Positions 1 through 58,876 of a stretch of DNA of 58,876 nucleotides are shown piece after piece. The notes under the pieces were generated by a model. It was not told where the DNA came from. It saw nothing but the letters and a program-made list of their open reading frames with translations, and did no database searches. Source of the stretch: a bacterium. Lineage in GTDB: Bacteria > SZUA-79 > Acidulodesulfobacterales > Acidulodesulfobacteraceae. Location of the stretch: positions 1-58,876 of the forward strand of contig JAJYDX010000009.1 in NCBI GenBank assembly GCA_021777135.1, in the 5' to 3' direction. Made by a program: the position numbers and the translations under genes. How positions within the stretch are numbered: position 1 is the first letter of the stretch; each line of letters starts with the position of its first letter.

Positions 1-35
1 ATGACACCCTTTAGATTAAGCATTAATCACGCATA

Positions 36-60
36 GTCATTCCCGCGAAAGCGGGAATCC
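36..60. repeat. REP-like palindrome, copy 1
   Basis: An 8-bp perfect inverted repeat (ATTCCCGC, 39-46; GCGGGAAT, 51-58) encloses the tetraloop GAAA. It sits in the intergenic space before xseA. A second element with the same core but a different loop lies at 32811-32834, so this is probably a dispersed family. It stands out as GC-rich in very AT-rich DNA. With no T-tract after it, a terminator is less likely than a REP/MITE-type repeat. Confidence 0.7.
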
Positions 61-113
61 AGAAAATAAACTTCTATTGCAGGATTAAGGATATTATATT
101 ATTATGATTAATT

Positions 114-1517
114 ATGAATAAAGATACGGGCGAAAAAGATTTAAATAAGATAATTTTGACGGTTTCGGAATTCTCCCGCCTTCTGAAGACGGCGATAGAA
201 AACGTTTTTTACTCTATAAAAATAAAAGGTGAAATATCAGGGTTAAAAACAAATTATCCTTCAGGTTATTATTTTGACCTTAAAGACGAATCTGCAAAAT
301 TAAAATGCATAATATTTAAGAGCGACCTAAATAGTGTAAAATTTGATATAAAGGACGGTTTATCGGTAACAGTTTACGGAAGGATTAATTTATACGAGCC
401 CAGAGGCGAGTATAGTTTTATAGTATCAGAAATAGAACCTCTTGGTTACGGCGACCTTTATATATTATTTGAGAAATTAAAAGAAAAACTCAAAAAAGAA
501 GGATTGTTCGAAGAATCGCACAAAAGGTCAATACCTTATATGCCTGAAGCCATAGGCATAGTAACGTCTAAAAGCGGTGCCGTTTTGCACGATATGGTAA
601 AAATCATAAGGTCAAGGTTTGAAGGCGTATCCATAGTTTTTAAAAACTCCTCTGTTCAAGGACCTAATAGCGCTATTGAAATTGCCAGATCTATAGAGTT
701 TTTAAATTTATATTCTGAAAAAGTAAAAAAAATTGATGTTATTATTGTTGGCAGAGGCGGCGGTAGCATAGAGGATTTATGGGCATTTAACGAAGAAATT
801 ACCGCCAGGGCTATATATGACTCACAGGTTCCTGTAATTAGCGCCGTTGGTCATGAAACCGATTTCACCATCGCGGACTTTGTTGCTGACAGAAGGGCTT
901 CGACGCCTTCAAACGCTGCCGAAATGTCGGTTCCGGTAAAATATGAGTTGTTAAAACAAGTAGAAACATTAAGAAATAGAATAAAAATCGGCGTTTTTAA
1001 TTTAATTTCTGTAAAAAAAGCAGGACTATTTAATTTAATTAAAAGCAGGGAAAAAATTTCCCCAAAAAGGATTATTCAAGATAAAAAAATTAGGATTTAC
1101 GACCTTGCCGAAGGTTTGCAAAATTTAACGGAAGGCCGGATAAATTTATTGCGGCTTAAAGTTTCGCATATAAATAAGAGGCTTTTATTAAAAAGCCCTT
1201 TAAATATATTTAAAGATCGCAAATTATATATAAAAGGTATGTCTGAGAGGCTTAAAAGAGCAGTCGAAATAAATATTGCAAACGGCAAAAATATGGTCAA
1301 GACCGAAATTAAGGCTTTAAATTCTTTAAGTCCGTACAACGTTCTTAAAAGAGGTTATAGCATAGTTTTTTCCGAAGAAAAGAAGGTAGTTTCGTCTATT
1401 TTAAACGTTAAGGCTAGCGAAAATGTAAAAATAGTTTTAAACGACGGAACATTAAAATCCAAAATATTGGAAGTCAACCCTTCCGCCAATGTCTCCGTTT
1501 CAGTTAAAAGCGAATAA
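114..1517 (+). CDS. xseA: Exodeoxyribonuclease VII large subunit
   Basis: XseA is the catalytic subunit of the cytoplasmic single-strand-specific exonuclease VII, which acts in mismatch repair and clears ssDNA. The 467-residue length is normal for the family. The N-terminal OB-fold (about 13-110) is followed by the catalytic core with the motifs GIVTSKSGAVLHD, VDVIIVGRGGGSIEDLW-like and ISAVGHETDFTIADFVADRR, which are diagnostic. A long helical region covers about 270-420, and a C-terminal segment has the family's LKRGYSIV motif. The small subunit xseB is not adjacent. The gene converges on modC with a 15-bp gap. Confidence 0.96.
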   Translation: MNKDTGEKDLNKIILTVSEFSRLLKTAIENVFYSIKIKGEISGLKTNYPSGYYFDLKDESAKLKCIIFKSDLNSVKFDIKDGLSVTVYGRINLYEPRGEYSFIVSEIEPLGYGDLYILFEKLKEKLKKEGLFEESHKRSIPYMPEAIGIVTSKSGAVLHDMVKIIRSRFEGVSIVFKNSSVQGPNSAIEIARSIEFLNLYSEKVKKIDVIIVGRGGGSIEDLWAFNEEITARAIYDSQVPVISAVGHETDFTIADFVADRRASTPSNAAEMSVPVKYELLKQVETLRNRIKIGVFNLISVKKAGLFNLIKSREKISPKRIIQDKKIRIYDLAEGLQNLTEGRINLLRLKVSHINKRLLLKSPLNIFKDRKLYIKGMSERLKRAVEINIANGKNMVKTEIKALNSLSPYNVLKRGYSIVFSEEKKVVSSILNVKASENVKIVLNDGTLKSKILEVNPSANVSVSVKSE

Positions 1518-1532
1518 ATTGCATTCTTTTGA

Positions 1533-2726
1533 TTATAGCTTATAATACCTATTATAATCAGAATTATGCCCTAGATATTTTTTCTTTTTTATAAGATGGA
1601 TAGAAGATTTTTTTAATGACACGTTTACGGTTTTTCCCTCGAAAAGATTCATAACTTCGTAAGCGTGAAAAGGTATTAAAACTTTAAACTCCAAATTATC
1701 TTCCGATTTTACAGTTATCTCCATCATTCTTGAAGTAAAGATTGACGAAATAATTTTTCCTGTAAATCGGTTTTCCCTTACAGGTTTTGAAGCCTGCCTG
1801 TCTTCCCTTAATATTATTATTTCCTCAGGTCTTATTGCTAAAAAAACCTGCTCGCCTATTTCAAAATTTCCCTGAAAGTCGGCCTCTATAATAACGCCTT
1901 TCTCTATCTTTTCATTTCGGACTTTAATCCTGACTTTTATTAAGTTATTATCACGGTCTATTTCAAATATAACCCCGTCTAATATATTTTCCGTTCCAAG
2001 AAGAAAAGCCGTATCAATAGAAGAAGGTTTTTTTAAAACTTCTTTGGGGTGTCCGGAATCTTGAATTTTGCCGTCGTTCAAGATAAACATTTTATCCGAC
2101 AAATTAACCACGTCTTCGATATCATGCGTTACAAGCAATATCGAAATTTTAAGTTCTTGGTTAATGTCTTTTATCAGTTGTCTTACTTTTATTTTTGAAA
2201 TTATATCAAGGTTAGAAAATGGCTCGTCCATTAATATAATCTCTGGATTTATTATTAAAGACCTTGCCAAAGAAACTCTTTGCGCCTGCCCCATGCTTAT
2301 TTCAGCCGGATATCTTTTTTCAAGTCCGGTTATTCCCAGCAGTTCTATTATTTCTTTCGGCGAATTTAACATTCTTTTACTACCTGTTAGCCTTTTCACG
2401 CATCTTTTTTTGTTGGAACTTAATTTTAATCCGAAAGATATATTTTCCAAGACGTTCATATTTGGAAACAAAAGAGGTTCGTCCATTACGAGGGCAGTAT
2501 GTCTTTCGTATGATTCAAGATTGTTTATATTTTTTCCGTTAAGGAGAATATCGCCGCAATCTTGTTTTAATATGCCGCTTATGATTTTCAAAACGGTGCT
2601 TTTGCCCTCGCCGGAGTATCCGAAAACAGAAGAAATTTCTCCGCTTTCTATTTCTAAATCTATGCCGTTCAAAACATTCTTATTTGAAAAACTTTTCTTT
2701 ATATTTTTTATTTCAAGAAGTTTCAT
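1533..2726 (-). CDS. modC: Molybdate/tungstate ABC transporter ATP-binding protein
   Basis: This is the cytoplasmic ATPase of a molybdate or tungstate importer. Walker A is GYSGEGKST (about residues 37-45), the ABC signature is the variant SMGQAQRVSLARSL, Walker B is ILMDEPFSNLD and the switch histidine is in LLVTHD. The C-terminal ~130 residues resemble a TOBE oxyanion-binding domain. A MEI-type insertion after the Q-loop (about 100-120, rich in Lys/Arg/Ser) makes it slightly long. It is the last gene of the minus-strand modA-modB-modC cluster. Molybdate versus tungstate specificity cannot be read from the sequence, and a sulfate or other oxyanion ATPase is the main alternative. Confidence 0.85.
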   Translation of the reverse strand: MKLLEIKNIKKSFSNKNVLNGIDLEIESGEISSVFGYSGEGKSTVLKIISGILKQDCGDILLNGKNINNLESYERHTALVMDEPLLFPNMNVLENISFGLKLSSNKKRCVKRLTGSKRMLNSPKEIIELLGITGLEKRYPAEISMGQAQRVSLARSLIINPEIILMDEPFSNLDIISKIKVRQLIKDINQELKISILLVTHDIEDVVNLSDKMFILNDGKIQDSGHPKEVLKKPSSIDTAFLLGTENILDGVIFEIDRDNNLIKVRIKVRNEKIEKGVIIEADFQGNFEIGEQVFLAIRPEEIIILREDRQASKPVRENRFTGKIISSIFTSRMMEITVKSEDNLEFKVLIPFHAYEVMNLFEGKTVNVSLKKSSIHLIKKKKYLGHNSDYNRYYKL

Positions 2727-2805
2727 TTGTCAGCGACTACATAAAAAAGATTATTTTTTTTATTTGCTATTTTAATTTTAGTTTATATAGCGGTTTAACC
2801 GTTTA

Positions 2806-3612
2806 TTAATAAACGGTTGTTTTTGTCCTGTAGCTAAAATATTTAAAAATTCCGAGCGAAAAAAGCGATATAACCATTAAAATACAAGCGATGGTGATAG
2901 CAGCAGGATAATTTCCATAACTTGTTTTAACAAAAACTTCTATGGGAGCAGTTTCAGTAATTCCGGGAATAACACCTGAGACCATCTGCGTTGCGGCATA
3001 CTCGCCTATAGACCTTGACCAGCTCATTGCAAGACCGGCAATAATTCCATTATAAGAAAGAGGTACGATTAAATTAAAAAGAAGGTCGAAAGAAGACGCG
3101 CCGAGCGTTTTGCTTAAATCCAGCATTTTTCTGTTTATTGAGTCGAACGACGTTTTGACTATATTTACGAAAAACGGAAAAGTAATAATTAGCTGGACTA
3201 AAACGATACCTTTTGGAGTGAATACGAATTTTATCCCGCGTTCTATAAGGAATTTTCCTATCGGGTTAAGGGAACCCATGGTAATTAGCACCGCAAAACC
3301 AATTACTAAAGGCGAAGTCGTTAACGGAAAAGTAGAAATCAAGTCTAATAAAAACGAAATTTTGCTTTTTTTAAACGATAAAATATAAGCTATTGGAATT
3401 CCGATTATTAAATTTATAATGACGACCAAGAAAGAAAGTTTAAAACTTAAAAATATAGAATCCCAAAGTCCGGCGTTTTTTAATTCTTTAATAAAAAGAT
3501 ATATGGAAGTTTTAAAGAATATGCCGGAAAGTAAAATTACAAGCGCGATAAAAAATAAAAATGAGATAAAATAAACAAGTAAGTCGAATACTTTATTTTT
3601 ATTTAAAAACAT
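2806..3612 (-). CDS. modB: Molybdate/tungstate ABC transporter permease
   Basis: This is an inner-membrane permease with about six predicted hydrophobic helices. It has the binding-protein-dependent transport signature EAA-like loop around ASSFDLLFNLIVPLSYNGIIAGLAMSW, and the sequence SRSIGEYAATQMVSG is typical of ModB/WtpB/CysT-type permeases. The 268-residue length is usual. It lies 79 bp upstream of modC and about 150 bp downstream of modA. That second gap holds a terminator-like hairpin, so modBC may be expressed at a lower level than modA. Confidence 0.88.
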   Translation of the reverse strand: MFLNKNKVFDLLVYFISFLFFIALVILLSGIFFKTSIYLFIKELKNAGLWDSIFLSFKLSFLVVIINLIIGIPIAYILSFKKSKISFLLDLISTFPLTTSPLVIGFAVLITMGSLNPIGKFLIERGIKFVFTPKGIVLVQLIITFPFFVNIVKTSFDSINRKMLDLSKTLGASSFDLLFNLIVPLSYNGIIAGLAMSWSRSIGEYAATQMVSGVIPGITETAPIEVFVKTSYGNYPAAITIACILMVISLFSLGIFKYFSYRTKTTVY

Positions 3613-3683
3613 ATATTGTTAACCCTGATTTTACATTAGACCGTTTTAATCATTTTATATTATTGGAAATATTATTGGAATAT

Positions 3684-3727
3684 AAAAATCTCCGTTTAAT
3701 ATCTTCAAATATTTAACGGAGATTTTG
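3684..3727 (-). terminator. Intrinsic terminator or attenuator between modA and modB
   Basis: Read on the minus strand, a stem with arms AAAATCTCCGTTaaatat and its complement closes over a short AT-rich loop and is followed by a U-rich stretch (TTTTTATATT). The core CTCCGTT/AACGGAG pairing is exact. The hairpin lies inside the mod operon, so it may give partial termination and an excess of the binding protein over the membrane subunits. This is an inference from structure only. Confidence 0.6.
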
Positions 3728-3763
3728 GAGGTAAAGTTAGTAGGGCTAAAAATATATTTAGTT

Positions 3764-4600
3764 TTACTTAATAGAATTAACTGGAGAAAACCCCCAGTAT
3801 TTTAGTATTTTTTCCCCTTTTTTAGAAAAAATAAGTTTAATAAAGTCTTCGTCCAATGATTTATATTTAGATTGATTTAAAATCGAAACTGTAAATTTTG
3901 CTTTTGTGTTGTATTTTTTAGAAATAGGTATGATATTAATATCCGAACCGTTTCTTTTGAGTTCTAAAAGCTGGGAAGTATAAAGTATCCCTAAGTCGGT
4001 ATTTCCGCTTTCTAGTATAGGCATAACTAAGGCGGCGTCAAGCAAATGATCTGCATGTCCGGTTATTTTTTTAAATGCGCCGGGAATTTGCGCATTGATT
4101 ATTTTAAACATTTTCCAAGTATAATCTCCTGCCGGGTCTGAGTGAGGACTTGAAGTAGTGAGGGAAACGTTAGCGTCCATAAGTTTCTCAATTAAGTTGG
4201 ACTGGGTTACTTCTGCGGGGTTATCGGACGGCGTTGCGGCGGCTAAATAATCGTAAGCGAAAACTTTATAAGATTTTAAAAACCCTTTTTTTTCAAGCTG
4301 TCTTTGAAATTTTTCGTTTGCAGAAAGAAATATATCACATGGCGCTCCTTCTTCAATGTCGCCTTTTAAGGCGCCAGCGCCTAGAAAGTCGTAATCTATT
4401 TTTACCCCGGGGTGTTCTTTTTTAAATATGGCGCCTATCTCTGTGACCGGTTTTGGAAGGGCGTCCGCCGCCATTATTCTGAGCGTAACGGCATTTGCGG
4501 AAATATTTCCGGCAAGAACGGGAATTGCTGCTAAAATTAAAAATAATCCAGCATAAAAGATTAACGCGCAATAATTAATCGGAATATTATTTTTTTTCAT
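3764..4600 (-). CDS. modA: Molybdate-binding periplasmic protein
   Basis: ModA is the periplasmic solute-binding protein that captures molybdate/tungstate for ModBC. It is 278 residues with an N-terminal signal peptide (about 1-30, hydrophobic core LIFYAGLFLILAAIPVLA). The mature start LRIMAADALPKPVTEIGAIFKKEHPGVKIDYDF-like region is typical of class II ModA: a Ser/Ala-rich ligand loop, then GAGALKGDIEEGAPCDIFLSAN. It is followed by modB and modC on the same strand and preceded by an outer-membrane protein gene. The ligand could also be tungstate. Confidence 0.88.
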   Translation of the reverse strand: MKKNNIPINYCALIFYAGLFLILAAIPVLAGNISANAVTLRIMAADALPKPVTEIGAIFKKEHPGVKIDYDFLGAGALKGDIEEGAPCDIFLSANEKFQRQLEKKGFLKSYKVFAYDYLAAATPSDNPAEVTQSNLIEKLMDANVSLTTSSPHSDPAGDYTWKMFKIINAQIPGAFKKITGHADHLLDAALVMPILESGNTDLGILYTSQLLELKRNGSDINIIPISKKYNTKAKFTVSILNQSKYKSLDEDFIKLIFSKKGEKILKYWGFSPVNSIK

Positions 4601-4641
4601 AATCAGTTTAAGTTAAATATTATTATATATTTTTTAATTAT

Positions 4642-5649
4642 TTAAAATGAGGCTATAATATCTATCATACCATAATATCCATCCGGTCCGTTATCTCCAT
4701 GCAGGTCTTTCAGAACGCGTCCGTCAAGCTGAAATGCAGGAGTAAAATGGTAATCTGCGCCAAATCCGCTTATCACGTCTCTGTAGCCTTTGTTGATAAT
4801 GCCGAAAGTGTTTATTGTCCCGTTAGAAGTGTTTGTATAACCGTAGTTGTCAAACTGTTTAATATATGCCGTTTCGTTGTAAATATCAATTTTTGTGGTA
4901 ACAAAATAGTTAAGGTATGCGTCAACAAAGATATTATTTCCCGGTTTAGTATAACTCGCAGGTTCTGCGACGTCTATTGTCGAGTGACCTTCGTTCTTGC
5001 TGTAACCAAAAGCGTAGTCTAAGGCTATGGACTGTTTTGCGGGCAGTTTGTAAGTAAATTGACCTGCAAGGGTCGGCATTATCTGCCATTCGTCCCCGCC
5101 GATATTAACCGAAGAATCCGAACTCCACTGACCGGTAGGTACCGTAAAACTGATTTGAGGAAAGAAATTGAATCCGAAATTTCCATAAGAATAGTTTTTG
5201 CTATAGACCCCGTAAAAAAGCAGGATATCGCCGAGCCCTCCGCTCGAATTGGAAAAGTTTGAAGGCTGGCTTGACGGCTGGTTAGCATTCGTAATATTTT
5301 GCGATGCGCTTCCGACAGGCGTTACGACCTCGAAAAAATTAGTGGCGCCCAGTACGTTTTTAGTCCAGATAAATTCTGGAAGGAAAACAAATTTATCTGT
5401 TTGAGCCGGATTGTTTTCGACCGACCCGGTGTTTGTAAAATGAGAGTCGAACGTCTGGTAGGTTAAACCTTGAAAAGTAATAAATTTATTTGGAGGGGTA
5501 ACGCCGAAAGCGGTCGGTCCTTTAAAAAAGAAGTTGTTTCCAGAACCGTCCGGTCCGGCGAACGCATTTTTAAGAGGTAACAATAGAAAGATATTTAAAA
5601 TAAAAACAAAAACCGCAAAAAATAACCTAACTTTAGTTTTAGCAGCCAA
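4642..5649 (-). CDS. Outer-membrane beta-barrel protein (transporter/porin-like), first gene of the mod cluster
   Basis: A 335-residue exported protein. A signal peptide (about 1-32, ending NAFA) precedes many short alternating-hydrophobicity strands, and the chain ends in Phe (IIASF), the usual C-terminal signature of outer-membrane barrels. It resembles the 'transporter' family related to the MetA-pathway phenol-degradation outer-membrane proteins. The start is TTG at 5649, chosen because a GGGGGG Shine-Dalgarno-like run lies 5 bases upstream and no ATG precedes the signal peptide. It lies 41 bp upstream of modA, downstream of two ModE-box-like sites. A role in oxyanion passage across the outer membrane is inferred from context only. 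Confidence 0.7.
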   Translation of the reverse strand: MAAKTKVRLFFAVFVFILNIFLLLPLKNAFAGPDGSGNNFFFKGPTAFGVTPPNKFITFQGLTYQTFDSHFTNTGSVENNPAQTDKFVFLPEFIWTKNVLGATNFFEVVTPVGSASQNITNANQPSSQPSNFSNSSGGLGDILLFYGVYSKNYSYGNFGFNFFPQISFTVPTGQWSSDSSVNIGGDEWQIMPTLAGQFTYKLPAKQSIALDYAFGYSKNEGHSTIDVAEPASYTKPGNNIFVDAYLNYFVTTKIDIYNETAYIKQFDNYGYTNTSNGTINTFGIINKGYRDVISGFGADYHFTPAFQLDGRVLKDLHGDNGPDGYYGMIDIIASF

Positions 5650-5733
5650 AGCAGCCCCCCTGAATTTATAATTAATTTAATTTTCTAATTTTTTATAAAA
5701 TAAAATATTTTTATTCTTGTTTTTATGAATAAT

Positions 5734-5761
5734 ATCTATATATCTAAAATGATATAACGAT
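5734..5761. promoter_or_regulatory. ModE-box-like operator, proximal copy
   Basis: The half-sites ATCTATATAT (5734-5743) and ATATAACGAT (5752-5761) are separated by 8 bases. The right half is an exact match to the known E. coli-type ModE half-site, and the left half matches its reverse complement at 8 of 10 positions. It lies 85 bp upstream of the first gene of the minus-strand mod cluster. No modE gene is in the window. Confidence 0.65.
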
Positions 5762-5784
5762 ATATAAAAAAAAATCAAAAAAAT

Positions 5785-5812
5785 AATGTTATATCTATAA
5801 TGATACAACGAT
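5785..5812. promoter_or_regulatory. ModE-box-like operator, distal copy
   Basis: The half-sites AATGTTATAT (5785-5794) and ATACAACGAT (5803-5812) are again separated by 8 bases, with 7 of 10 positions symmetric. The layout equals that of the site at 5734-5761, exactly 51 bp away, which is about five helical turns and fits two dimers on one DNA face. The rest of the 5650-5963 gap is AT-rich and holds no gene that I can see. Confidence 0.55.
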
Positions 5813-5963
5813 TAATAAAAGTCAATAATATTTTTAAAAATATTTATTGTATTTTATCAAAAGTTACGCAATATGACATAATTTCAGAATATATATACTA
5901 AATAAATCAAGATAAGATTTTCCGTCGCTTTTAGCTGATTAGTGTCGGCGAGCCCAATTAATT

Positions 5964-7733
5964 TTAATGAGTAGTTTTAACATTAAGATATGGCAGAATT
6001 TCCTCAAGCGAAGTTAAGCCCGTGAAAAATTTTTCCTTTGCTGAATCGGACAAAGTTTTCATACCTTGCGATAAAGCGGTTTTCTCCAATTCCGATTCAG
6101 TAGCGTTATTATTTATAAGTTCTTTAATATTTTCGTTTATATATAACATTTCATATATGGGTATTCTGCCTTTATAACCAGATTTATTACATGTAGGGCA
6201 TCCCTTTGCTTTATATAATTTTATATAGCCGTTATATTCATCCGCGGCAATACCCATTTTTTTTAAAGTTTCCACCGGAAGTTCTTCTTTGCATTCCAGG
6301 CAAAGTTTTCTTATTAGTCGCTGGGCAATTACAAGATTGAGGCTCGATGCTATTAAAAAAGGTTCTATTTTCATGTTTACCAGCCTAGTAATAGTTGAAA
6401 CGGCATTATTGGTGTGCAGCGTTGAAAGTACTAAGTGTCCCGTTAGAGCTGCTTGAATTGATATTGATGCCGTTTCATTATCCCTTATCTCACCTACCAT
6501 TATTACGTCAGGATCCTGCCTTAAAAACGATCTTAGCGTTTCGGCAAAGTTAAAATAAACGTTTGTTTTCTCGTTTTTAAGTTTTTCATTTACCTGAACC
6601 TGATTAATTCCAGGAAAATCATATTCTATTGGATCTTCAGCGGTAGAAATATTTGAAAATTCGTTATTTAACTCGTTTAATATACAGTATAAAGTCGTAG
6701 TTTTACCCGATCCTGTAGGACCGGTAACCAATATCATTCCGAAAGGTTTATGTATGCATTCGTTAAGTAAATTTAAATGCGTTTGCGAGAAACCTATTTT
6801 ATTTATATCAAAAATAAGTGAAGATTTATTTAAGATTCTCATAACTATTTTTTCGCCGAATAAGGTAGGTATACAGGATACTCTTATATCGATTTCGCGT
6901 CCGCCTAAAGAAACAGTTATTCTTCCGTCTTGCGGAAATCTCTGCTCTGTTATATCAAGTTTTGCTATATTTTTTATACGCGCTATGATATTAGATTTTG
7001 CGGTAGGCGGGGTATTTGAATATTCGCTAAGCCTTCCGTCTATCCTGAATCTTATTCTCGAAAATTTTCTATAAAACTCTATATGTATATCGCTTGCGCC
7101 GCGTTCTACCGCATCGCCGATAACCTTATTGACGTATTTTTCTACCGCGCTAGCGCTGTTTTTATCTTTGCTTATATCACTGACGTCGTTTGATTCATCT
7201 ACTGTCTTAACTATATTGTCGGGGTTTTTAAATTTTTCAAGAAAAAAAGAAGCGTTATAATATTTAGACATTGCGTTTATTATCTGGGAATAGGGGGCAA
7301 CTGAATATACGGTCGGGATTCCGGTAATGAAAGAAATTTCATCTATTATATCGTTTCTTGTGGGGTCAGCGGTTGCTATGCAGAGAGTATTGTTTTCAAT
7401 TTTATAAGGTATGATGCGAAATCTTATGGCTTTTTCCGGAGGAATTATATTTATTATATTTTTTGGAATTTCTATATCATTTATATTAATTTTATTTAAA
7501 AAAAAATATTTTGCCAGGAAATCAGGCAGTTCACTTTCATTTAGCTTGCCTTCGTCGATAAGTATTTTTATTAAAGGTCTTGCAGGCAGGCTTTCCATGC
7601 TTACGGCTGATTCAAAATCATTCCTGGTAATTAAAGAATTTAATACCAGAACCTCGCCTAGTTTATAGTTTTCGTCCTTTCTTGGCACCGATAATTTTTT
7701 ATTTTCTTCCGTTTTATTTGATAAAGAAGCCAT
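5964..7733 (-). CDS. GspE/PilB-type secretion or pilus assembly ATPase
   Basis: This is a cytoplasmic hexameric ATPase of type II secretion or type IV pilus machines. The N-terminal region (about 23-160) has the LGEVLVLNSLI...LIKILIDEGKL pattern of MshEN/GspE_N domains; MshEN domains bind c-di-GMP. The C-terminal motor has Walker A GPTGSGKTTTLY, the Asp box, Walker B with VGEIRDNETA and the His box LHTNNA. The zinc-binding tetracysteine is CLEC...CPTC, followed by GYKGRIPIYE. The length of 589 is normal. No other pilus or secretion genes are adjacent. The globin-coupled HD-GYP gene at 9263 could link it to c-di-GMP. Confidence 0.88.
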   Translation of the reverse strand: MASLSNKTEENKKLSVPRKDENYKLGEVLVLNSLITRNDFESAVSMESLPARPLIKILIDEGKLNESELPDFLAKYFFLNKININDIEIPKNIINIIPPEKAIRFRIIPYKIENNTLCIATADPTRNDIIDEISFITGIPTVYSVAPYSQIINAMSKYYNASFFLEKFKNPDNIVKTVDESNDVSDISKDKNSASAVEKYVNKVIGDAVERGASDIHIEFYRKFSRIRFRIDGRLSEYSNTPPTAKSNIIARIKNIAKLDITEQRFPQDGRITVSLGGREIDIRVSCIPTLFGEKIVMRILNKSSLIFDINKIGFSQTHLNLLNECIHKPFGMILVTGPTGSGKTTTLYCILNELNNEFSNISTAEDPIEYDFPGINQVQVNEKLKNEKTNVYFNFAETLRSFLRQDPDVIMVGEIRDNETASISIQAALTGHLVLSTLHTNNAVSTITRLVNMKIEPFLIASSLNLVIAQRLIRKLCLECKEELPVETLKKMGIAADEYNGYIKLYKAKGCPTCNKSGYKGRIPIYEMLYINENIKELINNNATESELEKTALSQGMKTLSDSAKEKFFTGLTSLEEILPYLNVKTTH

Positions 7734-7757
7734 TTATTATATTTATAATATTTAATT

Positions 7758-7787
7758 AAAAATATCAAATAAAAATTTGATATTTTT
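7758..7787. repeat. 13-bp perfect palindrome in a divergent intergenic region
   Basis: AAAAATATCAAAT (7758-7770) and ATTTGATATTTTT (7775-7787) are exact reverse complements around an AAAA loop. They lie between the divergent gspE-like and VWA genes. The stem has only two G-C pairs, so an operator for one or both divergent genes is as likely as a terminator. Confidence 0.45.
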
Positions 7788-7875
7788 AAAATATTATGAT
7801 ATTTTCTTTTGGGAATGAAAGTTTAGGTAATTTGAATAATTTAAAAATATAAAAAAATATGCCGGTATATTCAAT

Positions 7876-9249
7876 ATGATTAATGTTGATATGAAACTGC
7901 ATAGACATATTCTCCTTTCAGATATTCAAGAACAAAAGCTTTTTGTTCTTCTTAAAATAAATCCAGTTGAAGATATAACATTTAAAAGACAGCCTTTTCG
8001 TATTGTTTTTGCAGTCGATACTTCAGGCTCTATGAGAGATTACACAGATACAGATAAAAAATGCGATGAACTAATTAATGAAAGTTCAGTGGCATTACCA
8101 AAAAAAACTAAAATAGACGTTTTAGTAGAATACTTAATAAATTTATTTGATTCGCAAATTTTTAAAAATGGCGACAAATTAGCCATAGTTCAATTTAATG
8201 ATGCCGCAAAAGTTTTAGTACCTTTCACAGATGCAGAAAATAAGGAAGTATTAATAGATGCCGTAAAAAATTTAAAAGAATGCAGCGGTGGAACAAATAC
8301 TGGGTTAGCAATGAAGACGGCATTAGAACTTTTTTCAAGAGAAAATGGCAATGGCAAAATGTTTCTTCTTACGGATGGAATAACTTTTGACGAAGATTTG
8401 ACTTTAGAAATGTCCGAAGAATTTGCAAAAAATAAAATACCTGTGATTACCATAGGCATAGGGAACGATTGGAACTTTAATTTTATTAATTTATTGGCTG
8501 ACCGCACAGGCGGGAAAGTTTTATATGCCCTTTCCGATAATGGAAATGCCGTTTATCCTCCATATATTAAAGGCGGAGAATTAACGAACGTGCTTATTTC
8601 AGAACTAAATCGTTCTGCCGATGAGATATTTACAAATATAATTTTAAATATTAATACCATCAAGGGTGTCGATATAAAACGCATTTCTAAAGTTTATCCG
8701 GTTCAAACGGAACTAAACTTATCTCGAAAGCCATATTTGCTTGGAAACGCGGAGGCCAGAGATATTACGGTATTTTTAATTGAAATATCGGTTTTCCAAA
8801 ATAGTGCCGGAAAAGTTCGTTTGGCGCAATTTAACTTGACTTATGAAGTAGGAGGCATACCATACAGACAAGAAGGTCCTATTATTGACGTAACGGCAGA
8901 ATTCGTAAAAGAATACGACCATAGTTTAAATTTAAATATAGATAATGAAGTTATGCAATACGTGCAGCAAAGAAATTTAAGCTCGATGGCTGATAGAATT
9001 TCGGAAGAATCAAAGACCAATATTAATAAAGCGGTGGAAATTTTGAAAGCAGCCATGCAAAGCGTTGGTGTAATAAATAATATTCCGGTAATGAGCGTTT
9101 TAAATAATGCCGTCAATGAACTTAAAAATAAAAAAACAATAAGCGAAAGCACTTTAGCCGCATTAAAAGTTGGCGTTAAAACTCACACTATAAAATATGG
9201 CCAGGAAATTTTTACAGACGAAGAAATTAAAAAAATAACGGGAATATAA
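7876..9249 (+). CDS. VWA-domain protein, first paralogue
   Basis: A 457-residue cytoplasmic protein with no signal peptide or membrane segment. After a ~40-residue N-terminal strand region comes a von Willebrand factor A domain (about 41-240) with a complete metal-binding MIDAS: DTSGS (48-52), a GGTNTG threonine and LLTDG. The C-terminal half has a beta-rich segment and then a helical tail around VMQYVQQRNL. It is clearly homologous to the VWA protein at 10702-12039, with the same domain order and the same MQ-VQQRN motif. VWA proteins of this kind often sit with PP2C phosphatases and Ser/Thr kinases (TerY-P-like triads), as here. The ligand is unknown. Confidence 0.88.
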   Translation: MINVDMKLHRHILLSDIQEQKLFVLLKINPVEDITFKRQPFRIVFAVDTSGSMRDYTDTDKKCDELINESSVALPKKTKIDVLVEYLINLFDSQIFKNGDKLAIVQFNDAAKVLVPFTDAENKEVLIDAVKNLKECSGGTNTGLAMKTALELFSRENGNGKMFLLTDGITFDEDLTLEMSEEFAKNKIPVITIGIGNDWNFNFINLLADRTGGKVLYALSDNGNAVYPPYIKGGELTNVLISELNRSADEIFTNIILNINTIKGVDIKRISKVYPVQTELNLSRKPYLLGNAEARDITVFLIEISVFQNSAGKVRLAQFNLTYEVGGIPYRQEGPIIDVTAEFVKEYDHSLNLNIDNEVMQYVQQRNLSSMADRISEESKTNINKAVEILKAAMQSVGVINNIPVMSVLNNAVNELKNKKTISESTLAALKVGVKTHTIKYGQEIFTDEEIKKITGI

Positions 9250-9262
9250 GAAACCATTTAAA

Positions 9263-10444
9263 TCAATCGATAGTTTGATCAATTGATTTTTTTATCTCGA
9301 TTATTTCTTCTATGCCTTTAAGAAATGCGTAAAAACAATCAGGGTCGAAACTTTTGCCTGGCACCATTTCTTTTTCCATTATTTCTATTGCTTTTTTAAT
9401 AGATAAGGAAGGCTTGTAGCATCTTTTACTGACTAACGCGTCAAAAACGTCAGCAATCTTGCAAATCCTTCCTTCTATGGGAATTTCTTCACCCTTAAGA
9501 CCTAGAGGGTATCCTTCGCCGTTAAAGTCTTCATGATGGGATCTGGCAATAATGGAGCCGTCTTTTAAAACTGGCGAACTTGAATTTTTTAGAATTTCAT
9601 ATCCTATATTGCAATGGGTTTTCATTTTTTCAAACTCCTGCTCCGTAAGTTTTCCCGGTTTTAATATAATTTCATCTGGAATTCCTACCTTGCCTATATC
9701 GTGCATTGGACTGGAGTAAAATATTTTTTCTTGAAACAGCTCATCCATTCCGATATTTTTTGCTATTACTTTAGCATAATTAGAAACTCTTGCAATATGG
9801 TCGCCGGTTGCGGCGTCTTTATATTCAGCAATAGTCATGAGCCTGCTTAGCGATTCCTGCTCCATTTTATAATAATCATCCATAGATTTTTTGTAATAGG
9901 ATTCTATGGCAAATGTATTATCTACCGCTAATTTTTTTTGAATTGAATTTGCCGCTTTTAAAGTGCTTATTAAATTAAGTCCTTTTTTTTGGGAGCATTT
10001 AAATATAAATGAGGAAACAAGATTGTTATAATAGCCGTATATCGCTATGTATAAAGAAGGTGAAATGCCAAATATATTATGCGCCAAACCATCTGCTATT
10101 CTATTTTTATAATAACCGTCATCATAATTAAATTCGAACAGGGATTTCAGATAATATATATTGCTCAGTTTTAGCTGTTCAACTAATTCCTTATCTATGT
10201 CCACATTTTCTTTAATGCCGTCTTCCCCGGTAATTCTTGAGTATAATAATTCCGATATTTCTTCGAAATATTCCTCCATACAATTTTTTATGGCTTTAAT
10301 ATTTTCTATATCTTCATTTCCGAAATTTATTGTATTTTCTATAAGCTTCACATGTTGCTCTTCCGTAAGTTTGTCAAGCATGCTTGCGCCTTTAGCCGAT
10401 ATCCCGCAATCTTGTAAAACTTTCTTAAACTTATCCTTATCCAT
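9263..10444 (-). CDS. Globin-coupled HD-GYP phosphodiesterase
   Basis: A probable haem-regulated c-di-GMP phosphodiesterase. Residues about 40-160 match globin-coupled sensor/protoglobin domains: YYLKSLFEFNYDDGYYKNRI, then H122 as the likely proximal haem ligand in GLAHNIFGISPSLY. Residues about 200-385 form a full HD-GYP domain with HDIGKVGIPD (H248, D249), THCNIGYEIL, HHEDFNGEGYP (303-313) and RICKIADVFDAL. There are no membrane segments, so it acts in the cytoplasm. It is encoded antisense between two VWA genes, 13 bp beyond the end of the first. Activity modulated by O2, NO or CO is inferred from the family. Confidence 0.85.
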   Translation of the reverse strand: MDKDKFKKVLQDCGISAKGASMLDKLTEEQHVKLIENTINFGNEDIENIKAIKNCMEEYFEEISELLYSRITGEDGIKENVDIDKELVEQLKLSNIYYLKSLFEFNYDDGYYKNRIADGLAHNIFGISPSLYIAIYGYYNNLVSSFIFKCSQKKGLNLISTLKAANSIQKKLAVDNTFAIESYYKKSMDDYYKMEQESLSRLMTIAEYKDAATGDHIARVSNYAKVIAKNIGMDELFQEKIFYSSPMHDIGKVGIPDEIILKPGKLTEQEFEKMKTHCNIGYEILKNSSSPVLKDGSIIARSHHEDFNGEGYPLGLKGEEIPIEGRICKIADVFDALVSKRCYKPSLSIKKAIEIMEKEMVPGKSFDPDCFYAFLKGIEEIIEIKKSIDQTID

Positions 10445-10701
10445 ATTGTATAAAACCTATTTGTATTATATTAATATGAAGATACAAAAATAATAAACTT
10501 ATAATATTTATATTATATTATAAATATTATAAATAATAATAAAATAAATTAAAAATTTGCATATTATAAATGATTATTATAAAATTTTTAAAATGATATA
10601 ATTATTATTAAGGAATATATATAAATCTTTTAAACAATAATTTAAAATCAATTTAATTTTATCCGCTAAATTTATTAATTAATTATTTTCGGAGAACGAT
10701 T

Positions 10702-12039
10702 ATGGCAAAAATGTTTGACGTAAAAATTATTCCTCATAGAAATTATTTAATGGCTGACACTCCGGATCAAAAGCTATTTATAGAATTAAAAATTTATTGT
10801 GAAAATAAGACGTCTTTAAAATCTTCCCTTGCCGTGGTTTTTGTCGTGGATACTTCAGGGTCAATGAGGGAGGTCACCGGCGGAAATTCTAAAATAGGCA
10901 TATTGATAAACGGATTAAAAAATATAATAAATTCTTCTAAATTAAAAAGTACTGACAGGGTAAGCATTGTTAAATTTGACGATACGGCAAAAGTTATTCT
11001 TCCTTTAATTAATGCAGAAGATAAAAACAAGAACGTTATAAATTCGGCAATAGAAGATCTAATGAACTATAGCGGAGGCACAAGCATGGGTGCTGGACTA
11101 AAGGAAGCTTTCGACTTAATCTCCCATGAAAAGGCTAGAAAAAGAATTATTATGCTTACTGACGGTCAGACTTCCGACGAAGATTTAACTAGAGAGGTAT
11201 CAGGCTTATTGGCTAAAGAAAATATACCTGTAACCGCTATAGGGATTGGCGAAGAGTGGAATGAAAATTTAATTACTTATATTACGGACCAAACCCAAGG
11301 CAAGCCTTTTTATGCAGTAACGGATGATTCCAAGAGCATAGCGTCTTTAAACATTGCCGTTAATTCTACGGAAATACCGGATATAATGATAAATGAGCTT
11401 GAAAGTGCCGTAAATGAAACCATTACCGGTTTGTCTTTGAGCATAAATGCTGCTAAAGATGTAATTATAGATAAAATTACCAGAGTTTACCCTGAAGTAT
11501 CGGAAGTAAACTTAGCCGTAAAACCGCATTCTCTTGGGAATATAAGCGCGGAAGGAGAAATGGTTTTTATAATAGAGGCTACTTTACCAGAACGCAATCC
11601 CCTAAAATCAAGGCTTATGCAATTAAGCTTGACATACGATGTGCCGAATGAAGATTATAGAGGCGAAAATCCTCCTGAAGACGTTATAGTTGAATTTACG
11701 GTCGACGAGTTGCAGGCCTCTTCTATAAATCAGGAAGTAATGCAGTGGGTGCAACAAAGAAACGTAGGGTCTTTATTAGAAAGGGCTATAGCCGAATCTT
11801 CCCAAAGTCCTGAAAACGCAGCTAAAACGCTAGATATGGCAAGACGCATGACTTTAAAAATAGGAAACGGCGTAATGTCTAAACTAATAGAAAAAGCCCA
11901 GAACGAAATAAGAGAAAATAAAACACTCAGCCTTGGAATGTCTAAAACACTGAAGATAGGCGCTAAAACTAAGACAGTTAAAATAGATGGCGGAGAGGGC
12001 ATTTCTGACGAACAAATAAGAAAAATGACCGGCGTTTAA
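10702..12039 (+). CDS. VWA-domain protein, second paralogue
   Basis: A 445-residue cytoplasmic VWA protein. MIDAS elements are DTSGS (50-54), the YSGGTSMGAGL threonine region and IMLTDGQTSDED. The N-terminus (HRNYLMADTPDQKLFIEL) and the C-terminal helical tail (EVMQWVQQRNVGSLLERA) parallel those of the VWA protein at 7876-9249, which indicates duplication. A clear GGAG ribosome site lies 7 bases before the ATG. It is followed on the same strand, after 128 bp, by the PP2C fusion and then the kinase. A role as a metal-dependent adaptor or substrate of that kinase/phosphatase pair is inferred from similar gene triads. Confidence 0.88.
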   Translation: MAKMFDVKIIPHRNYLMADTPDQKLFIELKIYCENKTSLKSSLAVVFVVDTSGSMREVTGGNSKIGILINGLKNIINSSKLKSTDRVSIVKFDDTAKVILPLINAEDKNKNVINSAIEDLMNYSGGTSMGAGLKEAFDLISHEKARKRIIMLTDGQTSDEDLTREVSGLLAKENIPVTAIGIGEEWNENLITYITDQTQGKPFYAVTDDSKSIASLNIAVNSTEIPDIMINELESAVNETITGLSLSINAAKDVIIDKITRVYPEVSEVNLAVKPHSLGNISAEGEMVFIIEATLPERNPLKSRLMQLSLTYDVPNEDYRGENPPEDVIVEFTVDELQASSINQEVMQWVQQRNVGSLLERAIAESSQSPENAAKTLDMARRMTLKIGNGVMSKLIEKAQNEIRENKTLSLGMSKTLKIGAKTKTVKIDGGEGISDEQIRKMTGV

Positions 12040-12167
12040 CAAGCAAAAAATAGGCTTGCGGAATAAAAATATAGATTTTTCGCGGTGCTAAATATGCCGA
12101 CGATAAAAAATTTTGCCAGGCGATGCTTTCATTTAAAGCAATATAATAAAATATATTTCGATATAAT

Positions 12168-13700
12168 ATGAAAACAACTTCTGTGGTTCCAGGTCCTGGT
12201 GACGTTTTGAACGTCAAAGGAATTAATATATCGATAAAGCAGCCTTATATTGGAAATTGGTATAAAGCTGAAAAAATAGATGGAGAGGAGGTATTGTATT
12301 CAAATGGAAATTGGAGTTTATGGAAAAACGCTCCTCAATTCTCCTTGCTCCCAAAAATATTAGCTTGTTCTGAAAACGATATAATAATTGATATTGTCAA
12401 AGAATGTGACTCAAAATTAGAATTTAAACCTTCTCTTAAAAAAGAATATATCGATTTAATTATTTATGGACTTGCTGAAATAGCAGAGATTATTAAATAT
12501 TTTAACGATAAAAAAATATCCGTTTTATATATTAACCCGGATTCTTTATATTTATGCGACGGTAAATTGCTATTAAATTTATTGCCGGATTTATGTGAAA
12601 TAAATAAAACGACGTTTTCGTCTAAGGATTTCGTTGCGCCAGAAGTTTTTAGACATGAAAAGGCAACAGGAAAAGAAGGGGTATTCGTACTTGGAGCGTT
12701 AATCGTTAAATTATTTACCGGAGAAACTATAAATTCATACGAAAACGAGACTAATATCGCAAATTATATCGCAAATATAAATATTCCTGGTATTCCTCAA
12801 TTTATTGCTAAGACACTTACAAGTGCCGAATACAGATTTACGCCTTCTGAAGCGGCAGATTATTTAAAAAGTATAATTGAAGAAAGAAAACTCCCAGTTA
12901 AGTTCGATGTGGGCATGTCTTCATCTGTCGGGTTAAACGAAGACAGGGCTATAGACGAAGATAGTTGCGGTTTTGCCATAGAAAATGTTTTAAATTCTAC
13001 CGGAAGAAGTTTATTAATGCGTGCATGTCTTGCAGACGGAATGGGAGGGATGACTGCCGGTGATGTTGCCAGCAAAGCGGCGGTAGAGGGCTTTTTAAAA
13101 AATACAGCGAATAGCTTTCAAGAAATAAACGGTTTAGCCTTGGACCTTGCATGGCAGGCAAACGATAACGTTTTTAAGTGTTTGGGTGGGAAAGACGGAG
13201 GATGCACTTTTATTGGCATTGTTTTTAAAGATAATAATTTTGCGCTTGCACATGTAGGCGATTCAAGAGCATATATATTTAAGACTTCTGAAAACGAATC
13301 AAAATTTATCTGCCTTACTAAAGACCATTCTTATGTAGCTCTTATGGTGTCTAACGGAAATATGACAGAAGAAGAAGCAAATAATAGTCCCGATAGGAAT
13401 AAAATTTTAAAATCTCTCGGTTCCGTTAGAAACAGACAAGAAGGCTATATAGACGACTTACAAAAAACTACAGGAAAAAAAACAGAAAATTTAGAAAAAG
13501 GAGATATGCTTATATTAGTTTGCGACGGCATATGGTCTGAAATAACCGACGGAGATTTTAAAAAAATTTTAAACGCCACGGGAGATAAATTAAATATTAA
13601 TGCGGATTCTCAATATATAGCCGATATTTTAGTTGATACCGCTATAAAAAACGGTGGAAGAGATAACGCATCCGCTCTTGTAATTAAAAGAATTTCTTAA
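12168..13700 (+). CDS. Pseudokinase-PP2C phosphatase fusion
   Basis: A 510-residue cytoplasmic protein. Residues about 25-240 keep the outline of a protein kinase fold: a VLYINPDSLYL segment where HRDxKPxN should be, LLPDL for DFG, FVAPEV for the APE motif, and VFVLGALIVKLFTGE for the helix after it. The catalytic Lys, HRD Asp and DFG Asp are not recognisable. Residues about 245-510 form a PP2C (PPM) phosphatase with NED at 257-259, LADGMGG (289-294), HVGDSRAY, LVCDG and GGRDNAS, so all main metal-binding acidic residues appear to be present. It lies 11 bp upstream of the Ser/Thr kinase gene, so it probably dephosphorylates that kinase or its targets. Confidence 0.86.
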   Translation: MKTTSVVPGPGDVLNVKGINISIKQPYIGNWYKAEKIDGEEVLYSNGNWSLWKNAPQFSLLPKILACSENDIIIDIVKECDSKLEFKPSLKKEYIDLIIYGLAEIAEIIKYFNDKKISVLYINPDSLYLCDGKLLLNLLPDLCEINKTTFSSKDFVAPEVFRHEKATGKEGVFVLGALIVKLFTGETINSYENETNIANYIANINIPGIPQFIAKTLTSAEYRFTPSEAADYLKSIIEERKLPVKFDVGMSSSVGLNEDRAIDEDSCGFAIENVLNSTGRSLLMRACLADGMGGMTAGDVASKAAVEGFLKNTANSFQEINGLALDLAWQANDNVFKCLGGKDGGCTFIGIVFKDNNFALAHVGDSRAYIFKTSENESKFICLTKDHSYVALMVSNGNMTEEEANNSPDRNKILKSLGSVRNRQEGYIDDLQKTTGKKTENLEKGDMLILVCDGIWSEITDGDFKKILNATGDKLNINADSQYIADILVDTAIKNGGRDNASALVIKRIS

Positions 13701-13711
13701 ATATCATAAAT

Positions 13712-15409
13712 ATGATAATTTGTCCTTATTGTTCTTCTTCTATAGCCGAAAACTTAAAAATATGTCCTGTATGCGGAGGTAGTTTAGATATTGCCTATCC
13801 CACCTGCGAGCCCCTTTCTGAGGGAAGCGTTATTAATGAAAAATATAGAATCGAGAAGGTTTTAGGAAGCGGAGGTTTTGGCATAACTTATCTTGCCTAT
13901 GACGAAAAGTTAGACAGAAAAGTTGCGGTTAAAGAATATTTTCCTGACGGAGTTGCTACAAGAACCGGCAATAAAGTCACTATACCTCCCACTCTTGATA
14001 ATAACGAAAATATTCAAGGTTTTAAAAATGAAGCAAAATCCATTGCGAAATTAAGAAATCCTGGCATAGTCAACGTTTACGATGTAATAGAAGAAAACGA
14101 TACGGTTTATATTGTTATGGAGTATATAGAAGGCGAACCGTTTTCCTCGCTACTTGGAAAAATAGACGAAAAAGCAGCCGTGAAATATATGAGGCACATT
14201 GCCGAGGCGATAGGTTACGTTCATATTGCGGGACTGCTTCATCAGGATATTAAACCGGAAAATATAATACTCACCAAAGACGGAATCGTTAAAATTATAG
14301 ATTTCGGTTCTTCGAGAGTATTTGCCGCTGATAAGACCAAGACCTACGAAAAAATATTAACGCCGGGTTATGCTCCTTTGGAACAATATGGAGGGAGAGG
14401 CAAAAGAGGCGAATATACTGATGTGTATGCAATTTGTGCTACGCTTTACGCTCTATTAAAAGGTTTTCCTCCTCCAGAATCTACCGAGCTGGCAGGCGGT
14501 GCTGAGATAGATTATTCCGGAATAAGCGAAAATTTAAAAAATATTCTTAAAAAAGGGTTGTCTGTTAAAATTCCGGAAAGAATACAAAATACTTTAAATT
14601 TAATTAAACTTTTTGACGAGTTAGACGGGTCTGATAATAAAATTATAGGACAAGCAACCCAAAACACTGCCGTATATGATGGACTTAATAAAAATGAAAA
14701 TATTGATACGGAGCTAGATAAACATGATATAGAAACGTCCTTAAACAACGTCAAAAATAGCGGCATACAGGCTCAGGCTAATAAGGAAGGTTATTCAAAT
14801 CATAGTAAAAAAAGCATAACGTCTTTTTTTTCTATCTTCTTAGTTATTGCAGCAGTTTTGTCTCTAATTGCGGCGACTTATATATATTATCCTTATATCT
14901 TGAATATTTTTAAAGGATTCACTGGTGAATCTATGAATAAAACAAAATTAAAGGAATCGATGATAAATAAAAAAAATATAAAAAATGAAAATAACAAGAA
15001 AAGTAAAGAAACAAAAAGCATTAACGTTAACGCTAATGCTTCTGAAACTTCCAAAACATATACGAGTAACCATAGTGCCGCTTTATCTAAACCCTTGCCT
15101 CATCCGCATTATATTAGGCAAAGACCGGTTCCCCAAATAGTTCAAGCACCGAGCATTTTCAGAAGCAGCCCTAATGTATTTCACGGTCAAGGCTATAAGG
15201 ACTTTAGCATATCGGGATGTTTTTACTGCCATATTATTTACGGCAAGGGGAGCAAAAACGGAAGTAATCTTTCACATGTAGGTTCGCAATTAAGTTTGCC
15301 CCAGATAGAAAATAAAATAACCCATCCCAATTCTTCTATGCCTCCTAATCCGAATATGCCTACTCAGGAGGTTGAACAAATTGCCGGATGGCTTGAAAGT
15401 TTAAAATAA
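13712..15409 (+). CDS. Transmembrane Ser/Thr kinase with N-terminal zinc ribbon and C-terminal cytochrome c domain
   Basis: A 565-residue protein. Domains in order: zinc ribbon (C4, C7, C18, C21); Hanks-type kinase (about 45-305) with GSGGFG (52-57), K74, E107, HQDIKPEN (D179, N184), DFG (197-199) and an APLEQYG activation end; a charged linker; one membrane helix (about 371-393); a Lys/Asn-rich then Pro-rich linker; and a C-terminal ~65-residue class I cytochrome c-like domain. That domain has CFYCH at 503-507 and SSMPP (M543) as the probable distal ligand, ending in the typical helix EVEQIAGWLESL. Topology puts the kinase inside and the haem domain outside, where c-type haem is attached. 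This fits a redox or gas sensor kinase. I do not know of a described kinase with this architecture. Confidence 0.85.
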   Translation: MIICPYCSSSIAENLKICPVCGGSLDIAYPTCEPLSEGSVINEKYRIEKVLGSGGFGITYLAYDEKLDRKVAVKEYFPDGVATRTGNKVTIPPTLDNNENIQGFKNEAKSIAKLRNPGIVNVYDVIEENDTVYIVMEYIEGEPFSSLLGKIDEKAAVKYMRHIAEAIGYVHIAGLLHQDIKPENIILTKDGIVKIIDFGSSRVFAADKTKTYEKILTPGYAPLEQYGGRGKRGEYTDVYAICATLYALLKGFPPPESTELAGGAEIDYSGISENLKNILKKGLSVKIPERIQNTLNLIKLFDELDGSDNKIIGQATQNTAVYDGLNKNENIDTELDKHDIETSLNNVKNSGIQAQANKEGYSNHSKKSITSFFSIFLVIAAVLSLIAATYIYYPYILNIFKGFTGESMNKTKLKESMINKKNIKNENNKKSKETKSINVNANASETSKTYTSNHSAALSKPLPHPHYIRQRPVPQIVQAPSIFRSSPNVFHGQGYKDFSISGCFYCHIIYGKGSKNGSNLSHVGSQLSLPQIENKITHPNSSMPPNPNMPTQEVEQIAGWLESLK

Positions 15410-15450
15410 TTTATAATTTAATGTATTTAATAATTAAAAAAGGGGTTAAT

Positions 15451-15978
15451 ATGAAAAAGAAAAATTTTATTTTTTTAAAAATGTTAATTTTAGCTCAGGT
15501 TTTTATTGCCGCAATTTTTGCTTTCAATGCATCAAATTGTTATGCGCAAGTCGGCAACACTTTAAAAAAAATGCAGATTCAATATCATATGAAAAGAATT
15601 TCGATAAGTAAATTGTATTTATTAGAGCCTAATCTTTCGCAGTATAATTATAAAAACTCAAAGGTAATGGCTTTTGAATATACTTTAAATAAAGTTAAAT
15701 ACGAAGCAGTTTTTAACGCTTCCGGGGTATGCTGGATGGAATTTGCGGTCGCCGACAGTTCCACGGTTATACCATTAAGCGCTTTAATTCAAAAAAATCT
15801 TTACGGATATCCGATTTTATTCAAAACTTTAAAATACATACCAAACGAATACGAAAAACTACAATACGGAAGGAATATCGGGAAAGTAATTTATATTATG
15901 CAATATATTTATGAAAATAATTCAATATTGCAGGAAGCCGTAATGCCTTCAATGTCGCCAGACGGCAATTATTATTAA
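15451..15978 (+). CDS. Small exported protein of unknown function
   Basis: Not recognised. I start it at the ATG at 15451, which has an AAGGGG ribosome site and begins directly with a lysine-rich signal peptide; an upstream in-frame ATG at 15421 would add an unlikely 10 residues. The signal peptide runs to about residue 31 (CYA), leaving a mature protein of about 145 residues. It has aromatic-rich strands, one Cys-Trp pair (GVCWMEF) and a Gly/Tyr-rich end. It follows the cytochrome-kinase gene by 41 bp and ends at a strong terminator, so it is probably the last gene of the signalling operon. A periplasmic partner of the kinase is a guess. Confidence 0.7.
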   Translation: MKKKNFIFLKMLILAQVFIAAIFAFNASNCYAQVGNTLKKMQIQYHMKRISISKLYLLEPNLSQYNYKNSKVMAFEYTLNKVKYEAVFNASGVCWMEFAVADSSTVIPLSALIQKNLYGYPILFKTLKYIPNEYEKLQYGRNIGKVIYIMQYIYENNSILQEAVMPSMSPDGNYY

Positions 15979-16013
15979 GACAAACTTTAAATAATTTATT
16001 TTTTAACGATAAT

Positions 16014-16061
16014 AATCCCGTAGTTATTTGAATTAATAAAAATAACCACGGGATTTTATTT
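16014..16061 (+). terminator. Intrinsic terminator after the signalling operon
   Basis: AATCCCGTAGTTATTT (16014-16029) pairs with AAATAACCACGGGATT (16039-16054) with one mismatch, and TTATTTT follows. It lies 36 bp after the small exported protein and could also act, more weakly, on the converging TraT-like gene. Confidence 0.85.
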
Positions 16062-16079
16062 TAAAATATATTAGAATAT

Positions 16080-16829
16080 TTATGGCAGTAAATTTGCAAT
16101 TGAATGAGCCATCTGTTGTTTTAATAAAGGTTCGGCTGATGTGAATACGAGGTTCATTGCCGATGCCTGAGACACTATCCTATCCCTGTATATAGCCCAA
16201 TTTTTTATGCCGGAGTTGTAGGTTGTAATATTGCTTGCAGTGCCTTGGCTTGCATTTGTGGAATTCGTAGTGTAAGTTCCAGCCTGTCTTTGTTCGAGCT
16301 GGATGTCAACGACCATCATATAGTTTTTGTTTTGAAACAATGAACCGATGATACCGCCAGCCAGTGCGCCAAGCGCGCCGCCTGCCACCATCGAGGTCCC
16401 TGAGTTATATCTCGAGCCTGCAAAAGCGCCGCCGAAACCGCCTGCTAAAGCGCCTGCGACGGTATAGTTGTTAGATTCTACCCCAATATATAGTATATTG
16501 GACATAAGCATAAAATTGGCTTCCTGAGGATTATTGGTTACTCTGTAGCCTTCGCTTATTAAGGCTGAAGTAAGTTCGTTTCTAAAATTAAGCCCCGTAG
16601 CCGTGGAAGTGTTTCTTGTACTTACATATACAATCTTATCCTGTGGAGCAACAGGTTGCAGGAATATGCTGGAACTCATTTTAGTGCTCAATGCGACGTT
16701 GCCGGACGAAAGGCCGCTTGCACTTGTTGTTGGACCTGCCGTAGTGGCGCATCCCGAAAAAGCAATGGCCGGTAGAAGAAAAAGCACAGTCAAGGCAAAT
16801 AGTTTAAGCTTTGAAACATTATAATGCAT
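16080..16829 (-). CDS. TraT-like complement-resistance outer-membrane lipoprotein
   Basis: A 249-residue lipoprotein. The start at 16829 is chosen because AAGGAGG lies just upstream and the signal peptide begins at once; a longer frame to 16868 is unlikely. The lipobox is AFSGC. The mature protein has the TraT-family features: a strand region with VYVSTRNTS, then EANFMLMSNILYIG, then a glycine-rich double hydrophobic segment (GALAGGFGGAFAGS...GGALGALAGGIIGSLF), then MVVDIQLEQR. TraT is known from F plasmids, but chromosomal homologues are common in Gram-negative bacteria and nothing here suggests a plasmid. The role in this organism is unknown. Confidence 0.85.
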   Translation of the reverse strand: MHYNVSKLKLFALTVLFLLPAIAFSGCATTAGPTTSASGLSSGNVALSTKMSSSIFLQPVAPQDKIVYVSTRNTSTATGLNFRNELTSALISEGYRVTNNPQEANFMLMSNILYIGVESNNYTVAGALAGGFGGAFAGSRYNSGTSMVAGGALGALAGGIIGSLFQNKNYMMVVDIQLEQRQAGTYTTNSTNASQGTASNITTYNSGIKNWAIYRDRIVSQASAMNLVFTSAEPLLKQQMAHSIANLLP

Positions 16830-16923
16830 TTGATAACCTCCTTGTTTGAATTTATAAAATAAACCCATTAAAATATAAGGCGATTTAATTATATTTTATC
16901 ATAATTCCAATATTCTTTATTTA

Positions 16924-17964
16924 TTATTTTTTAAGGTATTTGTCAATATTTTTTATTTGCCCTGTAAGACTGTCGGAAAATAATGTTTTACCGGTTTTTG
17001 AGGCCATATAGTACAAATATCTTGTTTTAGGAGGAGCTATAGCAGCCGAAATAGCTTCTATATCAGGGCTTGCTATGGGGGTCGGCGGAAGTCCGTAATT
17101 AAAATAAGTATTATATTGAGATTTTATTTTAAGATATTCCGGCTTCATATGAAGAAAAAGTTTATATTTGTCCCCTTTTTGCAAGTATTTTTTATACATT
17201 ATAAGATTCATAGCATAAATAGAGGATGAGTCTATATCTAGAGGCATATTGATTTTTAATCTATTTTTTATCACCGAAGAAATTAGAGAGGTGGCTTTTT
17301 TGTTTTTTTCATCAGCTTCTTTTATTATAAGCGACGCAATAATTAAATCTTTATAAGTTAATTTAAGATTTTTTGTTTTTATAAAAAATTCACGCGCCAT
17401 TATTTTAATAATATTTTCAGGTTTAGAATTTATTTTAAAAATGTAAGTGTCCGGGTATAAAAATCCTTCGGCGCTTTTAGCGTCTATTTTTATGCTTAAA
17501 AGGAATTTTTTATCAAAGCACTTTTTTAAAAAAAGCTTTTTATCTGTTATTTTATATTTAGACAAGATTGAAGCTATATCGAAAATATTTAATCCGGGCG
17601 GAATCGGAACTTTGGCTCTTGCTATATTGCCGTTAACAAATTCATGATAAATTGCCGCAGGGGACTTGTCTATTGATACGTAATAAGTTCCAGCCTGGAT
17701 ATACCTTGAATAGCCGCTGATAAATCCTATGAAATAAAAAAGATAAGGGTTGCCTATGAGTTTTTTGTGGTAAAGTTTATAAACTATATCTTTCAAAGAA
17801 TCCCCTCTTGCGATAGTAATAAGTTTAGGTTTTTTAGGAGTGAAAGATTGCGGAGTTAAGGCATATAAAAGAAGATAAGCGATAATGATGACGGGAATTG
17901 CTATTTTTAAAATAAAAGTTATCTTTTTAACGCGTCTATAAAGAGCATAGTCGAAATAGCACAT
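16924..17964 (-). CDS. mltG: Endolytic transglycosylase MltG
   Basis: MltG is an inner-membrane lytic transglycosylase that cleaves nascent glycan strands and so sets their length. The 346-residue protein has one N-terminal membrane helix (about 18-38), a LysM-like segment (IARGDSLKDIVYKLYHKK) and the YceG/MltG catalytic domain. The catalytic glutamate lies in LIIASLIIKEADEKN, followed by VIKNRLKINMPLDIDSSSIYA and the NTYFNYGLPPTPI motif. It stands upstream of ruvX on the same strand orientation group (mltG-ruvX pairing is common). Confidence 0.93.
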   Translation of the reverse strand: MCYFDYALYRRVKKITFILKIAIPVIIIAYLLLYALTPQSFTPKKPKLITIARGDSLKDIVYKLYHKKLIGNPYLFYFIGFISGYSRYIQAGTYYVSIDKSPAAIYHEFVNGNIARAKVPIPPGLNIFDIASILSKYKITDKKLFLKKCFDKKFLLSIKIDAKSAEGFLYPDTYIFKINSKPENIIKIMAREFFIKTKNLKLTYKDLIIASLIIKEADEKNKKATSLISSVIKNRLKINMPLDIDSSSIYAMNLIMYKKYLQKGDKYKLFLHMKPEYLKIKSQYNTYFNYGLPPTPIASPDIEAISAAIAPPKTRYLYYMASKTGKTLFSDSLTGQIKNIDKYLKK

Positions 17965-18026
17965 TTATTATTTGTATTAACCGGCTAATTTATATTAAGG
18001 ATATATTGTATATTAATATTTTAAAA

Positions 18027-18473
18027 TTATGCAAAGGTTTTTTTATGCCTGTCCAAGTAAGATTGCAATATGAAGGTCGAAGCGATTGAGTCAATCTTTT
18101 CCTTTCTTTTTTTTCTTTTTATATTTTGTTCTATGAGGCTTTTTTGTGCTTGGACGGAGGAAAATCTCTCATCGTAAACTGTAATCGTAATTCCACCGTC
18201 TATTTCATCTTTTAATTGCTTGATAAATTCTTCTATTTTAATAGATATCTCAGTTTGTTTACCTTTAAGTCCTATCGGCATACCTATGACTATTAATCCG
18301 ACATCTTCCTCGTTTGTGATTTTTTTTAGATCGGAGACAGTCTTTTTTAATGATTCGTTTAATATAAATTTAAAAGGAAAAGCAATAGTTTGAGTGTCGT
18401 CGCTCAAGGACAGCCCGATTCTTTTTAAACCGAAGTCTATGCCAAGAGCTTTTTTATTTTTATTTTCAAACAT
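18027..18473 (-). CDS. ruvX: Holliday junction resolvase-like RuvX/YqgF
   Basis: A small RNase H-fold nuclease implicated in 16S rRNA 5'-end maturation and Holliday junction resolution. GIDFGLKRIGLSLSD carries the first catalytic Asp, LIVIGMP the second strand, and VYDERFSS with DSIAS the last acidic residues. I start it at 18473 (MFENKNKKALGIDFG), which gives about 148 residues; the open frame extends to 18518 but that extra 15 residues lie in bioB and have no homologous look. This start overlaps the bioB stop by 8 bp, which suggests translational coupling. Confidence 0.9.
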   Translation of the reverse strand: MFENKNKKALGIDFGLKRIGLSLSDDTQTIAFPFKFILNESLKKTVSDLKKITNEEDVGLIVIGMPIGLKGKQTEISIKIEEFIKQLKDEIDGGITITVYDERFSSVQAQKSLIEQNIKRKKRKEKIDSIASTFILQSYLDRHKKTFA

Positions 18474-19491
18474 ATTCGGTTTGCGATGTGTGCGCAGTTC
18501 CGGTAAGATTTGCTTCAAATCCTAAATCGCTTATCAATTCTAAATCTAGTTCCGGATTTCTTCCAGAAGTAAGAAGATAATTACCAAGAAGCATGCCGTT
18601 AGCTCCGGCAATAAGGGCAAGCGGTTGAAGCTGGCGGAGGTTGTGCTCTCTCCCTCCTTGCGCCAGGATATTTTTACTGGGATTTACGAGTCTGAAGACG
18701 GCAAGAGTTTTTAGGCATTCCATAGGGGTAAGCGGTTCTGCACCTTCAAGAGGGGTGCCTTTTATAGGATTTAAAAAGTTAACCGGAATATTATCGACAT
18801 CCAGTTCTTTTATTTCTTTTGCCATTTTTATTCTGTCTAATCTTGATTCACCCATTCCTATAATTACGCCGGAGCAGACTTTAAGCCCGGCTTTCTTTGC
18901 GGATTTAACTGTTTCCAAGTTGTCTGCAAAAGAGTGTGTGGAGCATATTTCCGGAAAATAATCCTTGCTTGTTTCGATATTATGATGAAACACTTCCAGA
19001 CCGCATTGTTTTAGGAAAGACAAATCTTCATAATTCATAAGTCCAAGAGAAGCGCATGGAGTAATCCCTACCTCGTTTTTTATAGATCTTACGGCATCGG
19101 CAATTATTTCTAGTTCCGCGCGTTCTGTTATCCTGGTTCCGCTGGTAACTATTGAGAATTCATTTGCCCCGTTATTTTTTGCTATTTTAGCCGCTTCTAC
19201 TATATCTGAAACTGGCATAAGAGAGTTAACCTTAATTTTTTTTTCTTTTTTGCCTGCAACGGCTGATTGTCCGCAGAATGAACAGTCTTCCGAGCATATT
19301 CCAGTTTTTGCGCTTACGATAGAGCAGAAGTTGACCTTTTTTCCTGTATATTTTTCTTTCAGTTCAAGAGTTAAAGAAAAAAGTTCAAGAAGAGGGGCGC
19401 CGGAAAGTTCAAAAACGGATAAAAGGATATCGTCCGTGATTTCTATGTTTTTATTTATGGATTCCTTAATTTTTAATAGTAAAGTACTCAT
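18466..19491 (-). CDS. bioB: Biotin synthase
   Basis: A radical-SAM enzyme that inserts sulfur into dethiobiotin, the last step of biotin synthesis. The SAM-cluster motif is GICSEDCSFCGQS, and later motifs include GLEVFHHNIETS, VCSGVIIGMGE, PVNFLNPIKGTPLEG and LLGNYLLTSGR, all standard for BioB. The length of 341 is normal. bioC and bioF lie about 3-4 kb away on the same strand, so biotin genes are split. I see no BirA-type operator in the short upstream region. Confidence 0.96.
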   Translation of the reverse strand: MSTLLLKIKESINKNIEITDDILLSVFELSGAPLLELFSLTLELKEKYTGKKVNFCSIVSAKTGICSEDCSFCGQSAVAGKKEKKIKVNSLMPVSDIVEAAKIAKNNGANEFSIVTSGTRITERAELEIIADAVRSIKNEVGITPCASLGLMNYEDLSFLKQCGLEVFHHNIETSKDYFPEICSTHSFADNLETVKSAKKAGLKVCSGVIIGMGESRLDRIKMAKEIKELDVDNIPVNFLNPIKGTPLEGAEPLTPMECLKTLAVFRLVNPSKNILAQGGREHNLRQLQPLALIAGANGMLLGNYLLTSGRNPELDLELISDLGFEANLTGTAHTSQTEYV

Positions 19492-19545
19492 TGTTTATTT
19501 TTTATACCTATATTTAGAAATAGTAATAATTCAGATGTGATTATC

Positions 19546-19935
19546 CTAAAAATTGCTATTATCGTTATTGTCGTCTGTATCGTCAAAAGGGTTATTAAAA
19601 AAAAATTGAAACGACTGACTCTTTTTCATTAAAAATACAAGTTCATCTATGCTTTTAGATTTTTCGATCGCATCAAAAATGGTTTTTAGTTTATTCTGAT
19701 AATCTATAATTTTTTCTCTAAGGTTGAAAATTACCGACGCACCTTCATCGTTAACTCCTAATTCGTTTTTAATTTCAGAAATCAATATAAGTGTTTCAGC
19801 GGTTTTTTCGTCTATATATAGAACGTTCTCCTTCCGCTCTACATGAATTATTCCTTCATCTACAAAAAACATTGCGGATTTGTCATTTAAATTAATTTCG
19901 CCGCAAAAATTTATAAGATTAATAAAATAATCCAT
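19546..19935 (-). CDS. cbpM: CbpM-like chaperone modulator
   Basis: A 129-residue protein that follows the DnaJ-like gene by 2 bp on the same strand. The middle part (ETAETLILISEIKNELGVNDEGASVIFNLREKI) has the MerR-like 'LGV-EGA-ILxLR' signature of CbpM/HspR-type proteins, then a coiled-coil (about 75-105) and an Asp/Asn-rich tail. CbpM proteins bind the J-domain of CbpA and inhibit it. The assignment rests on this signature and the location, so moderate confidence. Confidence 0.7.
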   Translation of the reverse strand: MDYFINLINFCGEINLNDKSAMFFVDEGIIHVERKENVLYIDEKTAETLILISEIKNELGVNDEGASVIFNLREKIIDYQNKLKTIFDAIEKSKSIDELVFLMKKSQSFQFFFNNPFDDTDDNNDNSNF

Positions 19936-19937
19936 TT

Positions 19938-20843
19938 TTAAATTCCTTCTTTTGAAAGCTCGGCAAATATCTTTCTTGTTTTATCAGATATGCCTGAAGG
20001 TATATCTATTAATACGGTAACTATTAAATCTCCGGTTTTTTTTCCTGAAACATCAGTGGCGCCTTTTTTAGGAATACGGAACTTTGTTCCATATTGTGTT
20101 CCGGAAGGTATTGTAATCATAAATTTACCTTCTATTCCCGAAACTTCTATTTTTGCTCCAAGGACTGCCTCGGTTAAATTTATTTTTTTATTAATATAAA
20201 TATCATTTTCTTTTCTTTCGTAAATATTATCATTTATAACGGAAATAGTAATATATAAGTCACCGTTGTCGCCGCCGTTAAAACCAGCGGAGCCTTTTCC
20301 AGAAAGTTTTATTTTACCGCCGTCTTGAATCCCCGCAGGTATTTTTATTTTTATTTTCTCGCCATTTAAGTTAATTATTCTTTCGGTTCCTTTGACGCTT
20401 TCTATTACTGATATTTCAAGCGAAGCATTTAAATTACTTCCTTTCGTAGGCCCCTGTTTTTTTCCTGACCTGTTAAAAAGGTCTGAAAATATATCCTCGA
20501 AGTTAAAACCTTCTCCGCCGCCGGCATTGTTGTAGTTATAATTAAAACCTGAGTTGTTGCTCCCAGAGTAATTATAGTTGTATTGTCCTTGGCCTTGGCC
20601 GGCGCCTGCGTTTTTAAAGTTAAAATAGTTACTTCCAAGTTCGTCGTATTCCTTTCGTTTTTTTTCGTCCTTGAGGATATCGTATGCTTCCTGTAATTCT
20701 TTAAATTTAGATTCTGCGGTTTTATCGTTAGGATTGACATCAGGGTGGTGTTTTCTTGCAAGTTTTCTATAGGCTTTTTTTATTTCATCTGCCGAAGCCG
20801 TTTTATCTACGCCAAGTATTTTGTAATAATCTTTATATTCCAT
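19938..20843 (-). CDS. cbpA: DnaJ-like co-chaperone CbpA
   Basis: A 301-residue class B J-protein that stimulates Hsp70 ATPase and binds clients. The J-domain (1-70) has the HPD motif in [11 protein letters not shown] long Gly/Asn/Tyr-rich linker follows (about 78-125). The C-terminal substrate-binding domains lack the four-CxxCxGxG zinc finger of DnaJ itself, which places it with CbpA. It is followed by cbpM in a two-gene operon. Confidence 0.92.
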
Positions 20844-21068
20844 ATTTAATATTTATAACAGAATTCATAAAAAAATTCAATATCATGGAAATATATGCCA
20901 TAGGAATCAAAATATAAAGATAAAATTATTTTAAAAAAACTATTGATTTTTTTTAAAATAATGATATATATATATTATACAAAAATTTAATCTGTACCAT
21001 AAATCTTGCATAATCCGGTTTGTAAAAGTTAATTAAATTTTATTTTAATTTTAAGGAGAGAGTTCACG

Positions 21069-21614
21069 ATGAACAAAAAAACAAAGTTCGGCCTTTCTAT
21101 GTTAGGCTTAGTTCTCGGCGTTTCCGCCGTTCTTTCTGGATGCGCCCCAAAGGTTACCAAGACTTCTTCAAGCGCCTTGCCTCCGGCAAAACAACCTACG
21201 GCTTCAGCTGCGAAGTCTCAGGCTCAACAAGTACCTTCTTATATGAAGAAGTATCCTTGGCTTGCAAATTACAGCATTCAATCTAATTCCAACAACATTC
21301 ATTTTGCTTTTGACAAATCTATTCTCACCCCGCTCGATAAAACTATTCTTAAGAAAGATGCGATTTACCTTAAGTATAATTCAAACGTAGCTATACAAAT
21401 TCAGGGCAACTGCGATAGGAGAGGCTCGGAAGCATACAACCTTGCGCTTGGATGGAGAAGGGCTAATGCCGCCAAAGCATATCTTCAAGATCTTGGCGTA
21501 GCAGCAGACAGGCTTAAAACAATCAGCTATGGTAAAGAAAAGCCTCTATGCAGAGCTCATACCAGCGTGTGTTACGCAATAAACAGAAGAGACCATTTTG
21601 CAGTTGCTAAATAA
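21069..21614 (+). CDS. pal: Peptidoglycan-associated lipoprotein (OmpA-family)
   Basis: A 181-residue outer-membrane lipoprotein that anchors the outer membrane to peptidoglycan. The signal peptide ends in the lipobox VLSGC (about residue 25). A Ser/Ala/Pro linker follows, and then the OmpA-like domain with IHFAFDKSILTP, the Asp/Arg peptidoglycan-binding residues in GNCDRRGSEAYNLALGWRRA, and LKTISYGKEKPLC. The domain is of Pal type, but TolAB are not adjacent. A strong AAGGAGA ribosome site precedes the ATG. A terminator follows. Base composition is less AT-biased than its neighbours, as expected for a highly expressed gene. Confidence 0.9.
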   Translation: MNKKTKFGLSMLGLVLGVSAVLSGCAPKVTKTSSSALPPAKQPTASAAKSQAQQVPSYMKKYPWLANYSIQSNSNNIHFAFDKSILTPLDKTILKKDAIYLKYNSNVAIQIQGNCDRRGSEAYNLALGWRRANAAKAYLQDLGVAADRLKTISYGKEKPLCRAHTSVCYAINRRDHFAVAK

Positions 21615-21652
21615 ACAGCAAAATTTTAAAGTTTTAAGTTAAAATTTAATTT

Positions 21653-21693
21653 AACCCTGAATAAGTAAAGTTCTTATTCAGGGTTTTTTATTT
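21653..21693 (+). terminator. Intrinsic terminator after pal
   Basis: AACCCTGAATAAG (21653-21665) pairs perfectly with CTTATTCAGGGTT (21673-21685) around a 7-base loop, and TTTTATTT follows. The U-tract overlaps the last codons of the converging bioC gene. Confidence 0.92.
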
Positions 21694-22500
21694 CTCAAGT
21701 GTCAGATATGCTATATTGTATGTGCAGAAGACGGTTCCATTTTTATCGCGGTAATGTTTGTCGTAGTTAGCTAGTACGCGTCTTAATAAAACTGTGTCGC
21801 ATATTTTTTCGTTAACGGCATTTTTTGCTCCCAGCATATTTATTCTTTTAAGTAGTTGCAACGAAGATTTGGCAGTTTCTATGTATTCTATGGATTCTGA
21901 TGAGTTTATTTTAAAACCTGCAGCTACTATTTTTTCTTTAATATATTCTAGGCTTGGAAATGTATGCATTTTTATGCTTTCATTAGCTATGTCTTTAAAA
22001 TTTTCCCTAAATTCCTTTAATGTTCCAGAAATTAAAAATGACAGGATAATAATTCCGTCGTCCTTTAATAGAGAAATGCATTTATTAAGGAAATCTCCTA
22101 TATCGTTAAGCCAATGAAGCGTCATATTTGAAAATATTACGTCAAACTTAATTTTGCATAAAGGCATTAGTTCTGCGTCTCCGCATATAAAATGCGCATT
22201 ATTTGACGACCCTTTATTTTCATTTGCTTTTATTTTTTTTTGCGCTTTTTTAAGCAGACCTAATGCAATGTCTAATCCTAAATAATCAAAACTATTTTCA
22301 GATACGGCATCTTTAATGGCAAAATATCCCTGAGCCGTTCCGCATCCTATGTCTAGTATGTTGATATATTTTTTATCGGAATTATAATTTTTTATAGTTC
22401 CGGATATCATTCTAAGAGTCAAATTATGATAAGACGTAAAATTATCATAATCTTTAGCGCCTGAAAAATTTTTTTTAACTTTATGTTTGTCTATAGTCAT
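21688..22500 (-). CDS. bioC: Malonyl-ACP O-methyltransferase BioC
   Basis: A SAM-dependent methyltransferase that masks malonyl-ACP to start pimeloyl synthesis for biotin. Motif I is ILDIGCGTAQGYF, followed by LGLDIALGLLKKA, HFICGDAELMPL and FDVIFSNMTLHWLND, which is a strong BioC signature. The length of 270 is normal. It lies 12 bp downstream of bioF on the same strand, and bioH or an equivalent demethylase is not visible nearby. Confidence 0.9.
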   Translation of the reverse strand: MTIDKHKVKKNFSGAKDYDNFTSYHNLTLRMISGTIKNYNSDKKYINILDIGCGTAQGYFAIKDAVSENSFDYLGLDIALGLLKKAQKKIKANENKGSSNNAHFICGDAELMPLCKIKFDVIFSNMTLHWLNDIGDFLNKCISLLKDDGIIILSFLISGTLKEFRENFKDIANESIKMHTFPSLEYIKEKIVAAGFKINSSESIEYIETAKSSLQLLKRINMLGAKNAVNEKICDTVLLRRVLANYDKHYRDKNGTVFCTYNIAYLTLEK

Positions 22501-22512
22501 ATTTTTAATTAT

Positions 22513-23730
22513 CTATACGCAACTGTAAAATTTGACGTTATGCGCAATATCTTTTAATGCTTTTTTAAGAGTCTCTTTTTTCAGCTTTGCATTTACTCCG
22601 AGCCTTAATCTTGCATTTTTTCTTTGAACAGTCGGGTATCTTACCGCTTTTAGGTAAATCCCCATCTTTAACAATTCTTTTTCAACAGATACGGCCTTAT
22701 CTTCTTCTCCAATAAATATCGGGATTATATGGGTAGTTGAATTAAGAGTATTCAGTCCCGATTTTTTTAAGTAATCGCGCGCAAATTTAGAATAGTCCTG
22801 TAATTTTTTTACTATTTTAGGGTTGTCCTTTATTAGCTTTAATGCTTCCAGGGCAGAAGCGGCTGACGAAGGAGGTATGCCTGTAGAAAATATAAAAGTT
22901 CTGCTAAAATTAATCAGATATTCTATTATTAATGAACTTGAAACGGCAAAAGCTCCGTTTGACGCAAGAGCTTTGCCCAGAGTTCCTATTATTATATCAG
23001 GTTTTACTTTATGAAAATCAGCGCTTCCCCCGCCTTTTTCCCCGATTGTTCCGGTTGCATGGGCGTCATCTACGATACTTAATGCCCCGTGTAGTTTAGC
23101 AATATTTAAGATGCCTGGTAAATCGGGGACATCTCCGTCCATACTGAAAACACCCTCGGTTATAACAAGTTTTATTTCATAGTTCTTATGTTTATCTAAA
23201 ATGTTTTCAAGACAATTTAAATCGTTATGCTTAAAACTCTTAAATTTTACGCCAGATGCCAGAACCCCGTCAATTATCGATGCATGAGAGAGTTCGTCGA
23301 AAGCAATGAAGGTTTTTAAAGGAAGGATAGAGGACAGAGACTTAATTATTCCGGTATTAGCTTGATATCCGGACGGATATAATAATGATTTTTCATAACC
23401 GCCTTTGAAATCGCATAGTTCTTTTTCGAGCGCCAAGTGTATTTCAGAATGACCATATATTAAAAAAGAAGATGATGCCGAAGTTCCATAAACGTCGATT
23501 GCTTTTTTTGTCGCTTTTTTTATCTTTTTGTTTTTAGCAAACCCTAAATAATCGTTAGTTGCAAGATTAGCCGTTGCGGTGCTATAATTAATAAAACGGC
23601 CATTTGTGTTTTTATCCTGACAGGTTTTTAGGTTAAAATCCTCATAGGCTATCTCAGGAATTTTTCTATAAAGTCCTAGTTTTTTATTATTTTCGATTTT
23701 GTTAAAGATTAATTCGGATAGTAAAGACAT
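22513..23730 (-). CDS. bioF: 8-amino-7-oxononanoate synthase
   Basis: A PLP-dependent alpha-oxoamine synthase that joins pimeloyl-ACP/CoA and L-alanine. YSTATANLATNDYLGFA is the N-terminal motif. SASSSFLIYGHSEIHLALE, the VDDAHATGTIGEKGGGS aspartate motif and the GTLGKALASNGAF lysine motif are all standard. The length of 405 is normal. It leads the bioF-bioC pair. Confidence 0.94.
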   Translation of the reverse strand: MSLLSELIFNKIENNKKLGLYRKIPEIAYEDFNLKTCQDKNTNGRFINYSTATANLATNDYLGFAKNKKIKKATKKAIDVYGTSASSSFLIYGHSEIHLALEKELCDFKGGYEKSLLYPSGYQANTGIIKSLSSILPLKTFIAFDELSHASIIDGVLASGVKFKSFKHNDLNCLENILDKHKNYEIKLVITEGVFSMDGDVPDLPGILNIAKLHGALSIVDDAHATGTIGEKGGGSADFHKVKPDIIIGTLGKALASNGAFAVSSSLIIEYLINFSRTFIFSTGIPPSSAASALEALKLIKDNPKIVKKLQDYSKFARDYLKKSGLNTLNSTTHIIPIFIGEEDKAVSVEKELLKMGIYLKAVRYPTVQRKNARLRLGVNAKLKKETLKKALKDIAHNVKFYSCV

Positions 23731-23830
23731 AACTTATTTTTATAATAACATATTTAAATATTAAATAAAATCTTTAAATTAAAATTAAAAAAGCAAATTA
23801 TAATCTTTAAAATAGCAATCAGTCTTAATA

Positions 23831-24601
23831 ATGAAAAAAAAATTTGAATTAACCGCGGTGGATTTATATCCTGAAATTATGAATATTTACGGCGACAGAG
23901 GAAATATTATTTATTTTAAATACAGGTGTTCTATTTATGGAATAGATATAAAAACTTATGATGTTTCAATAGGAAGTGAAACGGAAAAAGTATACAACGG
24001 AGCCGATATTTTTTTTATGGGCGGAGGACAGGATGCCGAACAGGCTTTAATTTATGAAGATTTTACTAACAATAAAAAAAATATTTTAACAGCGGCTATG
24101 CAAGAGAATAAGATAATGCTGGCAATATGCGGCAGTTATCAGCTGTTATGCGATTATTACAAATCTACAGACGGTAAAATAATAAAAGGTATTTCTATAT
24201 TTAAGGGCTTTACGGAAGCCTGTAATCCAAGATTAATCGGAAATATAGCCGTTGAGACTGAAAATTTTGTTTTAGTAGGATTTGAAAATCATGGCGGCAG
24301 GACTTATATGGAAAAAGAACAGGATGTTTTAGGGACTGTCATAAAAGGATTCGGAAACAACGGAGAAGATAAAACCGAAGGGGCAAGAACCGGAAATTTT
24401 TTCGGTACTTATCTGCATGGAAGTTTTCTGCCTAAAAATTTTGCGTTTTGCGATTATCTCATAGATATTGCCTTAAAGAACAAGTATGGCATTGCGCTTA
24501 ACGAAGCGGCAAAGATAAATATCACCGATGTAATTAAAATAGATAACGAATTTGAAATAAGGGCAAGGAATGATATTTCCGATTTGAAAAAATTTATTTA
24601 A
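23831..24601 (+). CDS. gatD: Lipid II isoglutaminyl synthase, glutamine amidotransferase subunit
   Basis: GatD releases ammonia from glutamine and passes it to MurT, which amidates the alpha-carboxyl of D-Glu in lipid II. It is a 256-residue class I-like glutaminase. The N-terminus [18 protein letters not shown] is diagnostic. The nucleophile is C100 ([10 protein letters not shown]), the catalytic His is H196 ([12 protein letters not shown]), and R134 (CNPRLIGN) matches the substrate-binding Arg of the S. aureus enzyme. CobQ/CobB-type amidotransferases are the alternative, but the N-terminal motif and the presence of murT at 28672 argue for GatD. Its 3' end overlaps queF by 8 bp, tail to tail. 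Confidence 0.88.
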
Positions 24602-25022
24602 TTTTAATAGCTTTGAGTGTTTCTTTTTCTTTTTCGTATTTTACTTTTACTAACGTATTGAGCCCGCCTCTTGATTCAAATCTAGCTTCTATTTCCATAA
24701 ATTGAGGCTTTAGCAGCTTAGAAAGGTCTTTTAAAATTCTGTTCGCGGCATGTTCTTGGAGAATACCGACGTTTCGGAAAGACAAAAGATAATATTTTAA
24801 AGATTTCATTTCAACTAATTTTTTTGACGGTGAATATGTAATAAAAAGCTCGGCAGTATCAGGCAGCCCAGTCCAAGGACATACCGACGTAAATTCTATG
24901 GTGCCTATTGTCACCGAAGTATTGCTATCCTGATATTGAAAATCCAATGTTTCTAGAATTGCTGTGTCAATGTTCTTTTCGGATAAAATATCAAATCTTT
25001 TATCCGAATATTTGTCTTCCAT
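24594..25022 (-). CDS. queF: NADPH-dependent 7-cyano-7-deazaguanine reductase
   Basis: QueF reduces preQ0 to preQ1 in queuosine synthesis. It is the 142-residue short type. The catalytic Cys48 and Asp55 lie in [13 protein letters not shown], and the QueF motif is [14 protein letters not shown] followed by QEHAANRI. No other queuosine genes are adjacent. It is encoded opposite gatD with an 8-bp convergent overlap. Confidence 0.95.
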
Positions 25023-25134
25023 ATGTTTTTTTATTTTTATTTTTATTTTTTTATTCTATAATATTTACTGTATTTTATTGATTTTATCATAATTATAAAA
25101 GCAAATCCATATTAAAATTATATAAAAAATATAA

Positions 25135-25980
25135 ATGAAATTTAACAATTCACCTATAGGTATATTTGATTCCGGCCTCGGAGGATTAACCGTATTTAAA
25201 GAGATTAGAAATATTCTTCCTTCAGAAGATTTGATTTATTTTGGAGACACCGCAAGGGTTCCATATGGCAATAAGTCTAAAGAAACTATAATTAAATATT
25301 CGTCCGAAATTTTAGAATTTTTATCAGTCAAAGGAGTTAAGATTGTAATAGCGGCTTGCAATACATCGTCCAGCTTAGCTTTGGATGATTTGCGAAAGAA
25401 AGCTGCTATTCCGGTATTCGGCGTTATAGAGCCAGGAGCAAAGAAAGCTGTTCGCGTGTCGCCTTCAGGAAATATAGCGGTAATAGGTACAGCCGCGACA
25501 ATTAAAAGCAGGGCGTATTCAACAGCTATAAATAAGGAAATATCATTTTTGACAATTGATAAAAACTTAAAGACAAATAATCATACTAAAATTATTGAAA
25601 AGGCCTGCCCTCTTTTTGTTCCTTTAGTGGAGGAAGGTATTATTAACGAAGAAATAACAAAAAGTATAATAAAATATTACTTATCTTCACTGATTGCAGA
25701 AAAACCGTCATGTCTTGTATTAGGATGCACGCATTATCCTATACTTAAAGGCTTGATATCGGCGGAATTAGGGAGAGATACGGAAATAATAGACTCCGGC
25801 GTTGAAACTGCTAAGGCCGTCAAATATTATTTAGAGGAAAACAATATGCTTAAAAAGGAAAACAAAAATGGTAGTGAACTTTTTTTCGTCAGCGACGATA
25901 TAGATAAGTTTAAAGAACTAGGCGGTAAATTTTTAAAAAGACCTATAGAAAATGTTTACCTGACAGACGGCATAAAATAG
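25135..25980 (+). CDS. murI: Glutamate racemase
   Basis: MurI makes D-glutamate for peptidoglycan. The N-terminus IGIFDSGLGGLTVFKEI, the first catalytic Cys75 (AACNTSS) and the second Cys198 (LGCTHYP) are present. The length of 281 is normal. It lies between gatD and murT, whose product enzyme amidates the D-Glu residue of lipid II, so the region is functionally coherent. Confidence 0.95.
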   Translation: MKFNNSPIGIFDSGLGGLTVFKEIRNILPSEDLIYFGDTARVPYGNKSKETIIKYSSEILEFLSVKGVKIVIAACNTSSSLALDDLRKKAAIPVFGVIEPGAKKAVRVSPSGNIAVIGTAATIKSRAYSTAINKEISFLTIDKNLKTNNHTKIIEKACPLFVPLVEEGIINEEITKSIIKYYLSSLIAEKPSCLVLGCTHYPILKGLISAELGRDTEIIDSGVETAKAVKYYLEENNMLKKENKNGSELFFVSDDIDKFKELGGKFLKRPIENVYLTDGIK

Positions 25981-26030
25981 CAGGCTTAAAATTAATTAAA
26001 CATATAAACTAAACTAATTTTAACTTAATC

Positions 26031-28472
26031 ATGATAAAAGACTTTAGAGCGGAATTGCAAAAAAGATTGATACTTTCAGACGGAGCTATGGGGACAGTCC
26101 TTCAGCTACAAAACCTTTTGCCGAAGGGGCTTCTTCCTGAAAGTTTTAACATTTCCGAAAAGATTAAATACATAAAGGACGTTCATAAAGGTTATTTTAA
26201 TGCCGGAAGTGAAATAATAGTAGCAAATACTTTCGGCGCAAACAGAATTAAATTAGCAGAATACGGTTTGTCTGATAAAATATACGAAGTAAATTTTAAC
26301 GCCGTTAAAGCGGTTAAAGAAATTGCCGGAAACAATGCTTTGGTTGCCATGTCTTTAGGTCCTACCGGAAAATTTATTTATCCTGTAGGCGAAATCACTT
26401 TCAAAGAGAGTTTAGAAATTTACAAAGAACAGGTGAAAGCCGGATTGGATGCAGGAGCCGATATTTTTCAGCTTGAAACCATGATAGATTTGCAGGAAAT
26501 AAGAAGCGCGGTAATCGCCGTAAAGGAGATATGCGATAAACCTGTTGTAGCCATGATGACATTCGACAGCACTTATAGAACTATCTTAGGAACAACGCCG
26601 GAAGTTTTTGCTATAACAGCAGACAGTTTAGGCGTAGATGTAATAGGCGCAAACTGTTCTGTGGGACCTGTCGGAATTTACGAAATCCTAAAGAAAATGG
26701 CTTCGGTAACAGATTTGCCTTTAATTTCCAAACCTAATGCCGGAATACCTAAATTAAAGGATGGAGTTACTATTTTTCCGGGAAAACCGGAAGATTTTAC
26801 GTCGTTGATTTCCGAACTTGCGCTTATAGGAGTTAGAGTTGTATCTGCATGCTGTGGCAGTAATTATTTGTTTATTTCGGCTTTAAAAAAAGAGATAGAT
26901 AACGTTAATGCAAATGGATTGCCTCCAAAGGGTATAAAAAGAGAAAATGGAGTATTTTTAGCTTCTAGAACCGAATTTGTGTCTTTAGGTTATAATCATC
27001 CGCCGGTTATTATAGGGGAAAGAATAAATCCTACCGGCAAAAAAGACTTTATAGAAGAACTTAAAAACGGAAAAACGAACTATATAAGAAAAACTGCTTC
27101 AAAACAGGTAGAGGCAGGTGCTACGGTGCTCGATCTTAACGTAGGAGTTCCTGGCACGGATGAAATTAGTTCTATGAAAAAAGGAATTATAGCGGTAACT
27201 GGCGTTGTCCATACTCCGATATCCCTTGACTCTTCCAATCCAGAAGTTTTAGAAGAAGCGCTAATGCTTTATCCGGGCAAACCGCTAATAAATTCTATAA
27301 GCGGTGAAGAAAAGAAGCTTACCAAGATTATGCCATTAATAAAAAAATATGGAGCAGGAGTTTTGATTTTGGCTTTAGACGACGACGGTATTCCCGAATC
27401 TGCCGAAAAAAGGATTGACACGGCTTACAAAGTATATAACAGATTAATAGATTACGGCGTAAAACCATACGATATAATGGTAGATTTTCTGACACTGCCT
27501 ATAAGCGCAGGGCAGGAAAAATCTCTTGTTACAGTGGAAGCGCTTTATAAAAATAAGAGGGCGCTAAATATTCCTACCGTTTTAGGTGTTAGTAACGTAT
27601 CCTTTGGATTACCAAAGAGGTCGCATATTAACTCGTCTTTTTTGTCTTTATGTATGAAAGAAGGGTTGAGTGCCGCTATAATAAATCCCGAGGATGAATA
27701 TTTAACGGCTAATTTCTATGCAATGAATGCCATTCTGGGTAAGGATTATCTTTTTAAAAATTATATAAACAGATATTCCGACGAAGCTAAATATCATTCT
27801 GCAAAAGATGAAAAAAAACAAGATACGGCTTTGAAAAAAACGGAAGGCGAACTTTTATACGATGCTGTTGTCCGGGGAGAAAAGGAACATATAACTCAAT
27901 ACGTCGAAAATATTTTAGCCAGCGGGGAATTGCCGTTGAATATAGGCAATAAATATTTAATTCCTGCACTTGAAGAAGTAGGCAGACTTTTCGATAAAAA
28001 TATTTATTTTCTTCCACAGGTTATGGAAAGCGCAGAAGCAATGAAAACAGCTTTTAACAGAATTAAACTTGAAATGCCGAAAGACGACTCGGCTTATTCA
28101 GGTCCTAAAATATTAATGGCTACGGTAGAAGGTGACGTACATGACATTGGGAAAAATATAGTAACCATGCTCCTCGAAAACAATGGTTACGACGTAATAG
28201 ACCTCGGCAGAAACGTAAAAACCGAAAAAATAATCGAAGAAGCATTGAAAAACAAAGTCGATTTTGTCGGACTTTCAGCTTTAATGACCACGACTGTAAC
28301 GGAAATGGAACATGTTATCAAAGAATTAAAAAAGCATAATGTTAAAGTTTTTTCTATGGTGGGCGGCGCTGTTGTTACGGAAGACTATGCAAAATCTATT
28401 AATGCCGATATATATGCTAAAAATGCCATGGAAGCAGTAGAAAAGATAAAGAGGCTTGTCGCGGATTTATGA
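26031..28472 (+). CDS. metH: Cobalamin-dependent methionine synthase, lacking the reactivation domain
   Basis: An 813-residue protein, against about 1,200 for the E. coli enzyme. The homocysteine-binding domain (about 5-300) has zinc cysteines in GANCSVGP and SACCGSNY. The folate (pterin-binding) domain (about 325-590) follows, with VIIGERINPTGKK. The B12 cap and Rossmann domains (about 605-813) have DVHDIGKN with cobalt ligand H704. The chain stops there, so the C-terminal SAM/flavodoxin reactivation domain is absent. Such short forms are common in anaerobes and need a separate reductive activator; a RACo-like protein is encoded at 37944. No B12 riboswitch fits in the 50-bp gap upstream. Confidence 0.9.
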   Translation: MIKDFRAELQKRLILSDGAMGTVLQLQNLLPKGLLPESFNISEKIKYIKDVHKGYFNAGSEIIVANTFGANRIKLAEYGLSDKIYEVNFNAVKAVKEIAGNNALVAMSLGPTGKFIYPVGEITFKESLEIYKEQVKAGLDAGADIFQLETMIDLQEIRSAVIAVKEICDKPVVAMMTFDSTYRTILGTTPEVFAITADSLGVDVIGANCSVGPVGIYEILKKMASVTDLPLISKPNAGIPKLKDGVTIFPGKPEDFTSLISELALIGVRVVSACCGSNYLFISALKKEIDNVNANGLPPKGIKRENGVFLASRTEFVSLGYNHPPVIIGERINPTGKKDFIEELKNGKTNYIRKTASKQVEAGATVLDLNVGVPGTDEISSMKKGIIAVTGVVHTPISLDSSNPEVLEEALMLYPGKPLINSISGEEKKLTKIMPLIKKYGAGVLILALDDDGIPESAEKRIDTAYKVYNRLIDYGVKPYDIMVDFLTLPISAGQEKSLVTVEALYKNKRALNIPTVLGVSNVSFGLPKRSHINSSFLSLCMKEGLSAAIINPEDEYLTANFYAMNAILGKDYLFKNYINRYSDEAKYHSAKDEKKQDTALKKTEGELLYDAVVRGEKEHITQYVENILASGELPLNIGNKYLIPALEEVGRLFDKNIYFLPQVMESAEAMKTAFNRIKLEMPKDDSAYSGPKILMATVEGDVHDIGKNIVTMLLENNGYDVIDLGRNVKTEKIIEEALKNKVDFVGLSALMTTTVTEMEHVIKELKKHNVKVFSMVGGAVVTEDYAKSINADIYAKNAMEAVEKIKRLVADL

Positions 28473-28480
28473 AAATAATA

Positions 28481-28517
28481 TTACATTAATGTTACGTTTT
28501 TATTACGTTTTTGTTAC
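28481..28517. promoter_or_regulatory. Array of four TTAC boxes at exact 11-bp spacing
   Basis: TTAC occurs at 28481, 28492, 28503 and 28514, the middle two extended as TTACGTTTTT. Direct repeats with an 11-bp period are the layout of PhoB/PhoP-type response-regulator sites (TTACA-like boxes in Bacillus PhoP). The array lies between metH and murT, about 150 bp upstream of murT. The short AT-rich repeat may also be chance or slippage. I see nothing else in the 28473-28671 gap beyond a weak TATTAT at 28559. Confidence 0.35.
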
Positions 28518-28671
28518 AATTTCACAACAGCTGTTAATTTCTTATCCGAAAGCCTTAATATTATAGAAAGGATTTATAGAAAAATTAAGCAGTTAATCAA
28601 AATGATTAATTTTTAGGCAATATTAAGCCTTTAATATCTAAGGATAAATTAAATAAGTTACTTAATTAATT

Positions 28672-30129
28672 ATGCTATTTAGAAAAAAAAATAAAGCAGA
28701 AATAGTTTTATATATTTTTTTAAAATTTGTTCTAAATAAAATTCTAAGAAGAGAAGGGGATGTCCTTCCGGCATATATCTTAAAAAAAATAGATAAGGAT
28801 ATTTTTGACGATTTTACTGAATATATTACATCTTCCGATATTCCGGTAATTATAGTAACGGGTACCAACGGAAAAACAACTACTGCTAACCTTATTGCCC
28901 AAACTCTTAAATTAGCAGGAAAAAGGGTATGTTCTAATTTAAACGGCGCTAATATGTCTAACGGTATTTTAGGGGCTCTTATAGGTGCTTTTAAATTTTC
29001 AGACTTAGGCTTATTTGAAAATACTTTTTTTAAATTCCCGTCAGATTATATTGTTATTGAATCGGATGAAAAAGTCTTCCCCTTTGTTGTTCCAAAATTA
29101 AAACCATATGCGGTAGTTATTACTAACTTTTACAGAGACCAGTTAGACAGATACGGTGAAGTAAACTCTACCGTTTCAGAAATTAAAAAAACCATAAAAA
29201 ATTTATCCTGTGACACGTTGCTTGTTTTGCCGTCTTTTGAACCGTTGGCGTCATTTGTCGGTTATGGATTAAAAAACCGTAAGATATATTACGGTTTTAA
29301 TAAATTTTTTTTTGGTAATGACGATACAGTTAAAAATAAAGCAGGAATGCGTCTAACGGAAACGGCTATTACCGACGCTTTGACTTGTCCCGGGTGTGGA
29401 GCTTTGCTTTTAATTGAAAATGAATTGAATAAAAATGCTCTTTTGTTAAATTTTAAATGCGAGAAGTGCGGTTTCACAAATTGCAATACTGATGTTTTAG
29501 CGAATTATAATAGTCATGATGAAATAAAAATACAATTACATAACGAAACTGATGACGGCGACTTTGTTTTTAAACCTGTTTTAACAGGTAATTATAATAT
29601 AGCAAACTACCTTGCCGCTTATTCCGTTTTAAATAATATTAAAATTGATCGAGATATAATAAAACATTCTTTTGAAAATTTCGAAACTAAATTTGGCAGG
29701 TCCTTTAAAAAACAGATAAAAGATTTTGAGATCAATATAGACCTTGTAAAAAATCCAGCAGGATTTAACAGAGTCCTTGAAAAAATTGCCGGAAATTCTA
29801 ACGCTTGCGCTAATCCGGTGAATATTTTATTTGCGCTTTCCGACAGAGATGCCGATGGCAGGGACGTTTCTTGGATTTGGGACGTTGAATTTGAAAAATA
29901 CGTTAAAAATATCGGAAAAATTGTTATCACAGGACTAAGGCCTTTTGATTTAGCAGTAAGATTAAGAACGGCAGGCTTGGATAAAAATAATATTACAGTA
30001 GAACATAATTTAAAAAAAGCGTTTAAAAAAATTTTTCAAATTGTCGGAGGCGTTAAGTCTTCTGATAAAAAAATTTATATCCTTCCAACTTATACTGAGC
30101 TTTTAAGGCTAAAAAAGTATATAATATAA
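28672..30129 (+). CDS. murT: Lipid II isoglutaminyl synthase, ATP-dependent ligase subunit
   Basis: MurT is a Mur-ligase relative that activates the D-Glu alpha-carboxylate of lipid II for amidation with ammonia from GatD. The 485-residue protein starts with a hydrophobic stretch (about 9-24). The ATP loop is GTNGKTT (64-70). ESDEKVFP and NFYRDQLDRYGE follow. A CxxC...CxxC zinc ribbon (C239, C242, C263, C266) is inserted in the middle domain, a MurT hallmark. The C-terminal DUF1727 region has NILFALSDRDADGRDVSWIWDVEFE. MurT/GatD are best known from Gram-positive bacteria. Confidence 0.9.
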   Translation: MLFRKKNKAEIVLYIFLKFVLNKILRREGDVLPAYILKKIDKDIFDDFTEYITSSDIPVIIVTGTNGKTTTANLIAQTLKLAGKRVCSNLNGANMSNGILGALIGAFKFSDLGLFENTFFKFPSDYIVIESDEKVFPFVVPKLKPYAVVITNFYRDQLDRYGEVNSTVSEIKKTIKNLSCDTLLVLPSFEPLASFVGYGLKNRKIYYGFNKFFFGNDDTVKNKAGMRLTETAITDALTCPGCGALLLIENELNKNALLLNFKCEKCGFTNCNTDVLANYNSHDEIKIQLHNETDDGDFVFKPVLTGNYNIANYLAAYSVLNNIKIDRDIIKHSFENFETKFGRSFKKQIKDFEINIDLVKNPAGFNRVLEKIAGNSNACANPVNILFALSDRDADGRDVSWIWDVEFEKYVKNIGKIVITGLRPFDLAVRLRTAGLDKNNITVEHNLKKAFKKIFQIVGGVKSSDKKIYILPTYTELLRLKKYII

Positions 30130-30132
30130 ATT

Positions 30133-30501
30133 ATGGCTATTATTTCTTATATTTTTATGGGTTTTGCCGTGATATTTACCTCAATAGGTCAAATCTTGCA
30201 AAAGGTAGGTTCGGGCAGAGTTAAAAAAGAGCATTTAAATATTGGCTTAAAATCTATATTTGTATTTTTTGACCCTTTTATATTCGGTGCGCTTATTGCA
30301 CTTTTCTTTGCAACGGTCTTTTATCTTTTTGCGCTGTCTAAACTTCCGCTTTCTATAGCTTATCCCTTGTTGTCGAGCGGATATGTTTTAGTCGTACTTT
30401 TGTCTAAAATATTTTTAAAAGAAAAGGTAACTCTTAAAAGATGGATGGGCGTTTTTATTATAATAATTGGAATATTTATAATATTTAATTCAGGCAAATA
30501 A
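30133..30501 (+). CDS. Small EamA/SMR-like membrane transporter
   Basis: A 122-residue protein with four hydrophobic helices, the size and layout of one half of an EamA-type transporter or of small multidrug resistance proteins. LPLSIAYPLLSSGYVLVVLLSKIFLKEKVTLKRWMGVFIIIIGIF is typical of DMT-superfamily helices 3 and 4 (ArnE/ArnF and EmrE style). It starts 3 bp after murT and ends 14 bp before recO, so it is co-transcribed. The substrate is unknown; a lipid-linked carrier role such as undecaprenyl-phosphate translocation is possible, but this is only a guess from context. Confidence 0.75.
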   Translation: MAIISYIFMGFAVIFTSIGQILQKVGSGRVKKEHLNIGLKSIFVFFDPFIFGALIALFFATVFYLFALSKLPLSIAYPLLSSGYVLVVLLSKIFLKEKVTLKRWMGVFIIIIGIFIIFNSGK

Positions 30502-30515
30502 AAGACATTAATTTT

Positions 30516-31313
30516 ATGAAACTGCTTTCTACTAACGGTTTTGTTGTTTATGCAAAAAAGATGAACGAAGCCGACCTCCTTTTAAGTTATATTACTGAAG
30601 ATTACGGAAAGATTACTTGCTTTGCCAATAACGCAAGAAAAAGCAAAAAAAGATTTCTAGGCAAGCTGGAACCGGCAATGCTGACTAATATAAAATTTTA
30701 TGAAAAGCCAGGTATGACGCTTGATATTTTATATGAAGTAGATTTAGTAGAAGATTATAAAAATTTAAGAAAGGACATTGATATATATCTTTTTTTGACA
30801 AAACTTATAGAAATTTCAAGGATTTTATGTCAGGAGAGAGATAACAATAAAAATATTTTTTACCTGATAAAAAATATTTTTAAAAGCCTTGATAAGCTGG
30901 AAATTCGATCCGCTGGAGTAAATCTGTCCTTATCTGCAAATGCAATACTGCTTAAATACGAAATTTATTTTATCTCAAACCTTCTTAGATTTACCGGGAT
31001 TTATCCTAATTTTTCCAATTGTATATGCTGTTCGGGGAACAATTTGCACAATGATTTCGATTTTAGCCTAAAAAAAGGCGGAGTTATCTGTAAATCTTGT
31101 AAGGAAGATAGAAATAACGTGCCGGTGTATTCCGAAATTAAGAAGCTGCCCGTTAATTTTATAAATTTATCTAATTTAATGATAGAGTCGGATTTGTCTA
31201 TAATAAATAAGTTAAACGTCAGGGAAGAAATCCTAATGGATTGTTCAATATTTCTGAGGGATTTTTTATCTTTTCACACAGGGAAAAGATTAAAATCCTT
31301 TGAAATTATGTGA
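30516..31313 (+). CDS. recO: DNA repair protein RecO
   Basis: RecO helps RecF/RecR load RecA on SSB-coated DNA. The 265-residue protein has an N-terminal OB-fold (GFVVYAKKMNEADLLLSYITEDYGKI) and a helical C-terminal domain with a zinc-type cysteine set (CICCS... and CKSC). The length is normal. It sits in a run of same-strand genes between a small transporter and selA. Confidence 0.88.
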   Translation: MKLLSTNGFVVYAKKMNEADLLLSYITEDYGKITCFANNARKSKKRFLGKLEPAMLTNIKFYEKPGMTLDILYEVDLVEDYKNLRKDIDIYLFLTKLIEISRILCQERDNNKNIFYLIKNIFKSLDKLEIRSAGVNLSLSANAILLKYEIYFISNLLRFTGIYPNFSNCICCSGNNLHNDFDFSLKKGGVICKSCKEDRNNVPVYSEIKKLPVNFINLSNLMIESDLSIINKLNVREEILMDCSIFLRDFLSFHTGKRLKSFEIM

Positions 31314-31335
31314 TAACGTATAAATTGTTTTAGTT

Positions 31336-32778
31336 ATGGAAAATAATAAAAAACATGATATTCTAAGGCAGTTTCCCAGTGTGCAGTCTATTCTTCAAAA
31401 TAATATAGTAGTCCGTTTTACAGAATCTTTCCCTATAGGTTTTATTAAAGAAAAAATTGAAAACTTAATAAAATCAGAAAAGAATAAGGTAATTGGATTC
31501 TTGAATTCACGAAAAGACGACGCAGTTTTGAAGGATATTAATTTTACAGTCGATTTTTTTGTTAAAAGTCTCGCAGAAGACCTAAGTAGTTTTTCCTACA
31601 GTCTTAAAAAGGTAGTTAACGGTACAGGTGTTGTTATCCATACAAACTTGGGACGCTCTATACTGCCCGAAAGCGCAATTAAAAATGTTTCAATAATTTC
31701 GTCCGCGTATTCAAATTTAGAGTTCAATTTAACAGAAGGAAAAAGAGGTAAAAGATATTCGCACGCGGAATATCTTTTAGAAAAAATTTTAAAATGTGAA
31801 AAGGCATTAGCGGTTAATAATAATGCTGCGGCAGTATTTATGGCACTTTCGTCTTTTTGCGGAGGCGACAGGAAAGAAGTTATAGTTTCAAGGGGCGAGC
31901 TTGTTGAAATAGGCGGTTCATTCAGGATACCAGATATCATGAAGGCGTCCGGCGCAATTCTTATAGAAGTAGGAACTACTAATAAAACGAAGCCTCAAGA
32001 CTATAAAGCCGCAATAAACGAAAATACCGCATTGTTATTAAAAGTCCATCAAAGCAATTTCAGAATGAGCGGTTTTGTTAGCGGATTGTCCAGCGAGGAT
32101 ATTGTTTCAATCGGGAAAGAACATAATATACCGGTTATGGAAGACCTTGGTTCTGGCAGTTTCGTCGGTTTAGAAAAATTTGGACTGCCTTACGAACCTA
32201 CCGCGCAGGAAGTAGTTAAAGCAGGTGTTGATATAGTTACTTTTAGCGGAGACAAACTTCTTGGAGGGCCTCAGGCCGGAATAGTAGCGGGAAAAGCTGC
32301 ATATGTCGATATGATTGCCGCAAATCCTTTAAGCAGGGCATTTAGAATAGACAAGATGACGCTTGCCGCTCTTGAAGCGGTTCTTTTCGAATATTTAGAC
32401 ATAGAAAGAGCTGTTAAAAATATTCCCACTCTTTTTCTTATAGCCCAAACAGAAAAAGAAATTAGAAAAAAATCAGTTAAACTTCTAAATAAAATTAAAA
32501 TTGCTGACAATATTGATAAAAACCTATTAGATTTTAAAATAATAAAAGATTTGAGTATAGTTGGCGGCGGGGCGCTTCCAGATTATATGCTTAATACTTT
32601 TGCTTTGCGTATAGCCCATAAAGAAATAAGTGCATCTGGAATAGGAAAATTTTTCCGAAGCTGCAATACGCCAATTATCGGAAAAATAAAAAACGACGAG
32701 TATATACTTGATATGAGGACGATACTAGAAGATGATTTCAAGCATATATTAAATGCTCTTGTATTAATTTCAAGATAA
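31336..32778 (+). CDS. selA: L-seryl-tRNA(Sec) selenium transferase
   Basis: SelA is a decameric PLP enzyme that converts Ser-tRNA(Sec) to Sec-tRNA(Sec) with selenophosphate. RQFPSVQSIL is the N-terminal tRNA-binding region, GTGVVIHTNLGRSILP is characteristic, and the PLP lysine is K307 in FSGDKLLGGPQAG. The length of 480 is normal. SelD (with Sec) is encoded 4 kb downstream. SelB and the tRNA(Sec) gene are not in this window. Confidence 0.95.
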   Translation: MENNKKHDILRQFPSVQSILQNNIVVRFTESFPIGFIKEKIENLIKSEKNKVIGFLNSRKDDAVLKDINFTVDFFVKSLAEDLSSFSYSLKKVVNGTGVVIHTNLGRSILPESAIKNVSIISSAYSNLEFNLTEGKRGKRYSHAEYLLEKILKCEKALAVNNNAAAVFMALSSFCGGDRKEVIVSRGELVEIGGSFRIPDIMKASGAILIEVGTTNKTKPQDYKAAINENTALLLKVHQSNFRMSGFVSGLSSEDIVSIGKEHNIPVMEDLGSGSFVGLEKFGLPYEPTAQEVVKAGVDIVTFSGDKLLGGPQAGIVAGKAAYVDMIAANPLSRAFRIDKMTLAALEAVLFEYLDIERAVKNIPTLFLIAQTEKEIRKKSVKLLNKIKIADNIDKNLLDFKIIKDLSIVGGGALPDYMLNTFALRIAHKEISASGIGKFFRSCNTPIIGKIKNDEYILDMRTILEDDFKHILNALVLISR

Positions 32779-32783
32779 GACTC

Positions 32784-32881
32784 AAATCCCGATTTGGAAA
32801 TTTATTTTTTGGATTCCCGGGAAAGCGGGAATCCTTGTTGTTTAGTTTTAAAACTTATAAATATTTTCTAAATCGGGATTT
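32784..32881. repeat. Nested palindromic element (MITE-like) with REP-like core, copy 2
   Basis: Outer 12-bp perfect inverted repeats, AAATCCCGATTT (32784-32795) and AAATCGGGATTT (32870-32881), enclose an inner hairpin of GGATTCCCG (32811-32819) and CGGGAATCC (32826-32834). The inner core is shared with the element at 36-60. The whole unit is 98 bp, with no coding capacity, between selA and the HNH gene. The inner hairpin could also end selA transcripts, but only a short T-rich stretch follows. Confidence 0.65.
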
Positions 32882-32967
32882 AGGTAAGACTTTTTGGTTT
32901 TTTATTTTTTATTTTATTGATATAATAAAAAATATATAATTTTTTATAAATATAAAAAAATATAATC

Positions 32968-33567
32968 ATGGTATCTTCAAGCGTTCTTGTGCTAAATAAG
33001 TCTTTTATGCCGGTTCATGTTACCTCGCTAAAAAGAGCGCTTATACTTCTCTATCAAGATATCGCTAAAGCCGTGGACGAAAACTATAGAACTTTTAGTT
33101 TTGATTCATGGCAGGATCTTTCCGTTACTGAAAAAACAACCTCTATAGGACTTGTAGGTAGGGCAATAAGAGCCCCCAGAGTTATAATACTTCTGAACTA
33201 TGATAAATTACCCAAAAGATATATTAAATTTTCCAGAGCCAACATATTTTTAAGAGATAAAAATAAATGCCAGTATTGTGGCAAAGAATTTAAAAAAAGC
33301 GAATTGAATCTTGACCATGTTATTCCTAGAATGTCCGGTGGAATTTCATCATGGGAAAACGTCGTATGCAGTTGTATTCCATGCAATAGGGCAAAAGGAG
33401 GAAGAACGCCTGAAGGAGCGGGAATGAAACTTATTAAAAAACCTAAAAAGCCTGAGTGGTCTCCTTATTATCATATTTCACTTACCAACATTATGTATAA
33501 AGAATGGATGCCTTTTCTGAATCTTGTTGATAATGCTTATTGGCATGTAGAACTAGAAGAATCTTAA
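32968..33567 (+). CDS. HNH endonuclease-family protein
   Basis: A 199-residue protein. After a ~90-residue N-terminal domain comes an HNH module: zinc pair CQYC, the catalytic LNLDHVIPRMSGG, the middle Asn in WENVVCSC and the second pair CIPC. This is the widely conserved 'HNH endonuclease' type of about 180-200 residues that starts VLVLNKSFMPVHVTS. It is found in many free-living bacteria as a stand-alone gene and no restriction or CRISPR partner is adjacent. The cellular function is not established. Confidence 0.85.
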   Translation: MVSSSVLVLNKSFMPVHVTSLKRALILLYQDIAKAVDENYRTFSFDSWQDLSVTEKTTSIGLVGRAIRAPRVIILLNYDKLPKRYIKFSRANIFLRDKNKCQYCGKEFKKSELNLDHVIPRMSGGISSWENVVCSCIPCNRAKGGRTPEGAGMKLIKKPKKPEWSPYYHISLTNIMYKEWMPFLNLVDNAYWHVELEES

Positions 33568-33640
33568 TAAAGTTTTATAGATAAGAACCTTATTGTTTTA
33601 AAATCAAATCATACTCTTATTAGTTTTAGCATCGACAATC

Positions 33641-34420
33641 ATGAACATAATCCTTGTTCCATTTCAAAAAATTGGTAAATTTGTATTATATACCGTAGAG
33701 GAATTGGGTCTTATCGCAATCTATATATGGGAATCTTTTATTTCTATACCGCAATATTTTATTAATTTCGAGAATCTCATAGATCAAATCATTTTTATTG
33801 GTATGGATTCCTTTTATGTGGTTGGGTTAACCGGTCTTTTTACTGGCATGGTGTTGTCGCTTCAGGCGTATTATGCGGCTAAAATAGTAGGAGTTACATA
33901 TATGATAGGGCCTACGGTTGCATTATCTATGGTAAGAGAACTAGGTCCTGTTCTGACAGCCCTAATGATTACAGCAAGATGCGGTTCTTCAATGGCATCG
34001 GAAATAGGAACTATGAAAGTTACGGAACAGATAGACGCATTAGAGGTTATGGCTGTAGACCCATATTATTTCCTTTCAGTGCCGCGTATACTTGCCGCAA
34101 TGGCTATGCTTCCTGTAATGACGGTTTTATGTTCCTTAATAGGTATTATAGGCGGATACTTGGTATACGTTTATTTTTTAGGGCTTAACCACGTTACTTA
34201 TATCGAAAAGATATATCAGTATATTGAGCTGAAAGACATATATAACGGTCTATTAAAATCTGTTTTTTTCGGGGCAATACTTGCAATAATAAGTACTTTT
34301 AAAGGATTTCAAACTACCGGCGGCGCCAAAGGTGTAGGAAAATATACTACGCAGGCCGTTGTCTTAAGTTCTGTTTATATCCTTTTTGCGGACTATTTGC
34401 TAACTTCTATTCTTTTTTAA
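33641..34420 (+). CDS. mlaE: Mla-type ABC transporter permease
   Basis: An inner-membrane permease of an MCE lipid transport system. It is a 259-residue MlaE-family protein with the conserved FTGMVLSLQAYYAAKIVG, VRELGPVLTALMITARCGSSMASEIGTMKVTEQIDALEVM and the last helix. With mlaF and mlaD downstream it forms a three-gene set with no mlaA, mlaB or mlaC. Confidence 0.94.
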   Translation: MNIILVPFQKIGKFVLYTVEELGLIAIYIWESFISIPQYFINFENLIDQIIFIGMDSFYVVGLTGLFTGMVLSLQAYYAAKIVGVTYMIGPTVALSMVRELGPVLTALMITARCGSSMASEIGTMKVTEQIDALEVMAVDPYYFLSVPRILAAMAMLPVMTVLCSLIGIIGGYLVYVYFLGLNHVTYIEKIYQYIELKDIYNGLLKSVFFGAILAIISTFKGFQTTGGAKGVGKYTTQAVVLSSVYILFADYLLTSILF

Positions 34421-34529
34421 GTAATTTTTATTTGCGATTAATTGATTAATAAAACGTCAGGATATATAATTATAAAGTATATCTGTATATAATTCAGGAT
34501 ATTTAATTTAATTTAATTTATTAGTTAAC

Positions 34530-35273
34530 ATGATCGTCTTACAGGGGTTATCAAAGTCATTTAGCGGCGTAAAAGTATTAGACGATTTGAACATTGAGTT
34601 CGGCGAAAAACAAATAACTGTGGTCATGGGCAGGAGCGGCGGCGGAAAGAGCGTAATGCTTAAGCACATAATAGGACTCATGAAACCAGATTCCGGTAAA
34701 GTTTTAATCGGCGGCATAGATATAAATGCCTTAAAAAAAAAGGAGCTTAACGAAATAAGAAAAAAATTCGGTATGGTATTTCAGGACGGAGCGCTTCTTG
34801 ATTCTTTAACCGTGTTCGAAAACGTTGCATTTCCGCTTAGGCAGCATATGAAGCATTCCGAAAAAGAAATAGAAGATAAAGTATATTCTATTCTTGCCGA
34901 CGTTGGTTTAAACGGGCAGTATAATAAAATGCCGTCAGAGATTTCAGGAGGAATGAGAAAAAGAGTCGGTGTCGCAAGGGCGTTAATTCTTAATCCTGAG
35001 ATAATGCTTTTCGATGAGCCCACTACGGGACTTGACCCTGTTATGTCCGACGTAATTAATAATTTAATCATATCTATGCATAATAAATTTAAATTTACCG
35101 GAATAATCATAAGCCATGATATATCAGGGGCTTTTAAAACAGGTGATATTATCGCAATGCTTTACGAGGGTAAGATTATAGAATCTGGGACGCCGGAAAA
35201 GTTTCAAAATTCAAGTAACCCGGTGGTAAAACAATTTATATCAGGCACCATGGAAGGACCAATTTTAATTTAA
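34530..35273 (+). CDS. mlaF: Mla-type ABC transporter ATP-binding protein
   Basis: The cytoplasmic ATPase that powers MCE-protein lipid transport. Walker A is GRSGGGKSV, the Q-loop is GMVFQDGALLDSL, the signature is SGGMRKRVGVARAL, Walker B is IMLFDEPTTGLDP and the switch His is in IIISHD. The length of 247 fits. It lies 109 bp after mlaE and 15 bp before mlaD. Confidence 0.94.
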   Translation: MIVLQGLSKSFSGVKVLDDLNIEFGEKQITVVMGRSGGGKSVMLKHIIGLMKPDSGKVLIGGIDINALKKKELNEIRKKFGMVFQDGALLDSLTVFENVAFPLRQHMKHSEKEIEDKVYSILADVGLNGQYNKMPSEISGGMRKRVGVARALILNPEIMLFDEPTTGLDPVMSDVINNLIISMHNKFKFTGIIISHDISGAFKTGDIIAMLYEGKIIESGTPEKFQNSSNPVVKQFISGTMEGPILI

Positions 35274-35288
35274 TAAACATTTTTTATT

Positions 35289-36875
35289 ATGAATATTAAT
35301 AAAGAAACAAAAGTAGGCATTTTTGTAGTTGCAGTTTTGCTGATATTGGCTTATTTTTCGGTCAAGGTTGGCAAAATACATATATTTAAGACTCCAACAT
35401 ATACGATTTCGGCATATTTTAAATCTGCAAACGGCATCGGTATAGGAACTTTAGTTACTATGGCAGGAATAAAAATAGGAACAGTCGATAAAATTAGCCT
35501 GGAAAGAGGACTAGCCAGAGTTTATATGGCGATAAATTCAAAATATAAAGTTTATCCCCAGTATGTCGCCTCAATAAGGTCTATGAGTCTTCTGGGAGAA
35601 AGTTATATATCTATCTCTCCTGTCGGCGCGGCTGAAACGGAAAATCAAACAGAAAAAACTTTGGATAAGGAAGTTGTAAGAAGCGAGTTATCACCTCAGG
35701 GAATGTCCTCTCTTATTATTAAATTTTCTAAAACTGCAGGAGATTTAGAAAAAGTATCTAAATCATTAAAAAATTCTATAGGTACAAAGACCGGAGAAAA
35801 GAATATAAAAGACATACTGCATAACATAGCGACCCTTTCCAGAAATTTAAACAGGCTTGTATATGTAAATCAGCAAAATGTTGACGTAATTTTGTCTAAT
35901 TTTGCTTCTATTTCAAAAAATATAAACGGCTTAACCGTGCAAAACGACGCTGCTATAACTAGGACTATTCATAATTTTGATTCAATATCGTATAATTTAA
36001 AAGAGGAACTCCCGGCTATTACAGAAAATATAAAGGGACTTTCTAAAAATTTAAATTATATTGTTGCTAAAAATAGAAATAACATCAACAGCAGCCTAAA
36101 AAACATAAATGCAGATACAAAGAAACTAAAACTTACCCTAAACGAACTATACGGAATTTCTTCTAAAATAAATAACGGTCAGGGAACCATAGGCAGACTG
36201 GTAAATAGAAATTCGGTTTATGATAACCTTAACGGCTCACTTAAGGGCATTAATAACTTAGTAGGCGGATACAGCAAATTTCGGGTTAAGGTAAATATGA
36301 ATTCACAATATATTGCGAGAAGCAAAGGCTCTATCTCTGAACTAAATGTTAAGCTTCAGCCGTCTCCCGGTCATTATTACGAACTCGGTGTGGCATCTGT
36401 GCCCATGGGATATGGGAATACCTATGGAGAAACCCAGACGACCACTTACACCACTAATAATCCACCATCAGGTCAATTTTATCCTTCCAGTGTGACTACC
36501 AATACGACCCAATATAGCTATTCCAACAGCATTAAATTAAATGCGTTAATTGCTAAAAACTTCTATAATTTTACGCTTCTTGCCGGATTGCTATATTCTA
36601 CCGGCGCAGTCGGCGTCAATTATTATGTTCCAAATACCGGTAAAAATCTTAAGCTTTATGCAAGAGCCTATGGTTTTAATGCTGACAACAACGGCGTCAG
36701 CGAAGATATTAACGCCGGCATAGCATATACCTTTTACAAGCATATATTCTTAGACGCCGGCTACGATGATATATTTAATAACTCCAACAGATCGGTATAT
36801 TTTGGGGGAGGAGTTAAGTTTACAGATAAAGATCTTAAATATCTTATAGTCGGCGGGAAAATGCCAACTCCTTAA
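35289..36875 (+). CDS. mlaD: MlaD-like MCE protein with long helical neck and probable C-terminal outer-membrane barrel
   Basis: A 528-residue protein, far longer than E. coli MlaD (about 183). Order: one N-terminal membrane helix (about 10-24); a single MCE domain (about 35-115; NGIGIGTLVTMAGIKIGTVDKI, MSLLGESYISISP); an amphipathic helical region with N/L/I heptads (about 140-320); then about 200 residues of alternating strand pattern rich in Tyr, Gly, Asn and Thr (about 330-528, with repeated strands such as SIKLNALIAKNFYNFTLLAG and KHIFLDAGYDD). That tail looks like a small beta-barrel. The same MCE-neck-barrel layout has been reported in the diderm Firmicute Veillonella, as a bridge across the periplasm. 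Confidence 0.85.
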   Translation: MNINKETKVGIFVVAVLLILAYFSVKVGKIHIFKTPTYTISAYFKSANGIGIGTLVTMAGIKIGTVDKISLERGLARVYMAINSKYKVYPQYVASIRSMSLLGESYISISPVGAAETENQTEKTLDKEVVRSELSPQGMSSLIIKFSKTAGDLEKVSKSLKNSIGTKTGEKNIKDILHNIATLSRNLNRLVYVNQQNVDVILSNFASISKNINGLTVQNDAAITRTIHNFDSISYNLKEELPAITENIKGLSKNLNYIVAKNRNNINSSLKNINADTKKLKLTLNELYGISSKINNGQGTIGRLVNRNSVYDNLNGSLKGINNLVGGYSKFRVKVNMNSQYIARSKGSISELNVKLQPSPGHYYELGVASVPMGYGNTYGETQTTTYTTNNPPSGQFYPSSVTTNTTQYSYSNSIKLNALIAKNFYNFTLLAGLLYSTGAVGVNYYVPNTGKNLKLYARAYGFNADNNGVSEDINAGIAYTFYKHIFLDAGYDDIFNNSNRSVYFGGGVKFTDKDLKYLIVGGKMPTP

Positions 36876-36885
36876 AAAATAAAAA

Positions 36886-37941
36886 ATGACTTCTAAGAAA
36901 TACAAACTGACCAGTATGACAAGCGCTCACGGCTGAGGGTGTAAGATAGGTCCGGAGGACCTTTCTAAAATTCTCGAAAAATTACATGTTCCTCAAAATG
37001 ACAATGTTTTAGTAGGGTTTGGATATAAAGACGATGCAGGTGTTTATAAAATTAACAACGATATCTGTCTTATTCAAACAGTAGATTTTTTTACTCCAGT
37101 TGTGGACGACCCATATTCTTTTGGCCAGATTGCAGCAGCTAATGCTCTTTCCGATGTTTATGCAATGGGTGGTAAGCCTCTAACGGCACTGAATATTGCT
37201 TGTTTTCCAATAAACGATGTAGAAAAAGAGGTTTTTAATCTCATACTTGCTGGCGGATTAGACAAAATTACAGAGGCCGGCGCATCACTTTTAGGCGGTC
37301 ATTCAATCGACGACAAAGAGATAAAATATGGTTTAAGCGTTACCGGCATATGCGGCATAGATAAAATTTATTCTAATAACGGAGCCAAACAAGGGGATAT
37401 TTTATATTTAACTAAAAGTTTGGGCACAGGATTTGCTGTTAGCGCTATATGTACCGATTTTCTTAATGAAATTACGTTAGTCGAGGCAACGCAGTCAATG
37501 TCTAAACTTAACAAATATGCTTCAGAATTGGCAGTTTTTTTGAAGGCGCCTAATGCGGTAACCGACGTTACCGGATTCGGTCTGATAGGACATTTAAGCG
37601 AAATGATGATCGCAAGCGGAACCCGTTGCGAGATTGATTTGCTTTCTCTTCCGGTTATAAACGGAGTTCCCGAACTGATAAAAAAAGGCATTAACCCTGC
37701 TGGAACTAAACGTAACAGAAAGTATTTTAATAAATATGTTTCTGTTAAGAACGGGCTTGATGAAAATTCTTTATGGGTTGCTTTCGGCGCGGAAACTTCA
37801 GGTGGTTTAATATTTTCTATTCCGGAAAGCAATACTTCCGAAACTGAAAATATATTTAAATTTAAAAATGAGCCGCTTTATAAAATCGGAAGGGTTTTAG
37901 ATGAAAATACAAAAGATGGCATCTACATAAATATTATATAA
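36886..37941 (+). CDS. selD: Selenide, water dikinase with selenocysteine at the active site (UGA codon)
   Basis: SelD makes selenophosphate from selenide and ATP. The ATG at 36886 is in frame with the long downstream reading frame through one TGA at 36934-36936, codon 17. Around it the protein reads SAHGUGCKIGPEDL, exactly where E. coli SelD has its catalytic Cys17 followed by Lys20, so UGA is read as selenocysteine. The total is about 351 residues, normal for SelD. Downstream motifs such as DFFTPVVDDPYSFGQIAAANALSDVYAMGG and VTDVTGFGLIGH are diagnostic. A frame-only gene call would start wrongly at 37102. No strong ribosome site is seen; the gene begins 10 bp after mlaD. Confidence 0.93.
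36948..36962 (+). promoter_or_regulatory. Bacterial SECIS-like hairpin downstream of the selD UGA
   Basis: AGGTCC (36948-36953) and GGACCT (36957-36962) can pair, with G residues in the apical loop. The hairpin starts 11 bases after the UGA codon, in the window used by bacterial SECIS elements bound by SelB. The loop is short if all six pairs form. It is coding sequence, so codon constraint also applies. Confidence 0.55.
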
Positions 37942-37943
37942 TT

Positions 37944-39200
37944 ATGAAATATTCGCTAGGGGTCGATCTAGGCACGACGACCGTTGCAGCAATTTTAGTC
38001 GGCGAAGACAAGAATTCTTTTCCTGCCAAAAGCGTCTTAAATTTTCAATATCCGGAATTTGGTCTGGATTCAGTAAAGAGAATACAGAACGGCTTAGATA
38101 AAAATTCAGTTGCAAAACTGCAAAAAAGTGCTATATCTACTATAAATTATTTAGTGGACTCGTACAAAAAAGCATTAGGGTTTAGTTATGGCGATATAAA
38201 AGAAGTTGCTATTGCCGGCAATACTACTATGGAAATGGCGTTGTGCGGATACCCCTTATTATCTCTTTCAAGACCTCCTTATAAACCGATGTCCGAGCTT
38301 TTTTTTCCTGTTAATACAATTTATTTGCCAGGCTTTTATCCAAAAAATAAAGAATTATTTATTTTCCCGGTATTAGACGGATTTGTTGGAGGAGATACCG
38401 TTGCTTCAATTTATTATTTAGATATGGCAAAAAGAGACAAGCCTGTTTTTATCGCGGATTTTGGTACAAACGTTGAGATAGCCGTCGGTTTTAAGGATAA
38501 AATATTTACTACTTCGGCTCCTGCGGGACCGGCATTTGAAGGCGGCAATATAAAATATGGAATGACGGCTTCTGACGGCGCTATATCCGAAGTAAGCCTT
38601 AAAGACGGTATTTTTAAAATTAACACAATATTTAATTCCACTCCTTCCGGAATTTGCGGAAGCGGTATAATGAGCCTTATATATGAACTTCTAAAAGAAG
38701 GCATAATAAATAAAAACGGCAGAATTCTGCCACCCGAAGAAATAGAATCCGAAAATTTTACTGTTGTTGTTAAAGGTGAAATTGAAGGGGAAAATGATAT
38801 CATGCTTTATTTTGACGGAAAAAATAATATTAAGTTTTTCCAGGAAGACGTCAGACAGTTTCAATTTGCAAAATCGGCAGTCAAATCTGCTTCCGAGATA
38901 TTACTGGATAAGTTTAAGATTTCTAATTATGCAGATTTCGACGTATTTATATCGGGAACTTTCGGGAGCAGTATAAAACCGGATATCATAGACTTAATTG
39001 ATATTTTTCCTTTTAAAGGAAAAAATATCAACATTATTAACGGGTCGGTTATTTCAGGATGCCTAAAATACATATCAGCTGATTCATATCAAAGAGAAAA
39101 AGATATAAAAAATATAATAAAAATATCTAAAAACTTTCCTCTTTCTGGCAGTGGAATTTTTCAAAAATACTTTATCAAAAATTTATCGTTTTTGCCTTAA
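37944..39200 (+). CDS. RACo-like ASKHA ATPase (DUF4445), without a ferredoxin domain
   Basis: A 418-residue protein related to the reductive activators of corrinoid proteins (RACo/RamA). The ASKHA fold shows as GVDLGTTTVAAILVG, IAGNTTMEMAL, FIADFGTNVEIAVG, APAGPAFEGGNI and SGICGSGIMSLIYELL. It lacks the N-terminal [2Fe-2S] ferredoxin domain of full RACo (about 600 residues) and I see no cysteine cluster that could replace it. It starts 2 bp after the selD stop. With metH lacking its own reactivation domain, a role in ATP-driven cob(II)alamin reduction is plausible, with a separate electron donor. Its 3' end overlaps rlmN by 26 bp, tail to tail. Confidence 0.8.
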   Translation: MKYSLGVDLGTTTVAAILVGEDKNSFPAKSVLNFQYPEFGLDSVKRIQNGLDKNSVAKLQKSAISTINYLVDSYKKALGFSYGDIKEVAIAGNTTMEMALCGYPLLSLSRPPYKPMSELFFPVNTIYLPGFYPKNKELFIFPVLDGFVGGDTVASIYYLDMAKRDKPVFIADFGTNVEIAVGFKDKIFTTSAPAGPAFEGGNIKYGMTASDGAISEVSLKDGIFKINTIFNSTPSGICGSGIMSLIYELLKEGIINKNGRILPPEEIESENFTVVVKGEIEGENDIMLYFDGKNNIKFFQEDVRQFQFAKSAVKSASEILLDKFKISNYADFDVFISGTFGSSIKPDIIDLIDIFPFKGKNINIINGSVISGCLKYISADSYQREKDIKNIIKISKNFPLSGSGIFQKYFIKNLSFLP

Positions 39201-40230
39201 GCTGTCCACAACCTCCGTTTATAGACACTGCTTTTGAAAACCTTATAGTAACTGTAAAACCAGCATTAGCTAATTTTAATTTAAAACTGTTGACTGCAGT
39301 ATCTTCAGGTCTTTCGAAGTTTTTAAGATATGCAGAATCTTGTTCTTTATTGAGAGGAATCAGGTTAAATTTAACATTAGTAGGCGAAAACATTTTAATT
39401 AATTTTTTGGCGTCTTCTATTCCGTCGTTTAGACCTTTGATAAGTACATATTCTAACGTAGTTTTATTATGTATTGACGGCTTTTTGCTATTTATCAAAG
39501 CGGCTAAATCTTCTATTGGAAATTTTTTATTTATAGGCATAATCATACTTCTTGTTTTATTATCGGATGCGTTAAGAGATACCGCAATCTTATATCTGTA
39601 TTCATCAAAATTTAACTCTTTTAAAATGTTAAGCATTCCGCAAGTGGAAACGGTAATTTTCCTAGGAGCTACGCCAATAAATCTGTCGTTTGATATTATA
39701 TTTAAAGATTTTTCAACTTCTTCGATATTATCTAAAGGCTCGCCCATACCCATAAAAACAATATTAGTAATCCTAAAATTCGCATCTTTTTCTACGGTTA
39801 AAATCTGGGAAATTATTTCTCCAGACGTTAAGTTTCTGGTAAAGCCTAAGCTGGAAGTTTCACAGTATGCGCAACCCATTCTACATCCTATTTGAGATGA
39901 TAGGCATAATGTTTTTCTATTCTTATAGTTAATTAAAACTGACTCTATGGTTTCCTCATCTGAAAATTTTATAAGGTATTTTTTGGAACTGCCGTTTTCA
40001 TCGGTTTCATATTTGGTATCAACTATTTCTGGAAGAACGACGTTAAAATTTTCGTCAAGGTTTTTTCTGAGGGACTTAGAGATATCGCTCATTTTAGAAA
40101 AATCAAAGAGCCTGCAGGAATAAATCCACCTCATAACCTGTTCGGCGTTATATTTTTTAAATCCGTTTTTGATGCAGTATTCTTCAAGTTCTTCTTGAGA
40201 TTTATCGAGTATACTGGATTTAGCATTCAT
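39175..40230 (-). CDS. rlmN: 23S rRNA (adenine2503-C2)-methyltransferase
   Basis: A radical-SAM enzyme that methylates A2503 of 23S rRNA and A37 of some tRNAs. The cluster motif is CRMGCAYCETSSLGFTRNLT; the second catalytic Cys is C341 in NGGCGQL. The N-terminal ~90 residues carry the RNA-binding helical domain. The length of 351 is typical. It converges with the RACo-like gene. Confidence 0.94.
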   Translation of the reverse strand: MNAKSSILDKSQEELEEYCIKNGFKKYNAEQVMRWIYSCRLFDFSKMSDISKSLRKNLDENFNVVLPEIVDTKYETDENGSSKKYLIKFSDEETIESVLINYKNRKTLCLSSQIGCRMGCAYCETSSLGFTRNLTSGEIISQILTVEKDANFRITNIVFMGMGEPLDNIEEVEKSLNIISNDRFIGVAPRKITVSTCGMLNILKELNFDEYRYKIAVSLNASDNKTRSMIMPINKKFPIEDLAALINSKKPSIHNKTTLEYVLIKGLNDGIEDAKKLIKMFSPTNVKFNLIPLNKEQDSAYLKNFERPEDTAVNSFKLKLANAGFTVTIRFSKAVSINGGCGQLKAKTINF

Positions 40231-40331
40231 TTTGTTTTAGGGCTTTCCGTGCTTGTTTTTAACAATAAAATATGTTAAATTTTATATTATATTTATTATT
40301 ATAGCATTTATCAGATTAGATTCGTAAATTA

Positions 40332-41009
40332 ATGAACGTAGCAGGGTCGTTTTATAGTATGAATAGCGGTGAAGATATTTATGTAAAAAGCATGGGTATT
40401 ATAGATTCACTATTAAAAGACGACAAACGCTTTAATGATTCATATTCTGAAGCCGAGAAATCAGTTGTAAAAAGGGTAATTCACGCCACAAGCGATATAA
40501 GTTATGCTGAAACCGTTTTTTTTACAAATGGTTCAGCAGAAAAAAGTATAGCTCTCATCAGAGAAAAGACAGTTAAAAAAAAACCTTTAAAAATTGTATG
40601 CGATTCGGAGATGACTAAGGCAGGTGTAAGCAGGAACGTAAATAAAAATATAATTCTGGATTTAAACTGTTACATAAACTCGGCTGAGTTGCCCAAGGGG
40701 AGCGGAATGACTAAATCCGCTTTTTCTATAAAAACTGCTATAAGTGAAGTATTGCCCGACATAATAATAATAGGCAATGCTCCTACCGCATTGATGGCGT
40801 CTATGGAAATTTGTCATGAACTTTATAAATCGATAAACTATAAACCGTCTTTGATTATTGGTATGCCTGTAGGTTTTGTTGGTGCCGCAGAGTCAAAGGA
40901 AATTCTTTATGGTAATAATTTTTTTAAATCTATAGGAAATTTTGGAAATTTAGGGGGCAGTTCTTCAGCCGCTTCTGCTATGAATGCTTTATTGCGTGAA
41001 AGCTTATGA
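40332..41009 (+). CDS. cbiC: Precorrin-8X / cobalt-precorrin-8 methylmutase
   Basis: CbiC moves the C11 methyl group to C12 during corrin ring synthesis, giving hydrogenobyrinic or cobyrinic acid. The catalytic His is H51 in KRVIHATSDISYAE. Later motifs are LIREK, CDSEMTKAGVS, IIIGNAPTALMASMEIC and LIIGMPVGFVGAAESKE. The length of 225 is normal. The other cob/cbi genes are not here, so it is separated from the rest of the pathway. It overlaps the next gene by 4 bp (ATGA). Confidence 0.92.
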   Translation: MNVAGSFYSMNSGEDIYVKSMGIIDSLLKDDKRFNDSYSEAEKSVVKRVIHATSDISYAETVFFTNGSAEKSIALIREKTVKKKPLKIVCDSEMTKAGVSRNVNKNIILDLNCYINSAELPKGSGMTKSAFSIKTAISEVLPDIIIIGNAPTALMASMEICHELYKSINYKPSLIIGMPVGFVGAAESKEILYGNNFFKSIGNFGNLGGSSSAASAMNALLRESL

Positions 41010-41602
41010 AAATTTTATTAATTTTTATCACGGCGGCCGTTTTTTTATTAAACACTTTAATAAACATAATTTATGTTAATTCTGCCGTCGCCGATATTTA
41101 TATGCGGATTAGTAAAGACGGCACTGTTTCGTTCTCTAACGTTCCTGTTTCAAGCCGTTATAATCTTTATATGCGAACGAGAAGAAAAAATTTAAATAAT
41201 CATCTTAACAATATAGAATATATACCTTATAAAAATATAATTTTTAAAGCCTCAAAAAAATACAACGTGAGTCCTAAATTAATAGAAGCGGTAATAAGGG
41301 CGGAATCCGGATATAATATAAAGGCAGTTTCTGATAAGGGCGCGGAAGGTCTAATGCAACTTATGCCTCAGACGCAAAAAATATTAGATGTGACCAATCC
41401 CTTTAACCCATCTCAGAATATTTACGGAGGCACTGAATATTTAAAGAGCCTTATTGCTAAATACAGAGGAAACCTCCCGCTAGCTCTTGCTGCCTATAAT
41501 GCTGGAAGTAAGGCCGTTAAAAAGTATGGCGGTATACCTCCATACAGCGAAACAAGAAGCTATGTTAACAGGGTTATGGACTATTATAAGGAAAAAAAAT
41601 AA
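41006..41602 (+). CDS. Soluble lytic murein transglycosylase-like protein (SLT domain)
   Basis: A 198-residue exported protein. The signal peptide (about 1-29) is followed by a short DUF4124-like segment (ADIYMRISKDGTVSFSNVP) and a Slt domain. The catalytic Glu is in AVIRAESGYNIKAVSDKGAEGLMQLMP, followed by NIYGGTEYLKSL and ALAAYNAGSKAV, which are standard. It would cleave peptidoglycan glycan strands in the periplasm. It overlaps cbiC by 4 bp and lies 5 bp before pgsA. Confidence 0.92.
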   Translation: MKILLIFITAAVFLLNTLINIIYVNSAVADIYMRISKDGTVSFSNVPVSSRYNLYMRTRRKNLNNHLNNIEYIPYKNIIFKASKKYNVSPKLIEAVIRAESGYNIKAVSDKGAEGLMQLMPQTQKILDVTNPFNPSQNIYGGTEYLKSLIAKYRGNLPLALAAYNAGSKAVKKYGGIPPYSETRSYVNRVMDYYKEKK

Positions 41603-41607
41603 CGTTT

Positions 41608-42168
41608 ATGAAAAACAAAAAACAGATATACAATATTCCTAATATACTTACCTTTTCTAGAATATTGATAATTCCAATAATATTTACCATGCTTTTTTTT
41701 AAAGAAGAAATTTATGGAATATATGCCGCATTTTTTTTCTTTATTGCTATCTTAACTGATTTCATCGACGGCTACATTGCAAGAAAAAAGAAATTAGTAA
41801 CTAACCTTGGAATTTTTTTAGATCCAATTGCGGATAAACTATTGGTTATAACTATTCTTATTATGCTTATACCTTTAAAAAGAATTCCTGCATGGGTCGT
41901 AGCGGTTATAATATTCAGGGAGATATTTATTACGGGATTAAGAGCTATAGCAAGCGAAAAAGGAATAGTTATTTCAGCGGGAAAGGAAGGAAAATGGAAA
42001 ACCGCATTTCAAATGTTCGGGATTTTTTGTCTGCTTATTTACTATAAGCATTTTTATTTAAATTTTGGATATATAGGATTGGCGCTGATTTTTATAAGCA
42101 TAATATTTTCTTTAATCTCCTCATATAAATATTTAAAAAGCGTATCTGGTATCCTGCTCGGAAGTTAA
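41608..42168 (+). CDS. pgsA: CDP-diacylglycerol-glycerol-3-phosphate 3-phosphatidyltransferase
   Basis: An inner-membrane CDP-alcohol phosphotransferase that makes phosphatidylglycerol phosphate. The catalytic motif is DFIDGYIARKKKLVTNLGIFLDPIADKLL (D..DG..AR....G..LD...D). Four or more membrane helices fill 186 residues. The N-terminus YNIPNILTFSRILIIPI is typical. Its last 36 bp overlap the converging GGDEF-like gene. Confidence 0.94.
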   Translation: MKNKKQIYNIPNILTFSRILIIPIIFTMLFFKEEIYGIYAAFFFFIAILTDFIDGYIARKKKLVTNLGIFLDPIADKLLVITILIMLIPLKRIPAWVVAVIIFREIFITGLRAIASEKGIVISAGKEGKWKTAFQMFGIFCLLIYYKHFYLNFGYIGLALIFISIIFSLISSYKYLKSVSGILLGS

Positions 42169-43050
42169 TACCTTGCTTTTAGCTAAATCCAATTTTGCTT
42201 CTTCTATAAGCATATTGTAATTTTTATAGTGCCTCTTTAAATTTAATTCAGAAATTCCGTATTTTAAAACCGGTTTCACGTTATCTGGAAATTTTAGAAG
42301 TCCGGCAAACTCGTCTTTAATTTTTTTAAATTTTTTATAAGCGCTTTCGTAGTTCGTATGCGGCAAAATGCTCGTGAAATTATTAAAATCTATTCTGAAT
42401 ATAATATCTGTTTTTCTCATTCTCTGTTTAAAATACATTCCTATAAATTTTAACACTTGATTAAGTTTGTCGTTACCAAAAGAGTTTCCGAAAAAAATTA
42501 AATTTTCAAAATAAAATACAGATAAAGATAATGGAAAACGATATCTTTCAGACCTTTCCGTTTCTCTTGAAAATATTTCATCGAATTGATTTTCCGTAAA
42601 CATTCCTGTCATTTCATCATAAAATGTGTTATTTTTTAAAGTTTTCCCGTTTAAAGACGAAATATGGCAGACTAAAGATGTCAGGTCGCGAAATATGAAT
42701 AATGTTCCGGAGAATAGCCCGAATTTATTAAGCATAGTTATGCTTTCTATGTTGAAAAATCTTTCCTCCGTGCTTCCATTCCCGGTATTAATATTTATTT
42801 TTTTATTAACTGTTATATTGCATAGATCATTTACATATTTTATGTCTTCAGATAATTTTTCGTCGTATGAAACAAAAATAGAATCTTTTGAAGAATTTAA
42901 AAGTATCTTTGCAGGTTCGTTCATATAAACAATTTCGCCTTTTATTCCTTTTACGGCAATAGGCATATTAGATGATGAAAAAGATTTGGCGTAATCAAAA
43001 TCTATATGCGGATCAGATACGAACCGCTGAATGCTGTTTAAAATATCCAT
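42133..43050 (-). CDS. PAS-GGDEF-like protein with a degenerate GGDEF motif
   Basis: A 305-residue cytoplasmic protein. Residues about 28-130 look like a PAS domain (PIAVKGIKGEIVYMNEPAKILL...LFIFRDLT). Residues about 140-300 follow the GGDEF fold (DEMTGMFTENQFDEIFSRETERSERY... FGNDKLNQVLKFIG). The active-site signature is replaced by RIDFNNF, so diguanylate cyclase activity is unlikely. It may bind GTP or act through its PAS domain. The converging overlap with pgsA is 36 bp. Confidence 0.72.
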   Translation of the reverse strand: MDILNSIQRFVSDPHIDFDYAKSFSSSNMPIAVKGIKGEIVYMNEPAKILLNSSKDSIFVSYDEKLSEDIKYVNDLCNITVNKKININTGNGSTEERFFNIESITMLNKFGLFSGTLFIFRDLTSLVCHISSLNGKTLKNNTFYDEMTGMFTENQFDEIFSRETERSERYRFPLSLSVFYFENLIFFGNSFGNDKLNQVLKFIGMYFKQRMRKTDIIFRIDFNNFTSILPHTNYESAYKKFKKIKDEFAGLLKFPDNVKPVLKYGISELNLKRHYKNYNMLIEEAKLDLAKSKVLTSEQDTRYAF

Positions 43051-43178
43051 AAAATTTTAAAACGAATCATTTTAAAATTGAATTTTTTTTTTATATATTT
43101 TATACTATTTATAATGGGTACTTAATAAATTTACTAATATTTAATTATAACTAAATTATACAATAATAAAATATAAAT

Positions 43179-44504
43179 ATGAATAAAGAATATGCTTTTT
43201 TTTGGGGCTGCACAATACAGGCAAAATTTCCATTTATGGAAAAAGCTACAAGACTAGTCCTAGACAAATTAAACATAAAATACAAGGACATAGATTCTTT
43301 CACCTGTTGCCCGGAAAAATCTTTGGTGAAAAACATTGATGAAGGTCTTTTTGATCTAACAGGAATTAGAAATATAGCTTTGGCCGAGAATGAAAATTCC
43401 GACATAATGTCTGTTTGTACCGGATGTTATTCAAATCTTAAACAAATAAGGTCAAAAGTTGTATCCGACCTCCCATATCAAAAAAAAATAAATAAAACGC
43501 TTGAAAGGTTAAATTTGAACTTTTCTGGCAAATCGTCGGTGTATCATTTTATAGAACATCTTCATGATGAGGTTGGATTAGATAAGATAAAGACAAATGT
43601 TAAATATCCGTTAAAAGGTCTGAATATTGCTATACATTACGGGTGCCATTTAGTTAGGCCTTCCCACGCAATAAATTTTGATTCTCCATTTGATCCACGT
43701 AAATACGACAATATTCTGAAAGCGCTTGGAGCAAACGTAGTAAGTTATAAGAACAAGATGATGTGCTGCGGTCAAGCGTTGGACAGAGTAGACGAGCACG
43801 ATAAATCTCTTATTATGACCAGAATTAAGTTGGATTCCATAAACGAGAGCAAAGCTGATGCTATTTCTACAGTCTGTCCTTCATGTTTTACTCAGTTTGA
43901 TACAAATCAGTTCATGCTTTCAAAAGAAGGTCTTAACCGTCAGATTCCCGTTATAACATTAGAAGAGCTTATGTGTTTAGCCTTTGGAATTGAAGGAGCA
44001 GAAGAATTTATATTGCAACATAAAATTAAATCCGGTAAGTTTTTAGAAAAGTTTAATGGAATAAAGGCATTAACGGACTATTCTACAGCATTTGATAGGG
44101 ACTCTTTAGTTAGGTGTTATAACTGCCGCGCGTGTAAAAACGACTGTCCAATGAGCCTGTCTTTTGAATCTTACGACCCACCACTTGTGATAAAAATGAT
44201 TTTAGATAACGATGTTGAAAGGGCTATGTCTTCAAAAATTGTATGGGAATGCCTTGAATGCCACACTTGTGTAGAATTGTGCCCTCAAAATTACAGCTGG
44301 GAAACCGTTCTTACAACCCTTAAAAATCTTGCTATAAAAAACGATGTTGGTCCGCGGAACGTTAAAAAAGCTGAGGAGCTTTTCTTTAAAACATTGAGGC
44401 TAGGGGATCCGCAAGAAGGAATGCGGAAAAAATTAGGTCTTCCGCCGGTGAAAAAGATTCTTGATTCTGAATTTAAAAGGATAATAGACGAAAATATTTT
44501 ATAA
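43179..44504 (+). CDS. HdrB-HdrC fusion (heterodisulfide reductase-like iron-sulfur protein)
   Basis: A 441-residue Fe-S protein. The HdrB-like half has two complete CCG motifs: C11/C43-C44/C80-C83 and C156/C196-C197/C233-C236, each predicted to hold a noncubane [4Fe-4S] cluster. The HdrC-like half has two CxxCxxCxxxCP clusters (C313, C316, C319, C323; C358, C361, C364, C368). The order B then C is opposite to the C-B order of HdrD. No HdrA gene is adjacent. It precedes a three-gene glutamate synthase by 97 bp, so I infer an electron-transfer role to that enzyme. Disulfide reduction is the family alternative. Confidence 0.85.
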   Translation: MNKEYAFFWGCTIQAKFPFMEKATRLVLDKLNIKYKDIDSFTCCPEKSLVKNIDEGLFDLTGIRNIALAENENSDIMSVCTGCYSNLKQIRSKVVSDLPYQKKINKTLERLNLNFSGKSSVYHFIEHLHDEVGLDKIKTNVKYPLKGLNIAIHYGCHLVRPSHAINFDSPFDPRKYDNILKALGANVVSYKNKMMCCGQALDRVDEHDKSLIMTRIKLDSINESKADAISTVCPSCFTQFDTNQFMLSKEGLNRQIPVITLEELMCLAFGIEGAEEFILQHKIKSGKFLEKFNGIKALTDYSTAFDRDSLVRCYNCRACKNDCPMSLSFESYDPPLVIKMILDNDVERAMSSKIVWECLECHTCVELCPQNYSWETVLTTLKNLAIKNDVGPRNVKKAEELFFKTLRLGDPQEGMRKKLGLPPVKKILDSEFKRIIDENIL

Positions 44505-44601
44505 AACAATGTAAAAATGATATATTGTTAAAAAGACCCATATATGTTATATTTAAAACGATTGTATTGTATAATTTTATAAAAAGGATAGAGGGATTAA
44601 A

Positions 44602-45738
44602 GTGCTAAGGACAAAAAATAAATTTAGTACCGAAAGGGACATATCGGGATGCGGTTTGTGCGGTATTATAAACGCTAAAAAAGTCAAGACTAATGGCAGC
44701 GATATAAAAAAGTCCATATCAGTAGAACATGACAGAGGGAATGGTTTAGGTGGTGGTTTTGCCGTTTATGGCAATTATCCTGACTATGCAGAATTATATG
44801 CTTTTCATATAATGTACGACAGCCTGTCTGCTAAAGCAGATGTTGAAGAATATCTTAAAAATAATTTTATTATAGAAAAAGAAGAAACTATTCCTACTTT
44901 TAATACTTCTAAAATATACGACCATCCATATCTGCACCGATATTTTATAAAACCAAAATCCAATAGGCCGGACAAGTTGTTTCATGAACTGGGAGACGAT
45001 GATTTTGTGGTCAACAGCGTTATGCTCATAAATCAAAACTATGACGGAGCATACGTTTTTTCGAGCGGAAAAAACATGGGTGCGTTTAAGGGTGTAGGTT
45101 ATCCAGAGGATATAGCTGATTTTTATAGGCTTGAAGAGATTGAAGGATATATGTGGACTGCGCACAACCGTTTTCCTACAAACACTCCAGGCTGGTGGGG
45201 AGGCGCACACCCCTTTACGCTACTCGATTGGTCTATCGTACATAACGGCGAAATATCTTCTTATGGAATAAACAAAAGATATCTCGAGATGTATAAGTAT
45301 AATCTTGCATTAAGAACTGATACTGAAGCTATAACTTATATTTTAGATTTGCTTATAAGAAAGCATAAACTTCCGGTACGCCTTGCGTTAACAGTTCTTG
45401 CATCCCCGTTTTATCAGAAAATAGACAAAATGGACGGCGATAAAAAAGAATTATATACCGCATTAAGGCAGATTTATGGAAGCGCTCTTTTGAACGGACC
45501 CTTTGCCATAGTATTTGGATATGCAAACGGTATGGTCGCTATGAACGACAGGATTAAATTGAGGCCGCTAGTTGCGGCATCAATGGGCGATTTTACTTAC
45601 GTAGCATCGGAAGAGGCCGCAATAAGAGCTGTTTGCCAAAATCCTGATATAGTATGGTCTCCTAAAGCTGGAGAACCTGTAATTGTTGAATTTGAAGAAA
45701 AAAATATACATCAAAAAGGAGGATTAATCGGTTTATGA
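44602..45738 (+). CDS. Glutamate synthase, glutamine amidotransferase (class II) subunit
   Basis: A 378-residue class II glutaminase, equal to the N-terminal domain of GltB. The start is GTG, with a GAGGG ribosome site. The likely N-terminal nucleophile is Cys in SGCGLCGII, reached after removal of a ~16-residue propeptide, as in GltB. Further motifs are WTAHNRFPTNTPGWWGGAHPF, VHNGEISSYG and RTDTEAITYILD. It is the first gene of an archaeal-type three-gene glutamate synthase and overlaps the next gene by 4 bp. Confidence 0.88.
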   Translation: MLRTKNKFSTERDISGCGLCGIINAKKVKTNGSDIKKSISVEHDRGNGLGGGFAVYGNYPDYAELYAFHIMYDSLSAKADVEEYLKNNFIIEKEETIPTFNTSKIYDHPYLHRYFIKPKSNRPDKLFHELGDDDFVVNSVMLINQNYDGAYVFSSGKNMGAFKGVGYPEDIADFYRLEEIEGYMWTAHNRFPTNTPGWWGGAHPFTLLDWSIVHNGEISSYGINKRYLEMYKYNLALRTDTEAITYILDLLIRKHKLPVRLALTVLASPFYQKIDKMDGDKKELYTALRQIYGSALLNGPFAIVFGYANGMVAMNDRIKLRPLVAASMGDFTYVASEEAAIRAVCQNPDIVWSPKAGEPVIVEFEEKNIHQKGGLIGL

Positions 45739-47255
45739 CAAAATCCTCATTTTCTAACATACAATCGGAATATTTGGCGCTTATAGATCAAAATAAATGC
45801 GTCAGGTGCAAGAGATGTATTCAAAATTGCGGATGGGGAACGTACAGTTTTGGAGGAGATAAAATTATCTCAGACCATTCTAAATGCGTAGCCTGCGGTA
45901 GATGTTATACATATTGTCCAGAGGGCGCAATATCTATAGTTAAAAATCCTACGATTATAAGGGAAAATGCAAACTGGAAAGAAGGCCTTATAAAAAATAT
46001 ATGGAGACAGTCTGAAACAGGTGGAATAGTTATTTCCGGTATGGGGACTACTTTTAAATATAAAAAATATTTTGACCATATACTTTTAGACGCTTGTCAG
46101 GTTACCAATCCTTCCATAGACCCATTAAGAGAGCCTATGGAGTTAAGGACTTATCTTGGTAAAAAACCTTCAAGATTAGATATTGATATTGATGTCAATG
46201 GAGAACCTGTTTTAAAATCGAAAATGCCGCCGCAAATAGAATTGCAGACCCCTTTTGTTTTTGGGGCAATGTCATACGGTTCTATATCCCTTAATGCTCA
46301 AAAAGCAATGGCTTTAGCTGCAAGGGCTTTAGGGATTGTTATGAATACCGGGGAAGGCGGATTGCATGACGATTTAGTTCCGTTTGGTAAAAACATTATA
46401 GTTCAAGTCGCTTCGGGTAGATTCGGCGTTCACAGGGACTATTTGAACAGCGGCGTAGCTGTAGAAATAAAAATTGGACAAGGCGCAAAGCCTGGCATAG
46501 GAGGTCATCTTCCAGGCGAGAAAATAGGTGTTGATATATCTAGGACCAGAATGATTCCAGTAGGAACGGATGCTATTTCTCCAGCGCCCCATCACGACAT
46601 ATATTCCATAGAAGATTTAAGGCAGCTTATTTATGCCGTTAAAGAAGCCACAGGTTACGAAAAACCTGTGTCGGTTAAAGTAGCGGCCGTGCATAATATA
46701 GCCGCTATCGTTAGCGGAATAGTTAGAGCTGGAGCCGATATCGTTTATATAGACGGTTATACAGGCGGAACCGGAGCTGCGCCCAACATAATTAAAGACC
46801 ATGTAGGTATTCCAATAGAAATAGCACTTGCCCAAGTTGATGAAAGGCTTAGGGAAGAAGGTATCAGAAGTGAGGCTTCGATTATAGCCGCCGGGAGTAT
46901 TAGGTCGAGTGCCGATGCCATAAAAGCAATTGCTTTAGGTGCTGATGCAGTTGCTATAGGAACTGCTGCCCTTATAGTTATGGGCTGCCATGTATGCGGT
47001 AAGTGTAATACCGGAAATTGCAGCTGGGGAATTACAACGCAAAGACCTGAACTTGTAAGAAGACTTGACCCTGAAGTTTACGGAGAGAGACTATATAATT
47101 TAATTTCTGCTTGGAGTCATGAAATTCAGGAAGTTTTAGGAGCTATGGGAGTTAATTCTATTGACAGCCTTAGGGGGTCTAGAGAAAGACTTAGAGGCGT
47201 TGAATTAACGGATGCTGAACTAAAAGCCCTAGGAATTAAACACGCAGGGTTATAA
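45735..47255 (+). CDS. Glutamate synthase, FMN-binding synthase subunit with ferredoxin domain
   Basis: A 506-residue protein, the catalytic core of archaeal-type glutamate synthase. Two ferredoxin [4Fe-4S] motifs come first (C22, C25, C28, C32; C51, C54, C57, C61). The FMN/TIM-barrel domain (about 150-500) has FVFGAMSYGSISLNAQKAMA, NTGEGG, QVASGRFGV, IKIGQGAKPGIGGHLPG, ISPAPHHDIYSIEDL, YIDGYTGGTGAAP and the cysteine cluster CHVCGKCNTGNC. It makes glutamate from 2-oxoglutarate and ammonia delivered by the amidotransferase subunit. No NADPH-binding GltD gene is present, so electrons probably come from ferredoxin or the HdrBC fusion. Confidence 0.92.
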   Translation: MTKSSFSNIQSEYLALIDQNKCVRCKRCIQNCGWGTYSFGGDKIISDHSKCVACGRCYTYCPEGAISIVKNPTIIRENANWKEGLIKNIWRQSETGGIVISGMGTTFKYKKYFDHILLDACQVTNPSIDPLREPMELRTYLGKKPSRLDIDIDVNGEPVLKSKMPPQIELQTPFVFGAMSYGSISLNAQKAMALAARALGIVMNTGEGGLHDDLVPFGKNIIVQVASGRFGVHRDYLNSGVAVEIKIGQGAKPGIGGHLPGEKIGVDISRTRMIPVGTDAISPAPHHDIYSIEDLRQLIYAVKEATGYEKPVSVKVAAVHNIAAIVSGIVRAGADIVYIDGYTGGTGAAPNIIKDHVGIPIEIALAQVDERLREEGIRSEASIIAAGSIRSSADAIKAIALGADAVAIGTAALIVMGCHVCGKCNTGNCSWGITTQRPELVRRLDPEVYGERLYNLISAWSHEIQEVLGAMGVNSIDSLRGSRERLRGVELTDAELKALGIKHAGL

Positions 47256-47308
47256 TTTATTTTATAAATTTGGATTATAAATAAGATTGTAAGGAGTTTT
47301 AATAAAAT

Positions 47309-48046
47309 ATGATAACTATAGATGCTTCTGGAATGCACTACAAAGAACTTAACCAGCTGATTAGGGAAGGGATAGAAAAAGGTATTAAAAAATTTTTTCT
47401 TGAAAATGTCAATGGTCAGTATTATATAGGCGATGGAATTAAAGGCGATGACGTCGTCATTAACGTAAACGGTGTTCCGGGAAACGATCTTGGAGCTTTT
47501 ATGGATGGTCCTACTTTAATTATAAACGGTAACGCTCAGGATAATATAGGAAACACAATGAATGCAGGTAAAATACTGATAAAAGGAGATGCAGGAGATG
47601 TCGTTGGATACGGTATGAGAGGAGGAAAAATTTATATCCTTGGTAATGCCGGCTATAGAGTTGGGATTCATATGAAAGGCTATAACGAACAAATGCCTAT
47701 AATTATAATAGGAGGAAAGGTTGGAAGTTTTTTTGCTGAATATATGGCGGGCGGCATAATAGTACTTTTAGGACTTAACGATTCAGATGAGTTTGACAGC
47801 GAGTATTTTGCTTCTGGTATGCACGGCGGAACCATATATCTCAGAAAAAAAATAGATTTTTCTAAATATTCTAAAGAAGTGGAGCTATATGAAGCAGACG
47901 AAAAAGATATGGATTTTTTAAAAAAGTATTTAGTGGATTATGCAGATAGTTTCAACATTGCTTTGGAGGGTATTACAGATAAACCTTTTTACAAAATAAT
48001 GCCTTCTAGCGCAAGGCCGTATGCCCATCTATATACTTCAGCTTGA
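47309..48046 (+). CDS. Glutamate synthase, GXGXG-domain subunit
   Basis: A 245-residue right-handed beta-helix protein, equal to the C-terminal domain of GltB, with repeats such as NVNGVPGNDLGAFMDG, INGNAQDNIGNTMNAG and IKGDAGDVVGYGMRGG, each with the GxxGxxMxxG pattern. The last ~55 residues are helical. This subunit holds the synthase and amidotransferase together in GltB. A GGAG ribosome site lies 10 bases upstream. It closes the glutamate synthase operon, or continues with a 4-bp gap into the zapB-like gene. Confidence 0.9.
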   Translation: MITIDASGMHYKELNQLIREGIEKGIKKFFLENVNGQYYIGDGIKGDDVVINVNGVPGNDLGAFMDGPTLIINGNAQDNIGNTMNAGKILIKGDAGDVVGYGMRGGKIYILGNAGYRVGIHMKGYNEQMPIIIIGGKVGSFFAEYMAGGIIVLLGLNDSDEFDSEYFASGMHGGTIYLRKKIDFSKYSKEVELYEADEKDMDFLKKYLVDYADSFNIALEGITDKPFYKIMPSSARPYAHLYTSA

Positions 48047-48050
48047 TAAT

Positions 48051-48305
48051 ATGAATGAATTATTTTCTGGAAACCAAAAAATGGATATAAATAACCTTAA
48101 CGCCATAGAAGAAAGAATTATCTTAATTAAGGAATCGTTTGAAAAGTTAAAAATAGAAAGGGATAAGCTTTCAACAGAAGTTAAATCTAAAAACGACGAG
48201 ATTAACGAATTGAAAGACAGGATTACCCAAATTGAATCTGAAAACGATTTGATAATAAAAAAAATAGACGGCATATTAAATAGCTTAGAAACTATACAAG
48301 TATGA
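48051..48305 (+). CDS. zapB: ZapB-like coiled-coil cell-division protein
   Basis: An 84-residue protein with a continuous coiled coil (about 12-82), the size and heptad style of ZapB. The last segment IIKKIDGILNSLE is typical of the zapB-like genes that precede zapA. The start at 48051 is chosen because it follows the glutamate synthase stop by 4 bp; an alternative frame start at 48021 would overlap that gene. It overlaps zapA by 4 bp (ATGA). Confidence 0.75.
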   Translation: MNELFSGNQKMDINNLNAIEERIILIKESFEKLKIERDKLSTEVKSKNDEINELKDRITQIESENDLIIKKIDGILNSLETIQV

Positions 48306-48577
48306 GCGAATTAGTAGAGCTTACGATTTTGAATCATAAGTTTATTTTAAACAGCGATAAAGACAGGAAATATTTAGAGCGTTTAGCTTCATACGTAAAT
48401 GCGAAAGCCGACGAAGTATTAAAGGGAACCAAATCGGTCGATTCTTTTAATGTAGCAGTTTTAACGGCGCTGAATATAGCAGATGATTTTATGTCCGATA
48501 AAATTGAAATTAATAATGAAAGTAAAAGGGTTTTAGATAAAGTTAACAATATATATAATTATATATCGAAATCTTAA
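48302..48577 (+). CDS. zapA: Cell division protein ZapA
   Basis: A 91-residue FtsZ-bundling protein. The N-terminal domain has VELTILNHKFILNSDKDRKYLERLASYVNAKADEV, and the helical C-terminal part has VAVLTALNIADDFM, both standard for ZapA. It is followed by 6S RNA and then 5-formyl-THF cyclo-ligase, the conserved zapA-ssrS-ygfA order of Proteobacteria. Confidence 0.92.
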   Translation: MSELVELTILNHKFILNSDKDRKYLERLASYVNAKADEVLKGTKSVDSFNVAVLTALNIADDFMSDKIEINNESKRVLDKVNNIYNYISKS

Positions 48578-48762
48578 TAGACCCTGCGGTATTTGATGAA
48601 TGTTTTTAAAATTGACCCAACAGTTGGATAGAATGGGATTGTCACTACCGATTACGGTAAGGAAACATTGGAAACTTTGATTCCTTTTTTCAATCGGCAT
48701 ACGATTGCCACCTATTTTTAATAGGTCCAATTTTAGAACATCTTCGGTACGCGCGGGGTTTT
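48578..48762 (+). ncRNA. ssrS: 6S RNA
   Basis: Located between zapA and the 5-FCL gene, the conserved site of ssrS. The terminal stem is clear: ACCCTGCGGTA (48581-48591) with TACGCGCGGGGT (48748-48759), and ATGTTTTTAAAATTG (48600-48614) with CAATTTTAGAACAT (48728-48741). The middle holds the large, weakly paired bulge expected to mimic an open promoter and bind sigma70-RNA polymerase. Length is about 180 nt. The exact ends are uncertain. A TATAAT at 48554-48559, inside the end of zapA, may be part of its promoter. Confidence 0.88.
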
Positions 48763-48822
48763 CATATATAACTTGTTAGACCCTGCAACCCCCACCTTTC
48801 TTTAATTAATTCATCTAATGAT

Positions 48823-49398
48823 ATGATAAATAAAAATGTCGTCAGAAATTTAATGATAAATAAGCGGTACAAATTGGATGATTTTTTTGTTAAATCAGCA
48901 AGTTTAAAAATTTCTGAAACTGCCTTCGATTACATAACAGCAAATTCTTTTAAAAACATAGCTATTTATATGAGTTTAAACAATGAGGTTAAAATTGAAT
49001 ATATTGTAGAATTAAATAAAGATAAAAAATTTGATTTTTTTTTGCCCGTATGCAAAAAAGAAGATGATATTTGTTTTAATCAATTAGAAGATATGAATTC
49101 TATGAAAAAAGATTATTTTGGTATTTCATGTCCAAAAAATGATAATTATATAGATGAAAAAGATATCGAAGTTTTTTTTGTGCCGGGACTTGCATTCGAT
49201 TTGCTAGGAAACAGGGTAGGATATGGCAAAGGTTGTTTTGACAGAATATTAAAAAAATCAGTAAAATCTTATTTTATAGGCGTATGTTATGATTTTCAAT
49301 TAATTTTAGATGACATATTGGAATCGTATGAAAACGATATAGGAATGGATTTTATACTTACCGAAAAAGGTATGCGCGAAGTAATTAACCTGCAATGA
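48823..49398 (+). CDS. 5-formyltetrahydrofolate cyclo-ligase
   Basis: A 191-residue enzyme that converts 5-formyl-THF to methenyl-THF with ATP (YgfA/MTHFS family). The MTHFS motif is FFVPGLAFDLLGNRVGYGKGCFDRIL, and IAIYMSLNNEVKIE and FFLPVCKKEDDICF are typical. It follows 6S RNA. Confidence 0.93.
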   Translation: MINKNVVRNLMINKRYKLDDFFVKSASLKISETAFDYITANSFKNIAIYMSLNNEVKIEYIVELNKDKKFDFFLPVCKKEDDICFNQLEDMNSMKKDYFGISCPKNDNYIDEKDIEVFFVPGLAFDLLGNRVGYGKGCFDRILKKSVKSYFIGVCYDFQLILDDILESYENDIGMDFILTEKGMREVINLQ

Positions 49399-49425
49399 TT
49401 TGCATTAAATAAGGAGAAATACAAG

Positions 49426-50988
49426 ATGGCAGAATATTTTTTAATAATTTTAATTGTTGTTATTTCCGCGGTATTTTTTACTGCGGGTTTTTTTATTAAG
49501 CGTATTATAGATAAAAATTTAATAGACGATGCGTATTTAAAAATTGATACAATTAAAAAAGAATCTGAAAAAAAAGCCGAGGAGATTAAAAAGGAAGCTA
49601 TTTTGGTAGCTAAATCCGAAGTTATCAGACATAAAGAAACCGTAGAAGAAGAAATTAGAGCTCAAAAACAGGAATTGGGTCAGGTTGAGAAAAGACTGAC
49701 TTTTAAAGAAGATAATCTGGAAAAAAGAATATCTTTAATTGAAAAGAAAGAAGCCGATTTTATGAGAAAGGAAAAAATTATTGCTCAATCTGAAAAAACG
49801 GCTCTTGAAAAAGAAAAACTTGCGGAAGAAAAACTTAAAGAAAAAATTACTGAATTAGAAAAAGTTTCAGGTATGACTTCTACGGAAGCTAAGAATACAT
49901 TGATAAATTTGATTACAGAAGAAGCTAAGCATGAATCTGCAAAAGCTGTAAAAAGAATAGAAGACGAAGCTAAAGAAATAGCCGATAAAAAAGCTAAAGA
50001 GATTATAGCTACGGCTATACAAAGATATGCAGGGGATTATGTTGCAGAAAAATCGATATCCTCAGTTCAATTACCGAGTGATGAAATGAAAGGCAGAATT
50101 ATAGGAAGGGAAGGAAGGAATATTAGGGCGCTTGAAGCTGCCACTGGAGTAGATTTAATAATAGACGAAACTCCTGAGGCTGTTATTCTTTCCTCTTTTA
50201 ATCCGGTTAAGAGAGAGGTTGCTAGACTTTCATTAGAAAGGCTGATAGCTGACGGAAGAATTCATCCTGCAAGAATTGAAGAGATAGTTGGAAAGGTTGA
50301 AGAAGAACTTAATCAGGCTATGAAGGAAGCGGGAGAACAGGCTACTTTCGACGTAGGTATTCACGGTGTTCATCCTGAACTTCTTAAACTTTTAGGAAGA
50401 TTAAAATATAGGACAAGTTATTCTCAAAACGTTTATAATCATTCTATAGAGGTCGCCTTTTTATGCGGAATAATGGCAGCCGAACTTAATATTAACGTTA
50501 AACAGGCTAAAAGGGCTGGACTTTTGCACGATATAGGTAAGGCGGTTGACCATGAGATTGAAGGATCTCATGCAGTTATAGGCGCAGATCTTGCAAAAAA
50601 GTTTGGAGAATCTCCAAAGGTAATACATGCTATAGCGGCGCATCATTTTGATGAAGAACCCAACAGCGTTCTCGCCGTTTTGGTTTCTGCGGCAGATGCT
50701 TTAAGCGCGGCAAGACCAGGGGCTAGAAAAGAGATGTTTGAAACATATGTGAAGCGGCTTGAAGATCTGGAATCCATTGCAAATTCATTCAGCGGAGTTG
50801 CTAAAAGCTACGTAATTCAGGCAGGCAGGGAAATTAGAGCCATAGTTCAGAGCCAGAAAATAACCGATGAAGATTCCGTTATGCTGTCGAAAGATATTGC
50901 AAAAAAAATTGAAACTACTATGCAGTATCCTGGACAGATTAAAGTAACGGTTATAAGAGAAACGAGGGCAACCGAATTTGCAAGATGA
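49426..50988 (+). CDS. rny: Ribonuclease Y
   Basis: A membrane-anchored endoribonuclease that starts mRNA decay. N-terminal membrane helix (about 3-23), long coiled coil rich in K/E (about 40-190), KH domain with [31 protein letters not shown], and HD domain with [16 protein letters not shown]...[14 protein letters not shown]. The length of 520 is exact for the family. A GGAG ribosome site lies upstream. It overlaps the YmdB-like gene by 11 bp. Confidence 0.96.
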
Positions 50989-51784
50989 CGATATTAATAT
51001 CCTTTTTATAGGCGATATTATAGGTAAACCTGGCAGGTTAGCTGTTAAATCGCTTATGGGTGAATTAATCGAAAAATATAAGCCGGAATTTATTATCGCA
51101 AACGGTGAAAATTCAGCACACGGGATGGGCATAACTCCAGAGATAGCCGGGTTTCTGTTTGGTTTAGGCATAGACGTTATAACTACGGGGAACCATATAT
51201 GGGATCAAAAAACAATAATTCCTTATATTAATACCCAACCCAGGCTTCTGCGTCCGGCAAATTACTCTTCTTTGACCCCCGGAAAAGGATACGGAGTTTA
51301 TAATTCGAAATTAGGAAGGCATATTGCAGTTATAAATTTAGAAGGAAGGGTTTTTATGAAAGGACTTTCCGAGTCGCCATTTAATCTTGCCAAAGACATA
51401 ATTAGAAAAGAATGTGGAGAATCAGATGCCGTTATTATTGACTTTCATGCCGAAGCGACATCGGAAAAAGAAGCATTAGCATTATATTTAGACGGAGAAA
51501 TATCGGCTTTATTTGGCACCCATACGCATGTGCAGACCAATGACGATATTATACTGCCTAAGGGCACGTCTTATATATCAGATGTAGGAATGGTAGGTTC
51601 AAAATATTCGGTATTGGGGACTGATAAAGATATCGCGATTAAAAGATATTTAACCGGAATGCCGGAAAAATTTGTTCCTGAGGAAAAAAATATAGTTTTA
51701 AATGCTGTTTCAATAACTGTTGACAAAAATACGAAATTAAGCAAAAACATTCAGAAAATCCGTATTGATATTAATGATAATTGA
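50978..51784 (+). CDS. YmdB-like metallophosphoesterase (TIGR00282)
   Basis: A 268-residue calcineurin-like phosphoesterase of the YmdB family, which in Bacillus hydrolyses 2',3'-cyclic AMP and is usually encoded next to RNase Y, as here. Metal ligands sit in [48 protein letters not shown] and [10 protein letters not shown]. The start is TTG at 50978, inside the end of rny; this gives [13 protein letters not shown], and no in-frame ATG exists that keeps the first motif. Confidence 0.9.
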
Positions 51785-51856
51785 ATTTTTAAATATTTTA
51801 CATCTATAAGAATAGATTTAAAATCCATAAATATTATTTAAAGCTGGAATAGCATA

Positions 51857-53173
51857 ATGATAAAAGAAGATATAGAAAGCAGGGTTCGCTTACAGATAGA
51901 AGCTATTAGAAGAGGAAGCGTGGAACTCATAAAAGAAGACGAACTTTTCGAAAAATTATCATATTCAGTATCCAATAATATACCATTAAAAATCAAGGCA
52001 GGTTTCGATCCAACATCTCCAGACATACATCTTGGACATACGGTACTATTAAATAAACTGAAAACTTTTCAAAACTTTGGTCATATAGTTTATTTTATAA
52101 TAGGTGATTTTACTGCAATGATAGGCGATCCTACTGGCAAGTCTGAAACCAGAAAACCATTGTCCAAAGAAGAGGTATTAAGAAACTATAAGGATTATAA
52201 AAATCAGGCGTTTAAAATATTGATTCCAGAACAAACCAGAATACTTTTTAATAGCTGGTGGCTGTCTAATTTAAAGCTGGATGAATTTATTAAAATTTCT
52301 TCTAATTATACAGTAAGAAGAATGCTTGAAAAAGACGATTTTGAAAAAAGGTTCAGGGATAACAGGCCTATAGCCATGCACGAATTTATTTACCCTCTAT
52401 TACAGGGCTTTGATTCTTTATTTTTGGAGGCGGATATAGAAATAGGAGGAAACGATCAAAAATTTAATCTTATTGTCGGCAGAGAATTAATGAAAAGTTT
52501 TGGTTTGATTCCTCAGGTTATAATGACAATGCCTTTATTAGAAGGGCTTGACGGAAAAAATAAAATGAGTAAGTCGCTTGGAAACTGTATAGGCTTATCA
52601 GACGAGCCAAATGAAATGTACGGTAAAATAATGTCTATATCAGACGCAATGATGTTCAAATATTATGAACTGTTAAGTTGCATTCCAAACAAAGAGTTTA
52701 GCGAATTAAAAATAGAACTAGATAAAGGCTTAAATCCTATAATAGCTAAGAAAAGGCTGGCATTAGAAATTACAGAAATCTATCACGGCAAAATAAATGC
52801 TGAAAAAGCAGGTAAATATTTTGAAGAGAAATTTCAGAAAAGAGTAAATCCTGAAGATATAGAAATGATAAAACTCGGTCAGGATTTTTGCGTTAAATAT
52901 ACCGAAATATCTAAAGAAGGTTTAATATTGCAAATTTTACCGCTTATAAACGCGGTTGGTGCGGCAGAATCTAATAGTGAAGCTAAAAGGCTCATAAAAC
53001 AGGGTGCCGTTAAAATAGATTTAATAGGTAAAATAAACAAAGACGAATCTTTAGAACATGATGGGCGTGAAATAAAAATATACGAAGGTTCTGTATGCCT
53101 CCCGGACAAAACTGATGAGTTTGTGTTTAAAGTAGGAAAGAAATTAACCTACAGGATAAAATTAAATTTTTGA
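51857..53173 (+). CDS. tyrS: Tyrosyl-tRNA synthetase
   Basis: A class I aminoacyl-tRNA synthetase. The signature motifs are DIHLGHTV (HIGH) and KMSKSLGN (KMSKS), the tyrosine-binding region includes GGNDQKFNLIVGRELM, and a C-terminal S4-like RNA-binding domain follows (about 370-438; NSEAKRLIKQGAVKI). The length of 438 is normal for the TyrZ-like (long N-terminal) type. Confidence 0.95.
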   Translation: MIKEDIESRVRLQIEAIRRGSVELIKEDELFEKLSYSVSNNIPLKIKAGFDPTSPDIHLGHTVLLNKLKTFQNFGHIVYFIIGDFTAMIGDPTGKSETRKPLSKEEVLRNYKDYKNQAFKILIPEQTRILFNSWWLSNLKLDEFIKISSNYTVRRMLEKDDFEKRFRDNRPIAMHEFIYPLLQGFDSLFLEADIEIGGNDQKFNLIVGRELMKSFGLIPQVIMTMPLLEGLDGKNKMSKSLGNCIGLSDEPNEMYGKIMSISDAMMFKYYELLSCIPNKEFSELKIELDKGLNPIIAKKRLALEITEIYHGKINAEKAGKYFEEKFQKRVNPEDIEMIKLGQDFCVKYTEISKEGLILQILPLINAVGAAESNSEAKRLIKQGAVKIDLIGKINKDESLEHDGREIKIYEGSVCLPDKTDEFVFKVGKKLTYRIKLNF

Positions 53174-53383
53174 TTTTGCAGTTAATTTTTTCATTTCGCT
53201 TAAACCATGTCTGCTTAAAATATTATCAATGTACTATTTAATTTCTAGTTTATTTTTTTTGTGAAGCTCAGTCTCTGCTTGCCTATATTCCTCTTTTTTA
53301 AAGCCTACTAATTTCCAAGCTAGAATATAATTTAAAAAAAATAATAAAAATAATACGACAATTTTATATTGATATTTTTTGAT
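53162..53383 (-). pseudogene. Small membrane-protein-like reading frame interrupted by TAG
   Basis: On the minus strand an unannotated frame reads IKKYQYKIVVLFLLFFLNYI..., with one hydrophobic helix followed by AWKLVGFKKEEYRQAETEL, up to TAG at 53236-53234. The same frame then continues protein-like, YIDNILSRHGLSEMKKLTAKSKI, to TAA at 53164-53162, overlapping the 3' end of tyrS. No ATG start is present. A sigma70-type promoter lies just upstream. It could be a decayed gene or a short gene with a non-ATG start. Weak evidence. Confidence 0.35.
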
Positions 53384-53387
53384 TTAC

Positions 53388-53416
53388 ATTATAATAAATT
53401 TATGATAATGTATCAA
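53388..53416 (-). promoter_or_regulatory. Sigma70-type promoter driving the minus strand
   Basis: On the minus strand TTGATA (53416-53411) and TATAAT (53393-53388) are separated by 17 bases, a near-perfect consensus. It points at the interrupted small frame that ends in tyrS. A plus-strand pair, TTTACA-17-TAATGT, overlaps it and could serve the DUF3617 gene at 53470. The rest of the 53174-53469 gap is AT-rich. Confidence 0.55.
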
Positions 53417-53469
53417 AAAATAAACCACCGTTTTATTAATTTAAATCAAAGAAGGGAGAGGATGCTTTT

Positions 53470-54027
53470 ATGAAAAAAAAATTTCAAATTTTACTTTTAA
53501 TGCTGCTGATTTCTATTATTATACCAGCACTATCTGGTTGCAATGGAGGGAGTGAGCCTTCATCCTCAAAAAAAGTTTCTGCTAATACATCTTCTAAATC
53601 AGGTGCTAATTCGGCTGATTTTAGTAAATTGTCTCCTGGCCTGTGGAAAATGAAAATTCGCACCACTGTTCATATGCCGCCGGTAATGGGAAGACCTGCA
53701 GTTAACAATTCCAGTAAAACTACTATTACCGAATGCATAAAACCTGGTTCATCAAAGGCAAGGCCTTATACAGAACCTGCTAATTTTAAATGCAGCGAGG
53801 TCAAAGAACATACCGATATGGACGGCACGATACACTGGTCTATGAAATGTAGTGGCCCTAAGATGTCTATGTCGAGCAAGGGAATTTCTAAAATTACGCA
53901 GGACAGTTTTAAAAGTCATGTTAAATCTACTACTGTAATGGCTAACCCTGGCTTTTCAATGAAAACTAACGCTACCATCGATACTTCCGGAAAACGCATA
54001 AGCAGCAAGTGTCCATCTAAGTCTTGA
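53470..54027 (+). CDS. DUF3617 lipoprotein
   Basis: A 185-residue lipoprotein. The signal peptide ends in the lipobox ALSGC (about residue 23). A Ser-rich linker leads into a DUF3617-like domain (about 54-185) with LSPGLWKMKI, TECIKPG, NFKCSEVKEHTDMDGTIHWSMKCSG and a final Cys (SSKC). The cysteine pairs suggest disulfides. The function of the family is unknown. GGGAGAGGA upstream is a ribosome site. It is related to the next gene, at 54089. Confidence 0.75.
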   Translation: MKKKFQILLLMLLISIIIPALSGCNGGSEPSSSKKVSANTSSKSGANSADFSKLSPGLWKMKIRTTVHMPPVMGRPAVNNSSKTTITECIKPGSSKARPYTEPANFKCSEVKEHTDMDGTIHWSMKCSGPKMSMSSKGISKITQDSFKSHVKSTTVMANPGFSMKTNATIDTSGKRISSKCPSKS

Positions 54028-54088
54028 TTTGGATGGGTAAAAATAAAAAAATACAGACATAAGATAAGTTTAATTATTGAGGTTAATT

Positions 54089-54550
54089 ATGAAAAAAATA
54101 TTTATGTTATTATTTCCCCTTTTTTTATTTGCTCTTTGTTCAGGCTTTATGATTTTATACTCTGGCAATGCCCATTCTTATACGTTAAAAAAAGGCGGAT
54201 ACTGGAGGGATATAGAAAGCGGCTCTGTTTCGGTTATGGGCGGTAAATTTACTATGCCTTTTCATAAGACTTTTTTTGTATGTCAAAATAATAAAAACAG
54301 CCGTCCTTATACTCCGCCAGTTAAGCCCCACTGCAAATTCAAGGAACACGGCAAGGGAAGCAATACTATCGTGTACTCGATGGTATGCAGTAATCCAAAA
54401 GGAGTTATGAAGTCTAACGGCGTTACTAAGATATTATCCCAAGTCAGTTTTGTAAGCAAAATAAAGACTGTATTTACGGGTACAACCGGAAACGCAGAGG
54501 TTTCTAATTTTACTATAAACGGTTACAGGGTTGGAAATACCTGTAAATAA
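54089..54550 (+). CDS. DUF3617-like exported protein
   Basis: A 153-residue exported protein. I start it at ATG 54089, preceded by GAGG, because a signal peptide begins there; the longer TTG frame from 54077 is unlikely. After the signal (about 1-29) the domain shows the same pattern as the upstream DUF3617 lipoprotein: KKGGYWRDIESGS, FFVCQNNKNSRPYTPP, HCKFKEHGKGSNTIVYSMVCS and final NTCK. It lacks a lipobox, so it is probably periplasmic. The two are likely duplicates with diverged sequence. Function unknown. Confidence 0.72.
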   Translation: MKKIFMLLFPLFLFALCSGFMILYSGNAHSYTLKKGGYWRDIESGSVSVMGGKFTMPFHKTFFVCQNNKNSRPYTPPVKPHCKFKEHGKGSNTIVYSMVCSNPKGVMKSNGVTKILSQVSFVSKIKTVFTGTTGNAEVSNFTINGYRVGNTCK

Positions 54551-54571
54551 GATAACCTGCAAGTATAATTT

Positions 54572-55702
54572 ATGGGTCGCATATATAATAAAAATATGAA
54601 AGCACGTAGGTTAATCGGATTTAATATATACTTATCATATATTCTTATATTCATGATTGCGGGTACTATATTTCTTTCAGGCTGTAGCAATCATGTCGCC
54701 AAAAATAACAAGAGTAGTACTTTAACAACTTCTAAAATTACACTTAAACAAAATGACAATAAAAACAATATAACCAGTCTAACGTTTAAAGTCGGAACCG
54801 AACCTACCGCAATTGCTATAGACGGTTTGGGCAATATATGGGTTGTTAATTCTGGAAGCGAAGATATTACAAAGTTGAATAATAAAGGTGCGCTTATAGG
54901 AACTTACGCTGTTCCATATATATCAGGTTTTAAATCACTAAATAGCACTATAGCTATAGATTCCTCAGGTAATGCGTGGGTTATAGACAACTTCAGTCTT
55001 GTAAAAATAAATCAGGCAGGTGCTGCAACTATATATGGGAAGTCTATAGAAAAACCAATAGTTGCCAGTTCTGGTGGTATAGCAATAGATAGTCTTGGAA
55101 ATATATGGGTTACGAGTACGAGCAGTATCATTAAAGTATATTCTAATGGTATTCCTGTTACTGGCATGCCTGGCTATAAAGCTGGAATTAATGTCTCTAA
55201 ATTATCAATTGATTCTTCCGGCGATGTTTTTGCTGTTAATTCAGGTGTTAATACTATTACTAAATTAAATTCAGATGGCATTATAATAGGCAAATATAGG
55301 GTTATTCCTTCGGCGGCATTTTTAACGCCTTCATCTGGTATGGCCATAGATAAATCAGGTAATGTTTGGCTGGGAGGCGGTTTTAAAAATGTTGTTATAA
55401 AATTAAGCCGGACTGGCGTCTTAATAGGAACATATGCAGTAGGAAATGAACCTAATGCAATTGCGATAGACGCTTCCGGCAACGTTTGGGTGGCTAATGA
55501 GGGAAGCAATAACATTATAGAACTAAATCCTTCAGGTGCGCTTATTGGAACGTATTCCGTTGGACACGGCCCAGATGCAATTGCGATAGACGCTTCCGGC
55601 AATGTTTGGGTTGCTGACGGAGGATTAGACGACGTTACCGAGTTAATAGGCGCGGCTAAAGGTCCGCAATATTTCCCTTACAAAGGTCCTCAGTGGCCAT
55701 AA
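54572..55702 (+). CDS. NHL/Vgb-like beta-propeller lipoprotein, first copy
   Basis: A lipoprotein of up to 376 residues (or 368 from the ATG at 54596, which begins nearer the signal peptide). The lipobox is FLSGC. The rest is a propeller made of repeats built on 'PxAIAIDASGNVWVANxGSNNI-ELNxxGxLIGTYxVG', as in streptogramin-lyase (Vgb)-like and NHL proteins. The last repeats are the most regular. It would lie in the periplasm or on the outer membrane. Parts of the DNA are shared exactly with the next gene (see repeat at 55455). Ligand unknown. Confidence 0.8.
   Translation: MGRIYNKNMKARRLIGFNIYLSYILIFMIAGTIFLSGCSNHVAKNNKSSTLTTSKITLKQNDNKNNITSLTFKVGTEPTAIAIDGLGNIWVVNSGSEDITKLNNKGALIGTYAVPYISGFKSLNSTIAIDSSGNAWVIDNFSLVKINQAGAATIYGKSIEKPIVASSGGIAIDSLGNIWVTSTSSIIKVYSNGIPVTGMPGYKAGINVSKLSIDSSGDVFAVNSGVNTITKLNSDGIIIGKYRVIPSAAFLTPSSGMAIDKSGNVWLGGGFKNVVIKLSRTGVLIGTYAVGNEPNAIAIDASGNVWVANEGSNNIIELNPSGALIGTYSVGHGPDAIAIDASGNVWVADGGLDDVTELIGAAKGPQYFPYKGPQWP
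55455..55498. repeat. 44-bp exact repeat shared by two propeller genes, copy 1
   Basis: Encodes the NAIAIDASGNVWVAN-type propeller motif. The 44 bases are identical to 55924-55967 in the next gene, including third codon positions. A third copy at 55574-55617 differs at a few bases. Confidence 0.85.
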
Positions 55703-55766
55703 ACGTCAATATTAATGCTATATCATTACAATTAACATATATTATTTATTATTAAAAACTTTGTTT

Positions 55767-56891
55767 ATGAAAAGATTAAGCTTATATTCATTTTTAAGAA
55801 CAGTAATCCTTTTATTGTTTGTTTTAGTCGTTTCGTCTGTTTTATCTAGCTGCCAAAATAAAAACGCTGATAAAGCTCCAAGCGGTGTTAAAACTAGAAC
55901 ATTTAAAGCCGGAAAGGAACCAGATGCAATTGCGATAGACGCTTCCGGCAACGTTTGGGTGGCTAATAAAAAAAGCGACAATATCATGAAATTTAATCAA
56001 AAAGGCGTTGTTATAGGAACTTATAATATCGAGAAAGAACTAAAATGGGTAGAGAAAGAACAAATGGTCGTGGTAGGGGGTATTTCAAGAGGCGATTTTA
56101 TAGGCAAGGTAAAAGCAAGTAATAACAAGGCTTTTCTTTATCCAAGCGCGATAATTATAGGTCGCTCAGGTAGCGTCTGGGTAGCTGATCGCGGCGGCGA
56201 TTTTAATATTATTAAATTAAGTCTTTCCGGTGCGATAGAAGGCAAATATAACACGGCAAAATGGCTGAACTTAAACAAATTTGCATTGGGCGGTCTTATG
56301 CCGGTCGGTATAGCCTTAGATGCCTCAGGCAACGTTTGGACGGCTAACTATGGCGGTGAAAATGTATCTAAACTAAGTAGAAACGGGTCTCTTATAGGGG
56401 CATATAAGGTCGGAATAGCGCCGAAGGCGATAGCGATAGACGCATCAGGCAACGTTTGGGTGGCTAATTATTTTAGCGGTAATATTTACAAGTTAAGTCA
56501 TGCAGGCTCTGTTGAGGGAATTTATTATATAGGGGGAAGCATAGACGGGATGGCTATAGACCCATCAGGCAATGTATGGGTTACGGGCAGTGGCGGCGTC
56601 GTAAAATTAAATCCTGCGGGAGCTATTATAGGACGCTATAAGGATTACTCTTCCGCTATCGCTATAGACGCTTCAGGGGATGTCTGGACGGCTGCCGATT
56701 GGGGGAATACCGTTACTGAATTGAACTCTAACGGTGCGGTTTTGGGCGTTTATAAAGTTGGGTTTTCTCCCAAGAGTATCGCTATAGACGCTTCAGGGGA
56801 TGTCTGGACGGCTAACTTTGGCAGCAACAATATTACTGAATTAGTCGACGCGGCTAAGGGCCCGCAATATTATGCGCAAACGGCTCCGTAG
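55767..56891 (+). CDS. NHL/Vgb-like beta-propeller lipoprotein, second copy
   Basis: A 374-residue lipoprotein starting at ATG 55767 (a TTG two codons earlier is less likely). The lipobox is VLSSC. The propeller repeats have the same consensus as in the upstream gene, with a longer insertion (about 95-125) after the first blade. Both proteins end in the same tail, ELVDAAKGPQYYAQ versus ELIGAAKGPQYFPY, which supports tandem duplication. A protein- or ligand-binding role outside the cytoplasm is likely; the target is unknown. Confidence 0.82.
   Translation: MKRLSLYSFLRTVILLLFVLVVSSVLSSCQNKNADKAPSGVKTRTFKAGKEPDAIAIDASGNVWVANKKSDNIMKFNQKGVVIGTYNIEKELKWVEKEQMVVVGGISRGDFIGKVKASNNKAFLYPSAIIIGRSGSVWVADRGGDFNIIKLSLSGAIEGKYNTAKWLNLNKFALGGLMPVGIALDASGNVWTANYGGENVSKLSRNGSLIGAYKVGIAPKAIAIDASGNVWVANYFSGNIYKLSHAGSVEGIYYIGGSIDGMAIDPSGNVWVTGSGGVVKLNPAGAIIGRYKDYSSAIAIDASGDVWTAADWGNTVTELNSNGAVLGVYKVGFSPKSIAIDASGDVWTANFGSNNITELVDAAKGPQYYAQTAP
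55924..55967. repeat. 44-bp exact repeat shared by two propeller genes, copy 2
   Basis: Identical to 55455-55498. It lies in the first propeller blade of the second gene, 469 bp from copy 1, with the gene boundary between them. Recombination between the copies would make one in-frame-sized fusion gene only if frames agree. Confidence 0.85.
56657..56693. repeat. 37-bp repeat inside the second propeller gene, copy 1
   Basis: Identical to 56777-56813, exactly 120 bp (40 codons) away, which equals one propeller blade. It encodes an AIDASGDVWTA-type strand. Confidence 0.8.
56777..56813. repeat. 37-bp repeat inside the second propeller gene, copy 2
   Basis: Second member of the in-frame pair with 56657-56693; indicates recent duplication or conversion of a whole blade. 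Confidence 0.8.
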
Positions 56892-56972
56892 TCTAAATAA
56901 TATTTTGCACTTAGATTATTAATTTATATTTCTTAAATAATAAAATTATCCATTAAGAAAGGAGATAATATT

Positions 56973-58598
56973 ATGATAAACCATGTCAGAAAAATAAGAT
57001 TCTATAAGATAGAAATGTTAATTTCCGTATCGGCATTCTTTACGCTGTTTTTATTATTTAGTTGGATGCCGGCCGGATTAAATTTTAAGAGCGTCAGCGC
57101 TGCAGAGTTATCAGTCTTGAGACGTCCCTCTGTAATTTATACCAGTCCGAAAAATCGTTCAGGAGACATCCTTCTTAACTCTAAAGTTTCGGCAATATTT
57201 AATGAGGCGATGGACCGTGGCACCTTTACCCGTTTTTCTGCTTATGTGAAAAGACAGGGTGGATCCGCTGTTTCCGGAACTATAAGTCTTAACGCCGCAG
57301 GTTCTACCTTTACCTTTGTTCCCTCTAAAGCTCTTGCAACTGGAACCAGATATACCGTTACGTTCACAAGGAGAATCAAATCGGCGGGAGGTTTGCGCCT
57401 TTCTAGGAGATATTCGTTCAGTTTTACTACGGTAGGCGATTTTATCTACGCGGCACAGGGAAACGGGAGTGTTTCTTCATGGTCGGTTGACGGCGGGAGG
57501 CTTTCGCTTTCCAAATTAAGCGTCGTATCTGGGGAAGGAGCGGATTCCGTCGCCATAGACCCTTCTGGTAAATATCTTTATACAGCCAATTCTAATATGG
57601 GAACTGTCTCGTCATATTCTATTCATAACGGCGTGCTTTCGGGCAGACCGACAAGCGTGACGGAACGAAATTCAAGTTTTACCCCTTATCATTTAACTGT
57701 TGACCCTTCGGGAAAATTTATTTATGTTACTGACTGGAATAACGGCACCATATCATCTTTTTCAGTTGTTAAAGGAGTACTTTCGTCTAATCCCATCAGT
57801 GTTACGCCCCAGACGTCTTCAAACTTTAAAGGAGCGATAGATGTTATTGTAGATCCTTCCGGCAAATATCTTTACGCTGATGGAGGAACAGGGGATGCAG
57901 CTAGCGGATTTCAAAGCCTTTCCTCATATTCAATCAATAATGGCATGCTTTCTCCGCTAAGCAGCACCTCTAATTATTCATTGCAAAGCAGTGACATAGC
58001 GGAAAACGCGGAGTCTATCATTCAGTCCGGCAATTTGATTTTTGCTGCCGAGGACGGTTACGGTTACATATCTTCATACAGCGTTAAAGGCGGAATGGTT
58101 AAGTATACCGGAAATTCTACCGCTTACGATTCATCCGCAGCAGGAGAGGTCTTTTTGGCAGTAGATCCAAGCGGAAAGCATCTTTTTGCTTCTTATAATA
58201 ACCCTGGTAATATTGTGTCTTACAGCATAGGCAACAACGGAACATTAACTAAATTAAGCGAAACCTCAATTGGATACGGGCAGCTTGCAAACCCAAGTTA
58301 TATTATAGTAGATCCTTCGGGTAAATATCTTTACGTTACATATTATAGTACAGGCAACCTTTCTGCCTATTCAATTAAAAACGGAATGCTTTCGACAGAT
58401 CCGGTCAGCGAGATAGGAAACGCAAATGCGACGTTATCAGGAGATTACTCTTCAATAGCGATAACGCCGATGGTTTATCAACAACCCGTATGGAAGATAA
58501 GCCATGCATCTCAATTAAACAATGTTAATAACGGTGTGAATAATATAAAAAACAATGCCAAACCGGTTGTGAATTTTTTTCAAAATTTATTTAAATAA
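56973..58598 (+). CDS. Exported beta-propeller protein with N-terminal Ig-like (Big_5) domain
   Basis: A 541-residue exported protein. The signal peptide (about 1-44, ending VSAAE) is followed by a bacterial Ig-like SbsA/Big_5 domain (about 52-152; SPKNRSGDILLNSKVSAIFNEAMD...GTRYTVTFTRRI). A seven-bladed-type propeller (about 153-500) follows, with repeats 'VDPSGKYLYVTNxxxGTVSSYSIxNGxLS', as in YncE/lactonase-fold proteins. An Asn-rich helical tail ends it. GAAAGGAG is the ribosome site. Likely an extracellular or surface protein. The lactonase fold alone does not prove enzyme activity. Confidence 0.82.
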   Translation: MINHVRKIRFYKIEMLISVSAFFTLFLLFSWMPAGLNFKSVSAAELSVLRRPSVIYTSPKNRSGDILLNSKVSAIFNEAMDRGTFTRFSAYVKRQGGSAVSGTISLNAAGSTFTFVPSKALATGTRYTVTFTRRIKSAGGLRLSRRYSFSFTTVGDFIYAAQGNGSVSSWSVDGGRLSLSKLSVVSGEGADSVAIDPSGKYLYTANSNMGTVSSYSIHNGVLSGRPTSVTERNSSFTPYHLTVDPSGKFIYVTDWNNGTISSFSVVKGVLSSNPISVTPQTSSNFKGAIDVIVDPSGKYLYADGGTGDAASGFQSLSSYSINNGMLSPLSSTSNYSLQSSDIAENAESIIQSGNLIFAAEDGYGYISSYSVKGGMVKYTGNSTAYDSSAAGEVFLAVDPSGKHLFASYNNPGNIVSYSIGNNGTLTKLSETSIGYGQLANPSYIIVDPSGKYLYVTYYSTGNLSAYSIKNGMLSTDPVSEIGNANATLSGDYSSIAITPMVYQQPVWKISHASQLNNVNNGVNNIKNNAKPVVNFFQNLFK

Positions 58599-58739
58599 AA
58601 TAATCCATAAATAATAAGATTTGCAAATATTAATGTTCTATTCGCAGAGTTCTGTAATAGCTTAGTAGTTAATATGATTAGGTTTTACAGCTTTACTTTT
58701 TAAAGATGAAAATATTTAAAAAATAATTAAAAAAAACGC

Positions 58740-58768
58740 TTGACAATGGTTTTGCATTTTTATATACT
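58740..58768 (+). promoter_or_regulatory. Strong sigma70 promoter, probably of an rRNA operon
   Basis: TTGACA (58740-58745) and TATACT (58763-58768) are spaced by exactly 17 bases. Downstream the sequence GGTCTTTGAGAACT resembles the leader just before 16S rRNA genes, with no open reading frame before the window ends at 58876. The AT-rich stretch 58700-58739 could act as an UP element. Confidence 0.8.
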
Positions 58769-58774
58769 GTTTAA

Positions 58775-58876
58775 ACACTTCGAGTTAAGGTATCAACAAC
58801 CTGCTAAAGAAGATCGGTCTTTGAGAACTAAACAGCACGCATTAAAAAGCATTAAAACAAATCAGTTAATTTCTTA
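58775..58876 (+). other. Probable rRNA operon leader (5' end only)
   Basis: About 100 bases of transcribed leader. GATCGGTCTTTGAGAACTAAACAG matches the pattern (TCTTTGA-AACT) found shortly before 16S rRNA in many bacteria; this is inferred, since the rRNA itself is outside the window. Confidence 0.6.

Follow-up and report, generated by a model that had tools for sequence, protein, structure and literature searches.

A kinase module with a cytochrome c tail and ArnA/ArnB-like proteins in Acidulodesulfobacteraceae: a possible redox-gated phospho-switch

The window analyzed here, a 58,876-nucleotide stretch of DNA from a bacterium of the Acidulodesulfobacteraceae, carries a gene island whose core encodes a VWA protein (VWA2), a PP2C phosphatase, a Ser/Thr kinase predicted to end in a periplasmic cytochrome c domain, and a small exported protein (EXP) (Table 1). 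The nearest known relatives of this system are archaeal ArnA (for the FHA protein of the intact islands) and ArnB (for the fold of VWA2), not TerY. The domains, gene order, conservation and co-occurrence described below, and the relations of the FHA protein to ArnA and of the VWA2 fold to ArnB, were observed directly. Our best reading, to which we assign about an even chance, is that a c-type haem in the periplasm gates an Arn-like phospho-switch encoded by the island, whose likely output is a type IV filament or secretion machine, with a dedicated PilB-like ATPase as possible target.

The six genes named in the initial annotation are all present where it placed them, with intact open frames. 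EXP had been called as an ORF at 15421-15978 on the forward strand, but a start at 15451, preceded by AAGGGG, is better. Three features had been overlooked: an FHA gene relic (12090-12116), another copy of the island, intact, on contig C12 of the same genome, and the adjoining MshEN/PilB-like gene. A scan for promoters and terminators gave counts near the shuffled expectation.

Table 1. Features of the island and its neighbor (positions in the window)
Feature	Positions	Strand	Evidence
MshEN/PilB-like assembly ATPase gene	5964..7733	-	T2SSE 2e-134, MshEN 2e-15
VWA1, ArnB-like vWA/beta-sandwich protein	7876..9249	+	Pfam VWA 1.5e-21
Globin-coupled HD-GYP, predicted c-di-GMP phosphodiesterase	9263..10444	-	Protoglobin 2.2e-16, HD_5 2.8e-33
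VWA2, ArnB-like	10702..12039	+	Pfam VWA 2.5e-22
Zn-ribbon FHA (ArnA-like) gene relic	12090..12116	+	tblastn, local DNA scores against shuffles
Pseudokinase-PP2C phosphatase	12168..13700	+	Pfam PP2C 4.3e-11
Zn-ribbon Ser/Thr kinase, one TM, periplasmic linker, C-terminal cytochrome c	13712..15409	+	Pkinase 6.6e-39
Kinase transmembrane segment, residues 369-387	14816..14872	+	hydropathy 2.55 over 19 residues
Kinase cytochrome c domain, residues 489-565	15176..15409	+	CFYCH 503-507, candidate axial Met543
EXP, small exported protein, 175 aa, signal peptide	15451..15978	+	no known family

With its Gly loop (GSGGFG), Lys (VAVKE), HxD (HQDIKPEN) and DFG motifs, the kinase is predicted to be an active Hanks-type enzyme. 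Its Zn ribbon is N-terminal (C4xxC7, C18xxC21), and hydropathy gives a sole TM-like segment. The Pfam cytochrome c match is weak in the window kinase (0.079) and above the cut-off in a relative, L070 (25.4 bits). The domain is nevertheless real, because the Cys, Cys and His of CxxCH (CxYCH in this family) are invariant in 13 of 13 tail-family members and the domain is 70-82% identical between orthologues, against 18-39% for the preceding linker. A Met, within SMPP, is likewise invariant in all 13, so that the tail has the CxxCH and distal Met expected of a class I cytochrome c. The tail is conserved about as strongly as the kinase itself (70-88%), whereas the linkers are not; between the window and genome G007, the kinase is 88% and the cytochrome 82% identical. 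The family stands sharply apart from other cytochromes (members at E <= 1e-45, the next at 1e-16). In a survey of 386 genomes, no kinase-cytochrome fusion outside the family was found among the matches listed, and the three long cytochrome-bearing frames inspected there proved oxidase- or peroxidase-like, not kinases. The annotated VWA/PP2C/kinase module with a kinase ending in a c-type haem domain is supported. The further proposal that haem ligands are sensed on both sides of the membrane is not supported: the invariant Met is a candidate sixth ligand, which favors a redox centre over a gas sensor. The tail might thus read the periplasmic redox state, which phosphorylation would relay inward.

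Two contexts account for every occurrence of the tail in this lineage: it is borne by the island kinase or lies beside GrpE/Hsp70, the latter once at the same chromosomal site as the island and with the same exported protein. EXP is 66-85% identical in close relatives, and 12 of 30 genomes have both it and the tail (Fisher p 1.7e-5). It has no sequence relative in the PDB, and its fold model is weak (pLDDT 58.5; best VIA Z 4.5, in tied rows that include OsmE). It is possible, although we think it rather unlikely, that the tail and EXP form a reusable sensor pluggable into either a kinase/phosphatase or an Hsp70/GrpE module, with the kinase, gated by its own cytochrome c, controlling the PilB-like ATPase in an Arn-type switch.

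The chaperone context also suits a different role, in which the tail monitors haem supply or the maturation of c-type cytochromes, the kinase (or the Hsp70 system in its place) responding to whether its own tail has been loaded with haem. At a second site, in G004, the island adjoins DUF1015-CcsA-ResB, genes of system II cytochrome c assembly, and the same gene arrangement surrounds EXP in G002. However, the ResB homologue of the present genome, available for haem attachment, lies on contig C71, away from the window island, and a cytochrome with an invariant Met is suggestive of a completed, six-coordinate protein; we consider this role unlikely.

The phosphatase part of the PP2C protein matches Stp1-type PP2C at 1.2e-38, with its metal-site motifs (DGMGG, GDSR, CDG, DNAS) intact. 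Its N-terminal part is degenerate and kinase-like (Pkinase 5e-5, below the cut-off), and neither HxD nor DFG was found there.

The FHA gene is related to that of ArnA. It encodes an N-terminal Zn ribbon followed by an FHA domain, and a profile built from the C12 gene and its relatives finds ArnA as its best PDB matches (5a8i at 9.9e-11, 8s05_C at 1.8e-10), spanning both ribbon and FHA; the next FHA protein, GarA, follows at 1.1e-6. In the window only a relic of this gene is left, recognizable by its peptides (KYADDKKFC vs KFTDDKKFC; GAKYADDKKFC vs GKKFADDKKFC), by tblastn down to 1.4e-4 with a 200-base target, and by local DNA scores of 39 and 49 against shuffle maxima of 31 and 33.

VWA2 keeps intact MIDAS motifs (DTSGS, GGT, TDG). 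Its structural model, of modest confidence (pLDDT 65.8), and its predicted secondary structure place the vWA domain within a beta-sandwich and helices at the C-terminus, ahead of a Thr-rich tail; this is the ArnB architecture of a vWA in a beta-sandwich followed by a C-terminal helix bundle. The model matches 8s05, 5a8j and 4fx5, the last a bacterial structural homologue of ArnB, over nearly the full length (Foldseek 1e-19 for 4fx5 and 5e-17 over ~440 columns for ArnB 8s05_B; VIA Z 24.6 and 21.1 in the 4fx5/ArnB comparison). Other vWA proteins reach similar Z, mostly over the vWA domain alone. Neither VWA gene matches ArnB_C (Pfam PF18677), for which the best score in the genome, elsewhere, is 12.6 bits against a cut-off of 26.3. 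The Thr-rich tail is conserved, and its likeness to the ArnB phospho-tail is weak and suggestive only, with mixed shuffle results: of 1000 shuffles, between 3 and 202 reach an equal score. The modest model, the similar Z of other vWA proteins, the missing ArnB_C match and the weak tail likeness all count against our best reading.

The archaellum regulatory network of Sulfolobus comprises ArnA and ArnB, the kinases ArnC and ArnD, and PP2A. After ArnC has phosphorylated ArnB, the Zn finger-FHA protein ArnA binds to the ArnB C-terminus; PP2A reverses the phosphorylation, and the switch controls the T4P-like archaellum (PMC6509490, PMC12852372, PMC5300886). The bacterial system resembles this network in its Zn ribbon-FHA protein, its vWA in a beta-sandwich with C-terminal helices, its Hanks-type kinase and its phosphatase, and possibly in a type IV filament output. 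It differs in that kinase and phosphatase share one operon and the phosphatase is PP2C rather than PP2A, in that the kinase sits in the membrane and bears its cytochrome c on the periplasmic side, and in that VWA2 does not match the Pfam ArnB_C model. An assembly ATPase gene adjoins the module here, whereas ArnA/ArnB genes are reported never to lie in T4P or archaellum loci (PMC4858521).

The C12 copy and other genomes of the family show the order VWA2-FHA-PP2C-kinase, usually followed by EXP, and the far more distant genome G075 has the VWA/FHA/PP2C/kinase quartet in the same order, where it lacks the haem tail and EXP. The PP2C gene lies directly upstream of the cytochrome-tailed kinase in all 11 loci with an examinable upstream neighbor; therefore kinase orthologues standing apart from VWA/PP2C neighbors, which would have spoken against the module, did not appear. 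The ATPase, in which Walker A is present, adjoins the module in 8 loci. Its clade, defined at >=70% identity, is present in 7 of the 12 module-bearing genomes and in 1 of the 18 others (there as a pseudogene; Fisher p 0.0025), and the island-type PilB-like ATPase is thus likely an associated gene of the module. In four genomes, all of genus g2, no ATPase adjoins the module or its remnant; this absence also counts against our best reading, as do the loss of the FHA gene in the window and its broken frame in G007.

The same losses could mean that the window carries a decaying accessory island whose signalling ended with its FHA partner, and decay is seen in relatives (kinase split in G027, a remnant left by deletion in G028, no more than EXP in G002). 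We hold this to be very unlikely, as the frames of the remaining window genes are still open with every catalytic motif retained, the identities given above for the window and G007 persist although both lack an intact FHA gene, and an intact FHA copy is present on C12.

The island as a whole is two adjoining modules, the kinase core and VWA1 with the globin/HD-GYP gene, because the latter pair also occurs without the kinase module. VWA1, with intact MIDAS motifs (DTSGS, GGT, TDG) and 41% identity to VWA2, was seen only in G000, G001, G008 and G011, each time adjoining the HD-GYP gene; G008 and G011 have no kinase module, and most genomes with the module lack the pair. The grouping first proposed thus stands for VWA2, PP2C, kinase and EXP and fails for the globin/HD-GYP gene, whose distribution rules it out of the kinase operon; VWA1 is its predicted partner rather than that of the kinase. 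The HD-GYP part aligns with 4mcw at 3.2e-49, and the HD, HHE and GYP motifs and globin domain point to a phosphodiesterase with a protoglobin sensor, with N in the HHExxNGEGYP motif in place of the D of HHExxDGxGYP.

A single system that senses haem ligands such as O2 and NO with the kinase outside the membrane and the globin/HD-GYP inside, and converges on the VWA proteins and c-di-GMP, is improbable given this distribution and the candidate Met ligand of the cytochrome, even though the window encodes both haem proteins intact and G001 has VWA1/HD-GYP one gene from the kinase module. MshEN domains bind c-di-GMP in other proteins, and the neighboring ATPase carries one; however, its N-terminal c-di-GMP motif looks degenerate when the sequence is read by eye.

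The initial annotation had called the system TerY-P-like. The TerY-P triad likewise combines vWA, PP2C and a Zn-ribbon kinase, but its kinase has a C-terminal ribbon and it has no FHA protein (PMC11090510). Here the CxxC pairs lie at residues 4-7 and 18-21 and a cytochrome c forms the C-terminus. The ancestral operon included a Zn-ribbon FHA gene, as in an ArnA/ArnB arrangement, and the vWA appears to be of ArnB type, the VWA genes giving generic VWA Pfam matches and a structural relation to ArnB/4fx5. Ribbon position and FHA gene rule out TerY-P membership. A defence or stress cassette of this general kind (metal, tellurite or phage), with the cytochrome merely a membrane tether, is quite improbable. 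The kinase scores with the PADLOC models PD-T4-6 and mad6, and the conflict systems described in eLife in 2020 include kinase/PP2C/vWA and Hsp70/GrpE variants (PMC7159879); but the ribbon position and the ArnA-like FHA partner speak against such a cassette too, the PADLOC matches are generic kinase matches alone, no nuclease, Ter protein, restriction gene or other effector is linked, and a tether would not need a strongly conserved CxxCH and Met. In those GAP1-N2 GTPase systems, one common component is served either by a Zn-ribbon kinase together with PP2C and vWA or by Hsp70 together with GrpE and TPR proteins (PMC7159879). The common component here is the cytochrome tail with EXP; no GAP1 GTPase, FNIII or EAD proteins were seen, and the lineage differs.

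The threonine phosphorylation pathway of the T6SS (PpkA/PppA/Fha) joins a TM Ser/Thr kinase with an extracytoplasmic domain, a PP2C and an FHA protein to an assembly machine as target. The island is alike in these parts, with an assembly machine as a possible target. PpkA, however, carries a C-terminal vWA (PMC1262709), whereas the island kinase bears a cytochrome, and VWA and FHA are here separate ArnB/ArnA-like proteins.

In the Arn-like switch that we propose, VWA2, PP2C, the kinase and EXP would act with an ArnA-like FHA protein supplied solely by the paralogous C12 island. A c-type haem, presumably attached to the kinase C-terminus, a step for which the genome has its ResB homologue, would read the redox state of the periplasm or of a partner such as EXP and would set kinase activity through the single TM, the direction of control that we infer. 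The kinase would phosphorylate Thr residues of the VWA2 C-terminus, the FHA protein would bind phosphorylated VWA2 and alter the complex, and PP2C would undo the phosphorylation. The switch would probably act on a type IV filament or secretion machine, with the adjoining, dedicated PilB-like ATPase as putative target. VWA1 and globin/HD-GYP would form a second, separable module.

For most bacterial Hanks-type kinases the input signal has yet to be identified, and a conserved, predicted covalent-haem domain beyond the membrane is a defined and measurable candidate input (redox), with the adjoining VWA, FHA and PP2C genes as defined candidate substrates. One haem tail is common to two unrelated cytosolic modules, and ArnA/ArnB-like regulation, known from Sulfolobus filaments, would be placed in bacteria beside an assembly ATPase.

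All six genes named in the initial annotation were found in the window, and all are intact. They do sit together, as proposed there, but the island is two modules at one place, the kinase module and VWA1 with the globin/HD-GYP gene. The source genome (a 2.12 Mb assembly whose contig C70, one of 92, is the window) was compared with 29 species of one family as near relatives, the next nearest sharing only the domain. Since all compared genomes are assemblies, many of them incomplete, absences are soft. VWA1 and the globin/HD-GYP gene form a convergent pair in the source genome and in G001, G008 and G011. In G001 one gene, the ATPase, separates the pair from VWA2, and in G008 and G011 the pair occurs with the kinase module absent. 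VWA1 of the latter two has lost the vWA domain; what is left comprises the N-terminal ~40 residues together with the sandwich/helix part. The pair is missing from most module-bearing genomes.

Features of the island, its relatives and its surroundings
Feature	Locus	Position	Remark
PilB-like ATPase with MshEN	window	5964-7733 (-)	
VWA1	window	7876-9249 (+)	
Globin-coupled HD-GYP gene	window	9263-10444 (-)	
VWA2	window	10702-12039 (+)	
FHA Zn ribbon remnant	window	12090-12116	9-11 residues still readable
Pseudokinase-PP2C	window	12168-13700 (+)	
Kinase-TM-cytochrome c	window	13712-15409 (+)	
EXP (small exported protein)	window	15451-15978 (+)	directly 3' of kinase
TraT-like lipoprotein gene	window	16080-16868	PF05818, 9e-56; adjoins island; no conjugation genes noticed nearby
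Three adjacent exported proteins	window	54572-58598	NHL/beta-propeller-like repeats; two are clear paralogues
VWA1 relatives without vWA domain	L072 (G008); L073 (G011)	5780-6574; 6037-6801	N-terminal strands and C-terminal half kept; still convergent with globin/HD-GYP gene
VWA1-like fragment	L205 (source genome, contig C92)	1-3000	at contig end, beside IS21-type transposase genes (IstA/IstB-like)
Hsp70 set	L070 (G003); L071 (G023)	3000-9281; 2623-7298	TPR, GrpE, Hsp70, coiled protein with TM-cytochrome tail of kinase type
EXP alone	L118 (G002)	9926-10462	without kinase or Hsp70 module; between AmtB/GlnB pair and DUF1015-CcsA-ResB (second island site)
Deletion fusion	L069 (G028)	5252-6765	large deletion fuses VWA2 front to cytochrome end of kinase region; two adjoining fragments beside EXP

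The order VWA2, Zn-ribbon FHA, pseudokinase-PP2C, Zn-ribbon kinase-TM-cytochrome c, then usually EXP, recurs on C12, the source genome's contig with a second island, and in G004, G009 (FHA gene in two frames), G014, G016, G025, G027 (kinase gene split) and G029. The window copy has no FHA gene beyond a remnant of its ribbon, and in the nearest relative, G007, this gene is disrupted by stops and frameshifts. PP2C lies directly upstream of the cytochrome-tailed kinase at all 11 loci where that neighbour is visible. Because C12 and window copies, the ATPase among them, are 61-77% identical, module and ATPase look as if they were duplicated together as one unit.

In thirteen aligned tails (the kinase's C-terminal TM-cytochrome c part) CxxCH and SMPP are common to all, as is most of the domain. 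Between the window and four orthologues, identity is 69-88% in the kinase domain and 70-82% in the cytochrome domain, against 7-28% in the cytosolic and 18-39% in the periplasmic linkers. The tail profile finds 14 members at E <= 1e-45, the next matches, small soluble cytochromes, following only at 1e-16. Of these members, 12 are kinases or what is left of kinases. The remaining two (G003, G023; 400 and 418 residues) follow GrpE and Hsp70 genes in loci that also encode TPR proteins, and their N-terminal domain matches no Pfam family. The G003 set occupies the chromosomal site of the window island, flanked by ModA/MetA-like genes on one side and TraT-MltG-BioB on the other, and its last gene is EXP (76% identical). 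Of 30 genomes, 12 have both EXP and the tail and 15 have neither; two carry EXP without the tail and one the tail without EXP (p 1.7e-5 for the co-occurrence, uncorrected for kinship). In published GAP1-N2 systems (PMC7159879), kinase/PP2C/vWA and Hsp70/GrpE likewise appear as alternatives that do not overlap, an analogy that supports reading the two as interchangeable cytosolic modules.

Against solved structures, the FHA profile is matched best by ArnA entries; these matches span the ribbon and beat those to other FHA proteins by four orders of magnitude. The VWA2 model, of modest quality (65.8), has 4fx5 and ArnB as best Foldseek matches; PMC6509490 names 4fx5 as the ArnB paralogue's structural counterpart in bacteria. 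VIA-align 2 aligned the model with 4fx5 over 319 residues (Z 24.6), ArnB over 317 (Z 21.1) and inter-alpha-inhibitor over 257 (Z 22.6), most other rows reaching ~180. On these FHA and VWA2 matches, the modelled VWA2 shares the ArnB fold and the module would work like ArnA/ArnB. VWA2 is likened to ArnB but was not filed as ArnB, because the fold matches and the ArnB_C model does not. In Sulfolobus, established work has the kinases ArnC/ArnD phosphorylating the ArnB C-terminus, FHA binding and PP2A reversing.

With a profile of the VWA proteins, full-length relatives outside the family were found in G278, G141 and G075 (1e-115 to 1e-117). In G075 the genes run VWA, Zn-ribbon FHA, PP2C, Zn-ribbon kinase, as in the family, and TPR repeats close the kinase; the loci of G278 and G141 comprise VWA, pseudokinase-PP2C and a kinase with Sel1 repeats. 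The VWA/PP2C/kinase cassette is thus widespread and its kinase C-terminus the variable part; the TM-cytochrome tail appears to be the version belonging to the window organism's family.

The comparison shows the module's parts, order, conservation and co-occurrence. By analogy with Arn, VWA2 is the most likely substrate of the kinase, with PP2C most likely reversing the phosphorylation. Haem would be the kinase's input, given the conserved tail, the topology, with a single TM between an internal kinase and an external cytochrome, and a ResB homologue in the source genome. The PilB-like ATPase may be the output, since it adjoins the module, has an archaeal analogy, and belongs to a clade that co-occurs with the module (7 of 12 module-bearing genomes versus 1 of 18 module-free, that one a pseudogene; kinship ignored).

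Follow-up and report, generated by a model that had tools for sequence, protein, structure and literature searches.

The locus described here raises the question of whether a bacterial Ser/Thr kinase can take its input from a cytochrome c on the outer side of the membrane. Where bacterial Ser/Thr kinases have an outer input domain, the ligands known for it come mainly from the cell wall, and sensors with covalent haem have so far been described on chemoreceptors and two-component kinases. In the 58,876-nucleotide stretch of DNA that we analyzed (the window), an earlier note had read positions 13712-15409 of the forward strand as one frame joining a zinc ribbon, a Hanks-type kinase, one membrane helix and a class I cytochrome c. 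ORF analysis, Pfam searches and hydropathy bear this reading out. The ORF is unbroken and encodes 565 amino acids in which the four parts follow each other in that order, and over the same positions the opposite strand carries no open frame of comparable kind.

The N-terminal zinc ribbon (residues 1-30, 13712-13801; all parts of this protein lie on the + strand) is indicated by two CxxC pairs (CPYC at residues 4-7 and CPVC at residues 18-21) and by sub-threshold Pfam matches to DZR_2 (E 0.0045), DZR and Zn_ribbon. It is followed by the Ser/Thr kinase domain (residues 45-293, 13844-14590; Pfam PF00069, Pkinase, E 6.6e-39). The catalytic lysine (K74 in VAVK), the HxD motif (H177-x-D179-x-K181, with HQD), the DFG motif (D197-F198-G199) and the activation-segment motif GYAPLEQY are all present, which places the protein among the transmembrane Hanks-type Ser/Thr kinases, and these residues are intact in 10 of the 10 copies that we found. 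Hydropathy assigns the single transmembrane helix to residues 369-387 (14816-14872), and one hydrophobic segment was found in each of the ten copies. Since there is one such helix and no N-terminal export signal, the cytochrome is predicted to lie outside and the kinase inside, and the periplasmic placement of the haem domain in the earlier note holds. A low-complexity, N/K/P-rich periplasmic linker (residues 388-486, 14873-15169) evolves fast, as judged from identity and dN/dS, and shares 18-38% identity with orthologues and paralogue. The cytochrome c domain occupies residues 487-565 (15170-15406).

When the C-terminal domain was compared alone with Pfam, it matched Cytochrome_CBB3 with an E-value of 4e-5, which is below the cut-off of that model, and Cytochrom_C with 7e-4, exactly at the 21.3-bit cut-off. 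We then aligned 21 domains, 14 of the fused type and seven small cytochromes of the same genome. Both cysteines and the histidine (C503, C506, H507) of the CFYCH haem c attachment motif (residues 503-507, 15218-15232) are invariant in all 21 sequences, and so are Met543 (15338-15340), the candidate distal axial ligand, and several glycine, proline and leucine positions; motif and methionine were found at exactly the residues that had been named before. An AlphaFold2 model built on this alignment (pLDDT 86.2, pTM 0.76) has the class I helix order. Among the Foldseek matches listed for the PDB, all were cytochromes c or cytochrome c-bearing proteins, although the best E-value was only 7.7e-3; examples are P. 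aeruginosa c551 (TM 0.71 at 23% identity), SorU and Bacillus pasteurii c553. A profile search of the PDB yielded c551/c552, cbb3 and other cytochrome c proteins, with a di-haem cytochrome as best match (E 2.8e-12).

The earlier note had named fold prediction and the fate of the motif in orthologues as checks of this domain, and both came out in its favour: the predicted structure is that of a class I cytochrome c with cytochromes c as PDB matches, and CxxCH is retained in every orthologue and in the paralogue of the same genome. A CxxCH on the N-terminal side, a Met ligand on the C-terminal side, the fold, the export topology and a maturation gene were all found, and covalent haem is predicted. 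The maturation gene encodes ResB, a System II cytochrome c maturation protein, and in the relatives G004, G009 and G014 genes of the CcsA and ResB types are found at a distance of a few genes from the kinase gene (the G004 pair was Pfam-checked). Alignment and structural model confirm that the C-terminal part is a true class I cytochrome c domain, to which haem would be attached.

Intact genes of the kinase-helix-cytochrome c type number ten in nine genomes, all of one bacterial family, which is what came of the search for this architecture in other genomes that had been suggested. Two of them belong to the genome of the window, where the second copy lies on contig C12 and is 61% identical. 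Elsewhere, a copy is split by a stop or frameshift (G027), interrupted by a contig end (G020) or reduced to a 111-aa tail after an apparent deletion (G028). Between the window protein and the other copies, identity amounts to 68-89% in the kinase and 69-82% in the cytochrome, but to 9-38% in the linkers, which show large indels. The dN/dS ratios of seven pairs follow the same pattern, with 0.07-0.16 for the kinase, 0.37-0.54 for the linker (residues 301-485) and 0.03-0.17 for the cytochrome. These low values at the two domains, compared with the linker, indicate that selection maintains both ends of the protein and not its middle, and by this measure the cytochrome domain is under purifying selection as strong as that on the kinase.

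Such a frame might also arise from an error of assembly, or from non-functional read-through between a kinase gene and a cytochrome gene, the more so as the window comes from a 2.1 Mb draft assembly of 92 contigs and as the G027 and G028 copies are broken. However, the ten intact copies stem from nine assemblies and their linkers are saturated whereas their domains are conserved, which leaves a degenerate or chance fusion hardly credible. A chance CxxCH or a frame artefact was rejected because of the ten conserved copies and the dN/dS pattern.

The fused cytochromes form a family of their own. A profile of the fused domain, run on 386 genomes, retrieved 14 fused-type domains at 153-166 bits, 14 of 14 in this bacterial family, and the next match scored 61. 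In the tree they constitute one clade (100/100) separate from the soluble cytochromes; they have 33 invariant columns and lack a loop of about 18 residues that is present in the closest soluble paralogues. Neither about 356 genomes outside the family nor 195 genomes of one other phylum gave a kinase-cytochrome c fusion with this profile, which a divergent cytochrome would escape. Two matches in the other phylum (frames of 472-481 aa) appeared by eye to be cytochrome b with a cytochrome c tail. Among the kinase frames (HxD..N and DFG motifs) of the loci examined, CxxCH occurs only in this family, which is isolated in the search set, with no relatives between family and domain level. A role in anti-phage defence (PD-T4-6, MADS) was rejected since the similarity is confined to the kinase domain: most PADLOC matches lie within it, a few extend into the linker and none reaches the cytochrome, and the MAD6 model scored 109 against a cut-off of 460.

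The kinase-cytochrome gene is always located next to a PP2C phosphatase gene. In the window this gene (12168-13700, +; Pfam PP2C 4.3e-11, Stp1-type PP2C 1.2e-38), the product of which has an N-terminal pseudokinase-like region, ends 11 bases ahead of the kinase start. Pfam identified two vWA proteins (10702-12039 and 7876-9249, both +) that are 41% identical to each other; in the family genomes searched, the former has matches above 300 bits only where the kinase is present. Between the two vWA genes, 9263-10444 (-) encodes a protoglobin-HD-GYP protein (Pfam Protoglobin 2.2e-16, HD_5 2.8e-33), which is likely an O2-linked c-di-GMP phosphodiesterase. The head of the cassette is formed by a divergent PilB-type ATPase with an MshEN domain of the c-di-GMP-binding type (5964-7733, -; T2SSE 2e-134, MshEN 2e-15), which scores 636.9 bits with the TIGR02538 PilB model at a cut-off of 675.65. 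The order in the window is PilB-type ATPase (-), vWA, protoglobin-HD-GYP (-), vWA, PP2C, kinase-cytochrome and a small secreted protein, and the usual order in the relatives and around the paralogue of the same genome is vWA, zinc ribbon-FHA, PP2C, kinase and small secreted protein. Where the flank is present, vWA genes are found too, usually an FHA gene and often the divergent PilB-like ATPase (7 of the 9 loci with enough flank); the PilB-like calls were Pfam-checked only in the two copies of the window's genome and the FHA call only in G004. Five strong matches to PilB/GspE-type ATPases were counted in this genome, and two of them adjoin kinase cassettes.

Comparison of two relatives shows that the whole cassette comes or goes as one block. 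In G014 it is flanked by an ammonium transporter gene on one side and by the small secreted gene on the other. These two genes, 98% and 92% identical to those of G014, directly adjoin each other in G002, where the cassette and its PilB gene are missing. The small secreted protein (15421-15978, +, directly downstream of the kinase) is a usual neighbour that was found in this family only among the 61 genomes searched, and its AlphaFold2 model is poor (pLDDT 51). We rejected it as an obligate ligand or partner because G002 keeps the gene at a site without the whole cassette; it is a neighbour and not an obligate cassette part. A distant relative of it adjoins a pilin-like gene (L158). Farther downstream in the window, a TraT-like surface lipoprotein gene (16080-16868, -; Pfam TraT E 9e-56) lies in a chromosomal context.

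Two genomes, G003 and G023, have this same cytochrome c domain on a different membrane protein, the gene of which follows directly after those for GrpE and an Hsp70 paralogue (L126:4142-7633, in G003, and L127:3737-7298). This protein consists of an unrelated N-terminal part of about 200 residues, for which we found no matching Pfam family, one transmembrane helix, a linker and the cytochrome c. A genome search showed that the kinase gene is absent from both genomes. In G003 the GrpE/Hsp70 set occupies the window's own chromosomal site, where vWA, PP2C, kinase and PilB are missing: the upstream neighbour is 87% identical to that of the window, and the downstream small secreted, TraT-like, MltG-like, RuvX-like and BioB-like genes, some of which we named by sequence recognition, are 68-86% identical. 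The haem domain therefore reads as an input module that can be transferred and that serves two different outputs in the cytoplasm, and its presence in both gene sets is the strongest argument for an input module rather than a passenger. The exchange of the kinase output for Hsp70 is an unusual case in which nature itself tests modularity. What the earlier note had missed is the conserved cassette, the second copy in the genome and this Hsp70/GrpE version of the module. Other relatives (L179, L180, L181, L182, L183) carry a similar cytochrome c tail on a multi-helix membrane protein with another CxxCH and on a di-haem peroxidase-like protein, so that the lineage uses this tail as an add-on.

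With moderate confidence, we propose that the protein is a transmembrane receptor Ser/Thr kinase that receives its input through a class I cytochrome c with covalently bound haem in the periplasm. The sequence-level support covers the architecture, the catalytic residues, the fold, purifying selection, the cassette and the maturation genes, and makes the haem domain a plausible sensor controlling the kinase; we infer haem attachment, redox as the signal, its effect on kinase activity and the targets. System II (ResB/CcsA) would attach haem at C503/C506, with His507 and Met543 as axial ligands. Its redox state would be set by periplasmic donors and acceptors, such as small soluble cytochromes c, the quinol-cytochrome c chain, or Fe or S couples. 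A redox-dependent shape or partner binding might then alter kinase dimerisation or proximity via the flexible linker and the single transmembrane helix. Substrates of the kinase in the cytoplasm would be FHA, vWA and zinc-ribbon proteins and perhaps the PilB-type ATPase, and the product of the adjacent PP2C gene would reverse their phosphorylation. For PilB, it is the gene neighbourhood that points to the kinase, and the two may be linked. A cytochrome c that is conserved across the family on the outer side of the kinase points to a protein that reports the redox state beyond the membrane as protein phosphorylation inside the cell.

Redox sensing is favoured over gas sensing because the candidate distal methionine is invariant in the aligned domains, which predicts His/Met ligation. 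A gas sensor appears quite improbable; in it, NO or CO would displace Met543 on ferrous haem and so switch on the kinase, a mechanism that has been proposed for haem c Cache domains. NO is able to displace the methionine in some cytochromes c, and this counts for such a sensor. Tight NO binding is also on record for the haem c sensor domain of a signalling protein (PMC12889525). However, sensors with an exchangeable water ligand differ from the present copies, all of which keep the methionine, and among the neighbouring genes examined none deals with NO.

The chief rival of the redox receptor is a docking or electron-transfer module that places the kinase, or the Hsp70 machinery, by a respiratory or periplasmic electron-transfer complex, with kinase activity independent of the haem redox state. 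Electron transfer is also the standard task of a His/Met cytochrome c, and the electron-transfer cytochromes have the same fold and ligand set as the present domain; the similar tails on the di-haem peroxidase-like and CxxCH-bearing membrane proteins of the lineage are presumably not sensors; and the long, flexible and variable linker offers no obvious rigid path for a conformational signal. Against this, the separate clade of the fused copies, with its invariant columns and without the loop of the soluble paralogues, suggests a specialised role, and docking and sensing are not mutually exclusive. We consider docking alone unlikely. If the redox receptor is real, an uncultured lineage would possess a Ser/Thr kinase that is directly connected to the electron flow of the periplasm. 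A still broader picture, which we regard as doubtful, is that of a modular haem c receptor in the periplasm to which either the kinase/phosphatase/vWA/FHA switch or a dedicated Hsp70/GrpE chaperone can be coupled, and which steers a PilB-driven, type IV pilus-like envelope machine by the periplasmic redox state.

The earlier note knew of no described kinase with a covalent-haem sensor, and our text searches, mainly of the non-subscription literature, turned up no Ser/Thr kinase with a haem c domain, although unannotated fusions are possible elsewhere. With receptor-like Hanks kinases (PknB/PASTA and others) the protein shares the cytoplasmic N-terminal kinase, the single transmembrane helix and the extracytoplasmic C-terminal input. 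However, PASTA-type kinases carry PASTA or other known extracellular domains as input, whereas a haem c protein takes this place here; Pfam detected no PASTA repeat in the protein, and the PASTA kinase model scored 170.6 bits against a cut-off of 450. The eukaryotic HRI is a haem-regulated eIF2alpha kinase and thus resembles the regulation proposed here, but it is cytosolic, binds haem non-covalently and uses an unrelated domain. An M. tuberculosis Ser/Thr kinase with a DsbA-like domain, which we take to be PknE, is similar in that its extracytoplasmic domain is of a redox type. This domain differs from ours by disulphide chemistry, lack of haem and an unrelated fold. In a survey of Ser/Thr kinase architectures from 2005, the main text of which contains no cytochrome, it is described as extracellular and DsbA/thioredoxin-like (PMC1262709).

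Haem c sensors with Cache/PAS-like folds exist on chemoreceptors and two-component proteins (DcrA, GSU0582, GSU0935, DUF3365/Tll0287; PMC8396549, PMC12889525). They have in common with our protein the periplasmic covalent haem (here predicted), the transmembrane signalling protein and the proposed redox or NO sensing. In contrast, they graft a CxxCH onto a Cache/PAS-like fold on chemoreceptors or histidine kinases, and here a complete class I cytochrome c sits on a Ser/Thr kinase; the model of our domain gave no Cache/PAS-like fold with an inserted CxxCH but a predicted cytochrome c fold. For the GAP1-N2 systems, a zinc-ribbon/transmembrane kinase with PP2C and vWA, and Hsp70 with GrpE and TPR, are listed as alternative themes (PMC7159879), which are the same two alternative gene sets as found here. 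No GAP1 or GTPase component was detected among the cassette genes scanned with Pfam, and, unlike in those systems, both gene sets here have the membrane module with haem c as their common hub, and a PilB gene is added.
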